Shown here one piece after another: positions 1-64,000 of a stretch of DNA of 64,000 nucleotides (position 1 is its first letter; every line of letters starts with the position of its first letter). The translations under genes were made by a program, and so were the position numbers. The notes under the pieces were generated by a model. The model ran no database searches. It was given only the letters and a program-made list of their open reading frames with translations, and was not told the origin of the DNA. Source of the stretch: Aphanothece saxicola GSE-SYN-MK-01-06B (lineage in GTDB: Bacteria > Cyanobacteriota > Cyanobacteriia > PCC-6307 > Cyanobiaceae); contig JAHHGT010000003.1 of assembly GCA_019359745.1 (NCBI GenBank), positions 1 through 64,000 on the forward strand, in the 5' to 3' direction.

Positions 1-1
1 C

Positions 2-52
2 TGCGAAAATAGCTCGATGCCAGGTAAAACTTCCGCTCCATCGCTGCTGTAA
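2..52 (+). CDS. Possible C-terminal end of a gene entering from the left
   Basis: Frame 2 is open from the window edge and ends at TAA (50-52), giving only 16 residues, just before two strong hairpins. A gene end is expected before such a terminator, but nothing in the residues identifies a family. Frame 3 is also open here, so the choice of frame is uncertain. Confidence 0.25.
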   Translation, partial: CENSSMPGKTSAPSLL

Positions 53-65
53 GGCGCGCTGTGAG

Positions 66-115
66 CACCAGCTCTTTGGAGCTGGTGGAAAAGCCACCCT
101 AGGAGGGTGGCTTTT
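66..115 (+). terminator. Double hairpin, intrinsic terminator
   Basis: Two perfect hairpins follow each other. The first has a 9-bp stem (66-74 with 79-87) and a 4-base loop. The second has a 12-bp stem (89-100 with 104-115) starting AAAA and ending TTTT, so it could act in both directions. It closes off whatever gene enters from the left and lies upstream of the YihY gene. Confidence 0.8.
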
Positions 116-274
116 CTATTGGTCGTTGTCTGCAGGCCGGAGAACGGTGGCCGGTGGTCGCTTGCTGGCGCTGCTGGCTGCTCGCTGGTGGCTGGTGGCG
201 TGGCGCCGGGAGCTGCGGACGGCGGGCAGAATGAATGGGTTGACCTGCTTGGCGCTCTTGACGTTGGTCCTGCC

Positions 275-1180
275 GTGAGTTGGCGTCGCCGCTTCCGCCC
301 TATCTGGAAGGCCTATGCCCTGTGGCTGCGCGCGGATTGCGTTGATCTCAGTGCTGCCTTTGCATACCACACGCTCCAATCCTTTTTCCCAGCCCTGTTG
401 ATTGCGCTCTCGGTGGCCTCAAGGCTTCTCGGGCGCGACGTGGAGCGCTTTGACCGCCTGCTGGTCTATGTGGCCCAGGTGCTGCCAGCCTCCGCCCTGC
501 CGGGCTTCGAAGCCACGCTGCAGCGCTTCACCAACCAAGGATTCGGAGCTGGCCTCCTTGGCCTGGTGCTTCTCGCCCTCAGCGCCAGCAACATTTATCT
601 GACACTCCAGCGCGGTGCCGATCGGCTCTGGTGGAACCGGCCTTTTGGGCTCGACAACCTGCGCTGGCAGCAACACGTGGCCCGTTTTGTTGCCCTGCGC
701 CTGAAGGCCCTGTCGCTCATCCTGTTCGTGGGGGTTCTGATCGTCATTGACCAGTTGTTCAGCACCGTGCGGCTGTTCGGATCGAGTGGGTTCCAGGACC
801 AGCTGGAGATCTATCTGCCCAGACCCCTGCTTTGGCTGAGTTCTCTTTCCTTCGGCGTGGACCTGCTCGTTTCCTTGTTGATCAGCTTCGCGGCGACCCT
901 GGTGTTTCTCTGGTTGCTGCCATCGCGCCGTATTCCCTTTCGCCCCTTGATCCCCGGCGCGTTGCTGGTGAGCTGCACTCTGACCCTGACCAACCTGCTG
1001 CTGGGTAGGAGCCTGCTCGCCCTTGGCTTGCGCTTCCAGGCCTATGGGGTCGTGGGCGGGGTGCTGCTGCTGACGCTCTGGGTCTGGTTGGTGGGGGTGG
1101 TTCTGTATTTCGGCCAGTGTTTCAGTGTGGTGCTTTCCGGCGGTGCCGCAGGGGGGCCATCGACACCTCTGCCGCGCTGA
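275..1180 (+). CDS. YihY/virulence factor BrkB family membrane protein
   Basis: This is an integral inner-membrane protein of the YihY (formerly 'ribonuclease BN') family; its transport or envelope role is not settled. About 301 residues contain roughly six hydrophobic segments. The N-terminal part has the family pattern of an alpha-helical region before the first membrane span (LSAAFAYHTLQSFFPALL). The frame is open back to a GTG at 107, but that codon lies inside the terminator hairpin, so I prefer the GTG at 275, which gives a normal basic N-terminus (SWRRRFRP). Three bases separate its end from the next gene, suggesting cotranscription with the two small membrane proteins downstream. Confidence 0.85.
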   Translation: MSWRRRFRPIWKAYALWLRADCVDLSAAFAYHTLQSFFPALLIALSVASRLLGRDVERFDRLLVYVAQVLPASALPGFEATLQRFTNQGFGAGLLGLVLLALSASNIYLTLQRGADRLWWNRPFGLDNLRWQQHVARFVALRLKALSLILFVGVLIVIDQLFSTVRLFGSSGFQDQLEIYLPRPLLWLSSLSFGVDLLVSLLISFAATLVFLWLLPSRRIPFRPLIPGALLVSCTLTLTNLLLGRSLLALGLRFQAYGVVGGVLLLTLWVWLVGVVLYFGQCFSVVLSGGAAGGPSTPLPR

Positions 1181-1182
1181 GG

Positions 1183-1467
1183 ATGGGGTTGTTTCGCGTC
1201 AGGATGGAGGTCGCTTCGATCGAACGACCCTTGGCCAAGCTTTCCCTCCGGATACCGCCATTGGCGGCCAGCCTTGCCCTTGTCTGCATGTCCGTGGGCG
1301 CGGTCGTGCTGATCGGCCTGACCACCCTGGCACTGGTCCCCCTGTTGCTTGGTCTTGGCCTGTTGGCCGCCTGGCTGGTGGCAGCCCTCCTGCTGGGTTG
1401 GGCCGGCCTTGAAGGCCTGGCGGCACTGGAGCGATGGATCGAGAACGACCCGCGCTTCCAGCGTTGA
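1183..1467 (+). CDS. Small hydrophobic membrane protein, unknown function
   Basis: The product has 94 residues: a short basic N-terminus followed by one long or two adjacent transmembrane stretches (residues about 23-72) and a charged tail. An alternative ATG lies at 1204. Its stop codon overlaps the ATG of the next gene by one base (TGATG), so the pair is probably translationally coupled. I do not recognise a family. Confidence 0.6.
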   Translation: MGLFRVRMEVASIERPLAKLSLRIPPLAASLALVCMSVGAVVLIGLTTLALVPLLLGLGLLAAWLVAALLLGWAGLEGLAALERWIENDPRFQR

Positions 1468-1889
1468 TGGAACGTCGCATCCCCTGGCTCTGGATCGGCG
1501 TGGCGGCCGCCTTACTCCTGGTGCCCACCTCGGCGGGCCGGATCCTGCTGGATGTGATCGGGGGACTCACCCTCACCCTCCTCTTCCTGCCGGTGCTGGT
1601 GGTTGGGGTCGCTCTGATCGGCTGGCAGGTGCTCCGCCGACGGCTGCGCACCTGTCCGAACTGTGGATTCAGCAGCCTCGGCACCGAGGCCTGCCCCGCC
1701 TGCGGCAGCGCGTTTGATGGTGTTGATGCGTCTGGAACGGCGCCCAGCGCCACGTCCGGAGCGTTCTTCTGGGGATCTTCTCCCGAAGGGGAGATCGACG
1801 CCCGCGACGTCACCATCAACGTGGAAGCCGTCGATCTGGAGGCCTCCGCCCCCGCAGAGGCTGCCATCAGGGACAGCGAAACCCCCTGA
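1467..1889 (+). CDS. Membrane protein with a zinc ribbon, unknown function
   Basis: The product has 140 residues. Two hydrophobic segments near the N-terminus are followed by a four-cysteine zinc ribbon (CPNCG and CPACG, 13 residues between pairs) and an acidic tail with SSPEGEIDARDVTINVEA. The layout suggests a membrane-anchored protein with a metal-binding cytoplasmic knob. It overlaps the previous gene by one base and is probably the last gene of the YihY operon. Function is not known. Confidence 0.7.
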   Translation: MERRIPWLWIGVAAALLLVPTSAGRILLDVIGGLTLTLLFLPVLVVGVALIGWQVLRRRLRTCPNCGFSSLGTEACPACGSAFDGVDASGTAPSATSGAFFWGSSPEGEIDARDVTINVEAVDLEASAPAEAAIRDSETP

Positions 1890-1898
1890 GGGATCAGC

Positions 1899-2309
1899 TC
1901 ATCCGTTGCTGTCAGGACGTTCCTGGCCCAGGCGAGACAGCTCCAGCAGCCGCCGTTCACGCAGATGCAGGAACAAGGGCGCGCCGAAGGCAAAGGCGAT
2001 CGTGACGCAGCTGAGCAGCACCCAGCCCAGTCCACGCATGCCGAGCCGGCGGCTTTCGCGCACCATCCAGATGGTGACGGCGGTGGCCCCGATCGCCAGA
2101 TCGCTGGACAGGGAACGGGCCGCCGGGTTGGCATTGGCCTGACGGATGAACAGACCCAGATCAAAGGCCGCCCCTTCAGCCCGAATGAAGTCCAGGTTGG
2201 CGAGCCAGGGCAGGATTCCCCCAGCCACGGCCAGGGCCAGATAGAGCCAGGCGATCCAGTTGAGCCCGGCGGTAGGAGCTTGCGGTGAGACGGGTGCTGC
2301 TTCGCTCAT
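1899..2309 (-). CDS. DUF2834-like membrane protein
   Basis: The product has 136 residues with three predicted membrane helices and the motif region NWIAWLYLALAVAGGILPW...FIRAEGAAFDLGLFIRQANANPAARSL that resembles cyanobacterial DUF2834 proteins. The start ATG at 2309 overlaps the xseB stop by four bases (ATGA), so this gene is the distal member of the xseA-xseB transcript. An upstream extension of the frame runs through xseB and is not credible. Family assignment is from memory of the pattern. Confidence 0.75.
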   Translation of the reverse strand: MSEAAPVSPQAPTAGLNWIAWLYLALAVAGGILPWLANLDFIRAEGAAFDLGLFIRQANANPAARSLSSDLAIGATAVTIWMVRESRRLGMRGLGWVLLSCVTIAFAFGAPLFLHLRERRLLELSRLGQERPDSNG

Positions 2310-2608
2310 GGGGCGTAGGGGGTCGGTGCCAGTTCCGGCTGGGTGGGATCCCATTGCATCACCTGCTGTTCCACCTGCTGCAGCACTGACTCGCAACGAT
2401 CGGCGTAGGCCAGGGCCCTGCGGTAGAGATCGGCCATCGACTCCACATCCAGCTCCTCGTCCTGCAGCTGCGCCAGGCAGAGTTCAAGGGCCGTCTGGGA
2501 TTCGCGGAAACTCAGATCCCCGGCCACGGCCACGGCCGAGGCCACGCCGGATGCGGCTTTGGAGGATTCCTGGGGAGAAGGGCTGGATCTGGGGCTGGGT
2601 CTGGCCAT
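2306..2608 (-). CDS. xseB: Exodeoxyribonuclease VII small subunit
   Basis: XseB binds XseA to form exonuclease VII, which degrades single-stranded DNA. The 100-residue product has the typical two-helix core (LSFRESQTALELCLAQLQDEEL then DLYRRALAYADRCESVLQQVEQQV) with a low-complexity N-terminus of about 30 residues that is longer than usual. The ATG at 2608 follows xseA by 35 bases. Its TGA overlaps the ATG of the DUF2834 gene. Confidence 0.88.
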   Translation of the reverse strand: MARPSPRSSPSPQESSKAASGVASAVAVAGDLSFRESQTALELCLAQLQDEELDVESMADLYRRALAYADRCESVLQQVEQQVMQWDPTQPELAPTPYAP

Positions 2609-2643
2609 GGGTTGGGTGGTTGGAGGACAAGGTGGGCAGAGAC

Positions 2644-3858
2644 TCAGCCAGCTGGGGCGGCGCTGTTGCCGGGGGGGGCAGGGGATGGTTCGCTCGCCTG
2701 CACCTGCAGGGACACCCGACCATCCGCCAGCTCGGCGACGACCGCATCGCCTGGTCGCAGCTGAACCACGGAACGCAGCAGGCGTCCGTCGCGATCCCGC
2801 AGCAGGCTGAAGCCCCTGGCGAGGAGGTGCGCCGGAGACAGGGCCCGCAACAGCTGCCGTTGCTGGGCCAGCCACTGCTGCCGCTGTTCCAGCAGACGGT
2901 TCGGATGCAGCCTCTGTAACTGCTCCTGCCGTGTGCTCAGCCGTTGCCGGGCTGAGGCGATGCGAAGAGTGAGGGTGCGCCGCAGGTGGCCGCGTTCCTG
3001 GGCCAGGGAGCGGAGCACCTGGCTGCGTTCCGGCAGCATGGCCACCAGGGCGGCCGTCGGTGTGGCGGCCCGGTAATCGGCCACCAGGTCGGCGATGGTG
3101 ACGTCATCCTCGTGCCCGATCCCGCAGATCACGGGCAGCGGCGACGCCGCCAGGCAGCGGGCCAGCTGCTCGCCGTCGAAGACGGCCAGATCCTCCCGGC
3201 TGCCACCGCCGCGGGCCAGTACCAGGGCTTCGATGCCGAGGCTGGCGGCGTGACGGCAGACGCTCTCGATGGCAGCGGCGATCTGGGATTCCACGTTCCC
3301 CTGGACCGGGATCGGCACCACCAGCAAGTCCGTGGCGGGCCAGCGCTCGCGGGCCGTGCGCAGCATGTCGGCCAGGGCGGCGCTGGGCACGCTGGTGAGC
3401 AGGGCGATGCGGCGGGGCCAGGCCGGCAGCGCGCGCTTGCGTTCAGGATCGAACAGTCCTTCCGGCTCCAGCCGGCTGCGCACCTGCTCGAACTGACGCA
3501 GAACGGTGGTCAGGCTGGGGCGCACATCCAGCACCTGAACGGTGAGGCTGGCCCGGGCGGCCCAGAAGTTGAGCTTGCCGACCACCACCACCCCATCGCC
3601 TTCCTGGGGAATGAAGCTGAGTTTCTGCAGCTGGGAGGACCAGATCACCCCCTGGATGCTGGCCTGTCCATCGACCAGGCTCAGCCAGAGATGGCCCTTC
3701 TTCTGCTGGGGACGGCCCACGGTGGCCTCCAGCAGGAAGCGAGGCGCGAATCCCCTCTCCAGCAACGTGCCGATGGCCTGGTTGAGCTCGGCGACCGTGA
3801 AACGGGGGATGCCGTCGTGCTGGCCGCTAGAGGCGGTGATGCCAGGGACCGTGAGCAT
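2644..3858 (-). CDS. xseA: Exodeoxyribonuclease VII large subunit
   Basis: XseA is the catalytic subunit of exonuclease VII. The 404-residue product has an N-terminal OB-fold (about residues 15-105) and the XseA catalytic region, with recognisable blocks PRRIALLTSVPSAALADM, LARGGGSREDLAVFD and PVICGIGHEDDVTIADLVADYRAATPTAA. It ends with the usual coiled region. Length is slightly short of many XseA proteins. The ATG at 3858 lies five bases after the stop of a small membrane protein gene. Confidence 0.95.
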   Translation of the reverse strand: MLTVPGITASSGQHDGIPRFTVAELNQAIGTLLERGFAPRFLLEATVGRPQQKKGHLWLSLVDGQASIQGVIWSSQLQKLSFIPQEGDGVVVVGKLNFWAARASLTVQVLDVRPSLTTVLRQFEQVRSRLEPEGLFDPERKRALPAWPRRIALLTSVPSAALADMLRTARERWPATDLLVVPIPVQGNVESQIAAAIESVCRHAASLGIEALVLARGGGSREDLAVFDGEQLARCLAASPLPVICGIGHEDDVTIADLVADYRAATPTAALVAMLPERSQVLRSLAQERGHLRRTLTLRIASARQRLSTRQEQLQRLHPNRLLEQRQQWLAQQRQLLRALSPAHLLARGFSLLRDRDGRLLRSVVQLRPGDAVVAELADGRVSLQVQASEPSPAPPGNSAAPAG

Positions 3859-3862
3859 GGGG

Positions 3863-4057
3863 TCAGTGCTGGAGCTTGCGGTAGCAGAGCCACCAGTAGA
3901 AGCTCAGGAGGCCCGCCACCAGGGCAACGATCCGTCCGATGGGGTGGTCCAGGCGAATCAGGCCGGCTCCGGCGATCACAAGCGCGCTGCTCAGCAGCCT
4001 GGAGCCGTCGCGGCGGTTGCCGACATAGAACCGGGAAGCGGCGGCGGTCGGTGCCAT
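3863..4057 (-). CDS. Small two-helix membrane protein
   Basis: The 64-residue product has two hydrophobic segments separated by a charged turn (LIRLDHPIGRIV) and ends KLQH. It lies four bases upstream of xseA on the same strand and is probably cotranscribed. I recognise it only as a small conserved-looking membrane protein; no function can be assigned. Confidence 0.6.
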   Translation of the reverse strand: MAPTAAASRFYVGNRRDGSRLLSSALVIAGAGLIRLDHPIGRIVALVAGLLSFYWWLCYRKLQH

Positions 4058-4110
4058 CGGGGGGCGTAAGGCTGGAAGCCACCCAACCTAGGGCCGCAGC
4101 CGGGGTCATG

Positions 4111-4136
4111 AAAAAGCCGCCGGGGGACCGGCGGCC
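4111..4136 (-). terminator. Rho-independent terminator of the hli gene
   Basis: Read on the minus strand this is an 8-bp GC-only stem (GCCGCCGG with CCGGCGGC), a short C-rich loop and a T5 tract. It lies 51 bases beyond the stop of the high-light-inducible protein gene and separates it from the xse transcript. Confidence 0.85.
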
Positions 4137-4187
4137 TTCGCCACGGACACGGTTCAGGAGGGAACGGGCTGGCTTGGCAGCCGGCCT

Positions 4188-4334
4188 TCAACCGAGGCCG
4201 ACCTGGGCCAGAATGCCTTGGCCGGTGAGAATTTCGGTCGCCAGGCCGATCACGAAGCCCATCATGGCCAGGCGGCCGTTCCAGGTTTCGGCGAAGTTGA
4301 CGAAACCGAAGCGGGGCTGGGAAGCGTCAGACAT
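4188..4334 (-). CDS. High-light-inducible protein (Hlip), chlorophyll-binding
   Basis: Hlips are one-helix thylakoid proteins of the chlorophyll a/b-binding superfamily that bind chlorophyll and carotenoid and help photosystem repair and photoprotection. The 48-residue product carries the diagnostic motif ETWNGRLAMMGFVIGLATEI, with the Glu and Asn/Arg ligands in place. The ATG at 4332-4334 gives a normal short N-terminus. The longer open frame upstream is antisense to the HAD phosphatase gene and is rejected. The gene is monocistronic, with its own terminator. Confidence 0.93.
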   Translation of the reverse strand: MSDASQPRFGFVNFAETWNGRLAMMGFVIGLATEILTGQGILAQVGLG

Positions 4335-4445
4335 GGAAGGAACCCTTGGAAGAGCCCTCACTGTAACGAAACATGGAGGGATCTTGACAGTGCCAAAGAC
4401 TACAAACTCGGGTGTGGGTTGCACGGTTGACAGTCGTGCGCTGCG

Positions 4446-5321
4446 GTGGGCTTGAAGACGATGCCGACCTGCGGCCCTGGCCGGGGTTTCCTCTGGGGGC
4501 CTGGAACCGAGGAGCAGCGTCGGGCGCCCCGGGCCCACTTCCAGCAGCACCTCAAGGCGCCGCTGCCCGCGGCGACAGAGCTGGTGCTGGTCACCGATCT
4601 CGATGGAACCCTGCTGGAGGGGACCGTCCCGAACCGCCGTCGCCTCTACGGCTGGCTGGGTTCCCAGCGCCACCGGATCCTGCAGGTCTTCAGCACCGGC
4701 CGGGACCTGCGTTCCGTCGCCCGGCTGCTGGCCGCCGAGGCCTCCCTTGGCCTCCATCCCCCCCACCTGGTGATCGGTGATGTGGGTTGCACGGTGGCCT
4801 GTGGTGCCTCCCTCACCCCCTCGCCCCTGGCCCTGGAGCCAATCGAGGCCCTCTGGCGAGGGCGGGCGGCACGGGTGCTGCCCCTGCTGGCGGGCCTCCC
4901 GGGTCTCTCCGCCGAGCCCCTCAGCAGCGATCGGCGTCTGGCCTATGCCATCGACCCCCGCCGGCTCGATCGCAGCCGATTGCCGGCGATCGAGGCCCAT
5001 GGGGTCGATTGCCTTGTCTCGGGCGACAAGTACCTCGACGTGCTGCCGGCTGGTGTCAACAAGGGCAGCACCCTGCTGGGGTTGCTGGAGTGGCTGGAGC
5101 TGGATCCCGCCCTGGTGGTCACGGCGGGGGATTCCCTCAACGATCTGGCCATGTTCGAAACGGGGCTTCAGAGCGTGATGGTGGGCAATGCCGAGCCCGG
5201 CCTGGTGCGCGCCCTGCCGGGCCTGCCTCGCACCTACCGCGCCCGGGGCCATGGCGGCGCGGGCATCCTCGAGGGTCTGCGCCATTTCGGCTTCGGCCAT
5301 CTGTTGGCCGGTCTGGCCTGA
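4446..5321 (+). CDS. HAD-IIB (sucrose-phosphatase-like) phosphatase
   Basis: The protein of about 290 residues has HAD motif I (VLVTDLDGTLLEG, residues about 47-59), motif II region (VFSTGRDL), a conserved Lys region (GVNKGSTLLGLLEWL) and motif IV (VTAGDSLNDLAMFETG). The layout matches the sucrose-phosphate / mannosyl-3-phosphoglycerate phosphatase group, so dephosphorylation of a compatible-solute precursor is a reasonable inference. No partner glycosyltransferase is adjacent. The start may be 4446 or 4461; the first 35 residues are not part of the domain. Confidence 0.82.
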   Translation: MGLKTMPTCGPGRGFLWGPGTEEQRRAPRAHFQQHLKAPLPAATELVLVTDLDGTLLEGTVPNRRRLYGWLGSQRHRILQVFSTGRDLRSVARLLAAEASLGLHPPHLVIGDVGCTVACGASLTPSPLALEPIEALWRGRAARVLPLLAGLPGLSAEPLSSDRRLAYAIDPRRLDRSRLPAIEAHGVDCLVSGDKYLDVLPAGVNKGSTLLGLLEWLELDPALVVTAGDSLNDLAMFETGLQSVMVGNAEPGLVRALPGLPRTYRARGHGGAGILEGLRHFGFGHLLAGLA

Positions 5322-5364
5322 AGGACCTTGGCTGAGCAGGCCTCGTCCGGGCAGACCAGCTGGA

Positions 5365-7893
5365 TCAACGCTCCGGGGCCTGGCCGTCACGCCTCTCCCG
5401 CGCCAGGGCGGCCTTGGTGCGGGCGCTGGCGATGCCCTGGCGGGGATCCTCGGGCCAGGGGTGGCGGGGGTAACGGCCGCGCAGCTCCCGGCGCACCTCG
5501 GCGTAGCCCTGGCTCCAGAAGCCGGCCAGGTCGCTGGTGACCGCCGCCGGGCGTCCCGCGGGAGACAGCAGCTCCACCCGCACCGCCAGCCGGCCGTCCA
5601 GCACCGTCGGCCCTTCGAGACAGCCGAACATCTCCTGCACTTTCACCGCCAGTACCGGGGTGCCGCTGCTGTAGTCCAACGGCACCCGACGGCCGGAGGG
5701 GACCGGCTGGGTGAGGGGCAACAGCCGCTCCAGCTCCCGGCGCAGGGACCAGTCCAGATCGCCCCAGAGGATCTCGGCCAGGTCCAGTCGCTGCAGATCC
5801 TGAAGACTGCGCAGTCCGCCCAGGTGGGGGCCCAGCCAGGACTCTGGATCCTGCCGCAGCCGCTCCGGCGAACGGTCAGGCCAGGGCGCCCCCAGGTGAC
5901 GGTGGGCCAGCATCAGACGCTGCTGCAGCTGGCGGCTGCTGCGGCACCAGGGCAGCACGTCCAACCCCAGACTCTCCAGACCCTCGAGCAGCGCCCGCTC
6001 CACCACCTCCCCTGTGGCATCGGGCCAGGGGCGCCGCTCCAGCACCAGGGCCCCGGCGCGCCGCAGCCGCTCGCAGCGCACCCGTTGGTCGTTGCCATCC
6101 CAGCGGGCTTCGCTGCACTCCTCGATCCCATCGGCCAGCAGCTCTTCGAGTCCCTGACGGGACAGGGCCACCGCCAGCCGCACCCGGGCCTCCTGACCCT
6201 GGCCGTCGACACTGGCGATCGCCAGGGCTTCGGCGCCGGCGAGGGGGTCCCCCGGGGGCAGAACGGCGCCGCGACCGCAGCGCATCAGAAAGCGCCCATC
6301 CCCCCGGCCCCGGCCCATGGCCAACCGCTCCGGGTAGGCCCAGCCCAGCAGCTGGGCTGCCCGGGCGTCCTCGCAGCCGGAGAGGCTGGGCGCCGACACC
6401 CGTGGGGCCTGTCTGTCCTTGAGCTGGCGCAGCAGCTGGTCTTGGAGGTCTCGCCAGGGACGCCGGGCGCCCGTGCGACGCAGCCAATCCAGGCGCCGCA
6501 TCAGATCGCTGCCCGCCTCGCGGTGATCGAGGGGATCCCGTTCGCTCAGCAGCACGGCCACGGCACTGGCCTGGGATTCCCAGCCCCGTTCCCTGGCCCG
6601 CAGCAGCATGTGGGCCAGGCGTGGATGGACCCCCAGCCGGGCCATCGCCCGGCCGTGGCCGGTGATGCGCCCGTCACCGTCGATGGCCCCCAGCTGCCCC
6701 AGCAGGCTGCGGGCCTCAGCCAGGGAACGGCGGGGGGGCGCCGTGAGCCAGGGAAGGGTGTCGTCCGGCGCGCCGCCCCATTCCGCCAGTTGCAGGGCAA
6801 TCGGCAGAGGGTCGACTTCCAGCAGTTCCGGGGGGTCGAAGGCGGGGCGCCGCTGCTGCTCCGCCGGGGACCAGAGTCGCAGGCAGTGGCCGGGCCCGAG
6901 CCGGCCGGCCCGGCCCCGGCGCTGCTCGGCACTGGCCTGGCTGGCGGGCTGGGTGACCAGGCCGTCCATGCCCGTGGCCGGATCGAAGCGACTCAGGCGG
7001 CTCAGGCCGCTGTCGATCACCAGGGTCACCCCCGCAATCGTGAGCGAACTTTCTGCCACCGCCGTGGCCAGCACCACCTTGCCGGCCGCCTGGTGGGTGG
7101 CCGCGATGGCCCGCCCCTGGGCCGCCAGCGGCAGCTGGCCATGCAGCAGAACGCAGTCGACGTCGGCCCCCCAGGCGGTGGCTTCGATGGCCCGGCGCGT
7201 CGTCTCCAGCTCCCCCAGGCCCGGCAGGAACACCAGGACGGTGCCCCGGGGCTGGGGCTGGTCCAGCCAGTGGCCTTCGAGGGCCCGCAGCACCTGGCGC
7301 TCCAGCCGCTCCTCCTGCCGTGGCGGCTGATAGGCCACCGTCACCGGATGGCTGCGGCCCTCGCAGCTGATCACCCTGGCCCCATCCAGCTCGGCGGCCA
7401 AGGGTTCCAGATCGAGGGTGGCCGACATCACCAGCAGCCGCAGTTCCGGGCGCAGCAGGCTGCGGGCCTGACGCACGAGGGCGAGGGCCAGATCCGCCTC
7501 GGCCTGGCGCTCATGGAATTCATCGAAGATCACGTAGGCCACCCCTTCGAGGGCAGGATCGGCCTGAAGCCGGCGCAGGAACAGGCCGGCGGTGACCACC
7601 TCCAGTCGGGTGGCCGCCGAGGTGCGCGACTCCAGCCGCACGCTGTAGCCCACCCGGCCGCCGAGGGGTTCCCCGAGGTTGGCCGCCAGGCGTTCGGCGG
7701 CGGAGCGGGCCGCCAGCCGGCGCGGCTCCAGCATCAGGAGCCGGCCCTCCTGGCCGAAGGCTTCGAGCAGGGCGAGGGGGACGCGGGTGGTTTTACCGGC
7801 GCCGGGTTCGGCCTGGAGCAGCAGGGTGGACCCGGGCCCGAGGGCGGCGGTGATGGCCGCGAGGCGGCCATCAATGGGCAGGGACGACGTCAG
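5365..7893 (-). CDS. hrpB: ATP-dependent helicase HrpB (apparent CTG start)
   Basis: HrpB is a DEAH-box superfamily 2 helicase. The 842-codon reading frame contains Walker A (GAGKT, residues 31-35), the DEFH box, SAT (VMSATLD), the helicase C-domain (EQRRGRAGRLGPGHCLRLW) and the HrpB-specific C-terminal region. The first ATG (7734) lies downstream of Walker A and cannot be the start. Between the upstream in-frame stop and Walker A there is no ATG, GTG or TTG. The best candidate is CTG at 7891-7893, which overlaps the TGA of the preceding gene as CTGA and gives the normal N-terminus LTSSLPID. A sequencing error or ATT start (7 codons in) are alternatives. Confidence 0.9.
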   Translation of the reverse strand: MTSSLPIDGRLAAITAALGPGSTLLLQAEPGAGKTTRVPLALLEAFGQEGRLLMLEPRRLAARSAAERLAANLGEPLGGRVGYSVRLESRTSAATRLEVVTAGLFLRRLQADPALEGVAYVIFDEFHERQAEADLALALVRQARSLLRPELRLLVMSATLDLEPLAAELDGARVISCEGRSHPVTVAYQPPRQEERLERQVLRALEGHWLDQPQPRGTVLVFLPGLGELETTRRAIEATAWGADVDCVLLHGQLPLAAQGRAIAATHQAAGKVVLATAVAESSLTIAGVTLVIDSGLSRLSRFDPATGMDGLVTQPASQASAEQRRGRAGRLGPGHCLRLWSPAEQQRRPAFDPPELLEVDPLPIALQLAEWGGAPDDTLPWLTAPPRRSLAEARSLLGQLGAIDGDGRITGHGRAMARLGVHPRLAHMLLRARERGWESQASAVAVLLSERDPLDHREAGSDLMRRLDWLRRTGARRPWRDLQDQLLRQLKDRQAPRVSAPSLSGCEDARAAQLLGWAYPERLAMGRGRGDGRFLMRCGRGAVLPPGDPLAGAEALAIASVDGQGQEARVRLAVALSRQGLEELLADGIEECSEARWDGNDQRVRCERLRRAGALVLERRPWPDATGEVVERALLEGLESLGLDVLPWCRSSRQLQQRLMLAHRHLGAPWPDRSPERLRQDPESWLGPHLGGLRSLQDLQRLDLAEILWGDLDWSLRRELERLLPLTQPVPSGRRVPLDYSSGTPVLAVKVQEMFGCLEGPTVLDGRLAVRVELLSPAGRPAAVTSDLAGFWSQGYAEVRRELRGRYPRHPWPEDPRQGIASARTKAALARERRDGQAPER

Positions 7894-8276
7894 CGCACGT
7901 GGCGGAGGCCGTCCACCGGGTGGTAGGCCTCACCGGTGGTTTCCTCGTAGACGATCGCCGGCAGACCCGTTTCGAACATGGTCTGCAGGGCCTCCTTGAG
8001 ATAGGGGTTCCAGCCCCCTGTGGTGACCTTGCCGTGACGCACCGTCCAGTCCCAGGTGCCCTGGAGATCGCGGGGAATGCGGCCCTCCCGATCCCGCCGG
8101 GCCACCAGGTCCTGGGATTCGACGATGCCCACCAGGATCGGGTCCTTCCCGTAGGACGGCGTGATGCTCAGCTCTAGCCGGATGGGATCGTCCTTCACCA
8201 TCTTGAGGCGAAAACGAGGTGGCAACTTCAGTGCCCCGAGCACGGCCGCCACGATTCGCGTTCTCTGATCCACCAT
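7890..8276 (-). CDS. Conserved hypothetical protein, 128 aa
   Basis: This soluble protein has no membrane segment or signal peptide. It begins VDQRTRIVAAVLGALKLPPRF and has a mixed alpha/beta look with several charged motifs (KDDPIRLELSITPSYGKDP, RDLQGTWDWTVRHG). The ATG at 8276 has no competitor. It lies directly upstream of hrpB with a 4-base stop/start overlap. No function is recognised. Confidence 0.75.
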   Translation of the reverse strand: MVDQRTRIVAAVLGALKLPPRFRLKMVKDDPIRLELSITPSYGKDPILVGIVESQDLVARRDREGRIPRDLQGTWDWTVRHGKVTTGGWNPYLKEALQTMFETGLPAIVYEETTGEAYHPVDGLRHVR

Positions 8277-8337
8277 CGATCTCCGCCTTTGAGCGCGTTC
8301 ACCTCAGGGAGCCTATTCAGCGGCCGGCCTGGCGTGG

Positions 8338-8628
8338 TCAGTTCGGATCGGCGGGGAAGGCGGGCTGCTCGTTGTCGCCACTGAAGCGAACGGTCAGCAG
8401 GTCTTCCTGGGTGAGCTGGCCATCGGCGTCGAGGAGCTCCGGATGGATGGTGAGCCGACCGGTGCGATCACCAACTGGGCCGTCTTGGTTGTCAGCGGCC
8501 GCCTCCGCATCGCCTGGCCGCGGCACGGCGCCAAACCCCCGTCCCATGACCCGGAACGCCTGCCAGAGAAGCAGAACGAAGCAGGCTCCATAAAGGATCG
8601 GGAAGATCTGCGAGAGGAGGGAGGTCAT
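8338..8628 (-). CDS. DUF2973-like membrane-anchored protein
   Basis: The 96-residue product has one N-terminal transmembrane helix (SQIFPILYGACFVLLLWQAF) and a conserved tail TGRLTIHPELLDADGQLTQEDLLTVRFSG typical of cyanobacterial DUF2973 proteins. I prefer the ATG at 8628 (MTSLLSQ) over 8649. Function is unknown; the family is largely restricted to cyanobacteria. It lies downstream of a 34-residue membrane peptide gene. Confidence 0.82.
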   Translation of the reverse strand: MTSLLSQIFPILYGACFVLLLWQAFRVMGRGFGAVPRPGDAEAAADNQDGPVGDRTGRLTIHPELLDADGQLTQEDLLTVRFSGDNEQPAFPADPN

Positions 8629-8670
8629 GGCGCGATGGGAACCCCGCATGCCGCGGACTCTCCCCCATCA

Positions 8671-8775
8671 TCACCCGTCCGACGGTGCGGTGGAGGTGGC
8701 CAGCATCCAGGCCCAGAGGGAGGTACAGGCTGCTCCAAAGGCGAGAAAGGCGAGAAGCAGGCGACTTGTGTCCAT
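8671..8775 (-). CDS. Micro-ORF, 34-aa single-helix peptide
   Basis: ATG at 8775 to TGA at 8671 encodes a 34-residue peptide: a short MDTSR start, one hydrophobic stretch (LLLAFLAFGAACTSLWAWMLA) and a small polar tail. The size and shape resemble small thylakoid subunits, but I could not match it to PsbN, PetN, PsaM or PsbI. An AT-rich stretch (TTTGTAAACTTTTTTATC on the minus strand) just upstream could be its promoter. It may be cotranscribed with the DUF2973 gene. Confidence 0.5.
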   Translation of the reverse strand: MDTSRLLLAFLAFGAACTSLWAWMLATSTAPSDG

Positions 8776-8882
8776 GACCCGATAAAAAAGTTTACAAATC
8801 CTAGCCGATCAGGCCGGTTTGCCTCCCCTTCCTCCTTTCCGGGGAGGTGTCTACGGTTTTGTTACTGCTGACCCTTTTCCCG

Positions 8883-10043
8883 ATGCGTTCCTCCCGCGTT
8901 CTTGCTGCGGCCGCCGCCGGGCTTGCCACGGCCACGGCGGCGGCCACAGCCACGGTCATGGCGACCTCGGCCCTGATCAGCCCGACCCTCACCCCCCCTG
9001 GCCTCGCCCAGCCGGCCGGAGCCGTGCTCGGGCGGCAATCCTTCGTGTCGGCGGCGATCCGCCGGGCGGGCCCGGCCGTGGTCACGATCGACACGGAGCG
9101 CACGGTGCAATCCGCCGGCGGCGCTGGCGGCCTGCCCCGGGGTCTGATGAACGACCCCCTGTTCCGTCAGTTCTTCGGTATCCCCCAGCAGGGGGCGCCC
9201 TCGCGGCGCACCGAGCGGGGCCAGGGCAGCGGGGTGATCCTGCAGTCCGACGGGCTGGTGCTCACCAACGCCCACGTGGTGGATCAGATCGACCGGGTGA
9301 CCGTGGGTCTGGAGAACGGCCGGCGCTATGAGGGCCGGGTCGTGGGCCTCGACAAGCTCACCGATCTGGCCGTGGTGCGGTTGGTGGGGGCGGGGCCGTG
9401 GCCCGTGGCGCCCCTGGGTAACTCCGATGCCCTGCAGGTGGGCGACTGGGCGATCGCGGTGGGCAACCCCTTCGGCCTTGATAACACCGTCACCCTGGGG
9501 ATCATCAGCAACTTGAACCGCAACGCCACCAAGCTGGGCATCACCGACAAGCGGCTGGATCTGATCCAGACCGATGCCGCCATCAACCCGGGCAACTCCG
9601 GTGGACCGCTGCTCAATGCCGATGGAGAGGTGGTGGGGATCAACACCCTGGTGCGCTCAGGGCCGGGGGCGGGGCTGGGCTTCGCCATCCCGATCAACCG
9701 CGCCCGCAGCATCGTCAATCAACTGGTGGCCACCGGTCGTGCCACCCATCCGATGATCGGCGTCGGTCTTGATGAGGTCAGGGCGGCCAGCGGCCAGGGT
9801 TCGGGTCGGGGTGCGGTCGTGGTTTCTGTGCAACCCAACGGACCAGCCGATCGGGGCGGCCTCAGGACCGGCGACGTGATCGTCGCTGCCCAGGGAACTG
9901 CGGTGAAAGATCCTTCCCAGGTGATCACGGCTGTGGAGCGGGCCGGGGTGGGAGGAACGCTCAACCTGACGGTGAACCGCCAAGGGGCGACGCTGAACCT
10001 GCGTCTCGTGCCAGGGGATATGGCTGTGTTGCGTCAGGGATGA
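8883..10043 (+). CDS. htrA: HtrA/Deg family serine protease
   Basis: Periplasmic or thylakoid-lumen quality-control protease. A signal sequence (about residues 1-35) is followed by the trypsin-like domain with triad His131 (TNAHVVD), Asp161 (LTDLAVV) and Ser239 (PGNSGGP), then one PDZ domain (about 290-380). One PDZ domain is normal for cyanobacterial HhoA/HhoB/HtrA. The start is taken at ATG 8883; a GTG at 8847 is possible. The leader has a CCTCCCC/GGGGAGG inverted repeat (8822-8847). It is divergent from the 34-aa micro-ORF. Confidence 0.93.
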
Positions 10044-10100
10044 GTGCGTGGCCCGACCCCGCCACCTCGGGGCCGGACCACGGATGGGCCTCTGGGCCGA

Positions 10101-10370
10101 TCAGAGGATGTCCATGCCTCCCTTGCCGCCCTCCGGACGCAGGGCGTCAAGCAGGCCGGCATCCACGGCGAGTTCGGTGCCGAAGCGGGCCGGTGCACCC
10201 AGTTGCTGCCGCATGACCCACTGGGTGGCCGCCTTCTGGCTCTGCCAGGCCTGCAGCAATTGCTTGGCCAGACCCCGCAGGGCCTGCGGATCGCCAGTGG
10301 CGTCGATGGCCCGGGTCATCCGCTCAAGCTCGAATTTCTGACCGAGGCTGAGGGCGAGGGGTTCGGACAT
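10101..10370 (-). CDS. NblA-like small helical protein
   Basis: The 89-residue protein begins MSEPLALSLGQKFELERM and continues with two amphipathic helices (PQALRGLAKQLLQAWQSQKAATQWVMRQ). The spacing of LSxxQxFxL, then a helical stretch ending in xxMRQ, resembles NblA, the small adaptor that triggers phycobilisome degradation. The similarity is by eye and the protein is about 30 residues longer than NblA, so this is an inference. Otherwise it is a conserved hypothetical. It has its own ATG and no close partner gene. Confidence 0.65.
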   Translation of the reverse strand: MSEPLALSLGQKFELERMTRAIDATGDPQALRGLAKQLLQAWQSQKAATQWVMRQQLGAPARFGTELAVDAGLLDALRPEGGKGGMDIL

Positions 10371-10545
10371 GGTGGGAGGCGCGATGGGGCGTTTCTGACC
10401 GGCCCAAAGCTACAAACTGTTTCAAGGTGTCACGTAGCGGCTGTTACCGTGCCTAGGCCCCGGTCAGGAAATCCGCTCAACATCCGGACAGGCAGGCTCC
10501 CGGGCCAGGCCCCCCGCCGGGTCCTGCTCCGGGAGCCTGCTCCGA

Positions 10546-10710
10546 TCAGTGGCGCTCGCGCAGTTCTTCCACGCAGCGGGTGACGCACTCCCCATCCTCC
10601 AGGGAGCAGGTGGTGATGCACTCGAAGTACACCTCCATCGCATCGTTGGCGCTGACCGATTCCTCACGCTCGGCGGTCCAACCGTCGGTGACGACGTTCT
10701 GGATGGTCAT
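10546..10710 (-). CDS. 54-aa four-cysteine mini-protein
   Basis: The frame from ATG 10710 to TGA 10546 encodes MTIQNVVTDGWTAEREES..., ending with two CxxxC pairs (CITTC and CVTRC, seven residues apart) and RERH. The acidic N-terminal half and the helix-like C-terminal half with four cysteines suggest a small metal-binding or disulfide hairpin. It is too short for routine ORF calling but has a clean start, consistent codon use and lies in an otherwise empty gap. No function is known. Confidence 0.6.
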   Translation of the reverse strand: MTIQNVVTDGWTAEREESVSANDAMEVYFECITTCSLEDGECVTRCVEELRERH

Positions 10711-10821
10711 CGCTGCTCCTGGATGGGTGACCCTGTCAGCCTATGCACACAGAACCCACGGCACCAGAGAAATGAGTCTTCCTGCCTAGGGAACGATGAA
10801 GTTGTATTTTCTTTGGCCCCG

Positions 10822-12561
10822 TCAGCCGCCGCCGGCGGCCGTGCCCCCGGCTTTCGCGGCCGACTTGGCCCGCTGTTTCTGCCGCTGTTCCTGACGCTTG
10901 GCGGCCAGCTTCTGCTCCTGTTCCAGCCGCTCGCGCTCCTCGGCCTCCTCGCGTTTCTTCTCCTGGTAGTAGGCGTAGTCACCGCGGTAGAGCACCAGTT
11001 CGCCGTCGCGCACCTCCACGATGCGGTTGGCCACCCGGCCGATGAAGAAGCGGTCGTGGGAGACCAGCAGGGCCGCCCCCTCGTAGGCCATCAGGGCTTC
11101 CTCCAACATCTGTTTGGCGGGGATGTCGAGGTGGTTGGTGGGCTCATCGAGCACCAGCAGGTTGCAGGGAGTGAGCAGCATCAGGGCCAGCGCCAGCCGG
11201 GCTTTCTCCCCGCCACTCAGCTTTTCCACCGGCTTGAAGACCGAATCGTTGCTGAAGCCGAAGCTGCCCAGCATGGAGCGCACCTGGGTCTGGGTCCAGT
11301 CGGGAACGGCTTCGAACAGGGTGTCGATCACCGATTTGGCCAGATCCAGGGCCTCGGCCTGGTTCTGCTCGAAGTAACCCGCCACCACGTGGTGTTCCCC
11401 CAGGCCCGCCTGGCCCTCGAGGGGAATCTCGTAGCCCATCACCAGCCGCAGCAGGGTGGATTTGCCGGCACCGTTCGGGCCGACGAAGGCGATCCGATCG
11501 CCACGCTCGACCTCCAGGTTCGCCCCCAGAAACAGAATCTGATCGTCGTAGCCGTGGGTGAGGTTCTCGATCGCCGCCACCACCCGGCCCGAGCGGGGGG
11601 CGGGGGGAAAGGAGAACCGCGGCCCGCCCACAGACTCCAGCGGCGCCTCGATCCGCTCCACCTTCTCCAGCAGCTTCTCGCGGCTCTTGGCCTGGGTGCT
11701 GCGCGTCGCACTGGCCCGGAAGCGGTCGATGTAGGCCTGCTGGCTGCTCAGTTCCTTCTGCTGGCGCTCGAACGCCGCCTGGCCGGCCTCCCGCTCCAGG
11801 GCCTTCAGTTCGAGATGCTGGCTGTAGTTGCCCAGGTAGGTCCGCGAGACGCCGCGCTCCGTCTCGACGATCTGGTTGCAGACCCGATCGAGAAAGGCCC
11901 GGTCGTGGCTGATCACCACCAGGGGAACGGTCTGATCCACCAGATAACTCTCCAGCCACTGGATCGTTTCGACGTCCAGGTGGTTGGTGGGTTCGTCGAG
12001 GAGCAGCAGATCCGGCTCCTGCAGAAGGATCTTGCCCAGGGCGATGCGCATCTGCCAGCCGCCGGAATAGTCCCCCACGACCCGCTCGGCTGTCTCGGGG
12101 GTGAAGCCGATGCTGGGCAGCAGCTTGTCGATGCGGGCGTCGAGCTCGTAGCCGTGCAGGGCCTCGAATCGGCTCTGCAGCTGGCCGAGTTCGTCGATCA
12201 GCCGGTCGAGCAGGGCCGGATCGGCGGCGGCCTCCTCGGTGGCCATCGCCTCCTCCACCAGCCTCTGACGGTTGAGCACCTCGGCGGCCTCACCGAAGGC
12301 CTGGAAGAGTTCCTGGCGGACGCTACGGGCGAGGTCGACATCGAACTCCTGCTGCAGGTAGGCGATGCGGGGATCTCCCTGGCGCACCACCTGGCCGCTG
12401 GTCGGTTCCTCCAGACCGGCGATGATGCGCATCTGGGTCGATTTCCCAGCACCGTTGACCCCCACCAGGCCGATCCGGTCCCCCGCCTTCACCTCCCAGG
12501 TGATGTCCTTGAGCACCTCACCGGTGGGATAGATCTTGCCGATGCGTTCAAGGCGCAGCAC
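10822..12561 (-). CDS. ABC-F family ATPase (ribosome-associated type)
   Basis: ABC-F proteins have two ABC domains on one chain and no membrane part; characterised members act on the ribosome. Walker A motifs (GVNGAGKST and GPNGAGKST), signature motifs (YSGGWQMR and LSGGEKAR) and two DEPTNHLD Walker B blocks are visible. A charged linker of about 80 residues joins the domains and the C-terminus is a Glu/Lys/Gln-rich coiled tail. I place the start at GTG 12561 ([14 protein letters not shown]); the longer frame begins at a TTG and overlaps a divergent gene. Confidence 0.92.
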
Positions 12562-12646
12562 GGAGCGAAAGGCGGTCGCGGTGTGCGCATCATCCCCTGC
12601 CGGGGCGTCCTGCAGACTGACGAATGGGTCCGGTCGCGTCGTCAGA

Positions 12647-12973
12647 ATGATCAAGCGCCTCGAGCAGATCGCCGCCCTGGTGGTGGCGGCGGGCCTGGCG
12701 CTGACGAGCTACTGGCTGTTCTTCAGCTGGGCCCAGGGGGGGGGCTCCCAGCGTCGCGAACAGCCGCGCAAGCCCCAGCAGGAGGGACGCCGTTTTCCGG
12801 CTTCAGAGGCCGCCCCGGGCCTTGATCAGCCACTGCTTGGTGGCGCCGTCATCGAGGCCGGCCAGATGGGCCTTGACCTCCTCCGGGCTGACCGGCAGGC
12901 CCGCCTGCTCGCCAAGGGCGACAATTCTGTCGAGGGCTCCGCTCGGATCCTGCAGGGCCTGGCGGAACAGTGA
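12647..12973 (+). CDS. Single-helix membrane protein with antisense tail
   Basis: ATG 12647 starts MIKRLEQIAALVVAAGLALTSYWLFFSW, a clear N-terminal transmembrane helix, followed by a basic, Gln-rich segment. From about residue 53 the frame runs antisense to the Nif11-type gene until TGA at 12973, which suggests that the ancestral stop was nearer and has been lost. The N-terminal half looks like a genuine conserved small protein. It diverges from the ABC-F gene with an 85-base gap. Confidence 0.6.
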   Translation: MIKRLEQIAALVVAAGLALTSYWLFFSWAQGGGSQRREQPRKPQQEGRRFPASEAAPGLDQPLLGGAVIEAGQMGLDLLRADRQARLLAKGDNSVEGSARILQGLAEQ

Positions 12974-13048
12974 CTGGGTGAGCTCCCCGTCGGTGCTGAT
13001 GCGTCCGTAGAGCTCTGCGGCGTTGCTGGTGGCGTTGCTGGTGGTCAT
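12803..13048 (-). CDS. Nif11 family protein
   Basis: The 81-residue protein shows the Nif11 pattern: an N-terminal helix (AAELYGRISTDGELTQSLFRQAL), DPSGALDRIVALGEQAGLPVSPEEVKAHLAGL and a C-terminal DDGATKQWLIKARGGL. Nif11 domains occur as stand-alone proteins of unknown role and as leaders of prochlorosin-type lanthipeptides. Here there is no Cys-rich core peptide and no lanthipeptide synthetase nearby, so this is a stand-alone Nif11 protein. It overlaps the 3' end of the convergent membrane-protein frame. Confidence 0.85.
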   Translation of the reverse strand: MTTSNATSNAAELYGRISTDGELTQSLFRQALQDPSGALDRIVALGEQAGLPVSPEEVKAHLAGLDDGATKQWLIKARGGL

Positions 13049-13149
13049 CCTGGCCGGGATTCTTACCTGACCTTATGGGCTGGGGGCCATTGGCGCAGCC
13101 CCCTGGGGGTGGAACGTCAGGGGTGATGGGGAGTGGCGAAGGGGGCGGC

Positions 13150-13458
13150 TCAGGCGGCCTGCGGGCTGGGGTCCTCCTCGGCGCCGCTGGCGGAGGCGTC
13201 TTCCATGCTGCGGGCATCGAGACAGAGCACCTTGCGCAGCTGGGCGTAGTTGGCGGCCAGGGACTGGCGTCCCTCCTGCTGGGCGCCGAACTCGGCCCGC
13301 TGCAGCACGTGGTGCAGGTGGGTGAGCAGGTAGGTGCTGATCACGGCCGACACCAGCACATCGCTGCGTTCCGCCGTGCTGCGTCGCCGGCTCTGGCGGC
13401 TCTTGGGCTGCAGAGGGGTTTCTGAACCGGTGGGACGGGACTGGGTGGAGCGGGCCAT
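13150..13458 (-). CDS. Conserved hypothetical protein, 102 aa
   Basis: A disordered, Ser/Arg-rich N-terminus (about 30 residues) precedes a helical region (ERSDVLVSAVISTYLLTHLHHVLQRAEFGAQQEG...LRKVLCLDARSMED) and an acidic tail. ATG at 13458 is the only good start. It lies 101 bases upstream of the Nif11 gene on the same strand and diverges from the ribbon-helix-helix regulator. No family recognised. Confidence 0.65.
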   Translation of the reverse strand: MARSTQSRPTGSETPLQPKSRQSRRRSTAERSDVLVSAVISTYLLTHLHHVLQRAEFGAQQEGRQSLAANYAQLRKVLCLDARSMEDASASGAEEDPSPQAA

Positions 13459-13596
13459 GGCGGAAGCGGCCGTTGGGCCGTCGGAGGGGACGGGGGTGGG
13501 TGGAGCAGGTGGGCTTGGGCCTGGGTGTGTGCCTGGTGGGGGATTCCGGGAGGGGGCCGGAAGGATTCACAACCCTACTTTTGGATACTACCCATG

Positions 13597-13607
13597 ACAG
13601 TCACTGT
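13597..13607. promoter_or_regulatory. Palindrome ACAGT-C-ACTGT, possible operator
   Basis: A perfect 5-1-5 inverted repeat lies in a short AT-richer stretch between the 102-aa gene and the ribbon-helix-helix gene, 65 bases upstream of the preferred GTG start. Autoregulation through such a repeat is common for ribbon-helix-helix proteins, but the link is an inference. Confidence 0.35.
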
Positions 13608-13671
13608 ACACTTTTTCCTATCTCGCCGTACCCCGACGGCAGCCGCTCGCCGGCACCCACCCAGAGGCACC

Positions 13672-14004
13672 GTGCCGACCCGCCAGACCTCCTCCAGCGG
13701 CAAGCCCAAGTCGCCGCGGATCCAGGTCGTCCTGCCGGAGGAGCTCTGCGCCCGCCTCGCCGCCCTGGCGGAAAGCGAGTCGCGCACGGTCAGCAACATG
13801 GCCAAGGTGCTGATCCAGCAGGGGGTGGAACGGCTTGAGCAGCTGCAGCGACCCGCCGCGCCCGCCCAGGTGCCCTACCCGAGTGGGCCGGCGGCCGCCG
13901 ATCGTTTCCGCCGTGAGCTCGAACAGCAGGAACAGGGCGGCACCCGGCGGCTGCGCGGGGCGCCACGCCGGCTGCGCCTGCGCCAGCCCCCCCTATCCCC
14001 CTGA
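13672..14004 (+). CDS. Ribbon-helix-helix (CopG-like) DNA-binding protein
   Basis: The core PRIQVVLPEELCARLAALAESESRTVSNMAKVLIQQGVERL is a typical ribbon-helix-helix fold: one beta strand and two helices, with Ser/Thr before the second helix. I prefer the GTG at 13672 (VPTRQTSSSGKPKSPRI); an ATG at 13594 in the same frame would add a poorly conserved stretch. The C-terminal 60 residues are Pro/Arg-rich and probably disordered. Its 3' end overlaps the end of the convergent anmK by 12 bases. Its DNA target is unknown. Confidence 0.72.
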   Translation: MPTRQTSSSGKPKSPRIQVVLPEELCARLAALAESESRTVSNMAKVLIQQGVERLEQLQRPAAPAQVPYPSGPAAADRFRRELEQQEQGGTRRLRGAPRRLRLRQPPLSP

Positions 14005-15132
14005 GGGGGGAGGCACGGCCATCACGCCCAGTACCGCAGCCCGGCGGGCTCCGGTGACCGAGGGCAGCGACCCCGGGTGGCCCCGCCAGCGCCACCAGGC
14101 CAGCAGGGCAAAGGCCAGGGCTTCCCGCTGGTCATCGGCAATGCCATGGCCGGCAAGACGGCGCACAGCCATGCCGCGGCAACGACGCTGCAGCTGTTCC
14201 ATCAGGAAGCCATTGCGGGTGCCGCCTCCGGCCACCAGCAGCTCCAGGGGGCGGGGACCCCGGGCCAGGTCCTGGCCCACCACCGCCGCACTGAAGGCCG
14301 TCAGGGTGGCCAGGGCATCGGCCGGATCCACATCGGTGCCGAGCTCCGCCAGGCGCCGATCCAGATCGGCGGCCCCGAACAGCTCGCGGCCGGTGGATTT
14401 GGGCGGCGGTGCCTGGAGGTAGGGCTCCCGTAGCCACTGCTGCAGCCGCCCCTCGTCGATGCGGCCCTGCCGTGCCCAGGCTCCGTCGGCATCGAAGTGC
14501 AGGCGCCCATCGCTGAAGCGGGCCACCGCCAGATCCAGCAAGGTGTTGGCCGGGCCGCAGTCCCAGCCCTGCACCGGGGCGTTGCGGTCGGGTCCCGTGG
14601 GTGGGGGGAGCAGGGTGAGGTTGGCGATGCCGCCGAGGTTGAGCAGGGCCCGCCAGCCGCCGATCCTGCCCAGCAGGGCGGCATCGGTGGCCGGCACCAG
14701 CGGCGCGCCATGGCCGCCGAGGGCCAGATCGACGCTGCGGAAGTCGAAGACCACCGGCCTTCCCAGCAGTTCCGCCAGCAACGGCCCCTGCAGCAGTTGC
14801 CAGCTGGCCCCGCGACGCTCCCCCTCTGGTGGACGGTGCCAGAGGGTCTGCCCGTGGCAGCCCACCAGCTCGGCGCGGCCGTCCGGATCGCAGGCCCGGG
14901 CCGCCACGGCCTGGTGCTCGGTGAGGTCTTCGGCCAGGGTCAGCCAGGCGTCGGCGTCCAGGGGCCTGCCCTGGCCGACGGCCACCAGGCGCTCGCGCAG
15001 GTCCGGTGGGTAGGGGCTGTGGGCGCCCGCGAGGATCCGCCAGCGGGGCCGGGCGGAACGGCCCGCCAGGCGCACCAGCACCGCGTCCACCCCGTCGGCG
15101 CTGGTGCCGCTCATCAGGCCCAGCACCCGCAT
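13993..15132 (-). CDS. anmK: Anhydro-N-acetylmuramic acid kinase
   Basis: AnmK phosphorylates 1,6-anhydro-MurNAc from peptidoglycan turnover, feeding cell-wall recycling. The 379-residue protein begins MRVLGLMSGTSADGVDAVLVRL, the family signature, and has GCHGQTLWH, NLGGIANLT, WDCGPANTLLD and LLVAGGGTRNGFLM in the expected order. ATG at 15132 lies five bases after the ktrA stop, so it is probably the last gene of the series that starts with NDH-2. Confidence 0.94.
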   Translation of the reverse strand: MRVLGLMSGTSADGVDAVLVRLAGRSARPRWRILAGAHSPYPPDLRERLVAVGQGRPLDADAWLTLAEDLTEHQAVAARACDPDGRAELVGCHGQTLWHRPPEGERRGASWQLLQGPLLAELLGRPVVFDFRSVDLALGGHGAPLVPATDAALLGRIGGWRALLNLGGIANLTLLPPPTGPDRNAPVQGWDCGPANTLLDLAVARFSDGRLHFDADGAWARQGRIDEGRLQQWLREPYLQAPPPKSTGRELFGAADLDRRLAELGTDVDPADALATLTAFSAAVVGQDLARGPRPLELLVAGGGTRNGFLMEQLQRRCRGMAVRRLAGHGIADDQREALAFALLAWWRWRGHPGSLPSVTGARRAAVLGVMAVPPPSGG

Positions 15133-15137
15133 GCCTG

Positions 15138-15842
15138 TCAGTGGGAAGGCAGGGCTTCGAGGGCTTCGCTGCTGCCCATCACCACCAGCAGCTCGGAGGC
15201 GTTGAGCACATGGGAGGCGGGTGGGTTGACCGTGAGCTGGTTGGAGGGGCCGGCGGCCAGCACGCTGACGTTGTAGTTCTTGCGCAGATTCAGATCCCGC
15301 AGCGACTGGCCGACGAAGGAGCCCGGAACCTTGATCTCCTCGATGCTGTTGCGGTCATCGAGGCGGAGGCGCTCCAGCAGGTTGGGTCGGACCAGTTCCA
15401 TGCCCAGCCGTGTTCCCTGCATCTTCGAAGGGAAGACCACCTTGTCGGCGCCGACTCGGCGCAGCATCTTTTCGTGCAGGTCGCTGGTGGCCCTGGCGAT
15501 CACCTGCCGGACCCGGCTGCCTTCACCGTCCCTGACGATCAGGGTGGCGGTGATGCTGGCGCCGATCGGTTCGCTGATCGCGACCACCACCGTGCCCACG
15601 TCGAGGGCACCGGCGGCGCGCAGGGCTTCCTCGTCGGTGCAGTCCACGACGCGGGCCTCGATGGCGGTGTCCATCTGGCGCAGCTCATCGATGGCCCGCT
15701 GGTTGTTGTCGATCGCCAGCACCTCGGCCCCATGGCGAAGCAGCTCCTTGCAGACGGCACTGCCGAAGCGTCCCACGCCGATCACGGCGTAGCTGTTGGA
15801 GGTGTCGGCCTCGTTGCCCTGCCATTGCCACCACTGATTCAT
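15138..15842 (-). CDS. ktrA: KtrA/TrkA-type potassium uptake regulatory subunit
   Basis: KtrA is a cytoplasmic RCK protein that binds nucleotides and gates the KtrB potassium channel. The 234-residue product has a Rossmann nucleotide site (YAVIGVGRFGSAVCKELL, about residues 18-35, with acidic residue in AEVLAIDNN), then an RCK_C domain (residues about 145-225). The ATG at 15842 (MNQWWQWQ) is preferred over an upstream extension that overlaps ktrB. It lies 76 bases downstream of ktrB. Confidence 0.92.
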   Translation of the reverse strand: MNQWWQWQGNEADTSNSYAVIGVGRFGSAVCKELLRHGAEVLAIDNNQRAIDELRQMDTAIEARVVDCTDEEALRAAGALDVGTVVVAISEPIGASITATLIVRDGEGSRVRQVIARATSDLHEKMLRRVGADKVVFPSKMQGTRLGMELVRPNLLERLRLDDRNSIEEIKVPGSFVGQSLRDLNLRKNYNVSVLAAGPSNQLTVNPPASHVLNASELLVVMGSSEALEALPSH

Positions 15843-15918
15843 GGGACCAACGTCGAAAGAGTCATGGATGAAGCAGGGGGCAAGGGGCTTCGGTGCGCGG
15901 GGACAGCAGAGCCGGAGG

Positions 15919-17298
15919 TCAGATGTACAGCTCTTCGCGGGGATAACCCACACGATTCTGGGGCCGGCTGCCATAGACGGCCGAAAGCAGAAGGAGAATA
16001 CCGATCCGGCCCACGAACATGCCGATCATCAGCACCAGCTGCCCCCACCTGTTGAGCTGGCTGGTGACGCCGACGTCAAGGCCCACGGTGCCGAAAGCGG
16101 ACACGCAGGTGAACAGTTTTTCCAGGAAGGTGAAGGCCTCACTCCCCGGGGTTCCGGCGGTGGTGTTGCCCAGGCCCAGCAACAGCGCCATCAACAGAAT
16201 GAACAGGCCTGAGCCGAGGGTGACGCCCACGGCCTTGAGGATCACCTTGAGGGGGATCTCCCGGTTCCTCACCACGACTTCGTCATGGCCGCGCAGGGTG
16301 GAACGGGTGGCGGCGATCAGGGCCGCGAAGGTGGTGGTCTTGATGCCGCCACCGGTTCCACCGGGGCTGGCGCCGATGAACATCAAAATGATCATCAACA
16401 GGATGCCTGAGTCGGAGATGGTCTCGAGGCTGATCGGAATGGTGTTGAAACCGGCGGTTCGGGTGCTGATCGACTGGAACAGGGTGACCTGGAGTTTGTC
16501 CCAGAACCCCATCCGACCCACCAGTTCCTCGGTGGCGAAGTGTTCGGTGAAGATCAGACCCACGGCCCCCACCACGATCAGCACAATGGTGGTGCGAATC
16601 ACCAGCCGGGTGTGCAGGCTGAGGCGGCGGATGCGATCCAGGCGGAAGCGGTTCACCCAGATGTCGTTGGTGACGCGCCAGCCGATGCCGCCCATGACGA
16701 TGAGCAGACCAATCACCCCGTTGACGACAGGCTGACTCTGATAACCCACCAGACTGTCGCGCCAGAGCCCGAAGCCGGCATTGTTGTAAGCGCTGATGCA
16801 GTGAAACAGGGAGGCCCAGAGTCGCTGGCCTTTGTCGGGGATATCGGTGAAGCCGAAGTTGTAGAGAATCAGGGTGCCGATCCCGATCACGATGGCGGCG
16901 ATCAGCAGAATCTGGTTCAGGGTGGGGCCGATGCCGCCGACACCGAAATCGTCCAGGGCGCGCCCCTTGTCGAGGCGTTGGCGCAGACCCGAGCGGCCCT
17001 GGACGAAGCCCTGAAGAAAGGTGGTGATGGCCATCAACCCAAGGCCACCGGTGAGAATCAGCCCGGCCAGGGTGACCTGGCCGAGAAAGGTGAGTTCGGC
17101 GCCCACGTCGACGATCGACAGACCCGTGACGGTGATGGCGGAGGTGACGGTGAAGAGGGCCTCCCAGAGGCCCACCTCATCGCTGGAGCAGAGCGGGCTC
17201 GCCAACAGCAGTGTGCCGAAAGCGATCACCAGAGCACCGGTGACAACCGTGAACTGCGGCACCGTCAGACGGTGCCGCCAACTCTGCAGCCGCTTCAT
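15919..17298 (-). CDS. ktrB: KtrB-type Na+-dependent K+ transporter subunit
   Basis: KtrB forms the membrane pore for potassium uptake with KtrA, important for osmotic and pH response. The 459-residue protein has the four pore-helix repeats with the selectivity glycine visible in each: SAITVTGLS, SAYNNAGFG, STRTAGFN and SAFGTVGLD. The gating-loop sequence GASPGGTGGGIKTTT is present. Its ATG overlaps the peroxiredoxin stop by four bases (ATGA), so translation is coupled to the upstream genes. Confidence 0.95.
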   Translation of the reverse strand: MKRLQSWRHRLTVPQFTVVTGALVIAFGTLLLASPLCSSDEVGLWEALFTVTSAITVTGLSIVDVGAELTFLGQVTLAGLILTGGLGLMAITTFLQGFVQGRSGLRQRLDKGRALDDFGVGGIGPTLNQILLIAAIVIGIGTLILYNFGFTDIPDKGQRLWASLFHCISAYNNAGFGLWRDSLVGYQSQPVVNGVIGLLIVMGGIGWRVTNDIWVNRFRLDRIRRLSLHTRLVIRTTIVLIVVGAVGLIFTEHFATEELVGRMGFWDKLQVTLFQSISTRTAGFNTIPISLETISDSGILLMIILMFIGASPGGTGGGIKTTTFAALIAATRSTLRGHDEVVVRNREIPLKVILKAVGVTLGSGLFILLMALLLGLGNTTAGTPGSEAFTFLEKLFTCVSAFGTVGLDVGVTSQLNRWGQLVLMIGMFVGRIGILLLLSAVYGSRPQNRVGYPREELYI

Positions 17299-17930
17299 TT
17301 GTTGGGCTGGGGAGTCATCCGGAGGTAGGGACGGATTTCAGTGACTCCTTTGGGGAACTTCGTCCGGGCTTCGTCGGTGGGGATCGAGGGCACCACCACA
17401 CAGTCCTCACCGTCCTTCCAGTTCACAGGTGTGGCCACCTGGTGGTGGTCGGTGAGCTGGAGGGAATCGATCACCCGCAGGATCTCATCGAAATTGCGGC
17501 CCGTGCTGGCGGGGTAGGTGATCTGCAGACGCAGCTTCTTGTTGGGGTCGATGATGAACACCGAACGCACCGTGAGATTGCTGAGGGCATTGGGGTGGAT
17601 CATGCCGTAAAGGCTGCTCACCTTCTTGTCGCTGTCCGCCAGGATCGGATAATCGACGGTGGTGTTCTGGGTTTCGTTGATGTCGCCGATCCAGCCCTTG
17701 TGGCTCTCGGCGGAATCGACGCTCAGGGCGATCGTTTTCACATGGCGCTTCTCCCATTCGGCCCGCAGCCGTGAGACCTCGCCCAACTCCGTCGTGCAGA
17801 CGGGGGTGTAGTCGGCGGGATGGGAGAACAGCACCACCCAGCTGTCGCCGGCGAAGTCGTAAAGGTTGATCGGGCCGAGCTGGGACTCCTGAGTGAAATC
17901 AGGCACGGTATCGCCCAGTTGCAGGGTCAT
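17295..17930 (-). CDS. 1-Cys (Prx6-type) peroxiredoxin, C-terminal part of the fused frame
   Basis: The 211-residue module reduces peroxides through the peroxidatic Cys45 in DYTPVCTTELG. It has the 1-Cys signature order: HPADYTPVCTTE, SVDSAESHKGWIGDI, long C-terminal arm ending EIRPYLRMTPQPNK. The internal ATG at 17930 (MTLQLGDTVPDF) is exactly where stand-alone family members begin, so an independent product is plausible even though the frame is open from hflX. Its TGA overlaps the ktrB ATG. Confidence 0.9.
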   Translation of the reverse strand: MTLQLGDTVPDFTQESQLGPINLYDFAGDSWVVLFSHPADYTPVCTTELGEVSRLRAEWEKRHVKTIALSVDSAESHKGWIGDINETQNTTVDYPILADSDKKVSSLYGMIHPNALSNLTVRSVFIIDPNKKLRLQITYPASTGRNFDEILRVIDSLQLTDHHQVATPVNWKDGEDCVVVPSIPTDEARTKFPKGVTEIRPYLRMTPQPNK

Positions 17931-19634
17931 CGGAGAAGAATTGGCGCCGGCTGATGCTGGCACAGCCGTGGGGCCGCCCGTCGTGGTTCCGGCGGGCCAG
18001 GACTGAAGCTCCTGGCGCAGATGCTGGAGTCCCAGGTCCGCCGTGGCCGAAACGAACAGCATCCGCGGATCGACGGCCCTGGCCCGCTCCAGTTCGCCGC
18101 TGGCGCAGCGGTCGATCTGGTTGCCGATCACCCGCCTGGGCATGGTGGCCTGCAGGGAATCGAGGATCGCCTGCACGGTGGTGAGCTGCTCAGGCCAGGC
18201 GGGATCAGCCAGGTCGACGACGATCAGCAGGCCGTCGGCATCGAGGGCCTCCTCGAAGGTGGAGCGGAACGCCTCCATCAGCTGGGGGGGCAGATCGCGG
18301 ATGAATCCCACCGTGTCGGTGACCAGCAGGGGCTGGCCGTCCGTGCCGCCGCCCGCCGTCCGCTCGATGCGGCGGGTGGTGGGATCGAGGGTGGCGAAGA
18401 GCTTGTCCTCCGCCAGCACGGCCTGGCTGCCGCTGGCCCCGGTGAGGGCGTTGAGCAGGGAGCTCTTGCCCGCATTGGTGTACCCCACCAGGGCCACCCG
18501 CGGCAGGTCGCGGCGCCCTTCCCGCAGGCGGGCCCGGTGGGCTCCCAACCGCTGCACCTCCCGCTGCAGCCGCTCGATGCGACGGGCGATGGCGCGTCGG
18601 TCTTTCTCCAGCTGGGTTTCGCCCGGACCCCGGGTGCCGATGCCGCCCCCCTGGCGCGACAGGCTCAGTCCCCGGCCGGTGAGCCGCGGCAGGCGGTAGC
18701 GCAGCTGGGCCAGCTCCACCTGCAGCCGTCCGGCGCCGCTCGCCGCCCGCTGGGCAAAGATGTCGAGGATCAGTTCGCTGCGGTCGCTCACCGGCAGGTC
18801 GAGCAGCCCCTCCAGGTCGCGGGCCTGGGCCGGAGTGAGTTCCCGGTCGGCCACCACCAGGCTGGCGCCGACGCGGCGCGCTTCCAGGGCCGCCTCCCGC
18901 AGCTTGCCCTCCCCCCAGGGGCTGCGGGAGACAGGGCCATGGCGGCGCTGCTCCACCCGGCCCACCGGCACGGCACCGGCACTGCGCACCAGGCCCTCGA
19001 GCTCAGCGATGCGCCGGTCGCTCAGGGCCCGGTCACCGCTGGTCTGTACAAGCAGGAGCACCCGTTCGGGGCCCTCCAGGGCCGGGGTGGGGGCCGCCTC
19101 CGGCGACTCCTCAGCGGCGATGGCGATGGGGTCGAGGCCGCAGAGGTCGGCCAGATCCCCCTCCAGGGCGCAGGTCCAGGCGCGATCACCGCTGCCGGCC
19201 GGGGTGTGAACCGCCGCTGGCCAGCGTCCTCCGGCGTCCGGCTGCTGGCCGAAGCGCAGCCAGAGGTCCGGCGCCACGTCCATGCCCACCACGGCTTCCT
19301 GGGCCGAGGGCTGCAGGTGCGCCTGGCGCCCGGCGCCCGCACAGGTGAGCAGACGCAGGTTGTGGCCCTGACGCCTGGAGGGGCCGGGAAGTTTCTCCAG
19401 CAGGCGCGCCGAATGGTCCAGCTCCCCCACCCACAGCAGCCGGCAGAGGCCGCGCCCGTCCACCACCAGGGTGAGGGGCAACTCCAGGTCGCGGCCTTCG
19501 GCCGCCAGGCGCTGCAGGGTGAGCAGATCCGCCACCGCATCGCCCGGGTGACGCCGGTGGCAGATCTGCTCCAGCCGGCGTCGCTCCGCGGGCCGCAGAC
19601 CCACCGTTTTGCCGGCCAGCACCCCCTGCCTCAA
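17295..19634 (-). CDS. hflX: HflX GTPase joined in frame to a 1-Cys peroxiredoxin
   Basis: HflX is a ribosome-binding GTPase. Residues 1 to about 545 are a full HflX: N-terminal domain, then PRVALVGYTNAGKSSLLNAL (P-loop near residue 383), the switch region around DKLFATLDPTTR, DTVGFIRDLP and NQID. No stop codon separates it from the peroxiredoxin; the frame continues through a Pro/Ala/Ser-rich linker (PAGTTTGGPTAVPASAGANSSP) into MTLQLGDTVPDF. Start is TTG 19634, overlapping the HAD stop as TTGA. Either a 779-residue fusion is made, or the peroxiredoxin is started internally at 17930. Confidence 0.88.
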   Translation of the reverse strand: MRQGVLAGKTVGLRPAERRRLEQICHRRHPGDAVADLLTLQRLAAEGRDLELPLTLVVDGRGLCRLLWVGELDHSARLLEKLPGPSRRQGHNLRLLTCAGAGRQAHLQPSAQEAVVGMDVAPDLWLRFGQQPDAGGRWPAAVHTPAGSGDRAWTCALEGDLADLCGLDPIAIAAEESPEAAPTPALEGPERVLLLVQTSGDRALSDRRIAELEGLVRSAGAVPVGRVEQRRHGPVSRSPWGEGKLREAALEARRVGASLVVADRELTPAQARDLEGLLDLPVSDRSELILDIFAQRAASGAGRLQVELAQLRYRLPRLTGRGLSLSRQGGGIGTRGPGETQLEKDRRAIARRIERLQREVQRLGAHRARLREGRRDLPRVALVGYTNAGKSSLLNALTGASGSQAVLAEDKLFATLDPTTRRIERTAGGGTDGQPLLVTDTVGFIRDLPPQLMEAFRSTFEEALDADGLLIVVDLADPAWPEQLTTVQAILDSLQATMPRRVIGNQIDRCASGELERARAVDPRMLFVSATADLGLQHLRQELQSWPAGTTTGGPTAVPASAGANSSPMTLQLGDTVPDFTQESQLGPINLYDFAGDSWVVLFSHPADYTPVCTTELGEVSRLRAEWEKRHVKTIALSVDSAESHKGWIGDINETQNTTVDYPILADSDKKVSSLYGMIHPNALSNLTVRSVFIIDPNKKLRLQITYPASTGRNFDEILRVIDSLQLTDHHQVATPVNWKDGEDCVVVPSIPTDEARTKFPKGVTEIRPYLRMTPQPNK

Positions 19635-20281
19635 GGACGCCGCACCAGCAGGCAGCGCACGCCGGCGGCGCGGGCGCCGGCCCCATCCTCCGGGCTGTCA
19701 CCCACATGCCAGACCTGGGACGGCGGCAGATCCATCGCCTCCAGGGCGACCTGGAAGGGCACCGGCGACGGCTTGGCGGCCCCGGCACGGCTGGACACCA
19801 CCACCGTCCCGAACAGATCCGCCAGGCCCAGGCCCTCGAGCAGCGGCTGCAGCCGCCGGTCGAAGTTGCTGACCACGGCCAGGCGCAATCCCGCCCCGTG
19901 CCAGCGACGCAGAACGGAGGGGACGTCGGCGTAGACGTGCCATAGCAAGGGATCGGCGAAACGATCGAACAGGGCGTCATGGAGGGCCGCCGGGGCCACG
20001 GCCGCACCGGCGGCTGCCAGGACGGCGTCGATGCGCTCCGCCCACCAGCGGCGCTCCGCCTGCAGCAGGCTGTCGCCTTCAAGGCCGGGGAAGGCCAGGG
20101 GTGGGGCCTGGCGCAGCACGCCAGGGAAGGCCCGATCGATGGCGCCGGCGGCGACGTCGATGCTGTGCTCGGCCGCCACGGCGGCATAGGTGTACCCCAC
20201 CGAGCGGCGCAGCCCGATCAAGGTGCCCATGGCATCGAGCAGCAGGCCCCGGGGACGGGGCCAGGTCTGCGTCGCCGTCAT
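19631..20281 (-). CDS. HAD-IA family phosphatase
   Basis: The 216-residue protein has HAD motif I in the variant LLLDAMGTLIGL, motif II VVSNFDRRL, the conserved Lys in AAKPSPVPFQVAL and motif IV WHVGDSPEDGAGARAAG. Motif I shows DAMGT: the nucleophile Asp is kept and the usual second Asp is Met, as in some eukaryote-like HDHD3 members. The substrate is unknown. ATG 20281 overlaps the NDH-2 stop (ATGA); its own TGA overlaps the hflX start. Confidence 0.87.
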   Translation of the reverse strand: MTATQTWPRPRGLLLDAMGTLIGLRRSVGYTYAAVAAEHSIDVAAGAIDRAFPGVLRQAPPLAFPGLEGDSLLQAERRWWAERIDAVLAAAGAAVAPAALHDALFDRFADPLLWHVYADVPSVLRRWHGAGLRLAVVSNFDRRLQPLLEGLGLADLFGTVVVSSRAGAAKPSPVPFQVALEAMDLPPSQVWHVGDSPEDGAGARAAGVRCLLVRRP

Positions 20282-21492
20282 GGTGTCCATTCGGCCAGCC
20301 AGCCGGCGGCGACCCGGAGCTGGTGGGCCCGGCCCGGCAGACGGGTCAGGTAGGCCAGCCGGCGCAGTTGGTAGGCCGCCGGCCCGGCCAGGGTGACTCC
20401 GGCGGCGGTGAGGCTGGCTTCACCGATTCCCAGGCTCATCATTTCGCCCAGGTCCTTCCACTGGAAGGGCTCCAGGGGTTCGTCCCGCAAGGACCGGATC
20501 AGGTTGGTGGCCAGCACCGAGGCCTGCTGAAAGGCCACCTGGGCCGTGGCCGGCGTGGCCGTGCCGGGGGCTTCTCCAGCCGTTCCCTCCGGATCCACCG
20601 GGGCGGCCAGATCGCCGGCGGCAAACAGATCACCATGGTCCCGCAGGCGCAGATCGGCACTGCAGAGCAGGCGGCCGCGGCTGTCGCAGGCGGGAGCGGG
20701 ATCGATTCGAGGTGCCCGGAAGCTCAGACCTGCGGTCCAGACCACCGCCCGAACGGCCAGGGTTTCGCTGTGGGAGGTGCTGTCCCCATCGGAATGGCAG
20801 CGGAGGCTGATCGCCTCGGCCTCCACCGCTTCCACCTGGGTGCGGAGGCGCAGACGCACGTCACGACGCCGCAGGGCGAGGTCGGCCTGTTCCCGGTTGA
20901 AGGCCCTGGCCTGGGGCAGCAGCTGGGGCCCCTGTTCGATCAGTTCGATCACGGCGCTGCCCTCGGCCATGTCGGCGAGCTTGCAGGCCAGCTCCACTCC
21001 GGTGGGCCCCGCCCCCACCACGGCGATGCGCTGGAGGGGGCGCCGTTGCCGTTTCAGGTCGGCCACCAGGCGCTGGAGCCGCTCCACATCGGCCAGGCTG
21101 CGAAAGCCCAGGCTGTGGCGGTCGGCCCCTGGCACCGCAAAGGTGTTGCTCTCGGCGCCGGTGGCGATCACCAGGCGGCCGTAGGACAGGGTCCGGCCAG
21201 ACGCGGTGTGCAGCTGGCGGCTGTCGGCATCGATCCGCTCCACCCGGTCCTGCAACCAGGCCAGGCCACGGCCCGCCAGCAGGCCGTCGTAGCGGGGGGC
21301 GATTTCCCAGCCACGCAGCTCGCCGCTGAGCAGTTCGTAGAGGAGGGGGAGAAACAGGAACCGGTCGTTCGGCTCGATCAGCAGGATGGGCGGATGGTTC
21401 TTCTGTTGGGCCAGGGCCAGGGCCGTGTACAGACCTCCGAAGCCACCCCCGACGATGACGACGTTCTGGGCCTTTTCCGGTTGCCCTTGCAT
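20278..21492 (-). CDS. Type II NADH dehydrogenase (NDH-2 / Ndb family)
   Basis: NDH-2 enzymes are membrane-associated single-chain FAD proteins that oxidise NAD(P)H and reduce quinone without pumping protons. The 404-residue product has an N-terminal FAD dinucleotide motif (VVIVGGGFGGLYTALALA, residues 9-26) and a second NAD(P)H motif (AVVGAGPTGVELACKLAD). FAD contact motif LFAAGDLA follows. It heads the minus-strand gene series and diverges from cysH across a 51-base gap that should contain both promoters. Confidence 0.92.
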   Translation of the reverse strand: MQGQPEKAQNVVIVGGGFGGLYTALALAQQKNHPPILLIEPNDRFLFLPLLYELLSGELRGWEIAPRYDGLLAGRGLAWLQDRVERIDADSRQLHTASGRTLSYGRLVIATGAESNTFAVPGADRHSLGFRSLADVERLQRLVADLKRQRRPLQRIAVVGAGPTGVELACKLADMAEGSAVIELIEQGPQLLPQARAFNREQADLALRRRDVRLRLRTQVEAVEAEAISLRCHSDGDSTSHSETLAVRAVVWTAGLSFRAPRIDPAPACDSRGRLLCSADLRLRDHGDLFAAGDLAAPVDPEGTAGEAPGTATPATAQVAFQQASVLATNLIRSLRDEPLEPFQWKDLGEMMSLGIGEASLTAAGVTLAGPAAYQLRRLAYLTRLPGRAHQLRVAAGWLAEWTP

Positions 21493-21543
21493 GGCGTCAC
21501 CTTAACCACAATCCCCGGAGGCCCGAAGGGCGATGATGGGGAG

Positions 21544-22365
21544 ATGGTGTCCTTCCCCCTCACGGCTTCCATTAGCCCCGAGGGCAGCGCGGCGGGTCTG
21601 GATGCGGCCCACCAGGCCCTGCCCCGCGATCGTCACGGAGCGGTCATCGACCTTGGTCTCGCCCGTTCCGAGCTTGAGCCTCTCGATGCCATCGGCCGGA
21701 TGCGCTGGGCCCAGGAGGCCTTCGCTGACCACTTCGCCATCACCACGAGCTTCGGCATCCAGTCCGCAGTGATGCTGCACATGGTGAGCGCCCTCGACGG
21801 CTCCGGCGCCTGGCCGGCGATCCCCGTGCTCTGGGTCGATACGGGCTATCTGCCCCCCGAGACCTACCGCTATGCGGACGAGCTCTGCGATCGCCTCAAG
21901 ATCGATCTGCATGTCCTGCAGGCCGACATGAGCCCGGCCCGGATGGAGGCCCTGCACGGCCGCCTCTGGGAAACGGGAAATGGCGATGACATGCGCACGT
22001 ACAACCGTCTGCGCAAGGTCGAACCCCTCGACCGGGGGCTGGAGCAGCTGGAGGTGCATTGCTGGGCCAGTGGCGTGCGCGCCGGTCAGACCGACCACCG
22101 CGGTGCGATGCACTGTCTCGATGCGGTGCGGGAGCGTTGGTCGCTGCGGCCACTGCTCGCCTGGAGCCGCCGCGACATCTACTACTACATGCAGGAGCAC
22201 GACCTGCCCCAGCACCCGCTGTTCGAGCAGGGCTATTCCACCGTGGGCGACTGGCACACCAGCGCCCCTGACGACGGCACCACCAGCGGCCGGGCCACAC
22301 GGTTTGGCGGACTTCAGCAGGAGTGCGGCATCCACATGCCCGGGCTGATGGGCGAGGGGATCTGA
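21544..22365 (+). CDS. cysH: Phosphoadenylyl-sulfate reductase
   Basis: CysH reduces PAPS (or APS) to sulfite in assimilatory sulfate reduction. The 273-residue protein has the P-loop-like segment ITTSFGIQSAVMLH, WVDTGYLPPETYRYAD, RKVEPLDRGL and the C-terminal catalytic ECGIH. The extra CC...CxxC cysteines of the APS-reductase type are not seen, which favours PAPS as substrate. Start at ATG 21544 follows a short divergent promoter gap. coaX starts one base after its stop. Confidence 0.94.
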   Translation: MVSFPLTASISPEGSAAGLDAAHQALPRDRHGAVIDLGLARSELEPLDAIGRMRWAQEAFADHFAITTSFGIQSAVMLHMVSALDGSGAWPAIPVLWVDTGYLPPETYRYADELCDRLKIDLHVLQADMSPARMEALHGRLWETGNGDDMRTYNRLRKVEPLDRGLEQLEVHCWASGVRAGQTDHRGAMHCLDAVRERWSLRPLLAWSRRDIYYYMQEHDLPQHPLFEQGYSTVGDWHTSAPDDGTTSGRATRFGGLQQECGIHMPGLMGEGI

Positions 22366-22366
22366 G

Positions 22367-23128
22367 GTGTCGGCTCGCCAGCTCCGCTGGCTGCTGATCG
22401 GCAACAGCCGCTGGCACTGGGCCCTGGACGAGGCGGACGGGCAGGGCGGCGAACGGGCGCCGCAATTCCTGCACCTGCCCCCGCAGGCGGCTGCGGTGGA
22501 TCCCCCTGTGGCCTGGGCGGCGGTGGGTCCGGTGCCGCCCGAGGCCGCCCTGCCGGCGGAGACGCGCCTGGCGCTGCAGGATGTGCCACTGGCAGAGGCC
22601 CCCCCCTGGCTGGGGATCGATCGGGCCCTGGCGGGCTGGTGGGCGGCACGGCTCACAGGCAGCCCCGTGCTGGTGGCCGATGCCGGCACCGTGCTGAGCC
22701 TCACCCTGGTGGACGGCCGCGGTCGCTTCGCCGGCGGCCGGTTGATGGCGGGCGCTGCCCTTCAGCTGGGGGCCATGGGCTCGGGCACCGAGGGCTTGCC
22801 TTGCCTGGAGAGGGGCTTGGCGAGTGCCGTCGGCGGGGAGGCCTGGCCGCGGGCCACCGAGGCGGCCATGCGGCAGGGGGTGGCCGAGGGGCTGGCCGCC
22901 GCGGTGCTGGAGGCCGGACGTCAGGCCCTGGCACTGGACGCCGGCTGCAGGATCGTGCTCACAGGGGGTGACGGATCAACCCTGCTGCCGCTGTTGCGCA
23001 GGGCAGCAGGGATGGGGGAGGAGGTCCTGCTGCACCGCCCCGAACTCTGCCTGGAGGCCCTGGTGGCCCTGCGGTCCCGTCCGCCGGTCGGCGCCGCTCA
23101 GGCCAGGCCCAGATCCTCGAGGATCTGA
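22367..23128 (+). CDS. coaX: Type III pantothenate kinase
   Basis: CoaX phosphorylates pantothenate in the first step of coenzyme A synthesis. The 253-residue product has the acetate-kinase-superfamily motifs LIGNSRWHWAL (phosphate-binding; the usual DxGNT is changed to IGNSR), the catalytic VADAGTVLSLTLVD and LTGGDGSTLLPLL. GTG at 22367 is the only start that keeps the first motif. The 3' end overlaps the convergent bcp gene by 31 bases, and the last few residues are probably not conserved. Confidence 0.9.
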   Translation: MSARQLRWLLIGNSRWHWALDEADGQGGERAPQFLHLPPQAAAVDPPVAWAAVGPVPPEAALPAETRLALQDVPLAEAPPWLGIDRALAGWWAARLTGSPVLVADAGTVLSLTLVDGRGRFAGGRLMAGAALQLGAMGSGTEGLPCLERGLASAVGGEAWPRATEAAMRQGVAEGLAAAVLEAGRQALALDAGCRIVLTGGDGSTLLPLLRRAAGMGEEVLLHRPELCLEALVALRSRPPVGAAQARPRSSRI

Positions 23129-23565
23129 TCGGCCATGGCTTCGGCCTTCACCTTGAGATAAATGCGCTCCAGCTTGCCCTCGGCATCGACCACGAAGGTG
23201 TGCCGCATCATCCCCATGTACTCCTTGCCCATGAACTTCTTGAGGCCATAGCTGGCGTAGGACTCGGCCACCGGGCAGGGCTCGGCATCGGTCAGCAGGG
23301 TGAAGGGCAGGTCGTACTTGGCGACGAACTTGCCATGGCTGGCCGCACCGTCCTTGCTGATTCCCAGCACCCGGATGCCGTGGGTTTCGAAGGCGCTCCA
23401 GCGGTCCCTGAAGTTGCAGGCTTCCTTCGTGCAGCCCGGAGTGTCGTCCTTGGGGTAGAAGTAAATCACCACACGCTGCCCCTTCAACGCGGCCAGGGAC
23501 ACGACCTCGCCCTTCTGATCGGGGAGGCTGAAATCGGGGGCTGGATCTCCCACCTGCAGGGCCAT
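23098..23565 (-). CDS. bcp: Thioredoxin-dependent peroxiredoxin (Bcp/PrxQ)
   Basis: PrxQ reduces hydroperoxides with electrons from thioredoxin. The 155-residue protein has peroxidatic Cys45 and resolving Cys50 in DTPGCTKEACNFRD, the helix-spaced arrangement of alpha-type PrxQ. The ATG at 23565 gives the family start MALQVGDPAPDFSLPDQ. It is a single gene, overlapping coaX tail to tail. It is the second peroxiredoxin in the window and is unrelated in position to the 1-Cys type. Confidence 0.95.
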   Translation of the reverse strand: MALQVGDPAPDFSLPDQKGEVVSLAALKGQRVVIYFYPKDDTPGCTKEACNFRDRWSAFETHGIRVLGISKDGAASHGKFVAKYDLPFTLLTDAEPCPVAESYASYGLKKFMGKEYMGMMRHTFVVDAEGKLERIYLKVKAEAMADQILEDLGLA

Positions 23566-23791
23566 GGATCGAACCTTGAAAACAAAGGTGTCCCCTGTAG
23601 CCTAGGGGAAACGGTTTGTGGGTCCGCTTCGACACCCTTGGCCTTCAGAACCGGCCCAGTCGCGGCGAGACAACCCCAGATCTTCCCTGAGACACCTGAC
23701 TTGTGTGTGGAGAGGCAAAGAAACCGCACACGCGTTGTAGGCAGAAGCACCTTGGATCGCTAGGTTGATTTTGAAGTCAACATCGTCTCCC

Positions 23792-24463
23792 GTGTTCAAG
23801 CAACTTCTCACCGGTCTCTTCGTGGGAACGGCCCTCACGGCTTCCGTGCTGCCCGCTTCCGCGGCTGTGGACAACGACCTGCCCGTCCGTTGGAACACCG
23901 GCGCTGCCGTGTGGTCGACGAACCAAGCGGCCTTCGACACCTTCCTCGATTCCGGTGACATCACCGACCGTGGCCTCGAGGGCGGTCTCGCCCGCTCCGG
24001 CTGGACCTCCGATGAGGTCAAGTCGGGCATGACCAAGACCTACGCCGTCAACCTCGTCGGGGTGTCGCGCTTCCTTTACTCCGACGCCGGCGTCAAGTTC
24101 CTCAAGAACGCGACCAACAGCTACTTCCCTTACTACAGCATGAATACCTATGCTGTTCAGGCCCTGCGGTCGGCGATCATCTCCGACTCCAAGGACGGTT
24201 CGATCTCCTCGGCCGGCATCATGAAGGCCCTGCCCACCGACTTCCGTCTGGCTGATTTCTGCAACACCTACACCGGTGCGCAGAACATCTGTGCCGAGGG
24301 TCGTTGCGCGCCCGGTACCGCCCAGTGCACCTCCCTGCTCTCCTGGTACGTCTTCCTGCCCGCCTGCATCCAGGCCAACCAGATGGCCGATCCCGTGGCC
24401 ATGGTCCGTGACACCCCCGCCCCTGCTCCGATGATGCAGGAGCCCGTCCGCGGCCTCTGGTGA
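23792..24463 (+). CDS. Secreted protein with DUF1400-like domain
   Basis: The protein begins with a cleavable signal peptide (FKQLLTGLFVGTALTASVLPASA, cleavage before AVDND). The mature part contains FLDSGDITDRGLEGGLARSGWTSDEVKSGMTKTYAVNLVGVSRFLYSDAGVKFL and a ...LPTDFRLADF segment, the pattern of the DUF1400 region found N-terminal to cyanobacterial alpha/beta hydrolases. No hydrolase domain follows, so DUF1400 stands alone. The C-terminus has four cysteines. I prefer GTG 23792; the frame could start at TTG 23765. A terminator follows directly. Confidence 0.8.
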   Translation: MFKQLLTGLFVGTALTASVLPASAAVDNDLPVRWNTGAAVWSTNQAAFDTFLDSGDITDRGLEGGLARSGWTSDEVKSGMTKTYAVNLVGVSRFLYSDAGVKFLKNATNSYFPYYSMNTYAVQALRSAIISDSKDGSISSAGIMKALPTDFRLADFCNTYTGAQNICAEGRCAPGTAQCTSLLSWYVFLPACIQANQMADPVAMVRDTPAPAPMMQEPVRGLW

Positions 24464-24497
24464 ACGCTTGGGGAGGGTCTTCCCCCCCGTGCCTTCC

Positions 24498-24523
24498 AGC
24501 CCCGGCTTTGCCGGGGCTTTTTT
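24498..24523 (+). terminator. Rho-independent terminator
   Basis: A 9-bp stem (AGCCCCGGC with GCCGGGGCT), TTT loop and a run of T follow the DUF1400 gene by 34 bases. It abuts the stop of the convergent rarA gene. There is no T tract on the other strand. Confidence 0.9.
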
Positions 24524-26754
24524 CATGGCACCGGTTTTCTGTGGGCCAGCAGCAGGGTGTGCCCCAGGGGCTGGGGCAGCGCGGCCCCGCGCCGCTCCTG
24601 AAAGAGGGCCTCAAGGCGTTGGCGGCCACCGGCAGGAAGCGCCGCCGTCAGATGCTGCCGGTAGCTGGCCCCCTTGCCGAACCAACGTTCCAGCAGAGCA
24701 TCACTGAGGGGCAGATCGAGGGCCTCCTCCCAGAAGCGGCGCTCCACACGCCAGCCGAGGGCTTCCAGGCCCTCCTGCACCCGATCGGCCAGCTCGGCGT
24801 CGCCCGCCAGCCACTCCTGTTCCCGGTCGGCCGCGGCCTCCAGCACGGCAGGCGCGGCGCCCGTGGGGCTGCTGCCCAGGTGGGCGCGCAGGCTGCCCGC
24901 CGGCCCCAGCAGGGGGTGGGTGAACAGCAGGCGGGCCCTGGCTCCCGGGGCCGCCAGGGCGGTGATCTGCTCCAGCCAGGCGAGCCGTTGTTCCGCTGAA
25001 CACGGCCGCCAGGGCTGGCGTGCGGCGATCCACTCAAAGCGTCCCTCCCCATGGGGAGCGGCCAGCTGGGTCTGGAGCTGGTCAGGGGCGTCGGGTGCCA
25101 CAGCCAGCAGGCGGGGTCGCCGCAGCTGATCCAGCAGCTGCAGCTGGGCCTGCAGGCGATCGAGCACTGCCGCGCTCGGCGTGGTGAGCACCACCTCCCC
25201 CTCGCTGGCGGCCTCGAGGGGATCGAGAGCCCAGAGCAGGGAGTGGGCTTCGACCACCAGCACCCGGTCGAGGCGCCCGATGGCGGCGTCCTGCCAGAAG
25301 CGCTGGCGCAGCCGGTCGAGCCGTTCCCCCTCCGCCCCGGCCTGGCGTTGCAGCCAGCGGTTCAGCAGCGGGTCGTCCGGACTGCTGCTGAGCAGGTCGC
25401 CCCGGTCGTCAGCCGCCGTTTCGGCCGCGGCGGCCAGCTGGGCGGCCCGGCGCTGCTGCAGCCGTTTCCGCAATCCCCCTTCCCAGCCCATGGATCCCGG
25501 CTGCCAGAACACCTCCCCCTGCAGGGCCTGGGGCAGGTACTGCTGGGCCACCCAGTGGTCGGCATAGGCGTGGGGATAGCGGTAACCCACCCCATCGCCG
25601 AAGGCCTGCCCGTCCCGGTTGGCGTCGCGCAGATGGGCCGGCACCTGCTGGCGGCGGCTCTCGCGCACCGCCTTCACGGCATCAAAGAAGCCCAGGCTGC
25701 TGTTGCTCTTCTCGGTGCCGGCCAGGTAGAGGGTGGCGTGGGCCAGGGGGTAGAGCCCCTCCGGCAGCCCCACCCGGTCGAAGGCGGCGGCGCAGGCTTC
25801 CACCACCACCATCGCCTGGGGATCGGCCAGGCCGATGTCCTCACCGGCGGAGATCAGCAGACGTCGCAGGATGAAGCGGGGGTTCTCGCCCGCTTCCACC
25901 ATCCGTGCCAGCCAGAACAGGGCCGCATCGGGATCGGAGCCCCGGATCGATTTGATGAAGGCGCTGATCGTGTCGAAGTGGGCATCGCCCTGCTTGTCGT
26001 ACAGCACCGCCCGCTGCTGGATCGATTCCTCGGCGATGGCCAGGTCGATGCGGAAGACGCCGTCGGCGTCGGCTTCCGTGGTCTCCACCGCCAGTTCGAG
26101 GGCGTTGAGCAGGCTGCGGGCATCGCCCCCCGCCACGTCCAGGAGGTGGGCGCCCGCCTCCTCGGAGAGCTCGACGCGGCGCTGGCCGTAGCCGTGCTCG
26201 GGATCGGCCAGGGCTCGCTCCAGCAGCAGGCGCAGGTCTTCCGGTTCCAGGGGCTGGAGGCGGAACAGGCGGGAGCGGCTGACCAGGGCCTTGTTGACTT
26301 CGAAGTAGGGGTTTTCGGTGGTGGCCCCGATCAGGGTCACGGTGCCGTTCTCCACCCAGGGCAGCAGGGCGTCCTGCTGGGCGCTGTTGAACCGGTGCAC
26401 CTCGTCGATGAACAGGATCGTGCGCAGGCCGTGGTGCTCCAGGCGCAACTTGGCGGCGTCCACCTCGGCCCGCAGATCCTTCACACCGGCCAGCACGGCG
26501 TTGAGGCTGCTGAAGTGGGCCCGGGTGCTGCCGGCGATGATCCGCGCCAGGGTCGTCTTGCCGGTGCCGGGGGGGCCGTGCAGGATCAGGTTGCCGACGC
26601 GGTCGGCGGCGATGGCCCGGCGCAGCAGCCGGCCCTGACCCAGGATCGCCGCCTGGCCCACGAAGTCGTCGAGGCTGCGCGGCCGCAGGCGATCCGCCAG
26701 CGGGGCGATCCTGCGCCTGGCCAGCTCGCCTTGATGGCTGAACAGATCACTCAC
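24523..26754 (-). CDS. rarA: RarA (MgsA) AAA+ ATPase fused to a C-terminal methyltransferase-like domain
   Basis: RarA acts at stalled replication forks. Residues 1 to about 425 are a complete RarA: PLADRLRPRSLDDFVGQ, Walker A GPPGTGKTT, Walker B LFIDEVHRF, sensor 1 GATTENP, and the tetramerisation region with the PHAYADHWVAQQYLP block. A further 300 residues follow, with a Rossmann-like pattern (RVLVVEAHSLLWALDPLEAASEGEV). The same fusion is known across cyanobacteria as 'RarA/unknown domain fusion'. Start GTG 26754 matches family N-termini (VSDLFSHQGEL); an ATG lies at 26775. Confidence 0.93.
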   Translation of the reverse strand: MSDLFSHQGELARRRIAPLADRLRPRSLDDFVGQAAILGQGRLLRRAIAADRVGNLILHGPPGTGKTTLARIIAGSTRAHFSSLNAVLAGVKDLRAEVDAAKLRLEHHGLRTILFIDEVHRFNSAQQDALLPWVENGTVTLIGATTENPYFEVNKALVSRSRLFRLQPLEPEDLRLLLERALADPEHGYGQRRVELSEEAGAHLLDVAGGDARSLLNALELAVETTEADADGVFRIDLAIAEESIQQRAVLYDKQGDAHFDTISAFIKSIRGSDPDAALFWLARMVEAGENPRFILRRLLISAGEDIGLADPQAMVVVEACAAAFDRVGLPEGLYPLAHATLYLAGTEKSNSSLGFFDAVKAVRESRRQQVPAHLRDANRDGQAFGDGVGYRYPHAYADHWVAQQYLPQALQGEVFWQPGSMGWEGGLRKRLQQRRAAQLAAAAETAADDRGDLLSSSPDDPLLNRWLQRQAGAEGERLDRLRQRFWQDAAIGRLDRVLVVEAHSLLWALDPLEAASEGEVVLTTPSAAVLDRLQAQLQLLDQLRRPRLLAVAPDAPDQLQTQLAAPHGEGRFEWIAARQPWRPCSAEQRLAWLEQITALAAPGARARLLFTHPLLGPAGSLRAHLGSSPTGAAPAVLEAAADREQEWLAGDAELADRVQEGLEALGWRVERRFWEEALDLPLSDALLERWFGKGASYRQHLTAALPAGGRQRLEALFQERRGAALPQPLGHTLLLAHRKPVP

Positions 26755-26826
26755 CGCCCCATCATCCCGCCGCATTGGCCTCTGGAGCAGTACGGTCTGC
26801 CAGAAGCCTTGCTAATCGCTGAACCC

Positions 26827-27975
26827 GTGATCGGCCATCCGAGCAGGCCGCCGTCTGGCGAGGCCCCCACGAGGCGATTTCGATGGACTGGCAGGGTCCA
26901 CCCGGGAGCGGCAGCCGCCCTGTTTGCGGCCACCCTGCTGGGGGCCTGTCAGGCCGAGCCCCCTGCCTCAAGGCCGCCACTTTCGGTGCGCTCTGAAGCA
27001 GCCACCCTGGCCCCCTTCACCGACAACGTTGACACCGTCAGCACCCTGGAGGCCATCGAGGAGGTGCGCCTGGCGGCCCAGGCTGGGGGCCGCATCCAGC
27101 GTCTGCTGGTGCGCCAGGGCGACAAGGTGACCCAAGGTCAGACGCTGCTGGTGCTCGACCAGGCCCAGGCCCAGGCCGATGTGGCCCGCCTGGAGGCGGA
27201 GGTGCAGACCAACAAGCTCAACTACGAGCGATACGAATACCTGGTGCGCCAGGGTGCCGCCAGTGCCTTCCAGCGCGATGAGTTCCGGCAGCGTTACCTC
27301 TCCTCCAGGCAGGATCTGGTGGCGCGTCGGGCGGATCTGGCCTTTCGTGATCTGAAGGCACCGATCTCCGGTGTTGTCGGGGATGTGCAGGTGAAGCTGG
27401 GTGATGTGATCTCCGCCGGCGATCCGTTCACCACAATCATCCGCAACGACAGGTTGATGGCCCGGGTGGACGTGCCTGCCGTCTTCTCCAATCGTCTGAG
27501 GCTGGGTCAGACGGTGATCCTGATGGATCCCGCCAGCAACAAGCCCATGGCCCAGAGCGTGGTCGGCTCCCTCGATCCCGGCGTGGTGGCCGGCACCCAG
27601 TCGTTGCTGGCCAAGGCGGAGTTCGCCAATCCTGGAGGGCTGCTGCGCACCGGCTTGCGCACCCGCACCCGGCTGGTGCTCGACAGCCGTCAGGAGCTCT
27701 CGGTGCCCTTCGCCGCCGTCACCCAGATCTCCGGCCAGAGCTTCGTCTACGAGGTAGGCAGCCTGGCCGACCTGGAGCGGCGTCCGGGGCGGACCGACCT
27801 GGCCGTGGCCCGCAAGCTGCCCGCCGGCACCAGTTTCGCCCTGCAGACCCCTGTGCAGCTGGGCCCCCTGCAGAACAACCGCTATCCGGTGCTCAAGGGA
27901 CTCCAGGCGGGGGCCCGCGTCATCACCACCAACCTGATCAATCTCCGCAACGGCGCGCCCGTCAAGGTCAACTGA
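26827..27975 (+). CDS. RND efflux periplasmic adaptor lipoprotein (first pair)
   Basis: This is a membrane-fusion protein linking an RND pump to an outer-membrane channel. A lipobox (LLGAC, Cys near residue 40) follows a basic stretch, so the adaptor is probably lipid-anchored. The biotinyl-lipoyl-like halves ([29 protein letters not shown] and [25 protein letters not shown]) flank a short helical hairpin, followed by beta-barrel and membrane-proximal parts. Start GTG 26827 is the best in-frame codon after the rarA divergence. The pump gene begins 10 bases downstream. No outer-membrane channel gene is nearby. Confidence 0.88.
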
Positions 27976-27985
27976 GCCCAGCCTG

Positions 27986-30900
27986 ATGTCACCTTCGAAC
28001 ACGTTCATCCTCAGGCCGGTGCTCACCACGGTGTGCAGCCTGCTGATCGTGATCGCCGGCCTGATCGCGATTCCGCTGCTGCCGATCGAGAGCCTGCCGG
28101 ACATTGCCCCCCCGACGGTGAGGGTCACCTCCCGCTACGTCGGGGCCGATGCGGTCAGCGTCGAGCAGGGCGTCACCAGCGTGCTCGAGCAGCAGATCAA
28201 CGGGGTGCAGAACATGGAGTTCATCACCTCCACCAGTGCGGCCGACGGCTCCAGCGCCATCTCCGTCACCTTCGCCAGCGGCAGCGACGGCGACATCAAC
28301 CAGGTGAACGTTCAGAACCGGGTGTCGCTGGCCCAGCCCAGTTTGCCGGAGGAGGTGCGGCAATCCGGCATCACGGTGAACAAGGCCTCGAACTCCATTC
28401 TCCTTGTTTATAACTTCACCAGCGAAGATCCGAACAATCAATACAGCCTCGAGACCATCAGCGGCCTCCTGGATCAGAACCTCACCGATGCGGTCCGACG
28501 TGTTCCCGGTGTGGGTGAACTCACCTACTTCGGCAACCGCCAGCTGGCCTTCCGCCTCTGGCTCGACCCGGATCGCCTGGCGTCCAACAAGCTCTCCGCC
28601 GCCGATGTGGTGCAGGCCCTGCGCAGCCAGAACCGCCTGGTCCCGGTGGGACGCATCGGTGGTGCCCCCTCCCCTGAAGGCCAGCAGTTCACCCTGACGG
28701 TGCAGCTGCAGGGACGGCTGCGCACCACCGAAGAATTCGGATCGATGATCCTGCGCTCCACCGCCGATGGCGGCCTGGTGCGCCTGCGCGATGTCGGTCG
28801 GGTGACGCTGGGGGGGGAATCCTTCGACATCGAGGCCACCGACCTGCGTGGTGTCCCTTCCGTGGGCATGGCGATCTATCAGCTCACCGGCAGCAATGCC
28901 CTCGACGTCTCCAGTGGTGTGGAGGAGGTGATCAAGGAGTTCGCCACGACCATGCCGGTCGGCATGACGATCCAGAAGATCTACGACAACACCGAATTCG
29001 TCGAGGCCTCGATCGAAGGCGTCACCTCCGCCCTGCGGGAAGCGGTGGTGCTGGTGGTGCTGATCCTGTTCCTTTTTCTGCAGAACTGGAAGGCCACCCT
29101 GGTGCCGGCCATCGCCATCCCGGTGGCCCTGGTGGGCACGTTTCTGTTCGTGCAGGCGTTCGGCTTCACCCTCAATCAGCTGACCCTGTTCGGGCTGGTG
29201 CTGGCGACCGGCCTGGTGGTGGATGACGCCATCACCGTGATCGAAGACACCTCGACGAAGAAGGCCTCGGGGCTCAGCGCCCTGGAGAGTGCCAAGACCA
29301 CGATGGATGAGTTGTTCGGTGCCGTGATCGCCACCTCCCTGGTGCTGTTTGCGGTGTTCGTGCCGGTGCTGTTCTTCCCCGGGGCCACTGGAACGATCTA
29401 CAAACAGTTCGCCGCCACGATCATCTTCTCGATCCTGATCTCCACCTTCAACGCCCTCACTTTTTCGCCGATGCTCTCGGCCCTGTTGCTGGCTCGGGAG
29501 AGCGAGCCCCCCAGCCGCCGCACCTATGCCATCTCCGGGGTGTTCATCGGCTTCATCTACGGACTGCTCGCCAGCGGTGGCGGCACCCTGGTGGCGCTTG
29601 GGGTTCTGGCCCTGGCGGCGGGAATCGGCTTCGGCCTGCACCTGCTCACCGGCCTGCCCCTGCGGATGCCCTTCGCGATTGGTGGCGCCGTCTCGGCGCT
29701 GTTGCTGGCCGGGGTCAACAGTCCCCTTGAGGTGCTGATCTACACCTTGATCGGTGGGGTACTGGGTTGGGGAGCCCTGTTCATTTTCCGCCGCTTCAAT
29801 GTCTTCTACGCCGGGGTGGAGCGGCGCTACCAGGCTGGTCTGGGCTGGGTGCTGGGCAGGCGCCGGCTGATCATGGCCCTTCTGGCCGGCGGCATTGTCG
29901 TCACCGCCTTTGCCTTCACCTCCATCCCCACGGGCTTCGTGCCCGTGGAGGATCAGGGCTATGCAATCGGCATCGTGCAAGGGCCTGATGGGGCCTCCCT
30001 CGAGACCACACGCCGCATCAACCAGCGGGTGGCGGAAATCCTGCGCAGCGAGAAGGACATCACCACGGCGGCCGTGTTCAGCGGCGCCAGCCTCGATGGC
30101 AATGCCCCCAATCGGGGACTGTTCTTCTTCGGAACCCGCAACTGGGATCAGCGCACCTCCGATGAACAGTCGGTGGCGGCGATCACCCAGCGTCTGAACC
30201 GCAAGCTCTCGGTGATCCAGGAGGCGCGAATCATCGTGATCGAACCTCCCGCCATCCCTGGCTACGGCACGGGCGCCGGCTTCGAGATGCAGATGCTCAA
30301 CCGCAGTGGTGGCTCCCTCACCCCCGCGGATTTCTTCGCCGCGGCCACCCAGCTGGTGGGCAAGGCCAACCAGAGCGGCCTGTTCGACCGGGTGTTCACC
30401 CAGTTTTCTCCTGAGGCGCCCCAGCTGCAGATCCTGGTCGACCGTGATCGGATGGCGGCCCTGGGGGTGGACTACGGCACGGCGATGCAGACCTTCAGCT
30501 TCAACATCGGTTCGTTCTATGTCAACGACACCTTCGATGCCGGCCGGGTTCGCCGCATCTTCGTGCAGGCCGATGAGCGCTACCGCGCCAATCCGGAGCA
30601 GCTGAAATCCCTGTACGTCCCCAACGCCAGTGGTGATCAGATCCCCCTGTCGGAGTTCATCAAGGTGGAGTCGGTCACCGGCCCGTCGGTGATCCCCCGT
30701 TTCAACCTGTTCCGCTCGATCAAGGTGGAGGGGTCGGCCCTGCCTGGGCGCAGCTCCGGCCAGGCGATCAAGGACATCCAGGACCTCTTCAACAACCTCT
30801 CCACCACCGGCGTCGGCTACGACTGGACCGGCATCTCCAGGGAAGAAGTGAGTGCGGGAGCCCTGGCGATCGTGATCTTCGCGCTTGGGATCCTTGCGGT

Positions 30901-31396
30901 CTATCTGGTGCTTTCAGCGCAGTACGAGAGCTACAGCGATCCATTGATCATCCTGATGACCGTACCGACGGCCATGCTGGGCGCCCTGGCCTTCCTGGCC
31001 CTGCGGGGTGAGGTGCTCAACATCTACGCCCAGGTGGGCCTGGTGATGCTGATCGGCCTGGCGGCCAAGAACGGCATCCTCATCGTCGATCTCGCCAACC
31101 AGCGCATGGAGCAGGGGGACAGCGCCCTGGAGGCGGCCCGGGCCTCGGCCCAGTCCCGCTTTCGGCCGATCCTGATGACGGCCATCTCCTCCCTGTTCGG
31201 CTTCCTTCCCCTGGTGTTTGCCACCGGTGCCGGTGCCAGAAGTCAGGCGTCCCTGGGTACGGTGGTGTTCGGGGGGCTGGCGGTGGCCACCGTGCTGTCC
31301 CTGTTCGTGGTGCCGGTGTTCTACGTCGTGGTGAAACAACTCACAGGTGCTTCTCCTCCGGCGACCGCCGAGGCACCGGCGGGCGGTGCGTCCTGA
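27986..31396 (+). CDS. RND (HAE1/AcrB-type) efflux permease with extra membrane insert
   Basis: Proton-driven inner-membrane efflux pump of 1136 residues. It has the family start [29 protein letters not shown]4 with the proton-relay acidic pair ([14 protein letters not shown]), the TM10 Lys block ([16 protein letters not shown]) and two duplicated halves. It is about 90 residues longer than AcrB. The excess lies at residues about 503-600, between TM6 and TM7, where an Ala/Gly-rich stretch with about four hydrophobic segments is inserted. It is translationally linked to the next small gene by a TGATG overlap. Confidence 0.93.
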
Positions 31397-31680
31397 TGCC
31401 GGCCCCCTGCCCACCCCTGTGTGGCCGGCGGGTGCTCTGCGCAGGACTGATCACCGGTGTGGTGGGCTTGGCGATCGCCCAGTTCCTGCGGGCCATCGTG
31501 GGGAACACTCCCCTGAGGATCACCCCCGAGGCCCTGTTCTGGAGCACGGTGGTGCTCGGGGGATTCGGGGTGGTGGCCGGCATGGCCGTGGAAGCAGTGC
31601 GCCAGCTGCAGGAGTCCAACCCGGAGCCGGATTATCACCGGCGCCACAACCGCCGCGGTGGGCCCGGCCCCCACGCCTGA
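31396..31680 (+). CDS. Small two-helix membrane protein between RND pairs
   Basis: The 94-residue protein has two hydrophobic segments (LCAGLITGVVGLAIAQFL and ALFWSTVVLGGFGVVAGMAVEAV) and a polar tail rich in Arg/His. It starts on the last base of the pump stop codon, so it is almost certainly cotranslated with the pump. AcrZ-like modulation of the pump is possible but unproven; no family is recognised. Confidence 0.65.
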   Translation: MPAPCPPLCGRRVLCAGLITGVVGLAIAQFLRAIVGNTPLRITPEALFWSTVVLGGFGVVAGMAVEAVRQLQESNPEPDYHRRHNRRGGPGPHA

Positions 31681-31755
31681 GGGGCCGCAAGCCGCGCCGG
31701 ACCAGTGGGGAGAAGGGGGCTTTTCCGGTACCTTGCAGAGGTATGGACTGGTTCG

Positions 31756-32898
31756 GTGCGCTGGCAGGCATTTCCCCCCCTCCTTCCTCTGGCGCTGCTG
31801 CTGGCAGCCTGCGGCGCCCCTAAGCCCGAGGCCCGACAGCCCCTTGTGGTGCAGACGGTGACGGTGGGGGAGTTCCGCTTCGCCCCGAGCATCGAGACGA
31901 TCAGCGTCATCGAGTCCACCTCCAACGTGGTGATGCGGCCGCAGTCCGATGGCCGGGTGGTGCGCATCCTGGCCAGGGAGGGCCAGCGGGTGAAGGCGGG
32001 CCAGCCCATCCTCGTGCTCGACAACGTGCAGGAATCGGCCACCCTCGATTCGGACCGGGCCGAGGCCATCAAGGATCGCGTCAACGCCGAGCGCTACGTC
32101 TTCCTCAATGAGCAGGGAGCGGTGTCGACCAAAGATCGGGATTACTACATCACCCAGGCGATCCAGAGCCGCGACCAGGCCCGCTCCAGCGCCGCCACCC
32201 TGGGCTACAAGTTCGTCACGGCCCCGATCGACGGCGAAATCGGCAACCTCGACTCGGTCAAGCTCGGCGATTACGTGCGACAGGGCCAGGCGATCACGGG
32301 AATTGTGAACAACAGTTCCCTCTGGACCCTGATGGATGTGCCCGCCACCCAGTCCAGCCAGGTGAAGATCGGTCAGCCGGTGCAGGTGGAGAGCCAGGGC
32401 AATCCACCGGTGAAAGGCGTGGGCCAGGTGGTGTTCGTCTCCCCCTACTTCGCCACCGCCCAGCAGGGCTCCTCCACCCAGCCCAACACGGTGCTGGTGA
32501 AAGCGGTGTTCCCCAATCTCACCGGGGTCCTGAAAACCGGCCAGTACGTGCGCAACCGCATCATCACCGGCACAAGCGACCAGCTGGCGGTGCCGGTGGA
32601 GGCGGTCATGATGCAGGCCCAGCAGCCCTTCGTCTACAAGGTGTTGCCGCTCGCCACGATTCTGCCCCAGATCAAGGCCTCCGATCAGTTGTTACCGGCC
32701 CAGAAACAGCAGTTGGAGAAACTTCCCGGCACCACGCCCGTGGTGGTGCAGACGGCGGTGACGCTCGGCAAGTTGCAGAACAACGCCTATCCGGTGCTTT
32801 CGGGCCTGGCCAAGGGGGATGAGGTGGTGGTGAGCAACACGGCCCTGCTGCGTTCCGGCATGCCGGTGCGGCGGGCGACGGCTCCGGCGGGGAGCTGA
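31756..32898 (+). CDS. RND efflux periplasmic adaptor lipoprotein (second pair)
   Basis: The second membrane-fusion protein has a short signal and lipobox (LALLLAACG). The two lipoyl halves (MRPQSDGRVVRILAREGQRVKAGQPILVLD and TAPIDGEIGNLDSVKLGDYVRQGQ) surround a helical hairpin of about 60 residues, followed by the barrel domain. I chose GTG 31756, which gives a compact lipoprotein signal; the frame opens earlier at 31705. Eight bases separate it from its pump gene. Confidence 0.88.
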   Translation: MRWQAFPPLLPLALLLAACGAPKPEARQPLVVQTVTVGEFRFAPSIETISVIESTSNVVMRPQSDGRVVRILAREGQRVKAGQPILVLDNVQESATLDSDRAEAIKDRVNAERYVFLNEQGAVSTKDRDYYITQAIQSRDQARSSAATLGYKFVTAPIDGEIGNLDSVKLGDYVRQGQAITGIVNNSSLWTLMDVPATQSSQVKIGQPVQVESQGNPPVKGVGQVVFVSPYFATAQQGSSTQPNTVLVKAVFPNLTGVLKTGQYVRNRIITGTSDQLAVPVEAVMMQAQQPFVYKVLPLATILPQIKASDQLLPAQKQQLEKLPGTTPVVVQTAVTLGKLQNNAYPVLSGLAKGDEVVVSNTALLRSGMPVRRATAPAGS

Positions 32899-32906
32899 GC
32901 GAACCG

Positions 32907-35900
32907 ATGTCGTTTTCCGATAACTTCATCAAGCGGCCGGTTCTGACCACCGTCTGCAGCATTCTGATCGTGCTGGTGGGTCTGATCGCCATCCCCACGC
33001 TGTCGATCGAGAATCTTCCCAACATCGCCCCTCCCTTGATCCAGGTGACCTCCAACTACGGAGGCGCCAATTCCCTGGTGACCGAACAGGCGGTGACCAA
33101 CCCGATCGAACAGCAGATCAACGGGGTTCCCGGAGCCAACTACATCTCCTCGACCAGCAACATGTCTGGGACGAGCACGATTCAGGTGTTCTTCAATGAA
33201 GGCACTGATATCAACATCGACCAGGTGAACGTGCAGAACCGCGTGTCCCTGGCGATGCCCCAGTTGCCCCAGCAGGTGCAGGCCACCGGGGTTTCGGTGA
33301 TGCAGAGCACCCCTTCAATCCTGCTGGCTTATCAGGTCACGTCGACGGAAGGCCAATTTGATGCCTCCTATCTCAATGGTCTGATCTATCAGAACCTTTA
33401 TTTCCAGCTGGAACGGGTGCCTGGTGTGGCCACCGTCAACCTGCTCGGTGGCAGCAACCCCGCTTTCTGGTTGTTCGTCGATGCCAACAAGCTGACCGCC
33501 AACAACCTCACTGCCGACCAGGTCGTCAATGCGGTCAGCAGCCAGAACACCGTGGCGATCGGCGGGCTGGTGGGGGGAGCGCCGGCGGGCGGCAACCAGA
33601 AGTTTGCCTACCCGATCTTGGTGGAAAACAACGGCAACCTGGTATCGGTTGAGGAGCTCAACAATCTGATCGTCGGCCGCACACCCGCCGGCAACCTGCT
33701 GCGGCTCAAGGATGTCGGCGAAGCCACCTACGGCACCAACACCTACGCCCAGCAGGCCGTCAGCATCGAGGGCCACCCCTCGATCACGGTGGCCGTCTTT
33801 CAGACCCCCGAGAGCAACGCCCTCGATGTCTCGAACCAGGTGGTGGCGGTGATGAACCAGTTCACCCAGACCGTCCCCCCGGGGGTCAAGGTGTTCGAGA
33901 TCTACAACATCGGCCAGTTCATCGAATCGGCCGTGGAGGGGGTGATCGATGCCCTCGGCCTGGCCATCGTGCTGGTGCTGCTGATCCTGTTCCTGTTTCT
34001 GCAGGACTGGCGGGCCACGGTAGTGCCCAGCCTGGCGATTCCCATCTCCCTGATCGGCACCTTCGCCTTCGTGAAGATCTTCGGCTTCTCGATCAACCAG
34101 CTCACCCTGCTGGGCCTGGTGCTGGCCACGGGCCTGGTGGTGGATGACGCCATCGTGGTGATCGAGGCGGTGGAGAAGAACCTGGAGAAGGGGATGCGTC
34201 CCCGCCAGGCGGCCATGGAATGCATGGGGGAGCTGTTCGGCGCCTTGGTGGCCACCGCCCTGGTGTTGATGGCGGTGTTCGTGCCCGTCGCCTTTTACCC
34301 CGGCGGCATCGGCATCATCTACAAACAGTTCGCCCTCACCATCGCCTTCTCGATCGCGATCTCCGCCTTCAACGCGCTCACCTTCTCTCCCATGCTCTCG
34401 GCCCTGCTGCTGAGGAGCCAGAAGTCAGCGCCGCCGGGCAGGCTGGTGGGCATCATCGGTGGCGTGGTGGTAGGCCTGGCCTTCGGTCGGTTCAGTGCCG
34501 CCTCCTTCGGCAACCTCACGTACGTGCTCGGCGTGGTCGTCGGTGTGCTGGCCGGCGCCAATCTGGTGTGGATCTTCAACCGCTTCAACGCCTTCTTCAC
34601 CCGCCTGGAGCGCGGCTATGCCGCGATGGTGGCGGCCCTGATTGCCCGGCGTCGCTGGATCCTGGTGGGTCTGGGCGGCGGCATCGCCCTCACCCTGTTC
34701 GCCTTCTCCGCCCTGCCCTCCGCCTTCATCCCGGAGGAGGACCAGGGCTATGGCATGGGCATCTTCCAGCTCCAGAACGGCGCTTCCCTCAGTCAGACTC
34801 AGGGCACTGCCCTGGAGGTGGCCAAGGTGCTCAATGCCGAGCCCGACATCATCGCCGGCTCGGTGGTGAGCGGGTATGGCTTCAACGGCGCCAGTCCCGA
34901 TCAGGGGGTGTTCTTCTTCGGCTTCAAACCGCTGGAGGAGCGCAGCGGCGCCGACCAGAAGGCGCCGGCGATCATCAACCGGCTCAACGCCAAGCTCAGC
35001 CAGATCAGTTCCGGCATGGCGGTCGCCGCCCAGCCGCCGGCCATCCCTGGGTTCTCGGCCCAGGGCGGCTTCTACTTCCAGTTCAACGACCTCAGCAACG
35101 GCGCCTTCACCTTCAACCAGCTCAATGATCAGGCCAAGCAACTGATCCAGGCGGGAACGGCCAGCGGCGGCTTCTCCACCCTCTACACCCAGTTCATTCC
35201 CAGCGCCCCGGCCTTCGGGCTGAAGATCGACCGTTCGATCCTCGGGGCCCTCAACGTCGATTTCCAGCAGGCGATGCAGACCATCGCCGTGCTCGCGGGC
35301 AGCAACTATTCCGGCCTCACCTATGAGAGTGGCCAGGTCCGGAACATCTACGTGCAGGCGGCGGCGGGCAACCGCAGTTCCCTGGACGATGTGCTCAGTT
35401 ATTACGTCCGCAGCAAGGACGACAAGCTGGTGCAGGTGTCGGAGTTTGCCACGGCCGAACTCACCAGCGCGCCGCCGGTGATCAGCCACTTCAACCTTTA
35501 TCGCACCATCCTGATCCAGGGGGCCGAGGCGGTTGGCAAGAGTTCCGGTCAGGCCCTGACCAAGATCCAGGACCTCTTCCAGGCCCAGGAGTTCAACAAC
35601 ATCGGCTATGCCTTCACCGGCCTCGCTGCTCTGCAGCTGTCGGCGGGCAATGCCAGCGTGCTGGTGTTCGGCCTGGGGATCCTTGTGGTCTATCTGGTGC
35701 TCTCGGCCCAGTACGAGAGCTATGTGACGCCGGTGATCATCCTGATGACCGTGCCCCTGGCCATGCTCGGAGCCCTGGCGTTCCTGGCCCTGCGCTCGAT
35801 CGATCTCAACATCTACGCCCAGGTTGGACTGGTGACCCTGATCGGCCTGGCGGCCAAGAACGGCATCCTGATCGTCGAGGTGGCCGAGCAGCACATGAAG

Positions 35901-36206
35901 GAGGGCATGACGGCCGCCGAGGCTGCCATTGCCTCGGCTGAATCACGGCTGCGGCCGATTTTGATGACGGCCATCGCCGCCCTGGCCGGTTTCCTTCCCC
36001 TGGTGGTGGCCACCACGGCGGGGGCCAACAGCCAGCAGTCCCTGGGGACCGTGATCTTCGGCGGCCTGCTGGTGGCCACGGTGCTCTCGCTGGGGGTGGT
36101 GCCTCCCTTCTATGTGGTGGTGAAGGCCCTGGAGGCCCGCTGGTTCGGCGCGTCCGAAACCGAGCCGGTGGATCTGGCCGTCGCCCGGGACAACCCCCCC
36201 GGCTAG
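32907..36206 (+). CDS. RND (HAE1/AcrB-type) efflux permease, second copy
   Basis: The 1099-residue pump has the same architecture as the first: [29 protein letters not shown], acidic pair in TM4 ([16 protein letters not shown]), [14 protein letters not shown] in TM10. It too has an insert after TM6, at residues about 503-556, with about two hydrophobic Gly/Val-rich segments. The two pumps are clearly diverged paralogues, so the duplication is old. No terminator is evident between the pairs, and all five genes could form one operon. Confidence 0.93.
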   Translation: MSFSDNFIKRPVLTTVCSILIVLVGLIAIPTLSIENLPNIAPPLIQVTSNYGGANSLVTEQAVTNPIEQQINGVPGANYISSTSNMSGTSTIQVFFNEGTDINIDQVNVQNRVSLAMPQLPQQVQATGVSVMQSTPSILLAYQVTSTEGQFDASYLNGLIYQNLYFQLERVPGVATVNLLGGSNPAFWLFVDANKLTANNLTADQVVNAVSSQNTVAIGGLVGGAPAGGNQKFAYPILVENNGNLVSVEELNNLIVGRTPAGNLLRLKDVGEATYGTNTYAQQAVSIEGHPSITVAVFQTPESNALDVSNQVVAVMNQFTQTVPPGVKVFEIYNIGQFIESAVEGVIDALGLAIVLVLLILFLFLQDWRATVVPSLAIPISLIGTFAFVKIFGFSINQLTLLGLVLATGLVVDDAIVVIEAVEKNLEKGMRPRQAAMECMGELFGALVATALVLMAVFVPVAFYPGGIGIIYKQFALTIAFSIAISAFNALTFSPMLSALLLRSQKSAPPGRLVGIIGGVVVGLAFGRFSAASFGNLTYVLGVVVGVLAGANLVWIFNRFNAFFTRLERGYAAMVAALIARRRWILVGLGGGIALTLFAFSALPSAFIPEEDQGYGMGIFQLQNGASLSQTQGTALEVAKVLNAEPDIIAGSVVSGYGFNGASPDQGVFFFGFKPLEERSGADQKAPAIINRLNAKLSQISSGMAVAAQPPAIPGFSAQGGFYFQFNDLSNGAFTFNQLNDQAKQLIQAGTASGGFSTLYTQFIPSAPAFGLKIDRSILGALNVDFQQAMQTIAVLAGSNYSGLTYESGQVRNIYVQAAAGNRSSLDDVLSYYVRSKDDKLVQVSEFATAELTSAPPVISHFNLYRTILIQGAEAVGKSSGQALTKIQDLFQAQEFNNIGYAFTGLAALQLSAGNASVLVFGLGILVVYLVLSAQYESYVTPVIILMTVPLAMLGALAFLALRSIDLNIYAQVGLVTLIGLAAKNGILIVEVAEQHMKEGMTAAEAAIASAESRLRPILMTAIAALAGFLPLVVATTAGANSQQSLGTVIFGGLLVATVLSLGVVPPFYVVVKALEARWFGASETEPVDLAVARDNPPG

Positions 36207-36317
36207 GAGCGACCCTGGCGGCGGCCATGTAACGAATCATGCGCCGGCCTGGCTGGGCCATTGCGGTCGCTGGGCCAGGCCGTGAGGATCTTGAAAAGGG
36301 GTTGCGGAGAGATCGCC

Positions 36318-36752
36318 ATGCTGCCGACGCTTGCCGAACGGTTGCGGGAGCAGCAGGCCAGGACCAGGGGCCGGCCCCCATCGCGCCAGCCCTGGCCCCT
36401 GCCCACCGAACCGCCCACCGCCCTGCTGTTCCGGCCGCTGCCGCAGGCGGCAGATCCGGTCTGCGTCGCCCCTGTGGAGCCTGTTGTGCCCACGTCGCCC
36501 CAGACCCGGACGGCCCAGGCCGAGGCGCTGCTGCTGTGCGTCTGGGCCGTGTTGGTGGTGATCGATGGGGCGCTGGCGCTGGCCTCCCTGATCGATGGCC
36601 TCGTCTCCCGTGAGCGCAGAAACCTCGGGGCGCTCCGCCAGAAGAGGGTCACCCTGGCGGCGTCATCCTCCCCAGCGGTTTCTGAAACCTCCCGAGGGCC
36701 CGGAAGCCACAGAGTGGCTGCAGAGATGCCGCTGGTCGCCCCCTCCATGTGA
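36318..36752 (+). CDS. Hypothetical protein with one membrane helix
   Basis: From ATG 36318 the product is 144 residues: a Pro-rich N-terminal 60 residues, a hydrophobic helix (LLLCVWAVLVVIDGALALASLIDGL) and a basic tail. An equally long frame on the opposite strand has no domain or composition in its favour. The gene is unrecognised and its reality is uncertain. Confidence 0.4.
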   Translation: MLPTLAERLREQQARTRGRPPSRQPWPLPTEPPTALLFRPLPQAADPVCVAPVEPVVPTSPQTRTAQAEALLLCVWAVLVVIDGALALASLIDGLVSRERRNLGALRQKRVTLAASSSPAVSETSRGPGSHRVAAEMPLVAPSM

Positions 36753-36876
36753 AGCAAGTCTGTAACGTCTTGATGTAACGGTGGCGAGGCAAATTCCTCC
36801 CGCTTGTCGGCTGATTGTCTTCCCTGGCCTGGCGCGCACCTCTGGTAGTTTCGTTGTGCAGGGTGCGGTAGAGATC

Positions 36877-37746
36877 GTGAGTCGAACAGCAGCGGCAACA
36901 CAGGGGTTTCTGGCAGCCCTTGTTCTCTCCTTCGCCGGCTTCTGCCTCAATTCTGCGGCCTTCGCCCAGGCGGCCCCGCCTGTGCGCAGCGTCAAGGTCG
37001 TCCAAGGGGACACGCTTGAGGCCCTGGCCGCCCGCTACGGCGTGAGCGTGCAGGACTTGATGCGGCTGAACACGATCAGCCGGCCCGACGAGCTGCAGAT
37101 CGGCCAGACGCTGAAGCTGCCCGCGTCGAAGGGCCTGGTGCAGGTGCGCACCGGCGACACGCTGGCTGTCCTGGCGGCCCGGCACCGCACCACGGTGGCG
37201 GAGCTCCAGAAGGCCAACCCTGGCGTGAAGCCGGCTCAGCTGAAGGTCGGCGCCTGGCTGAAGCTGCCTGCGCCGCCCCCTTTGGCCAAGGCCAAACCGA
37301 CGGCCACGGCTACGACCACCGCCAAGCCTGCACCCAAGCCCTCGGCCCCGGCCAAGCCTCCGGCCCCGGCCAGTCCGCCTGCGGTGAAGGCTCCGGCGCC
37401 CTCCGCCCCACCCTCGCCCGTGCCGCCGCAACCGGGGGGGGAGGCGGTGCGCTGGCGCTTCTATGGCAACACCCTTGTGGACTGGGGCGGCTGGAAGCTC
37501 CACCCCGGTGGTGTGCGGGTCAGTCTGGTGCAGCCCACCCAGGCGGAGGTCGGCCCGATCCGGGCGCGGGCAACGGCCGTGGCAGTGCATTGCAGCAGCC
37601 TCCGCCAGGCCTGGCTGATCAACGGGGCCTGGGAACCCTGGGTGGTCCCCGAGGGCCGTTCGGTGGCACAGCAGATCGTCCTGGATCTCTGCGCCAACGT
37701 CAGCGATCCCACCGCCCCGGCCGTTCCGCCCCCTTCCGCTCCGTGA
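36877..37746 (+). CDS. Secreted protein with two LysM domains
   Basis: LysM modules bind peptidoglycan. A signal peptide (ending NSAAFA, cleavage before QAAPP) is followed by two LysM repeats: VVQGDTLEALAARYGVSVQDLMRLN...LQIGQTLKLP and VRTGDTLAVLAARHRTTVAELQKANP...LKVGAWLKLP. A Pro/Ala/Lys-rich spacer of about 55 residues then leads to a C-terminal domain of about 100 residues (WRFYGNTLVDWGGWKLHPGGVRVSLV) without a recognised catalytic motif. Start GTG 36877 gives the best signal peptide. Confidence 0.85.
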   Translation: MSRTAAATQGFLAALVLSFAGFCLNSAAFAQAAPPVRSVKVVQGDTLEALAARYGVSVQDLMRLNTISRPDELQIGQTLKLPASKGLVQVRTGDTLAVLAARHRTTVAELQKANPGVKPAQLKVGAWLKLPAPPPLAKAKPTATATTTAKPAPKPSAPAKPPAPASPPAVKAPAPSAPPSPVPPQPGGEAVRWRFYGNTLVDWGGWKLHPGGVRVSLVQPTQAEVGPIRARATAVAVHCSSLRQAWLINGAWEPWVVPEGRSVAQQIVLDLCANVSDPTAPAVPPPSAP

Positions 37747-37774
37747 GGGCCTGACCACCGACGGCGCCAAACAG

Positions 37775-37790
37775 AGTGATCAAAATCACT
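37775..37790. promoter_or_regulatory. CRP-family type palindrome upstream of the Anbu gene
   Basis: AGTGAT-CAAA-ATCACT is a perfect 6-4-6 inverted repeat. It can be read as GTGA-N6-TCAC, the CRP half-site arrangement, or as TGAT-N4-ATCA, the FNR arrangement. It is centred about 70 bases before the Anbu start codon, with an AT-rich TAGCATTAAAA downstream as a possible -10 region. Confidence 0.5.
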
Positions 37791-37851
37791 TCCCGGCACG
37801 TTGTTTGAGGCAATGAGCTAGCATTAAAACCCTTATCTGCAGCCTTCCAGA

Positions 37852-38613
37852 GTGACGTATTGCATCGGTTACTGGCTGGAGAAGGGCCTGGTGATGGTCT
37901 CTGATTCCCGCACAAATGCTGGCGTTGATTACATCTCCAGCTACAGCAAGATGTACGTCTTTCAGCCATCGTCGGATCGGCTGTTCGTTCTCCTGGCGGC
38001 GGGAAATCTTGCCACCACCCAGGCCGTGATCAGCTGGATCCGTCGGGATCTCGACCGGCCGACTGAGGCCTTCGCCCCCGGCGACAGGGATCTACGCTCC
38101 TGTGATTATCTTTTTGAAGCGGCCGCCTATGTCGGCCGGGTGAGTGTGGCGGTGCAGCAGGAGAATGCCGCTGCTCTGCAGCAGGCGGGGGCCAGTGCGG
38201 GGGCCTCCTTCATTCTGGGTGGTCAGATCGCCGGGGAGGCCCACGGTCTGTATCTGATCTATCCCCAGGGAAACGCCATCATGGCCACCCGCGAAACGCC
38301 CTACCTGCAGATCGGTGAGACGAAGTACGGCAAACCCCCCCTCGATAACGTGGGCCACACCAACCTCTCCCTGGAGGATGCCGCCCGGCTCTGTCTGATT
38401 TCGGAGGTGCTGACCCAGCGCTCCAATCTCACCGTTGGACCTCCGTTCGAGCTGGCCATCCTTCCCGCGGATGCCATGGCGGTGTCCCACCAGTTGACCT
38501 TGGCGGCGGAGGCTCCTGAGCTGGCCGCCATGGTCGAGACCTGGAGCGACGCCCAACGGGAAGCCCTGCATCGCCTGCCCAGCTTCCCCTGGGAGCAGGC
38601 GTCGCCAACCTGA
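37852..38613 (+). CDS. Anbu-type proteasome-related peptidase (BPH)
   Basis: Anbu proteins are Ntn-hydrolases related to 20S proteasome subunits and HslV that assemble into open rings; their physiological role is debated. The 253-residue product starts (GTG) MTYCIGYWLEKGLVMVSDSRTNAGVDYISSYSKM. Removal of Met exposes the Thr nucleophile; the SDSR Asp and SKM Lys needed for catalysis are present. The usual Anbu neighbours (alpha-E/DUF403, ATP-grasp, transglutaminase) are absent. Glutaminase follows 15 bases downstream. Confidence 0.9.
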   Translation: MTYCIGYWLEKGLVMVSDSRTNAGVDYISSYSKMYVFQPSSDRLFVLLAAGNLATTQAVISWIRRDLDRPTEAFAPGDRDLRSCDYLFEAAAYVGRVSVAVQQENAAALQQAGASAGASFILGGQIAGEAHGLYLIYPQGNAIMATRETPYLQIGETKYGKPPLDNVGHTNLSLEDAARLCLISEVLTQRSNLTVGPPFELAILPADAMAVSHQLTLAAEAPELAAMVETWSDAQREALHRLPSFPWEQASPT

Positions 38614-38628
38614 GCCCGTTTTCCCGCC

Positions 38629-39615
38629 ATGTGGTCCGTTTCTGAATGGGTGTCCAACGGCCACCTGCCCACGGCCGAAGTGGTGCAGGAGCTGGTGGCG
38701 GAGGCCCATGGCCGCTTCGCGCCCGTTCTGGATGGCGAGGTGGCCGATTACATCCCCGCCCTGGCGGCGGCCGCTCCCGAGCATTTCGGTCTCTGTGTGT
38801 CGAGTTGCGGCGGGGCGTTGTTCGAGGCGGGCGAAGCCCGGGAGTCGTTCAGCATCCAGAGCATCTCAAAGCCGTTCCTGTTCGCGTTGATCTGCCAGGC
38901 CATCGGTGAGCAGGAGGCCCGCGAAAAGCTCGGCGTCAACAGCACCGGCCTGCCGTTCAATTCCGTCCTGGCGGTGGAGCGCAGCGGCGAGGGCCTTTCC
39001 AATCCGATGGTGAACGCCGGGGCGATCGCCGCCACCAGCCTGGCGCCAGGAGCCAGCAGTGAGGAGAAGTGGGCCTTCATCCAGGACGGCTTCTCCCGTT
39101 TCGCCGGCCGGCGGCTGGAGATCGATGGGAGGGTCTTCGATTCGGAGCTGGCCAGCAATCGCCGCAACGCCGGTCTGGCCACCCTGCTGAGCGACCATGA
39201 CCGCATCTGGTGGGATCCCGACGAGGCCACCGAGCTCTACACCCGCCAGTGTTCCCTCAGTGTCACGGCTGCTGATCTGGCCGTGATGGCCGCCACCCTG
39301 GCCAATGGGGGGCGCCAGCCGGTCACCGGAGAGCAGGTGATCGAGGCCATCCACTGCCAGCATGTGCTGGCGGTGATGGTGACCGCGGGGCTGTATGAAA
39401 CCTCCGGCGACTGGCTGTATGCCACCGGCCTGCCTGGGAAGAGTGGTGTGGCCGGGGGCATGATCACGGTGGCCCCGGGCAAAGGGGGCCTGGCGACATA
39501 TTCGCCCCCCCTGGATGAGGCGGGCAACAGTGTGCGCGGCCAGCTCACGGCACGTTTCCTCTCCGAGCAGCTGGGTCTGAACCTGTTTGCCTCCCGGCCC
39601 GCGGCCAGCAGCTGA
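38629..39615 (+). CDS. glsA: Glutaminase
   Basis: GlsA hydrolyses glutamine to glutamate and ammonia. The 328-residue protein is a serine-dependent beta-lactamase-like enzyme with Ser78-x-x-Lys81 (SISKPF), the Asn/Tyr-bearing segments NPMVNAGAIA and LYETSGDWLYATGLPGKSGVAGGM, all in family order. It starts 15 bases after the Anbu gene and is probably cotranscribed. A GltS glutamate symporter gene lies further downstream on the same strand. Confidence 0.95.
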   Translation: MWSVSEWVSNGHLPTAEVVQELVAEAHGRFAPVLDGEVADYIPALAAAAPEHFGLCVSSCGGALFEAGEARESFSIQSISKPFLFALICQAIGEQEAREKLGVNSTGLPFNSVLAVERSGEGLSNPMVNAGAIAATSLAPGASSEEKWAFIQDGFSRFAGRRLEIDGRVFDSELASNRRNAGLATLLSDHDRIWWDPDEATELYTRQCSLSVTAADLAVMAATLANGGRQPVTGEQVIEAIHCQHVLAVMVTAGLYETSGDWLYATGLPGKSGVAGGMITVAPGKGGLATYSPPLDEAGNSVRGQLTARFLSEQLGLNLFASRPAASS

Positions 39616-39689
39616 AGCATGGCCGCTGCAAGGGAGATGACGGCCACGCCTGTCTACGATCCAGCCTCAGCAGGGGGCGTTGTGCCGCA

Positions 39690-40694
39690 ATGATCAGCAC
39701 CACCAATCTCGTGCGCTACTTACTGCTGGTGGCCTGCATCGGCGTCACGGTGGTGATCTTCAATTACTTTTCAGGCACGATTGCGGTGTTCACGGCCGCC
39801 GCCATCGTGGCGGCACTGCTCAACGTCCCGGTGAAGTGGCTGAGCCGTTATCTGCCGCGGGGATGGGCAATTGTTGCCGTTTCCTGCGGTGCCCTGATCC
39901 TCCTGGTTGGTTTCGTGACGGGCATTGGCCTGCAGGTGCTGAACCAGGGTCAGGGTCTGCTGCTGGATCTGCAGGGCACCTTGAAGCAGCAGGACCTCAC
40001 ACCCCTGCATCACTACCTCAAAACCTATGGGTTCGACAGATTCACGACCCTGCTGCAGGAGGGTCTGCTGACGGGTCTGGGGTTGTTGCAAACCGTGTTT
40101 TCCGGGCTCTTCACCGGAATTTTCGGTGCAGTGATCAGTCTGTACATGCTGATTGATGGCGAAAAGCTCTGGAACGGCTTCCTGGGGCTGATTCCGGAGC
40201 CTCACCGTGATCGTTTTGCCGTGATCTTTCTGCAGAGTGTTCTGGGATTCATCCGTGGCCAGCTGCTGCTGATGGTGTTTCTGACCGTCTCAACGGCCGT
40301 GATTTTCCCGCTGCTGGGTGTGAAGTACAGCCTGATTCTGGCCGTCATTGTGGGGGTCCTTGATGTGATCCCCGGGATCGGTGCCACCCTCGGCATCGTG
40401 TTGATCTCGTTGATGGTCTTCGCCTCCCAGGGTGGAGACATTGGCTTGCGGGCCTTGATCGCGTCCGTGCTGCTCGGTCAGATTCAGGACAACATCGTCC
40501 GGCCCAAGGTGATGGGCCAGGCGATGGAGCTCAATCCGGTGATTCTCTTTTTGGCCCTGTTCATCGGACAGCGGGTGGCTGGCCTGTTGGGGGTGTTCCT
40601 TTCGATCCCCATTGCCGGCATGATTGCGATCTGGGTGCATTCCGAACGCCAGCAGCAGGAAGCCATCATTCTCACCCCGGCGGTTGAGGATTAG
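39690..40694 (+). CDS. AI-2E family (PerM/TqsA-type) transporter
   Basis: This 334-residue integral membrane protein has the family layout: a pair of N-terminal helices, a third (GWAIVAVSCGALILLVGFVTG), an amphipathic soluble stretch, then four to five C-terminal helices with GVLDVIPGIGATLG and QIQDNIVRPKVMG. Members export diverse solutes, such as AI-2 or sodium, so the substrate cannot be told here. Separated from glsA by 74 bases. Confidence 0.9.
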   Translation: MISTTNLVRYLLLVACIGVTVVIFNYFSGTIAVFTAAAIVAALLNVPVKWLSRYLPRGWAIVAVSCGALILLVGFVTGIGLQVLNQGQGLLLDLQGTLKQQDLTPLHHYLKTYGFDRFTTLLQEGLLTGLGLLQTVFSGLFTGIFGAVISLYMLIDGEKLWNGFLGLIPEPHRDRFAVIFLQSVLGFIRGQLLLMVFLTVSTAVIFPLLGVKYSLILAVIVGVLDVIPGIGATLGIVLISLMVFASQGGDIGLRALIASVLLGQIQDNIVRPKVMGQAMELNPVILFLALFIGQRVAGLLGVFLSIPIAGMIAIWVHSERQQQEAIILTPAVED

Positions 40695-40778
40695 GGCCGT
40701 GATCACGGCCAAGCCCCCGTCTCGCAGGCGTTCGGCGTCATCGCCCCAAGGGCGGCGGGGGTCTTGCAGCCGGCTGTC

Positions 40779-41279
40779 ATGCTGCTCCTTACTCATCTCC
40801 TCACTAAGCCCTTGCCTCTGAATCGCGCGATCGTTGCCACCCTCACGGCCCTTGCCGCTACGGCGGCCACCGGGGTTCCGGCGGCGCAGGCCACTTGCCG
40901 CTTTCTGATGCCGCTGGGGGGCGGCGGCACCCCGGTGGTGTCCAAGCGGATCGGGCCGGACCGGCTCGTGGGCCGCACCAACTGGAACACCGACTTCATC
41001 GTGGACCGCAACTTCCGCAGTTATCGCTTCTTCTTCACATCGGCCTCCACCGAGCGGGCCAGCTTCCCGGTGTCCGGCTTCATGGTGTTCACCGATGGCA
41101 GCAACCTGCAGGTGATCAACGAAACACCGACCTTTGAGCCAGGCACGGGCCGGATGTTCGGACCTTTCCAGGCCGTTCCCGGCAAGCGCACCAGGCTGAT
41201 GAATTTTCGGGTGGGCTCGTCCACCACACCGGCTGCCATTGGATTCAGCTATCGCATCTCTGTCCAGGGCTGTGATTAA
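40779..41279 (+). CDS. Small secreted protein, unknown function
   Basis: A signal peptide (NRAIVATLTALAATAATGVPAAQA) precedes a mature part of about 130 residues with two cysteines near its ends and a beta-rich, Phe-rich pattern (NWNTDFIVDRNFRSYRFFFTSAST...YPVSGF-like). It probably forms a small disulfide-linked beta domain. The start is ATG 40779 or a TTG just before the signal peptide. The gltS ATG lies five bases after its stop region, so cotranscription is likely. Confidence 0.65.
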   Translation: MLLLTHLLTKPLPLNRAIVATLTALAATAATGVPAAQATCRFLMPLGGGGTPVVSKRIGPDRLVGRTNWNTDFIVDRNFRSYRFFFTSASTERASFPVSGFMVFTDGSNLQVINETPTFEPGTGRMFGPFQAVPGKRTRLMNFRVGSSTTPAAIGFSYRISVQGCD

Positions 41280-41284
41280 AACCC

Positions 41285-42484
41285 ATGCAGTTTGAAAGCT
41301 TCGCGACCTTCAACATCGCCATCGTGGTGCTGGCGATCGGCCGCTGGCTGAATCGAAAAGTGGGCTTCCTGCGGGAGTTCAATGTTCCAGAACCGGTCAC
41401 CAGCGGGCTGCTCGTCTGCCTGCTGTTGGCCTTGATCCATGCCATCAATGGCACGGAGATCGGCTTCAATCTGCAGACGCGGGATTTTCTGCTGCTCTAT
41501 TTCTTTGCGGCCATCGGCCTCAATGCCGACATCAAGACCCTGCTCTCGGGCGGATGGCCCCTGCTGATCCTGGTGGGCACCACCGTGGGTTACATGATCC
41601 TGCAGAACCTCACCGGGATCGGCATGGCCGCGCTCCTGGGACTGAATCCTCTGGTGGGTCTGCTGGGGGGGTCGGTGTCCCTGCTGGGGGGGCACGGCAC
41701 GGCGATCGCCTGGGCTCCTCGCTTCGCCGAGAGCCACGGCATCAGCAATGCCCTCGAGATCGGCATCGCCTGCGCCACCTTCGGTCTGGTGCTGGCCTCG
41801 CTGATGGGCGGGCCGATCGCCCGGATCCTGATCCGCCGCCACCGGCTCCAGACGCCGCAGGCCGCGGCAATGGCCGAGCCCGAGGGCGGCACCCCGGACA
41901 GGGAGCCGGAAGCGGTGACCTACTTCAGCCTGCTGGGCACCCTGTTCTGGCTCAACGTCAGCCTGGGCCTCGGTGAGGTGCTGCATGAGGCGCTGAAGGC
42001 CGCCGGCAGCAACCTGCCCCTGTTCGTCTGCTGCCTGTTCGCGGCGATCTTCCTCACCAACACCGTGCCGCGGCTGCTGCCGATCCGCTGCCTGGCCGCC
42101 CCCCGGTCCCTGGCCATCGTCTCGGACATCGCCCTGGGCATCTTCCTGACGATGTCCCTGATGAGCCTGCAGCTCTGGACCATCGCCTCCCTGGCGGGTC
42201 CCATCCTGGCCATCCTCGCCGCCCAGTTTGTGGTGTCCTTCCTGTTCGCCCTGTTCGTGGTGTTCAGGGTGATGGGACGCGATTACGAGGCGGCCGTGAT
42301 CTGCGCCGGCTTCGGGGGCATCTCCCTGGGAGCCACGCCCACGGCGATGGCCAACATGTCGGCGGTGGCCCAGGCCTACGGTCCGGCCCGCCAGGCTTTC
42401 ATCATCGTGCCGCTGGTGTCGGGCTTTTTCGTGGACATCAGCAACGCCGTGGTGATCCAGCGCTTCCTGAACTGGTTCGGTTGA
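41285..42484 (+). CDS. gltS: Sodium/glutamate symporter
   Basis: GltS imports glutamate with sodium. The 399-residue protein has ten or so hydrophobic segments in two inverted repeats and family blocks LREFNVPEPVTSGLLVCLLLALI, GLNPLVGLLGGSVSLLGGHGTAIAWAPRFAE and GFGGISLGATPTAMANMSAVAQAYGPA. These Gly-rich re-entrant loops are diagnostic. It follows a secreted protein gene closely, and lies 1.7 kb downstream of glutaminase on the same strand. Confidence 0.95.
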   Translation: MQFESFATFNIAIVVLAIGRWLNRKVGFLREFNVPEPVTSGLLVCLLLALIHAINGTEIGFNLQTRDFLLLYFFAAIGLNADIKTLLSGGWPLLILVGTTVGYMILQNLTGIGMAALLGLNPLVGLLGGSVSLLGGHGTAIAWAPRFAESHGISNALEIGIACATFGLVLASLMGGPIARILIRRHRLQTPQAAAMAEPEGGTPDREPEAVTYFSLLGTLFWLNVSLGLGEVLHEALKAAGSNLPLFVCCLFAAIFLTNTVPRLLPIRCLAAPRSLAIVSDIALGIFLTMSLMSLQLWTIASLAGPILAILAAQFVVSFLFALFVVFRVMGRDYEAAVICAGFGGISLGATPTAMANMSAVAQAYGPARQAFIIVPLVSGFFVDISNAVVIQRFLNWFG

Positions 42485-42531
42485 GCCGGCGGGGGCTTGG
42501 TGGATCCAGCGGCGATTCAGAGGAGAGGGGC

Positions 42532-43881
42532 TCAGAAGCGCAGGGTCGTTCGGATCAGTCCACCCCACACCCCCAGGCTGGCCTCCCCTGACGCCGTGGG
42601 GAACAGCAGGGCCTGGGACAGGTCGGCGCTGCCGCTGAGGGCGCCCCGCGGCCGGCTCAGCCAGAAGAGTGCCGGCGTCACCGAGAGCTCATCGCTGATC
42701 TGGATCCGGTAGAAGACCTCGAAAGCCAGCCCCCGGTCGTCGAGACTGCTCTGGCTGGGCGTCTGGATCGCGACCACGTGGGCGGGGGCGCCGACGGCCA
42801 GCCCCAGGCTGTTGCCTACCCCCAGGACGTCGCTCCAGACCAGGCCGGTGTACCAGGAGCGACTGCGCACCCCCGAGAGGCCGGCCACCGCCGGGGTGCT
42901 GAAACGGAAGGAGTCCTGGCCCCAGCCGGCGCTGATCGAGGGGAGCCAGCCGGAGCGGCGGGGCTGCCAGTAGCCCGCCAGCGACCAGGATCCCAGGCTG
43001 CCGTCGCGGCCACTGGCTGCCAGCTGGCTGGTCAGGGGGGTGCCCCGGAGCCTCACCGGGGGGCCGCTCAGGCTGTAGGCCCCGGTGATGTTCCACTGGG
43101 GCCGGCTCAGGGCCAGCTGCAGGGTGCTGGTCTGGGAGGAGGAGCCGGAGAACAGGCCGCCCCCCTGCGCGCTGCCCCCGGCCTGGCCGGCCACGTAGGC
43201 GTAGCCCAGGCTCAGCCCCTGCAGATCGCCGCGGGGCTGCCACCAGAGTCCGAAGCCTCCCCCCAGCCGTTTGCTGTAGGTGCCGGGCGAGCCGGCGAAC
43301 TGGAACAGATCCAGGATCGGCGACGCGTTGTAGGCACTCGGCCAGACGGGGAGCATGTCGAGCTGCATGATCCGGGGCCCGGCGCTGAGCCGGATCTCGG
43401 GGCTGAGCGGCAGCTGCAGGTAGGCCCGGTTGATGCTCACCAGCCGGCCGGAGCACGCCTGCTCCCCCGCGCCGCAGGCCGGCTCCTGGAAGGCGACGTC
43501 CAGGCGGCTCAGGGGGGTGGGCGCGTTGGAGAAGAAGCCGGAGGGCGCGAAGTCGCCACTACGCAGGCGGAGGCGGAACAGGTCCTGGCCCGTGAAGCTG
43601 GTGTCGATCGTCAGGCGCAGCTCGTGGTTGAGGCTGACGCCGTTCAGCAGCGGCGCCCCCACCGCGGTGTTGCTGGCACGGTCGACCGAATTGCCGTCGT
43701 ACCGGAGGGACCCCAGGACACCGTTGATCTGCAGGTTGACGCTGGTGGTGGGCGCGAACCGGGTGGCCTCCAGTGCCTCGACGGCGGCCTCCGGTGGCAG
43801 CTCCTGGGCCCGCAGGGGCCCGGCGGCACCGCAGACCCAGGCCGCCATCAGCCAGGCAAGGGTGGCGCCGGGGGGCCTCAT
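42532..43881 (-). CDS. OprB-like carbohydrate-selective porin lacking an SLH domain
   Basis: The 449-residue outer-membrane protein has a signal peptide (cleavage after PLRA), a sequence rich in alternating beta strands, and the C-terminal aromatic residue (TTLRF) required for barrel assembly. Segments such as SPILDLFQFAGSPGTYSKRLGGGFGLWWQPRG resemble the OprB region of cyanobacterial SomA/SomB-type porins. Those usually carry an SLH domain and a coiled coil at the N-terminus; here both are missing. It probably is a general or sugar porin. Confidence 0.8.
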   Translation of the reverse strand: MRPPGATLAWLMAAWVCGAAGPLRAQELPPEAAVEALEATRFAPTTSVNLQINGVLGSLRYDGNSVDRASNTAVGAPLLNGVSLNHELRLTIDTSFTGQDLFRLRLRSGDFAPSGFFSNAPTPLSRLDVAFQEPACGAGEQACSGRLVSINRAYLQLPLSPEIRLSAGPRIMQLDMLPVWPSAYNASPILDLFQFAGSPGTYSKRLGGGFGLWWQPRGDLQGLSLGYAYVAGQAGGSAQGGGLFSGSSSQTSTLQLALSRPQWNITGAYSLSGPPVRLRGTPLTSQLAASGRDGSLGSWSLAGYWQPRRSGWLPSISAGWGQDSFRFSTPAVAGLSGVRSRSWYTGLVWSDVLGVGNSLGLAVGAPAHVVAIQTPSQSSLDDRGLAFEVFYRIQISDELSVTPALFWLSRPRGALSGSADLSQALLFPTASGEASLGVWGGLIRTTLRF

Positions 43882-43894
43882 GGAGCCTGGCCGC

Positions 43895-45628
<1,734 letters not shown>

Positions 45629-45656
45629 CTAGCGTGGGGAGCATTGCTTTCACCCC

Positions 45657-46082
45657 ATGGCGCCACGGTCGCTCCCCACCGCCCTGAGCACGGCTGCGGC
45701 CCTCGGTGCCACCGCTGCCACCGCTGCCATCGCTGCGGCCGGAGCGGTCGTGCTGAGCCTGTCCTCGGCGCGGGCGGGGGTGATGGGCGCCGCGAAGGCC
45801 CTTCCCTATGCCGAAGCGGTCGACCGCACCCACACCGCTGCCCAGGCCGTGCTGGCTGGAGCCGGGGCCGAAACCTGCCTGCGGGGCAAGCTCACCAATG
45901 CCCTGCTGGGGCTCTCGAGCAGCTGTGAGGCCACCGGTGATCGCAACCCCCTCTGCCAGCTGGCCGACAAGGCCGCCGTCGTGACGCCGATGAGCCTGGC
46001 CTTCATGCGCGATACCGCGACCCAGTTGCTGGCGTTGATCGAGGCCCCGGCGGCCGGAAGCCCCCAGGGCGCCAAGCCCTGA
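45657..46082 (+). CDS. Small secreted protein, unknown function
   Basis: The 141-residue product has a long Ala-rich signal peptide (about 40 residues, ending SSARA), then a helical domain with three cysteines (ETCLRGKLTNALLGLSSSCEATGDRNPLCQLADKAA). The disulfide pattern and size suggest a small periplasmic helix bundle. It is divergent from pgm and 24 bases before the next gene. Confidence 0.65.
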   Translation: MAPRSLPTALSTAAALGATAATAAIAAAGAVVLSLSSARAGVMGAAKALPYAEAVDRTHTAAQAVLAGAGAETCLRGKLTNALLGLSSSCEATGDRNPLCQLADKAAVVTPMSLAFMRDTATQLLALIEAPAAGSPQGAKP

Positions 46083-46106
46083 TCCTGAACCTCTTCAGCC
46101 CCACCC

Positions 46107-46349
46107 ATGGACGTCCAGCACCCTTCGGAAGACAGGCCCCTGTCCCCGGAACAGACCCTGTTGCTTGAGCAGTTCCGCGACCGCGTCGAGGCGAAGATCA
46201 GCAACCACGGCCTCACCAGTGCCGATGTGGCCGAGCTGGTGAAGGAGCTGCGCGGCCATCCCCAGATGAGCCGCCTGATGATGGCGGAGCTGAGCCAGGA
46301 GCTGCAGCGGCTGCTGCCGGGCCAGCGCTTCAGTTTTGATTGGGATTGA
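46107..46349 (+). CDS. Conserved hypothetical protein, 80 aa
   Basis: A soluble, charged, mostly helical protein (SPEQTLLLEQFRDRVEAKISNHGLTSADVAELVKELRGHPQMSRLMMAELSQELQRLLP). No membrane segment or motif is seen. It follows the small secreted protein by 24 bases and its 3' end overlaps the convergent secreted protein gene by 20 bases. Confidence 0.65.
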   Translation: MDVQHPSEDRPLSPEQTLLLEQFRDRVEAKISNHGLTSADVAELVKELRGHPQMSRLMMAELSQELQRLLPGQRFSFDWD

Positions 46350-46797
46350 TCAGGTTCAAGCCCCCCTGGGGCCTCGGGGCGGCATTGGCTTCCGGCCTGG
46401 CGGTCGGCAACTGCAGGCGGCAGACGGCCGTGAGGCTGCGGGCGGCGCGGTCGATCGGTTCACGCCGCTCGAAGCTGTTGCTGGCGGCCACCACCGACCG
46501 CTGACGAATCGTCCAGAGCGTGTCCTTGCAGCTGGCCGGCAGGCGCGGGTGGTCGAGCAGGGGGTCGGCCAGGCTGCGGGCCTTGTCGCAGGGCTCGGCC
46601 GTGTTCTCGCGGCTGCAGGCCAGGGCGATCAGCTGCAAGGAGCGGAATTCGGCGGAGGGCGGAAAGGGGGACGGCTCCGGGGCGGCCCGCAGCGGTGAGG
46701 CCCCCAGCAGCGGCAGGCTGGCCAGCAGGGCCAGGTGCGGCAGGGACGTCCGCAGGCGGCGTGGGCCGGGGTGGGTGACGGGAACGGTCCGGTCCAT
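46330..46797 (-). CDS. Small secreted protein, unknown function
   Basis: The 155-residue product has an N-terminal signal peptide (LPHLALLASLPLLGASPLRA) and a mature part with four cysteines (LACSRENTAEPCDKARSLAD, LPASCKDTLW, LTAVCRLQLP). It resembles the other cysteine-containing small secreted protein at 45657 in overall design. It lies 35 bases downstream of the FAD monooxygenase gene on the same strand. Confidence 0.65.
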   Translation of the reverse strand: MDRTVPVTHPGPRRLRTSLPHLALLASLPLLGASPLRAAPEPSPFPPSAEFRSLQLIALACSRENTAEPCDKARSLADPLLDHPRLPASCKDTLWTIRQRSVVAASNSFERREPIDRAARSLTAVCRLQLPTARPEANAAPRPQGGLNLINPNQN

Positions 46798-46832
46798 GGC
46801 TGGCGGGGAGGTCCCCCAATCATGGCCGCCGC

Positions 46833-48044
46833 TCAGGGGTCCGTGGTGATCGCCTCAACGCCGTTGCGCAGTTGCCGCTGCGTGGCCCGCCAGCGCCGCT
46901 CCAGCAGGGGGCCGCTCCAGCGGGCGGTGCGGGCCAGCAGGCTCCGCAGCCGGTGTCGCCGCCGCAGCAGATCGGCCCGGTGGGCCTCCTCCTGCTGCAG
47001 CTGCTGGATCCGCCGGATCTCCGGCAGCCGGGCGGCGGTGATCGCCGCTGCCGCTTGATCGGTGGCGGCCGGATCGCCAGCCAGCAGGGCAGGCGCCAGC
47101 TGCCTGGCCGCCACCAGGGCATCGCGCAGGGCCATGTTGATCCCCTGGGCCCGCAGCGGGCTCATCGGGTGGGCGGCATCGCCGAGCAGCAGCAGGCCCG
47201 GCCGCTGCCAGCGCGGGCAGAGCCCCACCCGCACCGGCAGCCGCACCGGCCCTTGCACGGCCGCCTCTGCCAAGGCCCGCAGCAACCTGGCCAGGGGCTC
47301 GGGGGCGTCCAGGGCCCAGAGCTGCAGCCAGGCCCCGGGGCTGGCCGGGGTGGGGGCCTGGCTGGCGCCACCCGGCTCGATCGCCCAGCCGAGCTGCACG
47401 CCGCCGCGGGCGGAGTGGAACAGGGCGTAGCTGCCAGCGGCGCCCACCACGGTCACGAAGCGGCCGGCGAGCCATTGCACGAGGCCCTCGGATCCGGGGG
47501 CCTCCAGCCGGAACCAGAGCACGTCAAGGGGGCTCGGGGCGCTCTCCAGCGGCAGCTCCGCTTTGCGGCGCAGCAGCGACTCCCGGCCATCGCAGGCGAC
47601 CACCAGGTCGGCCTCCAGGGCGGTGCCGTCGGCCAGGCGCACCCCGGCGATGCGCCCATCCCGCTCCAGCAGGTCGGTGGCGGCCTGGCCCTCGTGGAAC
47701 CGGAAGCCCGCCAGCCGGCCCGCCTGGCCCAGCAGCTCCCGCAGCATGGTGTCCTGGTCGATCAGGGTGCAGGGAACGGGGCTGCCCATCGGCTCAGCCG
47801 CCTCGAAAAGGAGCTGGCCATCGAGGAAGAAGCTCCAGGCCGCCAGGGGGCGCTGGGCCACCGCCGGTGGCAGGGGCTGCAGGCCCATGGCGGCCAGGGC
47901 CGCCAGGCCGCTGGGCATCAGCCCCTCGCCCCGGAAGGGACGGCCGCCACGGCCGCTGGCGTCGATCAGCTCGACCGGGAGGCCGCGGCGGGCCAGCAGC
48001 AGGGCCAGGCTGGCGCCGGCGGGGCCGGCGCCCACCACCACCAC
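46833..48044 (-). CDS. FAD-dependent monooxygenase (UbiH/PHBH superfamily)
   Basis: The flavoprotein of about 403-414 residues has the FAD dinucleotide motif VVVVGAGPAGASLALLLARRGLPVELID, the DG motif (LEADLVVACDGRESLLRRKA) and GDAAHPMSPLRAQGINMALRDA. Substrates of the group include ubiquinone precursors and other aromatic rings; the substrate is not evident. A GTG at 48044 would start inside the first beta strand. A CTG at 48077 overlaps the previous stop (CTGA) and gives a more natural N-terminus with 11 extra residues. Confidence 0.88.
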   Translation of the reverse strand: MVVVGAGPAGASLALLLARRGLPVELIDASGRGGRPFRGEGLMPSGLAALAAMGLQPLPPAVAQRPLAAWSFFLDGQLLFEAAEPMGSPVPCTLIDQDTMLRELLGQAGRLAGFRFHEGQAATDLLERDGRIAGVRLADGTALEADLVVACDGRESLLRRKAELPLESAPSPLDVLWFRLEAPGSEGLVQWLAGRFVTVVGAAGSYALFHSARGGVQLGWAIEPGGASQAPTPASPGAWLQLWALDAPEPLARLLRALAEAAVQGPVRLPVRVGLCPRWQRPGLLLLGDAAHPMSPLRAQGINMALRDALVAARQLAPALLAGDPAATDQAAAAITAARLPEIRRIQQLQQEEAHRADLLRRRHRLRSLLARTARWSGPLLERRWRATQRQLRNGVEAITTDP

Positions 48045-48073
48045 CCGGCTGGCGGCGGGCCCGGACGGGCTGC

Positions 48074-48334
48074 TCAGGTGAAGGAGTTGTAGTTGAGGCC
48101 TTCCTCGGGGTTGGCGGTCTCCGCCCCCTGCAGGGCGTTCTTCATCCTGAGCAGGTAGTCGACCAGTTCCTGCTGAACGGTCAGCAGCTCACTGGTGCAG
48201 CCCCGGAAGGCGGCACGGTGGCGGATTTCGTCGTGGCGGGTGTGCAGGTCCCGCAGCATCAGGTTGATGGCATCCAGGCGTGGGGTGACCTGGCGGGAGT
48301 TGGTGGTGGCGGCGGGAGTGGACACCGGGTCCAT
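48074..48334 (-). CDS. Conserved hypothetical protein, 86 aa
   Basis: A soluble helical protein (VTPRLDAINLMLRDLHTRHDEIRHRAAFRGCTSELLTVQQELVDYLLRMKNAL) with a disordered N-terminus and ending YNSFT. Its TGA overlaps the proposed CTG start of the FAD monooxygenase. It lies 10 bases downstream of the phospholipase D-like gene. Confidence 0.65.
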   Translation of the reverse strand: MDPVSTPAATTNSRQVTPRLDAINLMLRDLHTRHDEIRHRAAFRGCTSELLTVQQELVDYLLRMKNALQGAETANPEEGLNYNSFT

Positions 48335-48344
48335 GGATCATGTG

Positions 48345-49793
48345 CTAAGCGTACCGAATCGTAGTCGTCGCTGCGGGTGCGGCCGCGGCCGCCCGCTGTG
48401 TGCCGCTGCCGCAGCTGCGCCGCCGCTGCTCCATGCGGCGGGCCAGGCGGCCGCTGACGCCCAGTTCGGCGCCACGCCAGAGGCGGTCGACTTCCGCTTC
48501 GAAGTGGCGCGCCAGCAGGGGGGAGCGGATCAGCAGCAGGGTTTCATCGTTCTGGAACGCGGCCGAGGGGCTCCAGTTGAAGCTGCCGGTGATCACCTCC
48601 CGGCCATCGAGCACGGCGAACTTGTGGTGCAGTTTGTCGCCGCGGGCCAGCTGGGGCGTGCCCACCCCTTCCAGGGGGGTGCCCCAGGCCCGGTTGTCCG
48701 CCTCGATCTTGCAGTCCTGGTCGGGCAGGGTCACACCGAGCAGGTCAAGGGTTTCGCTGAAGGCCCGGTTGGCGAAGCCCGGATCCGCCAGCAGGCGGAG
48801 CTTCACGCCCCGGTCATGCAGCTCCTGCAGCCGGTCGGCCAGGTTCTGGCCCGAGAAGACGAACAGGGCCAGATCGAGGCGCCGGCGGGTGGTGGCCAGC
48901 TTGGTTTCCAGCCAGGCCAGGCCGTTGTGGGGATCGCGGCGGCGGTGGGGGGAGAAGAGCACCTCCACCGGCGTGCCGGCCACATCGACCACCTGGGGGC
49001 CGCCGCCCTCCTTGGCGATGCCGAAGCGGCTGTCGGGCCGGCCGCCGGGGCCATCGCCCCAGAGCCGGGCGAATTCGGCGGCGAACACCCCGGCCAGGGC
49101 GGGACTGTCGAAGCGCAGCAGGTGGTTGACGTTGCCCCGGGTGCTGGGGGCGCCCGCATCGCCGTGGACGCAGGAGGGGCTGAAGTTGGCCGAGCCGGTC
49201 ACGACCACCCGGCCGTCGACCACCAGGAACTTGTGGTGCATCAGTCCGCTGCCGCGGCTGCCGTCGGCCGTGTCATCAAGCACCGGCACGCCGGCCCGCT
49301 GCAGCACGGCAACGGCGTCCCCCTGGCCGAGGGCCGCCAGCTGCTGCTGGCGCTGGCGCTGGTGGGGCGGCAGATCCACCGGATGCTGCTGGCTCCAGGG
49401 GGTGCTGTAGAGGTTCTCGAGCACCACCCGCACCCGCACGCCGCGGCGGTGCCGTTCCGCCAGGGCCTCCGCCAGCGTGGGCAGCGAGAGTTCCTGCACC
49501 GCCACCAGGATCTCCTGGCGGGCCTCGCGGATGCTTTCGAGCAGCAGGGCCTCGAGGTCATCCCCCTGGCGCCACTGGCCGCTGATCGGGCTGCGGTAGC
49601 GGCTGTCGCCGCGGTGGTTGAAGGCCACCCGGATGCCCGCTGGCAGGGGCAGGGCCTGGGCCGATCCCCCGCTCAGGGCCGCCGGCGCGGGGCCGCATCC
49701 CGCCAGCAGCAGGGGCGCCGCGAGGCCGGCGAGGGCCCCGGTGGCGCGACGGAGCGGACAGAAGCAGACAGCAGGGGCCATGGGGCGCGGCAC
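48345..49793 (-). CDS. Secreted phospholipase D-like lipoprotein
   Basis: The protein of about 480 residues starts with a lipoprotein signal (GLAAPLLLAGCG). Two HKD motifs are complete: MHHKFLVVDGRVVVTGSANFS (about residue 185) and LHHKFAVLDGREVITGSFNWS (about residue 410), the two halves of a PLD active site. It may act as a periplasmic phosphodiesterase or nuclease; the substrate is unknown. The ATG is 49793 or 49781. The C-terminal 30 residues are Ala/Arg-rich. Confidence 0.88.
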   Translation of the reverse strand: MPRPMAPAVCFCPLRRATGALAGLAAPLLLAGCGPAPAALSGGSAQALPLPAGIRVAFNHRGDSRYRSPISGQWRQGDDLEALLLESIREARQEILVAVQELSLPTLAEALAERHRRGVRVRVVLENLYSTPWSQQHPVDLPPHQRQRQQQLAALGQGDAVAVLQRAGVPVLDDTADGSRGSGLMHHKFLVVDGRVVVTGSANFSPSCVHGDAGAPSTRGNVNHLLRFDSPALAGVFAAEFARLWGDGPGGRPDSRFGIAKEGGGPQVVDVAGTPVEVLFSPHRRRDPHNGLAWLETKLATTRRRLDLALFVFSGQNLADRLQELHDRGVKLRLLADPGFANRAFSETLDLLGVTLPDQDCKIEADNRAWGTPLEGVGTPQLARGDKLHHKFAVLDGREVITGSFNWSPSAAFQNDETLLLIRSPLLARHFEAEVDRLWRGAELGVSGRLARRMEQRRRSCGSGTQRAAAAAPAATTTIRYA

Positions 49794-49850
49794 GGTGCGC
49801 TGCTTCAGCCTTCCCGGCGGCGGACGTTACCGGGGAGCCCCCGTGGCGCC

Positions 49851-50057
49851 TCAGTGGTGGCCGGGCATCTCCGAGGTGCTGAGCATGGCGACGAACCAGA
49901 GGGTGCCGATCACCACGGCGGCGATCACCCCCGAAGCGATGCTGACCCGCAGCATCAGGATCGGCACCACCAGCGGGAAGAGGATGGTGCCGGCCATGGG
50001 GGTAATGGCCACGACCAGCTTGAGCAGGTTGCGGTTGGAGCTGGCGGGGGTGTCCAT
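49851..50057 (-). CDS. Small two-helix membrane protein
   Basis: ATG 50057 overlaps the DUF4912 stop by one base (TGATG) and gives a 68-residue protein with two membrane helices (LLKLVVAITPMAGTILFPLVVPIL and IASGVIAAVVIGTLWFVAML) and a short His-rich end. The coupling suggests functional linkage to the DUF4912 protein. No family recognised. Confidence 0.7.
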   Translation of the reverse strand: MDTPASSNRNLLKLVVAITPMAGTILFPLVVPILMLRVSIASGVIAAVVIGTLWFVAMLSTSEMPGHH

Positions 50058-51151
50058 CAGAACCACTCGGCCACGGCCTGGCTGGCGGGGTTGCTGTTGT
50101 CTTCCGGCGTGGAGCGGCGGAACTCCATGGTGATGCTGCGCTTCTGCTCCCCATCGGCGGCCACGGCCTCGATCGGATAGAGCTGCTGGCCATCACGGAA
50201 GGGGACCTGCACCCGGAAGGTGCCATCGGCCGAAAGGGGCACCTCTTCCCCGCCGATGCTGAGGCGGGCGGCCGGATCGGTGGCGCCATAGACAATCAGC
50301 TCGGCATCGGCCACCAGCCAGAAGGAGCGCTGACGGGAGCCCACCCCGCCCATGCCGGAGGCGCTGCGGCCCGAGGCCCAGGGGCCGGCGCCGGAGGCGG
50401 AGAACGCACCGCCGCCCTCGAGGCCAGCGGCGGCATCGATCTCGTGGAAGGCCTCGGAGCCGCGGCCCAGGCGGCGCCACTGGCTGGTGGCGCTTTGGTA
50501 GAGCCGCTCATGCAGGCCGGAATCGACGGCCTCGACGGGGGTGGGCAGGCTGGTGCTGCCGGAGGAGGGGAAGGCGTCGAGGGAGAAGGGAACGAACTGA
50601 TCGAGGATCTGCTCGGAGGGATGCAGCGACGGCACCCGGGCGACCGAGGAATAGGCCAGGGAGATCCACCCCCCGCCGGCGCCTTTGCGGTAGCCGAGCT
50701 CGACCCGGTAGTCGCGGTCGGAGAGGGGAACGGGGAGGTACCACTCGGTGGCATGGCTGTCGACCACCACCTCCTGGAGGGTGTGGGGATGGGCGGAACC
50801 ACCGGCCAGGCCGGTGACGTCGGCGACGCGCAGGCAGAGCTGGGAGGCGCCGGCATGGAGGGCGTCTGAGCGGTCGTCCTCGGAGATGTCCCAGAAGACG
50901 TAGGCCCACTGGGGATCCCGGGGCAGGAAGACGACACGGGTCTCGGCGGCGGGACGGGGGGCCGGGGGCATGTCGGCTTCGATGCGCTCGAGACTTCGCC
51001 CTTCCCCCTCCTCCACCTGGCGGGTGCTGATGGCCTCCACCAGCTCCTCCTTGGACTTGCGGCTGTACAGAGAAACGCCGAGGTCACTGGCGATCTGCCG
51101 CAGCTGGCGCAGCGTCATCATCGCCAGGGAGGTCAGCGTCTTCTGGCTCAC
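50057..51151 (-). CDS. DUF4912 protein with N-terminal Rho-N-like domain
   Basis: The 364-residue protein starts with a SAP/Rho-N-like helix-turn (MTLRQLRQIASDLGVSLYSRKSKEELVEAI), which suggests nucleic-acid binding. A DUF4912 domain follows (TRVVFLPRDPQWAYVFWDISEDDR, residues about 70-200) that resembles carbohydrate-binding folds. A Gly/Ser-rich linker leads to a C-terminal beta domain (SFWLVADAELIVYGATDPAARLSIGGEEVPLSADGTFRVQVPF). Function unknown. A GGAGG/CCTCC hairpin (51180-51195) lies just upstream of the start. Confidence 0.85.
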   Translation of the reverse strand: MSQKTLTSLAMMTLRQLRQIASDLGVSLYSRKSKEELVEAISTRQVEEGEGRSLERIEADMPPAPRPAAETRVVFLPRDPQWAYVFWDISEDDRSDALHAGASQLCLRVADVTGLAGGSAHPHTLQEVVVDSHATEWYLPVPLSDRDYRVELGYRKGAGGGWISLAYSSVARVPSLHPSEQILDQFVPFSLDAFPSSGSTSLPTPVEAVDSGLHERLYQSATSQWRRLGRGSEAFHEIDAAAGLEGGGAFSASGAGPWASGRSASGMGGVGSRQRSFWLVADAELIVYGATDPAARLSIGGEEVPLSADGTFRVQVPFRDGQQLYPIEAVAADGEQKRSITMEFRRSTPEDNSNPASQAVAEWF

Positions 51152-51278
51152 AACATCAGAATTCGTTTGGGATCAGTCTGGAGGACGTTTCCTCCTTTGG
51201 GCGGAGCCAGCCCTTGGTGGTCAGGATCCACTGACGGCCTCGGATGCGCCTGGTCGCCACCGAGCCAGTCCACCACTG

Positions 51279-51310
51279 AAAAGGCCCCGCAGCGGTGACG
51301 CTGCAGGGCC
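51279..51310 (-). terminator. Rho-independent terminator of cpcG
   Basis: On the minus strand a 12-bp stem (GGCCCTGCAGCG with CGCTGCGGGGCC, one G-T pair), TCAC loop and T4 tract follow the cpcG stop by 34 bases. Confidence 0.85.
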
Positions 51311-51344
51311 GGTGGAAGGAGGCTCTGGCCGGAACGGCCCGATC

Positions 51345-52109
51345 TCAGCGGCCGATGCTGCGGTAGGGCACCTTGGAGAGGTAGTCCATGCCGGTGTTGC
51401 CGGCGGCGGCGCTGCCGACACCGCGCAGGGCGGGCAGGGTGCGAACCCAGGGCAGGTAGTCCTGCGGGAAGCCGCCGCGACGCTGCTGGGCGCGCTCGGG
51501 GAAGCTGCGGGACTTGCCGGTGTAGACGATCTGGGGGAAGCCCAGGATGCCCCGGTAGTAGGACTCGTAGCGAGGGGAGGTGAGGTTGAAGGGGGTTTCG
51601 CCCACCTCACGGGAGCCCACCACCCGGTTGCGGTGGTAAGGAACGGTGTCGTAACCGAAGGCGTCGAGGTATTCCTGGGAGTCGAGGATGGCATCCACCG
51701 CGCCCTTGACCCCTTTGGTCATGATCACGGCGGACCAGGCGATCTCCTCGGACTTGCCGTGGACCGGGCGGCCCAGCAGCTTCTCGACCAGGTGGCGGGC
51801 CACCCGGTAGTTGCTATTGAGGTTGTAGAAGCTGCGGTTGAAGGTGTCCGACAGGCACAGCGAGCGGATGAAATCCCGCACGTTGATCTGGCCGTCCCGC
51901 AACTGGCACTCAAGGGTGCGGTCGCGGTCGACCTTGAAGGCATGGAAGAAGATCTGGCGGTAGGCCGCTTCGATCACAAAATTCTGATCTTCCCGGTCCA
52001 TGGCCTTGTCCATGGACACGGCCTTGGGGTCCTCGTCGGAACCCACCCGGAACGGCGTCACACGCGAGTTCTGGGAGGTGGGGGCGTACTTGAGGAGTGG
52101 AAGAGCCAC
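51345..52109 (-). CDS. cpcG: Phycobilisome rod-core linker polypeptide CpcG
   Basis: CpcG attaches phycocyanin rods to the allophycocyanin core. The 254-residue product has the CpcG start MALPLLKYAPTSQNSRV and the PBS linker domain (about residues 20-195) with ENQNFVIEAAYRQIFFHA-like sequence (DREDQNFVIEAAYRQIFFHA), LRDGQINVRDFIRSLCLSDTF and LGRPVHGKSEEIAWSAVIMTKG. It is monocistronic with its own terminator, next to a bilin lyase gene and away from the main phycobilisome gene cluster. Confidence 0.96.
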   Translation of the reverse strand: MALPLLKYAPTSQNSRVTPFRVGSDEDPKAVSMDKAMDREDQNFVIEAAYRQIFFHAFKVDRDRTLECQLRDGQINVRDFIRSLCLSDTFNRSFYNLNSNYRVARHLVEKLLGRPVHGKSEEIAWSAVIMTKGVKGAVDAILDSQEYLDAFGYDTVPYHRNRVVGSREVGETPFNLTSPRYESYYRGILGFPQIVYTGKSRSFPERAQQRRGGFPQDYLPWVRTLPALRGVGSAAAGNTGMDYLSKVPYRSIGR

Positions 52110-52226
52110 GCGTGGTCCGGCATCCGTCGTTGGGGATCGTAGAAGTAGGGCCCCGGCGCCCCCGGGCCCGGGAGGGCAGGGCTCACAGTCCGTAACGTTG
52201 GCGACACAACGCCAGCGGCGCCGACC

Positions 52227-52859
52227 TCACCAGCCCAGGGCCGACAGGCAGGCGGTTTCGGGGCTGGAGGCGGGGCTGCCCGGGGCCTTGGCTTCGCCCT
52301 CGGTGGCACTGGTCGACGGCTCCGTCTCGCTGTGGATCCGGGTCTCGACGCAGAAGGAAGCGGTGTTGGAGAGCCCCTCGACGGTGCTGGTGCGCAGGCG
52401 CACGTCGGGCCCGGCGAAGCTGAACCGCTCCAGGCTGTTCATCGTTTCGTAGCTGGTGGTGAGCAGCAGGCCGTCCCGGTCGTCCATGGCGAAGTGGCCG
52501 GCCACCGGGGCCGTTTCGGCGTAGCCGCGGTCGCGCAGCAGCAGGCCGCTGCGGCCCCGCTCATCGCTGGGGATCAGGCCGAAGACGCTTTCGCCCTCGT
52601 GGGCCTCGCCGGCCTTGTCCCAGGCCATCGAGCCGCTCCAGCGCACCCGGCAGCCCCCCACCAGCCCGGCCGGATCCTGGCCGTGCAGCACGGCGATCGC
52701 CTCCAGGCGCGGATCGGCCGCCTCCAGCTCCACCACTTCGATGAAGGAGCCGCCCGCTTCGGCGCGCCGGTGCAGCAGGTGGTGGCTGCTGCGCTGGGAG
52801 CGCCAGCGGCCGCAGCTGAGCCGGAAGAAGCTGATGGCGTCGGCGATGGATCCGCTCAC
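52227..52859 (-). CDS. cpcS: CpcS/CpeS-type phycobiliprotein bilin lyase
   Basis: S-type lyases attach phycobilins to a conserved Cys of phycobiliprotein beta or allophycocyanin subunits. The 210-residue lipocalin-like protein has the family start AISFFRLSCGRWRSQRSSHHLLHRRAEAGGS, then WSGSMAWDKAGE and LLLTTSYETMNSLERFSFAGPDVRLRTSTV. GTG 52859 (VSGSIADAISFF) places this motif normally; the longer frame overlaps the divergent EamA gene. It lies 117 bases upstream of cpcG on the same strand. Confidence 0.9.
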   Translation of the reverse strand: MSGSIADAISFFRLSCGRWRSQRSSHHLLHRRAEAGGSFIEVVELEAADPRLEAIAVLHGQDPAGLVGGCRVRWSGSMAWDKAGEAHEGESVFGLIPSDERGRSGLLLRDRGYAETAPVAGHFAMDDRDGLLLTTSYETMNSLERFSFAGPDVRLRTSTVEGLSNTASFCVETRIHSETEPSTSATEGEAKAPGSPASSPETACLSALGW

Positions 52860-52891
52860 GGGGGCCTCAGGCGATGGGGCGCGATCGGGCG

Positions 52892-53815
52892 ATGATCGCA
52901 ACTCTTCCACTCTCCCGCGGCCCCTTGTCCGCCGCTCCCGTCGCCGCCGCCCTGGCGGCCGCGTTCTGCTGGGCCTTCGCCAGCCTGCTGTGGCGCCGGC
53001 TGCCCACCTCCCTGTCGGCCGCCAGGCTGAACCTGCTCAAGAACCTGCTGGCGGTGGCCGTGCTGCTGCCGCTGGCCCTGGCGCTGCCCTGGCAGGTGGC
53101 GCCGCGCTCGCTGCTGCTGCTGGCCCTGAGCGGGGTGCTGGGCATCGCCCTGGGGGACACGCTGTTCTTCGCGGCCCTGCGGCGGCTGGGCACCCGGCGC
53201 ACCCTGACCATCGATGCCGGCGGTCCGGCGGTCACGAGCCTGGCCGGGGTGGCGCTGCTGGGGGAGGTGCCCCGGCCGGCCCAGTGGCTGGGGATCGCGC
53301 TGATCACCCTGGCGGTGCTGCTGGTGGTGCACCAGCACGCTCCCCGGGAGGACCAGCCGGCGGGGGCCGAGGTGGCCGGTGTGGCCCTGGCCCTTGGGGC
53401 CCTGGCCTGCGGCAGCGGCGGCGCCCTGCTGGCGCGGGCGGGGTTGCTGGCCGGGGGGCCAGAGCCGCTGCAGGCCGCCACCCTGCGGCTGGCGGCGGCG
53501 GCCCTGGTGATGCTGCCGTTGCTGGTGGGACTGCCACGGGCCGCCCAGGGGCCCCGGCCGGCCGGGCGCCGCTGGCCCCTGGCTCTGGCGGCCACCCTGC
53601 TGGGCACCAGCGCCGGCATCGCCCTGCAGCAGACCGCCCTGGCGGGTCTGCCGGGGGGCCTGGCCGTGGCCCTGCTGTCGACGGCGCCGGTGATGGCCCT
53701 GCCCCTGGCGGCCCTGGAGGGGGACCGGCCGGGCTGGCGGGGGGTGCTGGCCGCTGCCGCCGCCCTGGCCGGGGTCAGCCTGGTGGCGGGCCTGGTGGGG
53801 TTGCCGGGGGCCTGA
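52892..53815 (+). CDS. EamA/DMT-superfamily transporter
   Basis: A drug/metabolite exporter of about 307 residues with ten hydrophobic segments arranged as two EamA repeats (AALAAAFCWAFASLLWRRL... and ALALGALACGSGGALLARAGLL...). ALGDTLFFAALRRLG and LLSTAPVMALPLAALEGDRP are typical end-of-repeat motifs. Substrate unknown. ATG 52892 avoids overlap with the divergent cpcS. Its 3' end overlaps the convergent 124-aa gene by 41 bases. Confidence 0.88.
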   Translation: MIATLPLSRGPLSAAPVAAALAAAFCWAFASLLWRRLPTSLSAARLNLLKNLLAVAVLLPLALALPWQVAPRSLLLLALSGVLGIALGDTLFFAALRRLGTRRTLTIDAGGPAVTSLAGVALLGEVPRPAQWLGIALITLAVLLVVHQHAPREDQPAGAEVAGVALALGALACGSGGALLARAGLLAGGPEPLQAATLRLAAAALVMLPLLVGLPRAAQGPRPAGRRWPLALAATLLGTSAGIALQQTALAGLPGGLAVALLSTAPVMALPLAALEGDRPGWRGVLAAAAALAGVSLVAGLVGLPGA

Positions 53816-54149
53816 CCCGTCGGTCGGCTTCCTCGGTGGCCCAGTGGATCAGGTCGGCCAGATCGAGGTCCAGGGGCTCCCTGCCGGCGGCGGCGGCGAT
53901 GGTCGCCAGCTGCTGCCCCACGCCGTCCAGTTGGTGGAGGAAGGCTTCGGCGAAGCCTTCATCAGCGGCGATCACCGGCTGGGCGGCGGCCCAGGCCTCG
54001 ATTGCCCCGGCCTCAGGCAGGCCGCCGCTGGCGTGCCCGGCGATGGTCTGCAGGGTGCGCAGGCCATGGGCCAGCAACCGCAGGTGGTGGCGCTCCAGGG
54101 TGGGGAGCAGGGTGGCCTCCAGCTCCTGCAGCTCGTCGGGGCTGAGCAC
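53775..54149 (-). CDS. Conserved hypothetical protein downstream of sufR
   Basis: A 124-residue soluble helical protein (SPDELQELEATLLPTLERHHLRLLAHGLRTLQTIAG...LDLADLIHWATEEADRRVR) ending with a Pro-rich tail. It starts three bases after the sufR stop and is probably cotranscribed with it. No domain recognised; a role in iron-sulfur regulation is only suggested by position. Confidence 0.72.
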   Translation of the reverse strand: MLSPDELQELEATLLPTLERHHLRLLAHGLRTLQTIAGHASGGLPEAGAIEAWAAAQPVIAADEGFAEAFLHQLDGVGQQLATIAAAAGREPLDLDLADLIHWATEEADRRVRPPATPPGPPPG

Positions 54150-54152
54150 GGC

Positions 54153-54851
54153 TCAGGCGCCCTCGGCCAAGGGGGCGATGCGGAAGCCGCAGCTGTGGCC
54201 GCCCTCCAGGCGCCAGTGGACGCGTTCCACGGCGCAGTCGGGGAAGGTCTGGCGGATCAGGCGCAGCTCCTGGTCGCAGACCACCGGGTACTGCTCGGCG
54301 ATGCGCATCACGGAACAGTGGAACTCACTGATCACCCAGGCGGTGGTGTCGGTGGTGGCAGGGTCGTCGTCGCGGCGGCATTCGGCCACGTAGCCCTCCT
54401 TGCGCCGCAGTTCCACCAGCTGCTCGATCCGCTGGCCCAAGGGGCCGCTGCCGATCAGGCGGCGGTAGTCCGCGGCCTTTTCCTCGGCCTGCTGGCGCAG
54501 CACCAGCTCCAGGGTGTCGGCCGGCAGGCTTTCGGTGAGGGTGTGGAGCAGGCCGAGGGCGAAGTTCTCGCTGCCATCGGGGAAGCGGCCCTGGCCCTGG
54601 TCGGTGAGTCGCCAGCGGTTGCTGGGGCGGCCGGGGCCTTCATGGGAGGGGCTGGCTTCCACCAGGCCGTCGTCCTCGAGGCTGCGCAGGTGACGGCGCA
54701 TGGCCTGCACCGACACCCCCAGGGACCCCGCCAGCTGGGACGCCGTCGCTTCGCCTTCCCGCAGCAGCACCGACAGGACCGCCTCCCGGGTGGGATGGGC
54801 CCCCTCGAGAGGGCCGGCCGCGGGGGCGGGTGACTGGGCGGGGGCGCTCAT
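54153..54851 (-). CDS. sufR: Iron-sulfur cluster biosynthesis repressor SufR
   Basis: SufR is a 4Fe-4S DNA-binding repressor of the suf operon in cyanobacteria. The 232-residue protein has an N-terminal winged helix (REAVLSVLLREGEATASQLAGSLGVSVQAMRRHLRSLEDDGLVE) and a C-terminal cysteine series with exact spacing C-x12-C-x13-C-x14-C (HCSVMR, VVCDQE, PDCAVE, HSCGF), three of which ligate the cluster in studied homologues. ATG 54851 (MSAPAQ) is preferred. It is divergent from ftrC-sufBCDS. Confidence 0.95.
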   Translation of the reverse strand: MSAPAQSPAPAAGPLEGAHPTREAVLSVLLREGEATASQLAGSLGVSVQAMRRHLRSLEDDGLVEASPSHEGPGRPSNRWRLTDQGQGRFPDGSENFALGLLHTLTESLPADTLELVLRQQAEEKAADYRRLIGSGPLGQRIEQLVELRRKEGYVAECRRDDDPATTDTTAWVISEFHCSVMRIAEQYPVVCDQELRLIRQTFPDCAVERVHWRLEGGHSCGFRIAPLAEGA

Positions 54852-54983
54852 GACGGGCGTCAGACCAAAACACCATGCCACGCACATCGGGGGAATGGGG
54901 GCCGGTCCGTGGTGCCCGCCGGGGCGTCACAATGGCCTTTCCACGCCGTCAACGGACCACGCCTGTGCCTTAGGCTCCCGCAG

Positions 54984-55007
54984 TAACGAAACCAAAGTGT
55001 TTCGTTA
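54984..55007. promoter_or_regulatory. SufR operator candidate: 9-6-9 perfect palindrome
   Basis: TAACGAAAC-N6-GTTTCGTTA is perfectly symmetrical and sits between sufR and ftrC-sufBCDS, 37 bases before the ftrC start and 133 from the sufR start. SufR of Synechocystis binds inverted repeats with an AAC-N6-GTT core, which this site contains, so it is very probably the operator controlling both directions. Confidence 0.85.
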
Positions 55008-55043
55008 TTCGATCCACCGGTGCGCGCAACCGACGCTCTGCCC

Positions 55044-55409
55044 ATGACCGACGCCTCCACCACCACGACCCCCGCCGCCGGTGCCGAAAGCCTGGAGGTG
55101 ATCCGCCGCTTCGCGGAAACCTACGCCCAGCGCACCGGCACCTACTTCTGCAGCGATCCGGGTGTCACCGCTGTGGTGCTGGAGGGTCTGGCCCGCCACA
55201 AGGACGAGCTGGGTGGTGCCCTCTGCCCCTGCCGCCACTACGAAGACAAGGAGGCCGAGGTGGCCCAGGCGTTCTGGAACTGCCCCTGCGTGCCGATGCG
55301 CGAGCGCAAGGAATGCCACTGCATGCTCTTCCTCACCGAAGACAATCCCTTCCGCGGCGAGCTGCAGACCATCAGCCTCGAAGACGTCCAGTCCCTCACC
55401 GCCGGCTGA
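55044..55409 (+). CDS. ftrC: Ferredoxin-thioredoxin reductase, catalytic subunit
   Basis: FTR passes electrons from ferredoxin to thioredoxin through a 4Fe-4S cluster and a disulfide. The 121-residue chain shows all seven key cysteines: one in [11 protein letters not shown] (ALCPCRHY), CPC (NCPCVPM) and CHC (ECHCMLF). ATG 55044 (MTDAS) is preferred. It is the first gene of the suf operon, 17 bases before sufB, which fits its need for an iron-sulfur cluster. Confidence 0.95.
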
Positions 55410-55426
55410 ACCGGCCCCTTTCCCCC

Positions 55427-56869
<1,443 letters not shown>

Positions 56870-56942
56870 TCCCGGCCCACGGTCACCCCGGCCGGCCCAA
56901 CGCTTCTTCCCCTGTCCCTTCCCTGCCCTTTTTTCCCCCGCC

Positions 56943-57746
<804 letters not shown>

Positions 57747-57747
57747 G

Positions 57748-59028
57748 ATGGTGGCCGCTTCGCTCTCCACCCCCACCGCGGCTGCCGGCGCCGCCCCGAA
57801 CCCCTGGGTCGCGGCCCTGCTGGCGAACGCCACCGGTTTCGCCACCCCTGGCGCCGATGCCCTGGCGGCCACGCGCGCTCAGGCCGCCCAGGCCCTGGCC
57901 CAGACCCCTGTGCCCTCACGGCGCGTGGAGGCCTGGCGCTTCACCGACCTGGCGCCGCTCACCGCCCTGAAGCCCGCCCTGCTCAGCTCCGCCCCGGCGG
58001 CGCAGCCTGAGGTGGCCGCCGGCAGCCTGCGCCTCAGCCTGGATGGCCACAGCGATCCCCTGGCCGGGATCGCTCTGCCGGCGGGCCTGGAGCCCATCAG
58101 CGGCGACGAACTGAACGCGACGCTGGGCCAGGTGCTGGCTGTCACCGGCAGCGGCGAGCTCTGGCCGGTGCGGCTCAACGGCGCCACGGCGCAACAGGTG
58201 CTGGCCCTGCGGGTGCGCGGCACGGTGGCCACCACCCTGGAGCTGGTGAGTGACGCCGGCGACGGCGAGGGGATCCTGCCCCTGCGGCTGCTGCTGATTC
58301 TTGAGCCGGGCGCTTCTTTGGAGGTGCTGCAGGTGCACCGCAGCGGCGGCGTCAACCTCACCAGCGTGGTGCTGGAGGCCCGCCTGGGTGAGGGCGCCGA
58401 GCTGCGCCACGGCCTGCTGGCCCCTGGTGCCGATTCGGCTTGCCTGCTGGCCACCGTGGCGGTGGAGCAGGCCACGGGCAGCCGCTACAGCGGTGTGAGC
58501 GCCCACGGCGGCTGGGCCCTGGGGCGGCTGGAGCCGCGGCTGGTGCAGCGCGAGGGGGCGGCCCACAGTGCCCTCAAGGCCCTGCAGCTGGCGGATGGCC
58601 GCCAGATCACCGACACCCACAGCCAGATGGTGTTCGAAGGTCCGGACGGGCGGCTGGAGCAGCTGCACAAGGCGGTGGCCGACGGCCAGGGCCGCAGCGT
58701 GTTCAACGGGGCGGTGCAGGTGCCGCGGCTGGCCCAGCGCACCGATGCGGCCCAGCTGAGCCGCAACCTGCTGCTCTCGGACCGGGCCCGCATCGACACC
58801 AAGCCCGAGCTGGAAATCGTCGCCGACGACGTGCGCTGCGCCCATGGCGCCACCGTGAGCCGGCTGGAGCAGGATGAGCTCTTCTACCTGCAGAGCCGTG
58901 GCATCGCCGCCGACCAGGCGGCCCGGCTCCTGCTGCGGGGCTTCTGCGAGGAGGTGCTGCAGGCACTCCCTGAAGCCGCCCGGCCGTGGCAGCCTCTGGC
59001 CAGCTTGTTGGGGGAGCAGGGACGATGA
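57748..59028 (+). CDS. sufD: Fe-S cluster assembly protein SufD
   Basis: SufD pairs with SufB in the scaffold. The 426-residue protein has an Ala-rich N-terminus, VPSRRVEAWRFTDLAPL, a beta-helix middle, and the conserved end [41 protein letters not shown]. Its stop overlaps the sufS ATG (ATGA). Confidence 0.95.
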   Translation: MVAASLSTPTAAAGAAPNPWVAALLANATGFATPGADALAATRAQAAQALAQTPVPSRRVEAWRFTDLAPLTALKPALLSSAPAAQPEVAAGSLRLSLDGHSDPLAGIALPAGLEPISGDELNATLGQVLAVTGSGELWPVRLNGATAQQVLALRVRGTVATTLELVSDAGDGEGILPLRLLLILEPGASLEVLQVHRSGGVNLTSVVLEARLGEGAELRHGLLAPGADSACLLATVAVEQATGSRYSGVSAHGGWALGRLEPRLVQREGAAHSALKALQLADGRQITDTHSQMVFEGPDGRLEQLHKAVADGQGRSVFNGAVQVPRLAQRTDAAQLSRNLLLSDRARIDTKPELEIVADDVRCAHGATVSRLEQDELFYLQSRGIAADQAARLLLRGFCEEVLQALPEAARPWQPLASLLGEQGR

Positions 59029-60332
59029 CACCGACCTCCACCAACTCCCCGATGGTCGCGGCCCTACCGCTGGCGGGTACGCCGGTGGTGGCCGACCTGG
59101 CGGTGCAGACGCGCTCCGATTTCCCCCTGCTGGCCCAGACGGCCTGCCTGGGGCAGCCGCTGATCTACCTGGATTACGCCGCCACCAGCCAGAAGCCGCG
59201 CCAGGTGCTGGAGGCGCTGCAGCAGTACTACAGCCTCGACAACGCCAACGTGCACCGCGGTGCCCACCAGCTGAGCGCCCGCGCCACCGACCATTTCGAG
59301 GCGGCCCGGGGCAAGGTGGCCAGCTTCATCGGTGCCGCCAGCGCCCGGGAGATCGTGTTCACCCGCAACGCCAGCGAGGCGATCAACCTGGTGGCCCGCA
59401 CCTGGGGTGACGCCAATCTGCAGGAGGGCGACGAGGTGCTGCTGTCGGTGATGGAGCACCACAGCAACCTGGTGCCGTGGCAGCTGCTGGCGGCCCGGAC
59501 GGGCTGCGTGCTGCGCCATGCGGGCGTCACCGAGAGCGGCGAGCTGGACCTGGAGGATCTGAAGGCCAAGATCAGCGATCGCACCAGGCTGGTGAGCCTG
59601 GTGCACATCAGCAACACCCTGGGCTGCCTCAATCCGATCGAGGCGGTGGCCGCCCTGGCCCATGGGGCCGGCGCCCTGCTGCTGGTGGATGCCTGCCAGA
59701 GCCTGCCCCACAAGCCGGTGGACGTGGCTGCCCTGGGGGCCGACTTCCTGGTGGGTTCGTCCCACAAGCTGTGCGGCCCGACGGGCATGGGCTTCCTCTG
59801 GGCCCACGAGGCGCTGCTGGAGGCGATGCCGCCGTTCCTGGGGGGCGGCGAGATGATCCACGACGTGTACCTGGACCACAGCACCTGGGCCGATCTGCCC
59901 CACAAGTTCGAAGCCGGCACACCGGCGATCGGTGAGGCGATCGGCATGGGCGCCGCCCTCGATTACCTGCAGAACCTGGGCATGGAGCGCATCCATGCCT
60001 GGGAGCAGCAGCTCACCCGGCGCCTGTTCGAGCGCCTGCAGGCCATCGACGGGGTGCGCATCCTGGGGCCGACGCCGGACCAGCAGCCCGACCGGGCCGC
60101 GTTAGCGGCGTTCAGTGTGGACGGCCTGCACGCCAACGACATCGCCGCCCTGCTGGACTCGGCCGGCATCTGCATCCGCAGCGGCCACCACTGCACCCAG
60201 CCCCTGCACCGCCACTACGGCCTGGCCAGTTCCGCCCGCGCCAGCCTGGGCTTCACCACCACCCCCGAAGAGATCGACCGCTTCGCTGAGGAGCTGGAAG
60301 GCACGATCGGGTTTCTGAGGGAGCACAGCTGA
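59025..60332 (+). CDS. sufS: Cysteine desulfurase SufS
   Basis: SufS releases sulfur from cysteine as a persulfide for cluster assembly. The 435-residue class II (group II) desulfurase binds PLP at Lys248 (GSSHKLCGPTG) and has the catalytic Cys390 in [50 protein letters not shown] and [21 protein letters not shown] are all present. ATG 59025 overlaps the sufD stop. Its 3' third occurs a second time, degraded, at 62865-63306. Confidence 0.96.
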   Translation: MTPTSTNSPMVAALPLAGTPVVADLAVQTRSDFPLLAQTACLGQPLIYLDYAATSQKPRQVLEALQQYYSLDNANVHRGAHQLSARATDHFEAARGKVASFIGAASAREIVFTRNASEAINLVARTWGDANLQEGDEVLLSVMEHHSNLVPWQLLAARTGCVLRHAGVTESGELDLEDLKAKISDRTRLVSLVHISNTLGCLNPIEAVAALAHGAGALLLVDACQSLPHKPVDVAALGADFLVGSSHKLCGPTGMGFLWAHEALLEAMPPFLGGGEMIHDVYLDHSTWADLPHKFEAGTPAIGEAIGMGAALDYLQNLGMERIHAWEQQLTRRLFERLQAIDGVRILGPTPDQQPDRAALAAFSVDGLHANDIAALLDSAGICIRSGHHCTQPLHRHYGLASSARASLGFTTTPEEIDRFAEELEGTIGFLREHS

Positions 60333-60336
60333 GGGG
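60071..60336 (+). repeat. Direct repeat, upstream copy (sufS 3' end)
   Basis: This stretch is about 90 percent identical by eye to 63045-63310, offset by 2974 bases without gaps. Identity continues to the sufS stop codon and four or five bases beyond, then ends sharply. The two copies flank the low-GC autotransporter gene. Confidence 0.9.
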
Positions 60337-60527
60337 GAGGGCGTGAGCCTCGCCCTGGCGGCCCTTCATGTGGTGGGGGCGATCGTGATCAACCTGGTCG
60401 GAACGCACAGCTAAACGCCGTCCAACGCGCTCGACCGTGTGGCGTTCTCCCCTCCAGCCACCATGCCTCTGAGGAGGTGCCCTGCCGTCTTGGCTGTGTT
60501 GATCAAGGAGTTTCTGACTCACGGGTG

Positions 60528-60557
60528 TTGACCAAGGCCAGTCTGAGAAGTTAAAAT
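60528..60557 (+). promoter_or_regulatory. Sigma-70 type promoter of the autotransporter gene
   Basis: TTGACC (60528-60533) and TAAAAT (60552-60557) are separated by 18 bases, in an AT-rich stretch 35 bases before the ATG at 60592. Between the sufS stop and this promoter (60333-60527) I see no convincing gene: the only coding possibility is a 23-codon hydrophobic frame at 60343-60414. Confidence 0.6.
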
Positions 60558-60591
60558 CTCCTGAATTTTCCTTTTTGGCGGCACTGATTAA

Positions 60592-62598
60592 ATGATTCGT
60601 GGGGGAAGCTGGCCTGTCGTTGGGCGCATTGCGATTGGATGTCTGGTGCTCTCGATGGTGGGAGAAGGTCCAAATGCTGCCGCTCAGGATCGTGGAAATC
60701 TGATTCAGAATGGGGGATTTGAAACCCAGGTACCTCCCCTCCCGATCCCGCCGAATCCTCCGGGTCCGCCTGCTGGGTCCTACTTCAGGCAGATTGATGC
60801 GTCACAAGTTCCCCCTTGGAGCACATCAGCTTCGGATAACAAGATAGAGCTCTGGTCTTCAGGCTTTAGTGCTTCATCTGGCGGACCTGTCTTTACCATC
60901 GCGCCAGCTCAGGCCACTGCCGCTGGCGATGCGTTTTTCCCGGTTGGCGGCGGTAACTTCTTTGCCGAACTGAATGCCACTCGTCCAAGCACCCTTTCTC
61001 AAACAGTAACTTTGGGGCGAACAGGAGTTTTATCCTATTCCTTCTGGCATCGTGGACGGGCTGGATCCGATACGATGAGATTAGATGTGCAAGTCATGAA
61101 GAATGGAGTATGGACGACCGTGCGTTCTGATGCCTATCAGACCGGCCAAGCCTGGACGAACTACGTGCAGAAAAATATTTTGATTGGCGAAGCTGGTCAG
61201 CAATTTCGTTTTGCCTACACCGCCGAGTCTACGGCGACTGGAAATCTCAGCATTGGCAACTTCATTGATAATGCAGCCTTTGGTTTGCTGGAGTTCCCCC
61301 AACCTGAGCCAGAGCTGCCTGATCCCTTTGAGCCTCCCATCACTGGCGATTTAACTCCGCAGGCAGTCGTCGAGGACTTGTCCAATTCGTTCGCCGCCAC
61401 GCTTTCACAGCAAGCCATCGTTTCGGGCTTTTTCCCTCGCAACACCGATGCGGCTCCGGCCGGCATCCAGAAGATGCTCAACGATTCTGCAATGGCTGTA
61501 CTGAACAGTACATTGGATGTTGAACCTCTTCAAATTCCACTGTGTAAAGGCTCAGAGCCCAATCCACAGCGATACGTGGATTCGGAGAAAGCGATGGCTC
61601 AAGCCAAGGCTGAATGCTTAAAGCAACCTGGCCCAAAGTCTGTTCACGCCGCCGACAAGCGTTTCACATTTGCCGATCAACCTAACAACTTCTATGGAGA
61701 CCGCAGGAGGCTCAGGGCCTGGGTACGAGGTTTCAGCACATCCCTGACGAATGTCGACAACCCAGGCCTGGGAACCTGGGTCAATCGCGCTGACAGCCGT
61801 GGTGGTGCATCACTTTTCGGGCTTGAAAAGTCACTGTCTCCCAGCACCCAAGTAGGTGTCTATGGCTCGGTTGGATCGTTGTCCGTCATTCAGACGGGAA
61901 ATGGCGGAGGTAGCTGGTCTCCCACGGCCTATGGAGTCGGCCTTTACGGCAGGTGGTCACCGGGCCCCTACTTCATCGGTGCATTAGCAGGCTACGGCAC
62001 GTTTAGTGGCAGCCAAACGCGAGGCATTCAACTGGACAGCTCTGCTCTCTCGGCGTCCGGTCAAAAATCGGCAGAAAGCTTCACGGCTGCCTTGGTCACT
62101 GGAAGACGAATCAACCTCAGCCGAAACACGCTGCTTACGCCTTCTCTCAATCTGAGCTGGAGCGGGATTAACGAGCACGCCTTTGTAGAAAGTGGTGGCG
62201 AACTCAGTGGTGGCAACACGAACATCAACGTCTTCAACTTAAACTATCTTCCCAACAATACAAGTTGGACCAATCTCGATCTGGGTGTCTCCATTGCGCA
62301 AACCGTCCGTCAAGGTACAACGTTGATTGTTCCCAGTGCACGGCTGAGTTGGTTTGGGACATGGAAGACAGGTGGCAATGACCAGGTGGTGGACTACCCC
62401 TTTTCTTCTCGACAAGTGGATGTCCCTGGGGCGTGGCTCAATCGCAGTGGTCTGAGAGTTGCGTTGGGCCTGAATGTGGCCACCCGCAAGAACCTGGCCA
62501 TTTACCTCCGAGGCGTGGCCGATTTCGGCTACGACAGTCGCGAGAATGGAGCCCTGGCTGATTACGGGATCAATGGAGGTCTGACCATCCCATTCTGA
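60592..62598 (+). CDS. Autotransporter-type outer-membrane protein, low GC
   Basis: The 668-residue protein has a signal peptide (about 30 residues, ending NAAAQ), then a passenger starting NLIQNGGFETQ with FFAELNAT, LSYSFWHRGRAGSDTMRLDVQVMKNG and IDNAAFGLLEF, which looks like a galactose-binding/DUF642-style beta sandwich (residues about 35-235). A helical linker leads to an autotransporter beta-barrel (about 375-668) ending in the terminal Phe (GGLTIPF). Base composition and codon use are clearly more AT-rich than its neighbours, which suggests transfer. It is bracketed by sufS and a broken sufS copy. Confidence 0.85.
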   Translation: MIRGGSWPVVGRIAIGCLVLSMVGEGPNAAAQDRGNLIQNGGFETQVPPLPIPPNPPGPPAGSYFRQIDASQVPPWSTSASDNKIELWSSGFSASSGGPVFTIAPAQATAAGDAFFPVGGGNFFAELNATRPSTLSQTVTLGRTGVLSYSFWHRGRAGSDTMRLDVQVMKNGVWTTVRSDAYQTGQAWTNYVQKNILIGEAGQQFRFAYTAESTATGNLSIGNFIDNAAFGLLEFPQPEPELPDPFEPPITGDLTPQAVVEDLSNSFAATLSQQAIVSGFFPRNTDAAPAGIQKMLNDSAMAVLNSTLDVEPLQIPLCKGSEPNPQRYVDSEKAMAQAKAECLKQPGPKSVHAADKRFTFADQPNNFYGDRRRLRAWVRGFSTSLTNVDNPGLGTWVNRADSRGGASLFGLEKSLSPSTQVGVYGSVGSLSVIQTGNGGGSWSPTAYGVGLYGRWSPGPYFIGALAGYGTFSGSQTRGIQLDSSALSASGQKSAESFTAALVTGRRINLSRNTLLTPSLNLSWSGINEHAFVESGGELSGGNTNINVFNLNYLPNNTSWTNLDLGVSIAQTVRQGTTLIVPSARLSWFGTWKTGGNDQVVDYPFSSRQVDVPGAWLNRSGLRVALGLNVATRKNLAIYLRGVADFGYDSRENGALADYGINGGLTIPF

Positions 62599-62864
62599 AT
62601 GGCTGGATCGATCATCCTGTTGGGTCCGTACTCTTAGGGAGACGCTGGAAAGTCGCGACAAGTCACGAGACACTGGACACCGATCGATTGAGTCGGCTGA
62701 AGGATGGCCTCAAGCAGCTTGGTTTCACTGAAGACGGGCAGATAAACGCCGACACATGCATCAATCGCGGAACGTTCCTGGCTGAGATGTAAGCGGTGTC
62801 GCCGTGGCTGATCACTGTATCCACTGGCAATGATGACGCCAATCCACCTCTTGCAGCAGCGATA
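62599..62864 (+). other. Gap with possible gene remnant
   Basis: No intact gene is seen. One frame is open for about 55 codons up to TAA at about 62790 and reads ...LSRLKDGLKQLGFTEDGQINADTCINRGTFLAEM, which looks protein-like but has no start codon in a sensible place and no family match. It may be the tail of a lost gene. No terminator for the autotransporter gene is obvious. Confidence 0.35.
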
Positions 62865-63306
62865 AGCAACACCCTGGGCTGGCTCAATCCGATCGAGGCG
62901 GTGGCCGCTTTGACCCACGGGCATGGGCTTCCTCTGGGCCCTCGAGCCGCTGCTGGAGGCGATTGTCCTTTCCTGGGGGGCGGCGAGATGATCCACGACG
63001 AGTACCTGGACCACAGCACCTGGGCCGATCTGCCCCACAAGTTCGACGCCGGACGAGAAACCCGACTGGGCCGCGATAGCGGCTTTCAGTGTGGACGCCC
63101 TGCACGCCAACGACATCGCTGCCCTCCTGGACTCGGCGGGAGTGTGCATCCGCAGTGGCCACCACTGCACCCAGTCCCTGCACCGCCACTACGGCCTGGC
63201 CAGTCCCGCCCGCGCCAGCCTGGGCTTCACCACCACCCCCGAAAAGCTTGACCGCTTCGCTGAGGCGCTGGAGGGCACGATCGGGTTTCTGAGGGAGCAC
63301 AGCTGA
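62865..63306 (+). pseudogene. sufS: Degraded second copy of the sufS 3' third
   Basis: Three blocks match sufS in order: 62865-62916 with 59610-59661, 62917-63044 with 59781-59908, and 63045-63306 with 60071-60332. Between them 119 bases (a frameshift) and 162 bases of sufS are missing. The first deletion removes the PLP lysine region. The last block keeps an open frame from about 63091 to the TGA at 63304-63306, including the region of the catalytic cysteine ([15 protein letters not shown]). It cannot make a functional desulfurase. Confidence 0.92.
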
Positions 63307-63310
63307 GGGG
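63045..63310 (+). repeat. Direct repeat, downstream copy (sufS 3' end)
   Basis: This is the ungapped partner of 60071-60336. The match ends at the stop codon plus TGAGGGG, after which the sequences are unrelated. Copies differ by scattered substitutions, so the duplication is not fresh. Confidence 0.9.
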
Positions 63311-63618
63311 AGCTGCGCAACCATGGGCGAGCTGTTGAGGAACAACCAGGCTGAAGGTTCTGATCAGTGAGCTGACCTGGCTTTGTCCTGGTTCTTCGTT
63401 GAGCGTCGGCCAGGGCTCTGTAATGACATCTGTATCGGTCAGAACAAGTGGATATCAGACCCGTGAACCATGGCTATCGTTGATAGACACGAGGTGGGTA
63501 ACCCCTGCACTGCAATGGTTTTGGCTGAAGCCAGTTCGAAGCCCCGGCGGGGTTCATAGAAGGATGGGGCCGCCATCTCGTGGTTATCGGAAACCGCCGA
63601 ATTGGCGTTAGGCGTCAC
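63311..63618 (+). other. Intergenic region with an integron-like heptamer
   Basis: No gene can be supported here. A GC-rich inverted repeat (GAAGCCCCGGCGGGGTTC, about 63538-63555) lies in the middle. Near the right end GGCGTTAGGCGTCAC precedes the ankyrin gene ATG; GTTAGGC (63607-63613) equals the conserved right core of integron attC sites. I could not find the matching left core (GCCTAAC) within 140 bases upstream, so a full attC is not shown. Confidence 0.4.
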
Positions 63619-64000
63619 ATGAACTCCGCTGATGACCTGCTAGCCGCCTTCGAATCACATTCGGCTGAGCGCATCCGCGCAATCCTTGACACTGGATTCG
63701 ACGTTCAGATGCCGATCAACGGGAAGTCTCCCGTCAACCACCTCGTAGAGATGTATTTCAGGTCGGATGCCTTTTCGGCCTGCCTTCGCTTGCTCCTTGA
63801 TCGAGGAGCCGTCTTGGAAGACCCAGACCTTGAACCAGTTCTCCTGAACGACCCGTCGGCCATCGAGGCTGCGGTCCAAGCGGACAGTGATCTCCTAGAC
63901 CACATGGTGACGCTGCCTTGCACGTTTACGCCCTTAGTCGGAGCGTCGCTGCTCCACGTCGCAGCTGAGTACGGACACGTTGCCGCGGCGGCCAAGCTCC
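63619..64000 (+). CDS. Ankyrin-repeat protein, truncated by window end
   Basis: From ATG 63619 the frame is open to the window edge: MNSADDLLAAFESHSAERIRAILDTGFDVQ..., KSPVNHLVEMYFRSDAFSACLRLLLDRGA and SLLHVAAEYGHVAAAAKL. The last segment is a classic ankyrin repeat and the earlier ones are degenerate repeats, so the protein probably mediates protein-protein contact. GC content is lower than the window average, like the autotransporter gene. Only 127 residues are visible. Confidence 0.8.
   Translation, partial: MNSADDLLAAFESHSAERIRAILDTGFDVQMPINGKSPVNHLVEMYFRSDAFSACLRLLLDRGAVLEDPDLEPVLLNDPSAIEAAVQADSDLLDHMVTLPCTFTPLVGASLLHVAAEYGHVAAAAKL

Follow-up and report, generated by a model that had tools for sequence, protein, structure and literature searches.

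What could a proteasome-type protease be doing next to a glutaminase and a glutamate symporter? The question is raised by a 64,000-nucleotide stretch of the genome of Aphanothece saxicola (the window), in which the gene of an Anbu protein is followed by both. Proteasome homologues of the Anbu type are widespread and some of their structures have been solved; the excerpts available of the structure papers report no substrate or partner for Anbu (PMC5666114, PMC6376114). A conserved pairing with an enzyme of known chemistry would give Anbu a concrete metabolic readout, and its occurrence in Cyanobium-type picocyanobacteria is a testable hint at the role of this old protease. The features of the locus are as follows.

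36781-37746, plus strand: LysM-domain protein (PF01476), an upstream neighbour outside the unit
37776-37789, no strand: GTGATCAAAATCAC dyad, GTGA-N6-TCAC, mostly GTGATCnnGATCAC in close relatives
37819-37824, plus strand: probable -10 element TAGCAT (TAN3T, usually within GAGCTAN3T)
37852-38613, plus strand: anbuA, Anbu proteasome-type Ntn-hydrolase (253 aa, MTYC start, GTG start codon), matching solved Anbu
38629-39615, plus strand: glsA, glutaminase A (328 aa, YbaS-like; PF04960, E 8e-102; NCBIfam PRK12356 above cut-off)
39690-40694, plus strand: AI-2E-type membrane protein (PF01594), an optional member
40764-41279, plus strand: small putative secreted protein, preceding GltS in the window lineage and recurring in relatives
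41285-42484, plus strand: gltS, sodium/glutamate symporter (TIGR00210 above cut-off, 453.6 bits vs 310.75)

The gene order agrees with the original prediction. The anbuA gene ends at 38613 and glsA starts at 38629, i.e. 15 bases after the anbuA stop codon, and GltS does come "two genes later" if this means that two genes (those of the AI-2E-type and small secreted proteins) intervene. The AI-2E-type gene is absent from the interval between glsA and GltS at four loci (L100, L104, L105 and L061), and the small secreted protein gave no match to the Pfam and NCBIfam profiles at E 0.001. The LysM gene was not found upstream in many of the loci encoding the same type of Anbu (hereafter Anbu-A).

Anbu-A matched each of the five Anbu sequences that the PDB yielded (5loy, E 2.6e-65; 5nyj, 2.1e-53; 5lox, 6.2e-46), the match to solved Anbu covering residues 2-248 and thus the whole length. 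It is a clear Anbu, probably of the Anbu-1 kind, with the catalytic residues of the Anbu operon protein and a Thr directly after Met; T1, D17 and K32(33) are invariant in 39/39 A-type, 40/40 hrcA-linked and 17/17 other Anbu rows, rows shorter than 200 aa (broken or cut genes) being left out. The putative S1 pocket, T20-Y30-A48-L52-T55 in 39/39 A-type rows, has three changes compared with the T20-F30-T48-L52-S55 of Anbu-1 (PMC5666114). It resembles the Anbu-1 pocket with small changes and, set against the pocket given in the excerpt of that paper, shows no sign of a preference for glutamine or glutamate. According to excerpts of two papers, the Anbu proteins assayed did not act on the usual proteasome substrates (PMC6376114, PMC5666114).

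Among proteins of solved structure, the best match to GlsA is E. coli YbaS, a glutaminase of the same family; GlsA also exceeds the cut-off of PRK12356. Eight residues, which we take to represent the active-site motifs of GlsA, are invariant in 35/35 full-length rows. The differences from the E. coli enzyme are that the present one is cyanobacterial, is encoded behind Anbu and has a glutamate importer nearby.

Retention of the Anbu-glsA pair in relatives, the point set beforehand as a test, was confirmed by a survey of 42 Anbu-A loci from the window genus and named relatives. In 33 of them glsA lies directly downstream of anbuA on the same strand, with an intergenic gap from -4 (overlap) to +62 nt where the start common to the window protein was readable, and the pair occurs in at least seven distinct gene neighbourhoods. 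Among 42 genomes of the genus, 24 have anbuA with a close glsA (one interrupted by a contig end), 3 have anbuA alone, 2 glsA alone and 13 neither, a co-occurrence with p 2e-6, uncorrected for kinship. Adjacency inside one genus is partly a matter of shared descent. It appears rather improbable that descent and tight packing alone have kept together two genes of unrelated function, even though every adjacent case falls within one picocyanobacterial group, the Anbu tree broadly resembles that of GlsA, and several loci retain Anbu-A but no glsA, considering that the pair is intact in such differing neighbourhoods and that glsA is also found behind the diverged, hrcA-linked Anbu. The 9/42 A-type loci without an intact adjacent glsA indicate that Anbu-A can persist without it.

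A cyanobacteria-wide pairing of Anbu and glutaminase was also considered and rejected. The other sampled cyanobacteria include 17 with both genes, adjacent in 0/17; adjacency, judged from the listed gene places, was found in none of 30 genomes of other families and none of the 155 other genomes sampled across the phylum, two samples which overlap.

In 27 of the 42 Anbu-A loci, a GltS gene is found no more than 6.5 kb from anbuA. These linkages do not amount to 27 independent events, because they partly represent one old neighbourhood, in which efflux genes are followed by the pair, GltS, a porin and phosphoglucomutase.

The explanation that we prefer, although tentatively, is that anbuA-glsA is a predicted two-gene operon, extended by GltS in the window lineage, which employs one of the three diverged Anbu copies of the genus and whose products would act as a glutamate recovery chain. 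The two genes would be co-transcribed; the Anbu-A ring would cleave proteins or peptides, and the glutamine thus freed would feed GlsA, which would convert it into glutamate and ammonium, while GltS would import external glutamate into the same pool. Nitrogen or carbon supply may control the unit. Nitrogen salvage fits the gene content as well as the increase of Anbu in Pseudomonas putida under nitrogen limitation, a result cited in the excerpt of PMC5666114; the Anbu group COG3484 is also named in a sigma-54 regulon analysis, as far as the accessible part of that paper goes (PMC12316311). We read the locus as a new operon variant of Anbu, which would probably recover glutamate from protein; no link of Anbu to glutaminase is apparent in the titles and abstract openings of the PMC papers searched, a collection outside which most subscription journals fall.

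The original prediction also placed a perfect palindrome ahead of the unit and proposed CRP-family control. The palindrome is an exact GTGA-N6-TCAC with arms GTGAT/ATCAC, but its central CAAA is asymmetric. Its conservation is limited to close relatives: GTGAN6TCAC is found 76-78 nt ahead of the start codon in 10/14 of the closest loci, but in 0/28 of the remaining A-type loci, and is therefore absent from 32/42 overall. The TAN3T box lies 32-34 nt ahead of the start codon in 14/14 close loci. It should be noted that the bare pattern is not rare (81 GTGAN6TCAC in 3.25 Mb of genome) and that, in a control on 125 kb of the window genome, a spacing of 6 was no commoner than other spacings; the support for the palindrome is its recurrence at the same position in the close relatives. 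The ratio of 81 to 9 for GTGAN6TCAC and the reversed pattern was dropped as proof in view of this spacing control. The ratio of 31 to 0 for a stricter form was dropped as well, the reversed stricter pattern containing CTAG, which is rare in bacteria. The first footprint identities (97% and 91% for the arms, 29% for the spacer, 39-57% for the flanks) were inflated because the ten rows had been preselected by GTGA-N6-TCAC and aligned gap-free; fairer statistics are moderate and weaker than those figures. On balance, the dyad looks like a putative lineage-specific binding site.

As for the protein that might bind it, a search with the Crp helix profiles PF00325 and PF13545 gave six proteins above cut-off, NtcA and five relatives. 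All six have TRVT-type helices as in NtcA, and an RE-type helix, which marks a CRP protein with GTGA-type recognition, was present in none of these six CRP-family proteins found in the genome. A global regulon was rejected, because just 2/31 sites within one mismatch of the dyad are intergenic, the other 29 lying inside genes as delimited by our own gene caller. Control of the anbuA promoter by NtcA through GTAN8TAC, which is located near -41.5 in NtcA-activated promoters according to the excerpt of PMC3898017, was rejected as well, this consensus being absent from positions 33001-46000 of the window.

Classical cAMP-CRP control of the unit via the palindrome appears very improbable. The recurrence of the dyad in close loci speaks for it, as does the resemblance of AGTGATCAAAATCACT to putative SyCRP1 sites of Synechocystis, which in the part of PMC2633013 available include TGTGATCCAGATCACA and AGTGAAAAAACTCACT; there too, a GTGA-N6-TCAC dyad stands ahead of a TAN3T -10 box. 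However, that box is about 22 bp downstream in the cyanobacterial CRP sites (PMC2633013) and 28-29 nt from the dyad in the window, the near-identical sites are nearly all intragenic, and the helices found in the genome are all of the NtcA type. The CRP-family part of the original prediction is thus weakly supported.

The prediction further described the usual companions of Anbu as absent. This holds at the locus, where profile search found no alpha-E, ATP-grasp or transglutaminase gene beside anbuA, but not for the genome, in which all three lie on contig C1 (about 100.2-103.5 kb); their loss from the genome is therefore ruled out. Compared with the known Anbu operon (ATP-grasp, alpha-E, transglutaminase, Anbu), the three partners are replaced at anbuA by glutaminase and often by the glutamate symporter, and are kept at a separate locus. 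The genus carries up to three Anbu copies, each with different partners, and the window genome encodes all three: A with glsA, B after hrcA, and C, on contig C11, alongside two transglutaminase-like genes and an N-formylglutamate amidohydrolase gene.

These arrangements bear on another possibility, namely that Anbu-A acts on a glutamine/glutamate tag or peptide made by the ATP-grasp, alpha-E and transglutaminase proteins encoded elsewhere, with GlsA clearing the glutamine or ammonia produced. The existence of the operon on C1, the partners of Anbu-C, and a RimK-like ATP-grasp gene just ahead of the pair in L114 (checked) and L115 point in this direction, as does the amide-bond chemistry which Iyer (2009) suggested for this operon according to the excerpts of PMC6376114 and PMC5666114. 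We nevertheless regard it as unlikely: the C1 operon and anbuA are physically unlinked in the window genome, RimK proximity is limited to one context, and a peptide-synthesis role is rated less likely in the excerpt of PMC5666114.

Less likely still is a role in stress, in which GlsA and GltS would raise internal glutamate (osmotic stress) or ammonia (acid stress) in a YbaS-like manner, while Anbu would clear proteins damaged by the same stress. E. coli YbaS, the best solved relative of GlsA, has a role in acid resistance, and the paralogue Anbu-B is encoded directly after the gene of HrcA, the heat-shock repressor (identified by PF01628). However, no recurrent acid- or osmotic-stress gene was seen among the identified neighbours of the pair, which represent a minority of the neighbouring gene clusters.

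Returning to the glutamate recovery chain that we prefer, it is favoured by the conserved pairing, by the glsA found behind an hrcA-linked Anbu and by the N-formylglutamate amidohydrolase gene beside Anbu-C. Points against it are the inactivity of the assayed Anbu proteins on the usual substrates, the character of the S1 pocket, the A-type loci that have no intact glsA next to anbuA, the absence of the dyad from most of these loci and that of the NtcA consensus from the region, and the share of common descent in the adjacency. The chain could be part of a wider specialization of the Anbu copies by partner, A being the proteolytic front end of an Anbu-GlsA-GltS glutamine-to-glutamate line (in one sublineage with a regulator reading GTGATCnnGATCAC), B serving in heat stress with hrcA, and C belonging to a transglutaminase/N-formylglutamate hydrolase unit; as a whole, this scheme is doubtful.

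The hrcA-linked Anbu of the same genus is about 60-68% identical to Anbu-A and has the same catalytic residues, but its gene follows hrcA at -1 to 80 nt in 28 named loci and has an adjacent intact glsA, 3 nt downstream, only in Synechococcus sp. Tobar12-5m-g, with glsA pieces beside it in L126 and L127. A derivation of Anbu-A from this copy is plausible, but the Anbu tree does not fix its root, the outgroup attaching somewhere among the A rows. Outside the genus, hrcA linkage was seen at one locus (L052).

The anbuA-glsA pairing is real and conserved, and represents a new operon variant in a known protease family. The genome around the window (3.25 Mb in 11 contigs) carries three diverged Anbu copies, namely copy A (anbuA, in the window ahead of the glutaminase gene glsA), copy B (behind hrcA) and copy C (on contig C11). 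The features needed here are:

Window 37852-38613: the Anbu gene anbuA, assigned by alignment to Anbu sequences in the PDB
Window 40764-41279: gene for a small, putatively secreted protein that belongs to no family, ahead of GltS in the window lineage
Contig C11, 149503-150237: Anbu copy C, preceded by genes for two transglutaminase-like proteins and an N-formylglutamate amidohydrolase (PF01841, PF05013)

The anbuA product found no match in Pfam or NCBIfam, and aligned almost end to end with the five Anbu sequences identified in the PDB copy. Because its translation begins MTYC, Thr1 would be exposed after Met removal. Thr1, Asp17 and Lys32 are invariant in 39/39 A-type Anbu rows, from which L029, L152, L153 and other broken or truncated genes were dropped. 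Judged by Anbu, close relatives are Cyanobium, Synechococcus and similar strains. The predicted gene layout was borne out: the glutaminase gene follows the Anbu stop at 15 bases and is followed by an AI-2E-type membrane protein, the small putative secreted protein and then the sodium/glutamate symporter GltS. L110 and L115 have weaker matches to the small protein (about 47-57%) close to the pair.

Conservation was assessed in 42 Anbu-A loci from 41 genomes (GreenBA-s contributes two), comprising the window, loci from congeneric genomes and loci from named records, with contigs present in both sources counted once. A same-strand glsA (> 54% identity, at most 450 nt from anbuA) was found in 33 of them, including two loci truncated at contig ends (L022, L073) and one in which anbuA itself is broken (L153), so that the survey of relatives upheld the pair. 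The remaining nine are L106, L107, L116, L117, L119, L120 (which keeps a glsA remnant), L122, L123 and L152. Where the start common to the window protein is readable, the spacing ranges from a 4 nt overlap to 62 nt. The intact pair lies in at least seven distinct neighbourhoods, as given by our own gene caller: efflux genes with or without LysM; a differing arrangement with efflux-type genes reversed (L059, L102); a radical-SAM gene behind the pair, L108 and L111 also having transglutaminase and formylglutamate-hydrolase genes ahead of it (L109 is truncated); a RimK-like ATP-grasp gene ahead of the pair (L114, L115); an aminotransferase gene in that position (L121); upstream GltS and another gene (L124); flanks of other kinds in L110, and in L113 and L155; and hrcA (L131). 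In L114 the RimK-like gene (4943-5935, same strand) stops 65 nt ahead of anbuA, and a gene from the same cluster also precedes anbuA in L115. Decaying units were seen in one metagenome assembly (G001; L119/L068), where both genes contain a stop (in anbuA at codon 12), and in Synechococcus sp. RedBA-s (L153), where glsA is intact and anbuA broken.

Among 42 genomes of the genus, some just 73-85% complete, both genes were called (identities of at least 71-72%) in 24, anbuA only in three (G005, G018, G032), glsA only in two (G012, G039) and neither in 13 (Fisher p 1.9e-6, not corrected for kinship); the 24 include G033, whose glsA is cut by a contig end. The genes are adjacent in 22 of these 24, the exceptions being G001 (about 6 kb apart) and G036 (separate contigs). 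Neither gene was found in seven genomes from other genera of the same family, nor in five further same-family genomes within a phylum sample. That sample (156 genomes) contained Anbu in 29 (E up to 1e-20) and glutaminase in 49 (E up to 1e-30); besides the window's, 17 genomes carry both, and by gene places the two are adjacent in none.

GltS lies within 6.5 kb of anbuA in 27/42 loci, those with little flanking sequence being scored as misses. It is on the same strand in 19 (upstream in L106 and L124) and on the opposite strand in eight, which share about 46-55% identity with the window GltS. In L063 the match and glsA overlap by a few bases, and in L121 the match lies about 70 nt behind glsA. 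Since the neighbourhood is partly common by descent, this linkage carries less weight than the pair.

The residues that we take to be the GlsA motif are invariant in all 35 full-length rows, one broken frame and a second glutaminase being left out. This second glutaminase (L159, contig C6 of the window genome, about 204.9-206.7 kb) is 47% identical to GlsA and carries a fused cNMP-binding domain; a below-cut-off STAS match lies between the two. In another cyanobacterial family, L191 (5979-7928) holds a partial glsA, 73% identical to GlsA, in an odd chimeric frame, with a transglutaminase gene about 50 nt behind it.

Copy B starts -1 to 80 nt behind hrcA (PF01628) in 28 named loci. In the window genome (L037, C6:45000-62000) it shares one base with the hrcA stop codon (6900-8695), and the arrangement recurs across the genus and in one locus (L052) of another cyanobacterial family. 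Copy C, the two transglutaminase-like genes and the amidohydrolase form one run (L038, C11:142000-158000, at 5142-8232); similar genes lie about 2-4 kb upstream of anbuA-glsA in L108. In a tree of 96 Anbu proteins, computed with a program warning of long branches, a branch (89/99) parts 40 hrcA-linked rows from 39 A rows, and copy C is separate, grouping with other cyanobacterial Anbu. The tree does not fix its root among the A rows and so gives no order of duplication.

Synechococcus sp. Tobar12-5m-g has an A copy without glsA and an hrcA-linked copy with an intact glsA 3 nt downstream; pieces of glsA are retained at hrcA-linked Anbu in L126 and L127. This second case of association speaks for a link in function. 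The Tobar12-5m-g hrcA-locus glsA branches with A-locus rows (93/76) and may therefore have moved from an A locus.

In PMC6376114 and PMC5666114, the Anbu proteins tested are reported to have had no activity with standard proteasome substrates. The latter also states that the Anbu-1 active site binds proteasome inhibitors and that in Pseudomonas putida Anbu is up under nitrogen limitation and unchanged in several other conditions; COG3484, the Anbu group, is named in a sigma-54 regulon analysis (PMC12316311). Together with glutaminase and GltS, these facts favour a role in recovering protein-derived glutamate and ammonium, close to the nitrogen-salvage unit of the original prediction, the chain from the Anbu ring to glutamine being one that we infer. 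The pairing would let the role of Anbu be tested in cultured strains.

The palindrome upstream of anbuA is conserved among close relatives only: GTGAN6TCAC lies 76-78 nt ahead of the start codon in 10 of the 14 loci whose Anbu is closest (L006-L019; L012, L013, L015 and L018 have lost it or lack it), but in none of the 28 other A-type loci (200 nt upstream scanned; 160 nt in L109, 45 nt in L120). In the ten dyad-bearing rows identity is 94% across the 12 arm columns, eight of them being fixed by row selection; in a gapped alignment the four free arm columns reach 81%, compared with 29% in the two-base spacer and with 45% and 60% in the upstream and downstream flanks. When all 14 rows are included, the values are 64% (arms), 30% (spacer), 38% (upstream) and 54% (downstream), and the dyad ranks 9th among 99 windows of the same shape. 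With these footprint identities, arms against spacer and flanks, the dyad with its free spacer appears, in this sublineage, to be a genuine binding site for a dimeric protein, on moderate statistics. All 14 closest loci have a TAN3T sequence, a probable -10 element, 32-34 nt ahead of the start. In another lineage, L108 and L111 have weak GTG-N8-CAC dyads (GTGAGCTGGAGCAC, GTGAGCAGGAACAC) about 98-99 nt ahead of anbuA, which may be chance.

Control by a CRP-family protein, proposed from this palindrome, is doubtful. Among 13 cNMP-binding-domain matches in the genome, only NtcA also has a Crp-type helix-turn-helix match. PF13545 and PF00325 both place NtcA and the same five relatives over the cut-off, PF13545 giving one extra, GntR-like match below it. 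Since all six proteins have TRVT-type helices, these searches found no canonical CRP in the genome; according to PMC2633013, 17 of 29 cyanobacterial genomes have lost crp. Sites with at most one mismatch from GTGATCNNGATCAC number 31, of which 29 are inside called genes, while the window site and a second one are intergenic. This makes the dyad look like a local site for some factor, and an NtcA-like protein may be its reader. Two near-identical CRP-family-like genes with a TTRVTTTR helix and no cNMP-domain match occupy distant places in the window genome (L187, C11:74.5k; L188, C3:293k).
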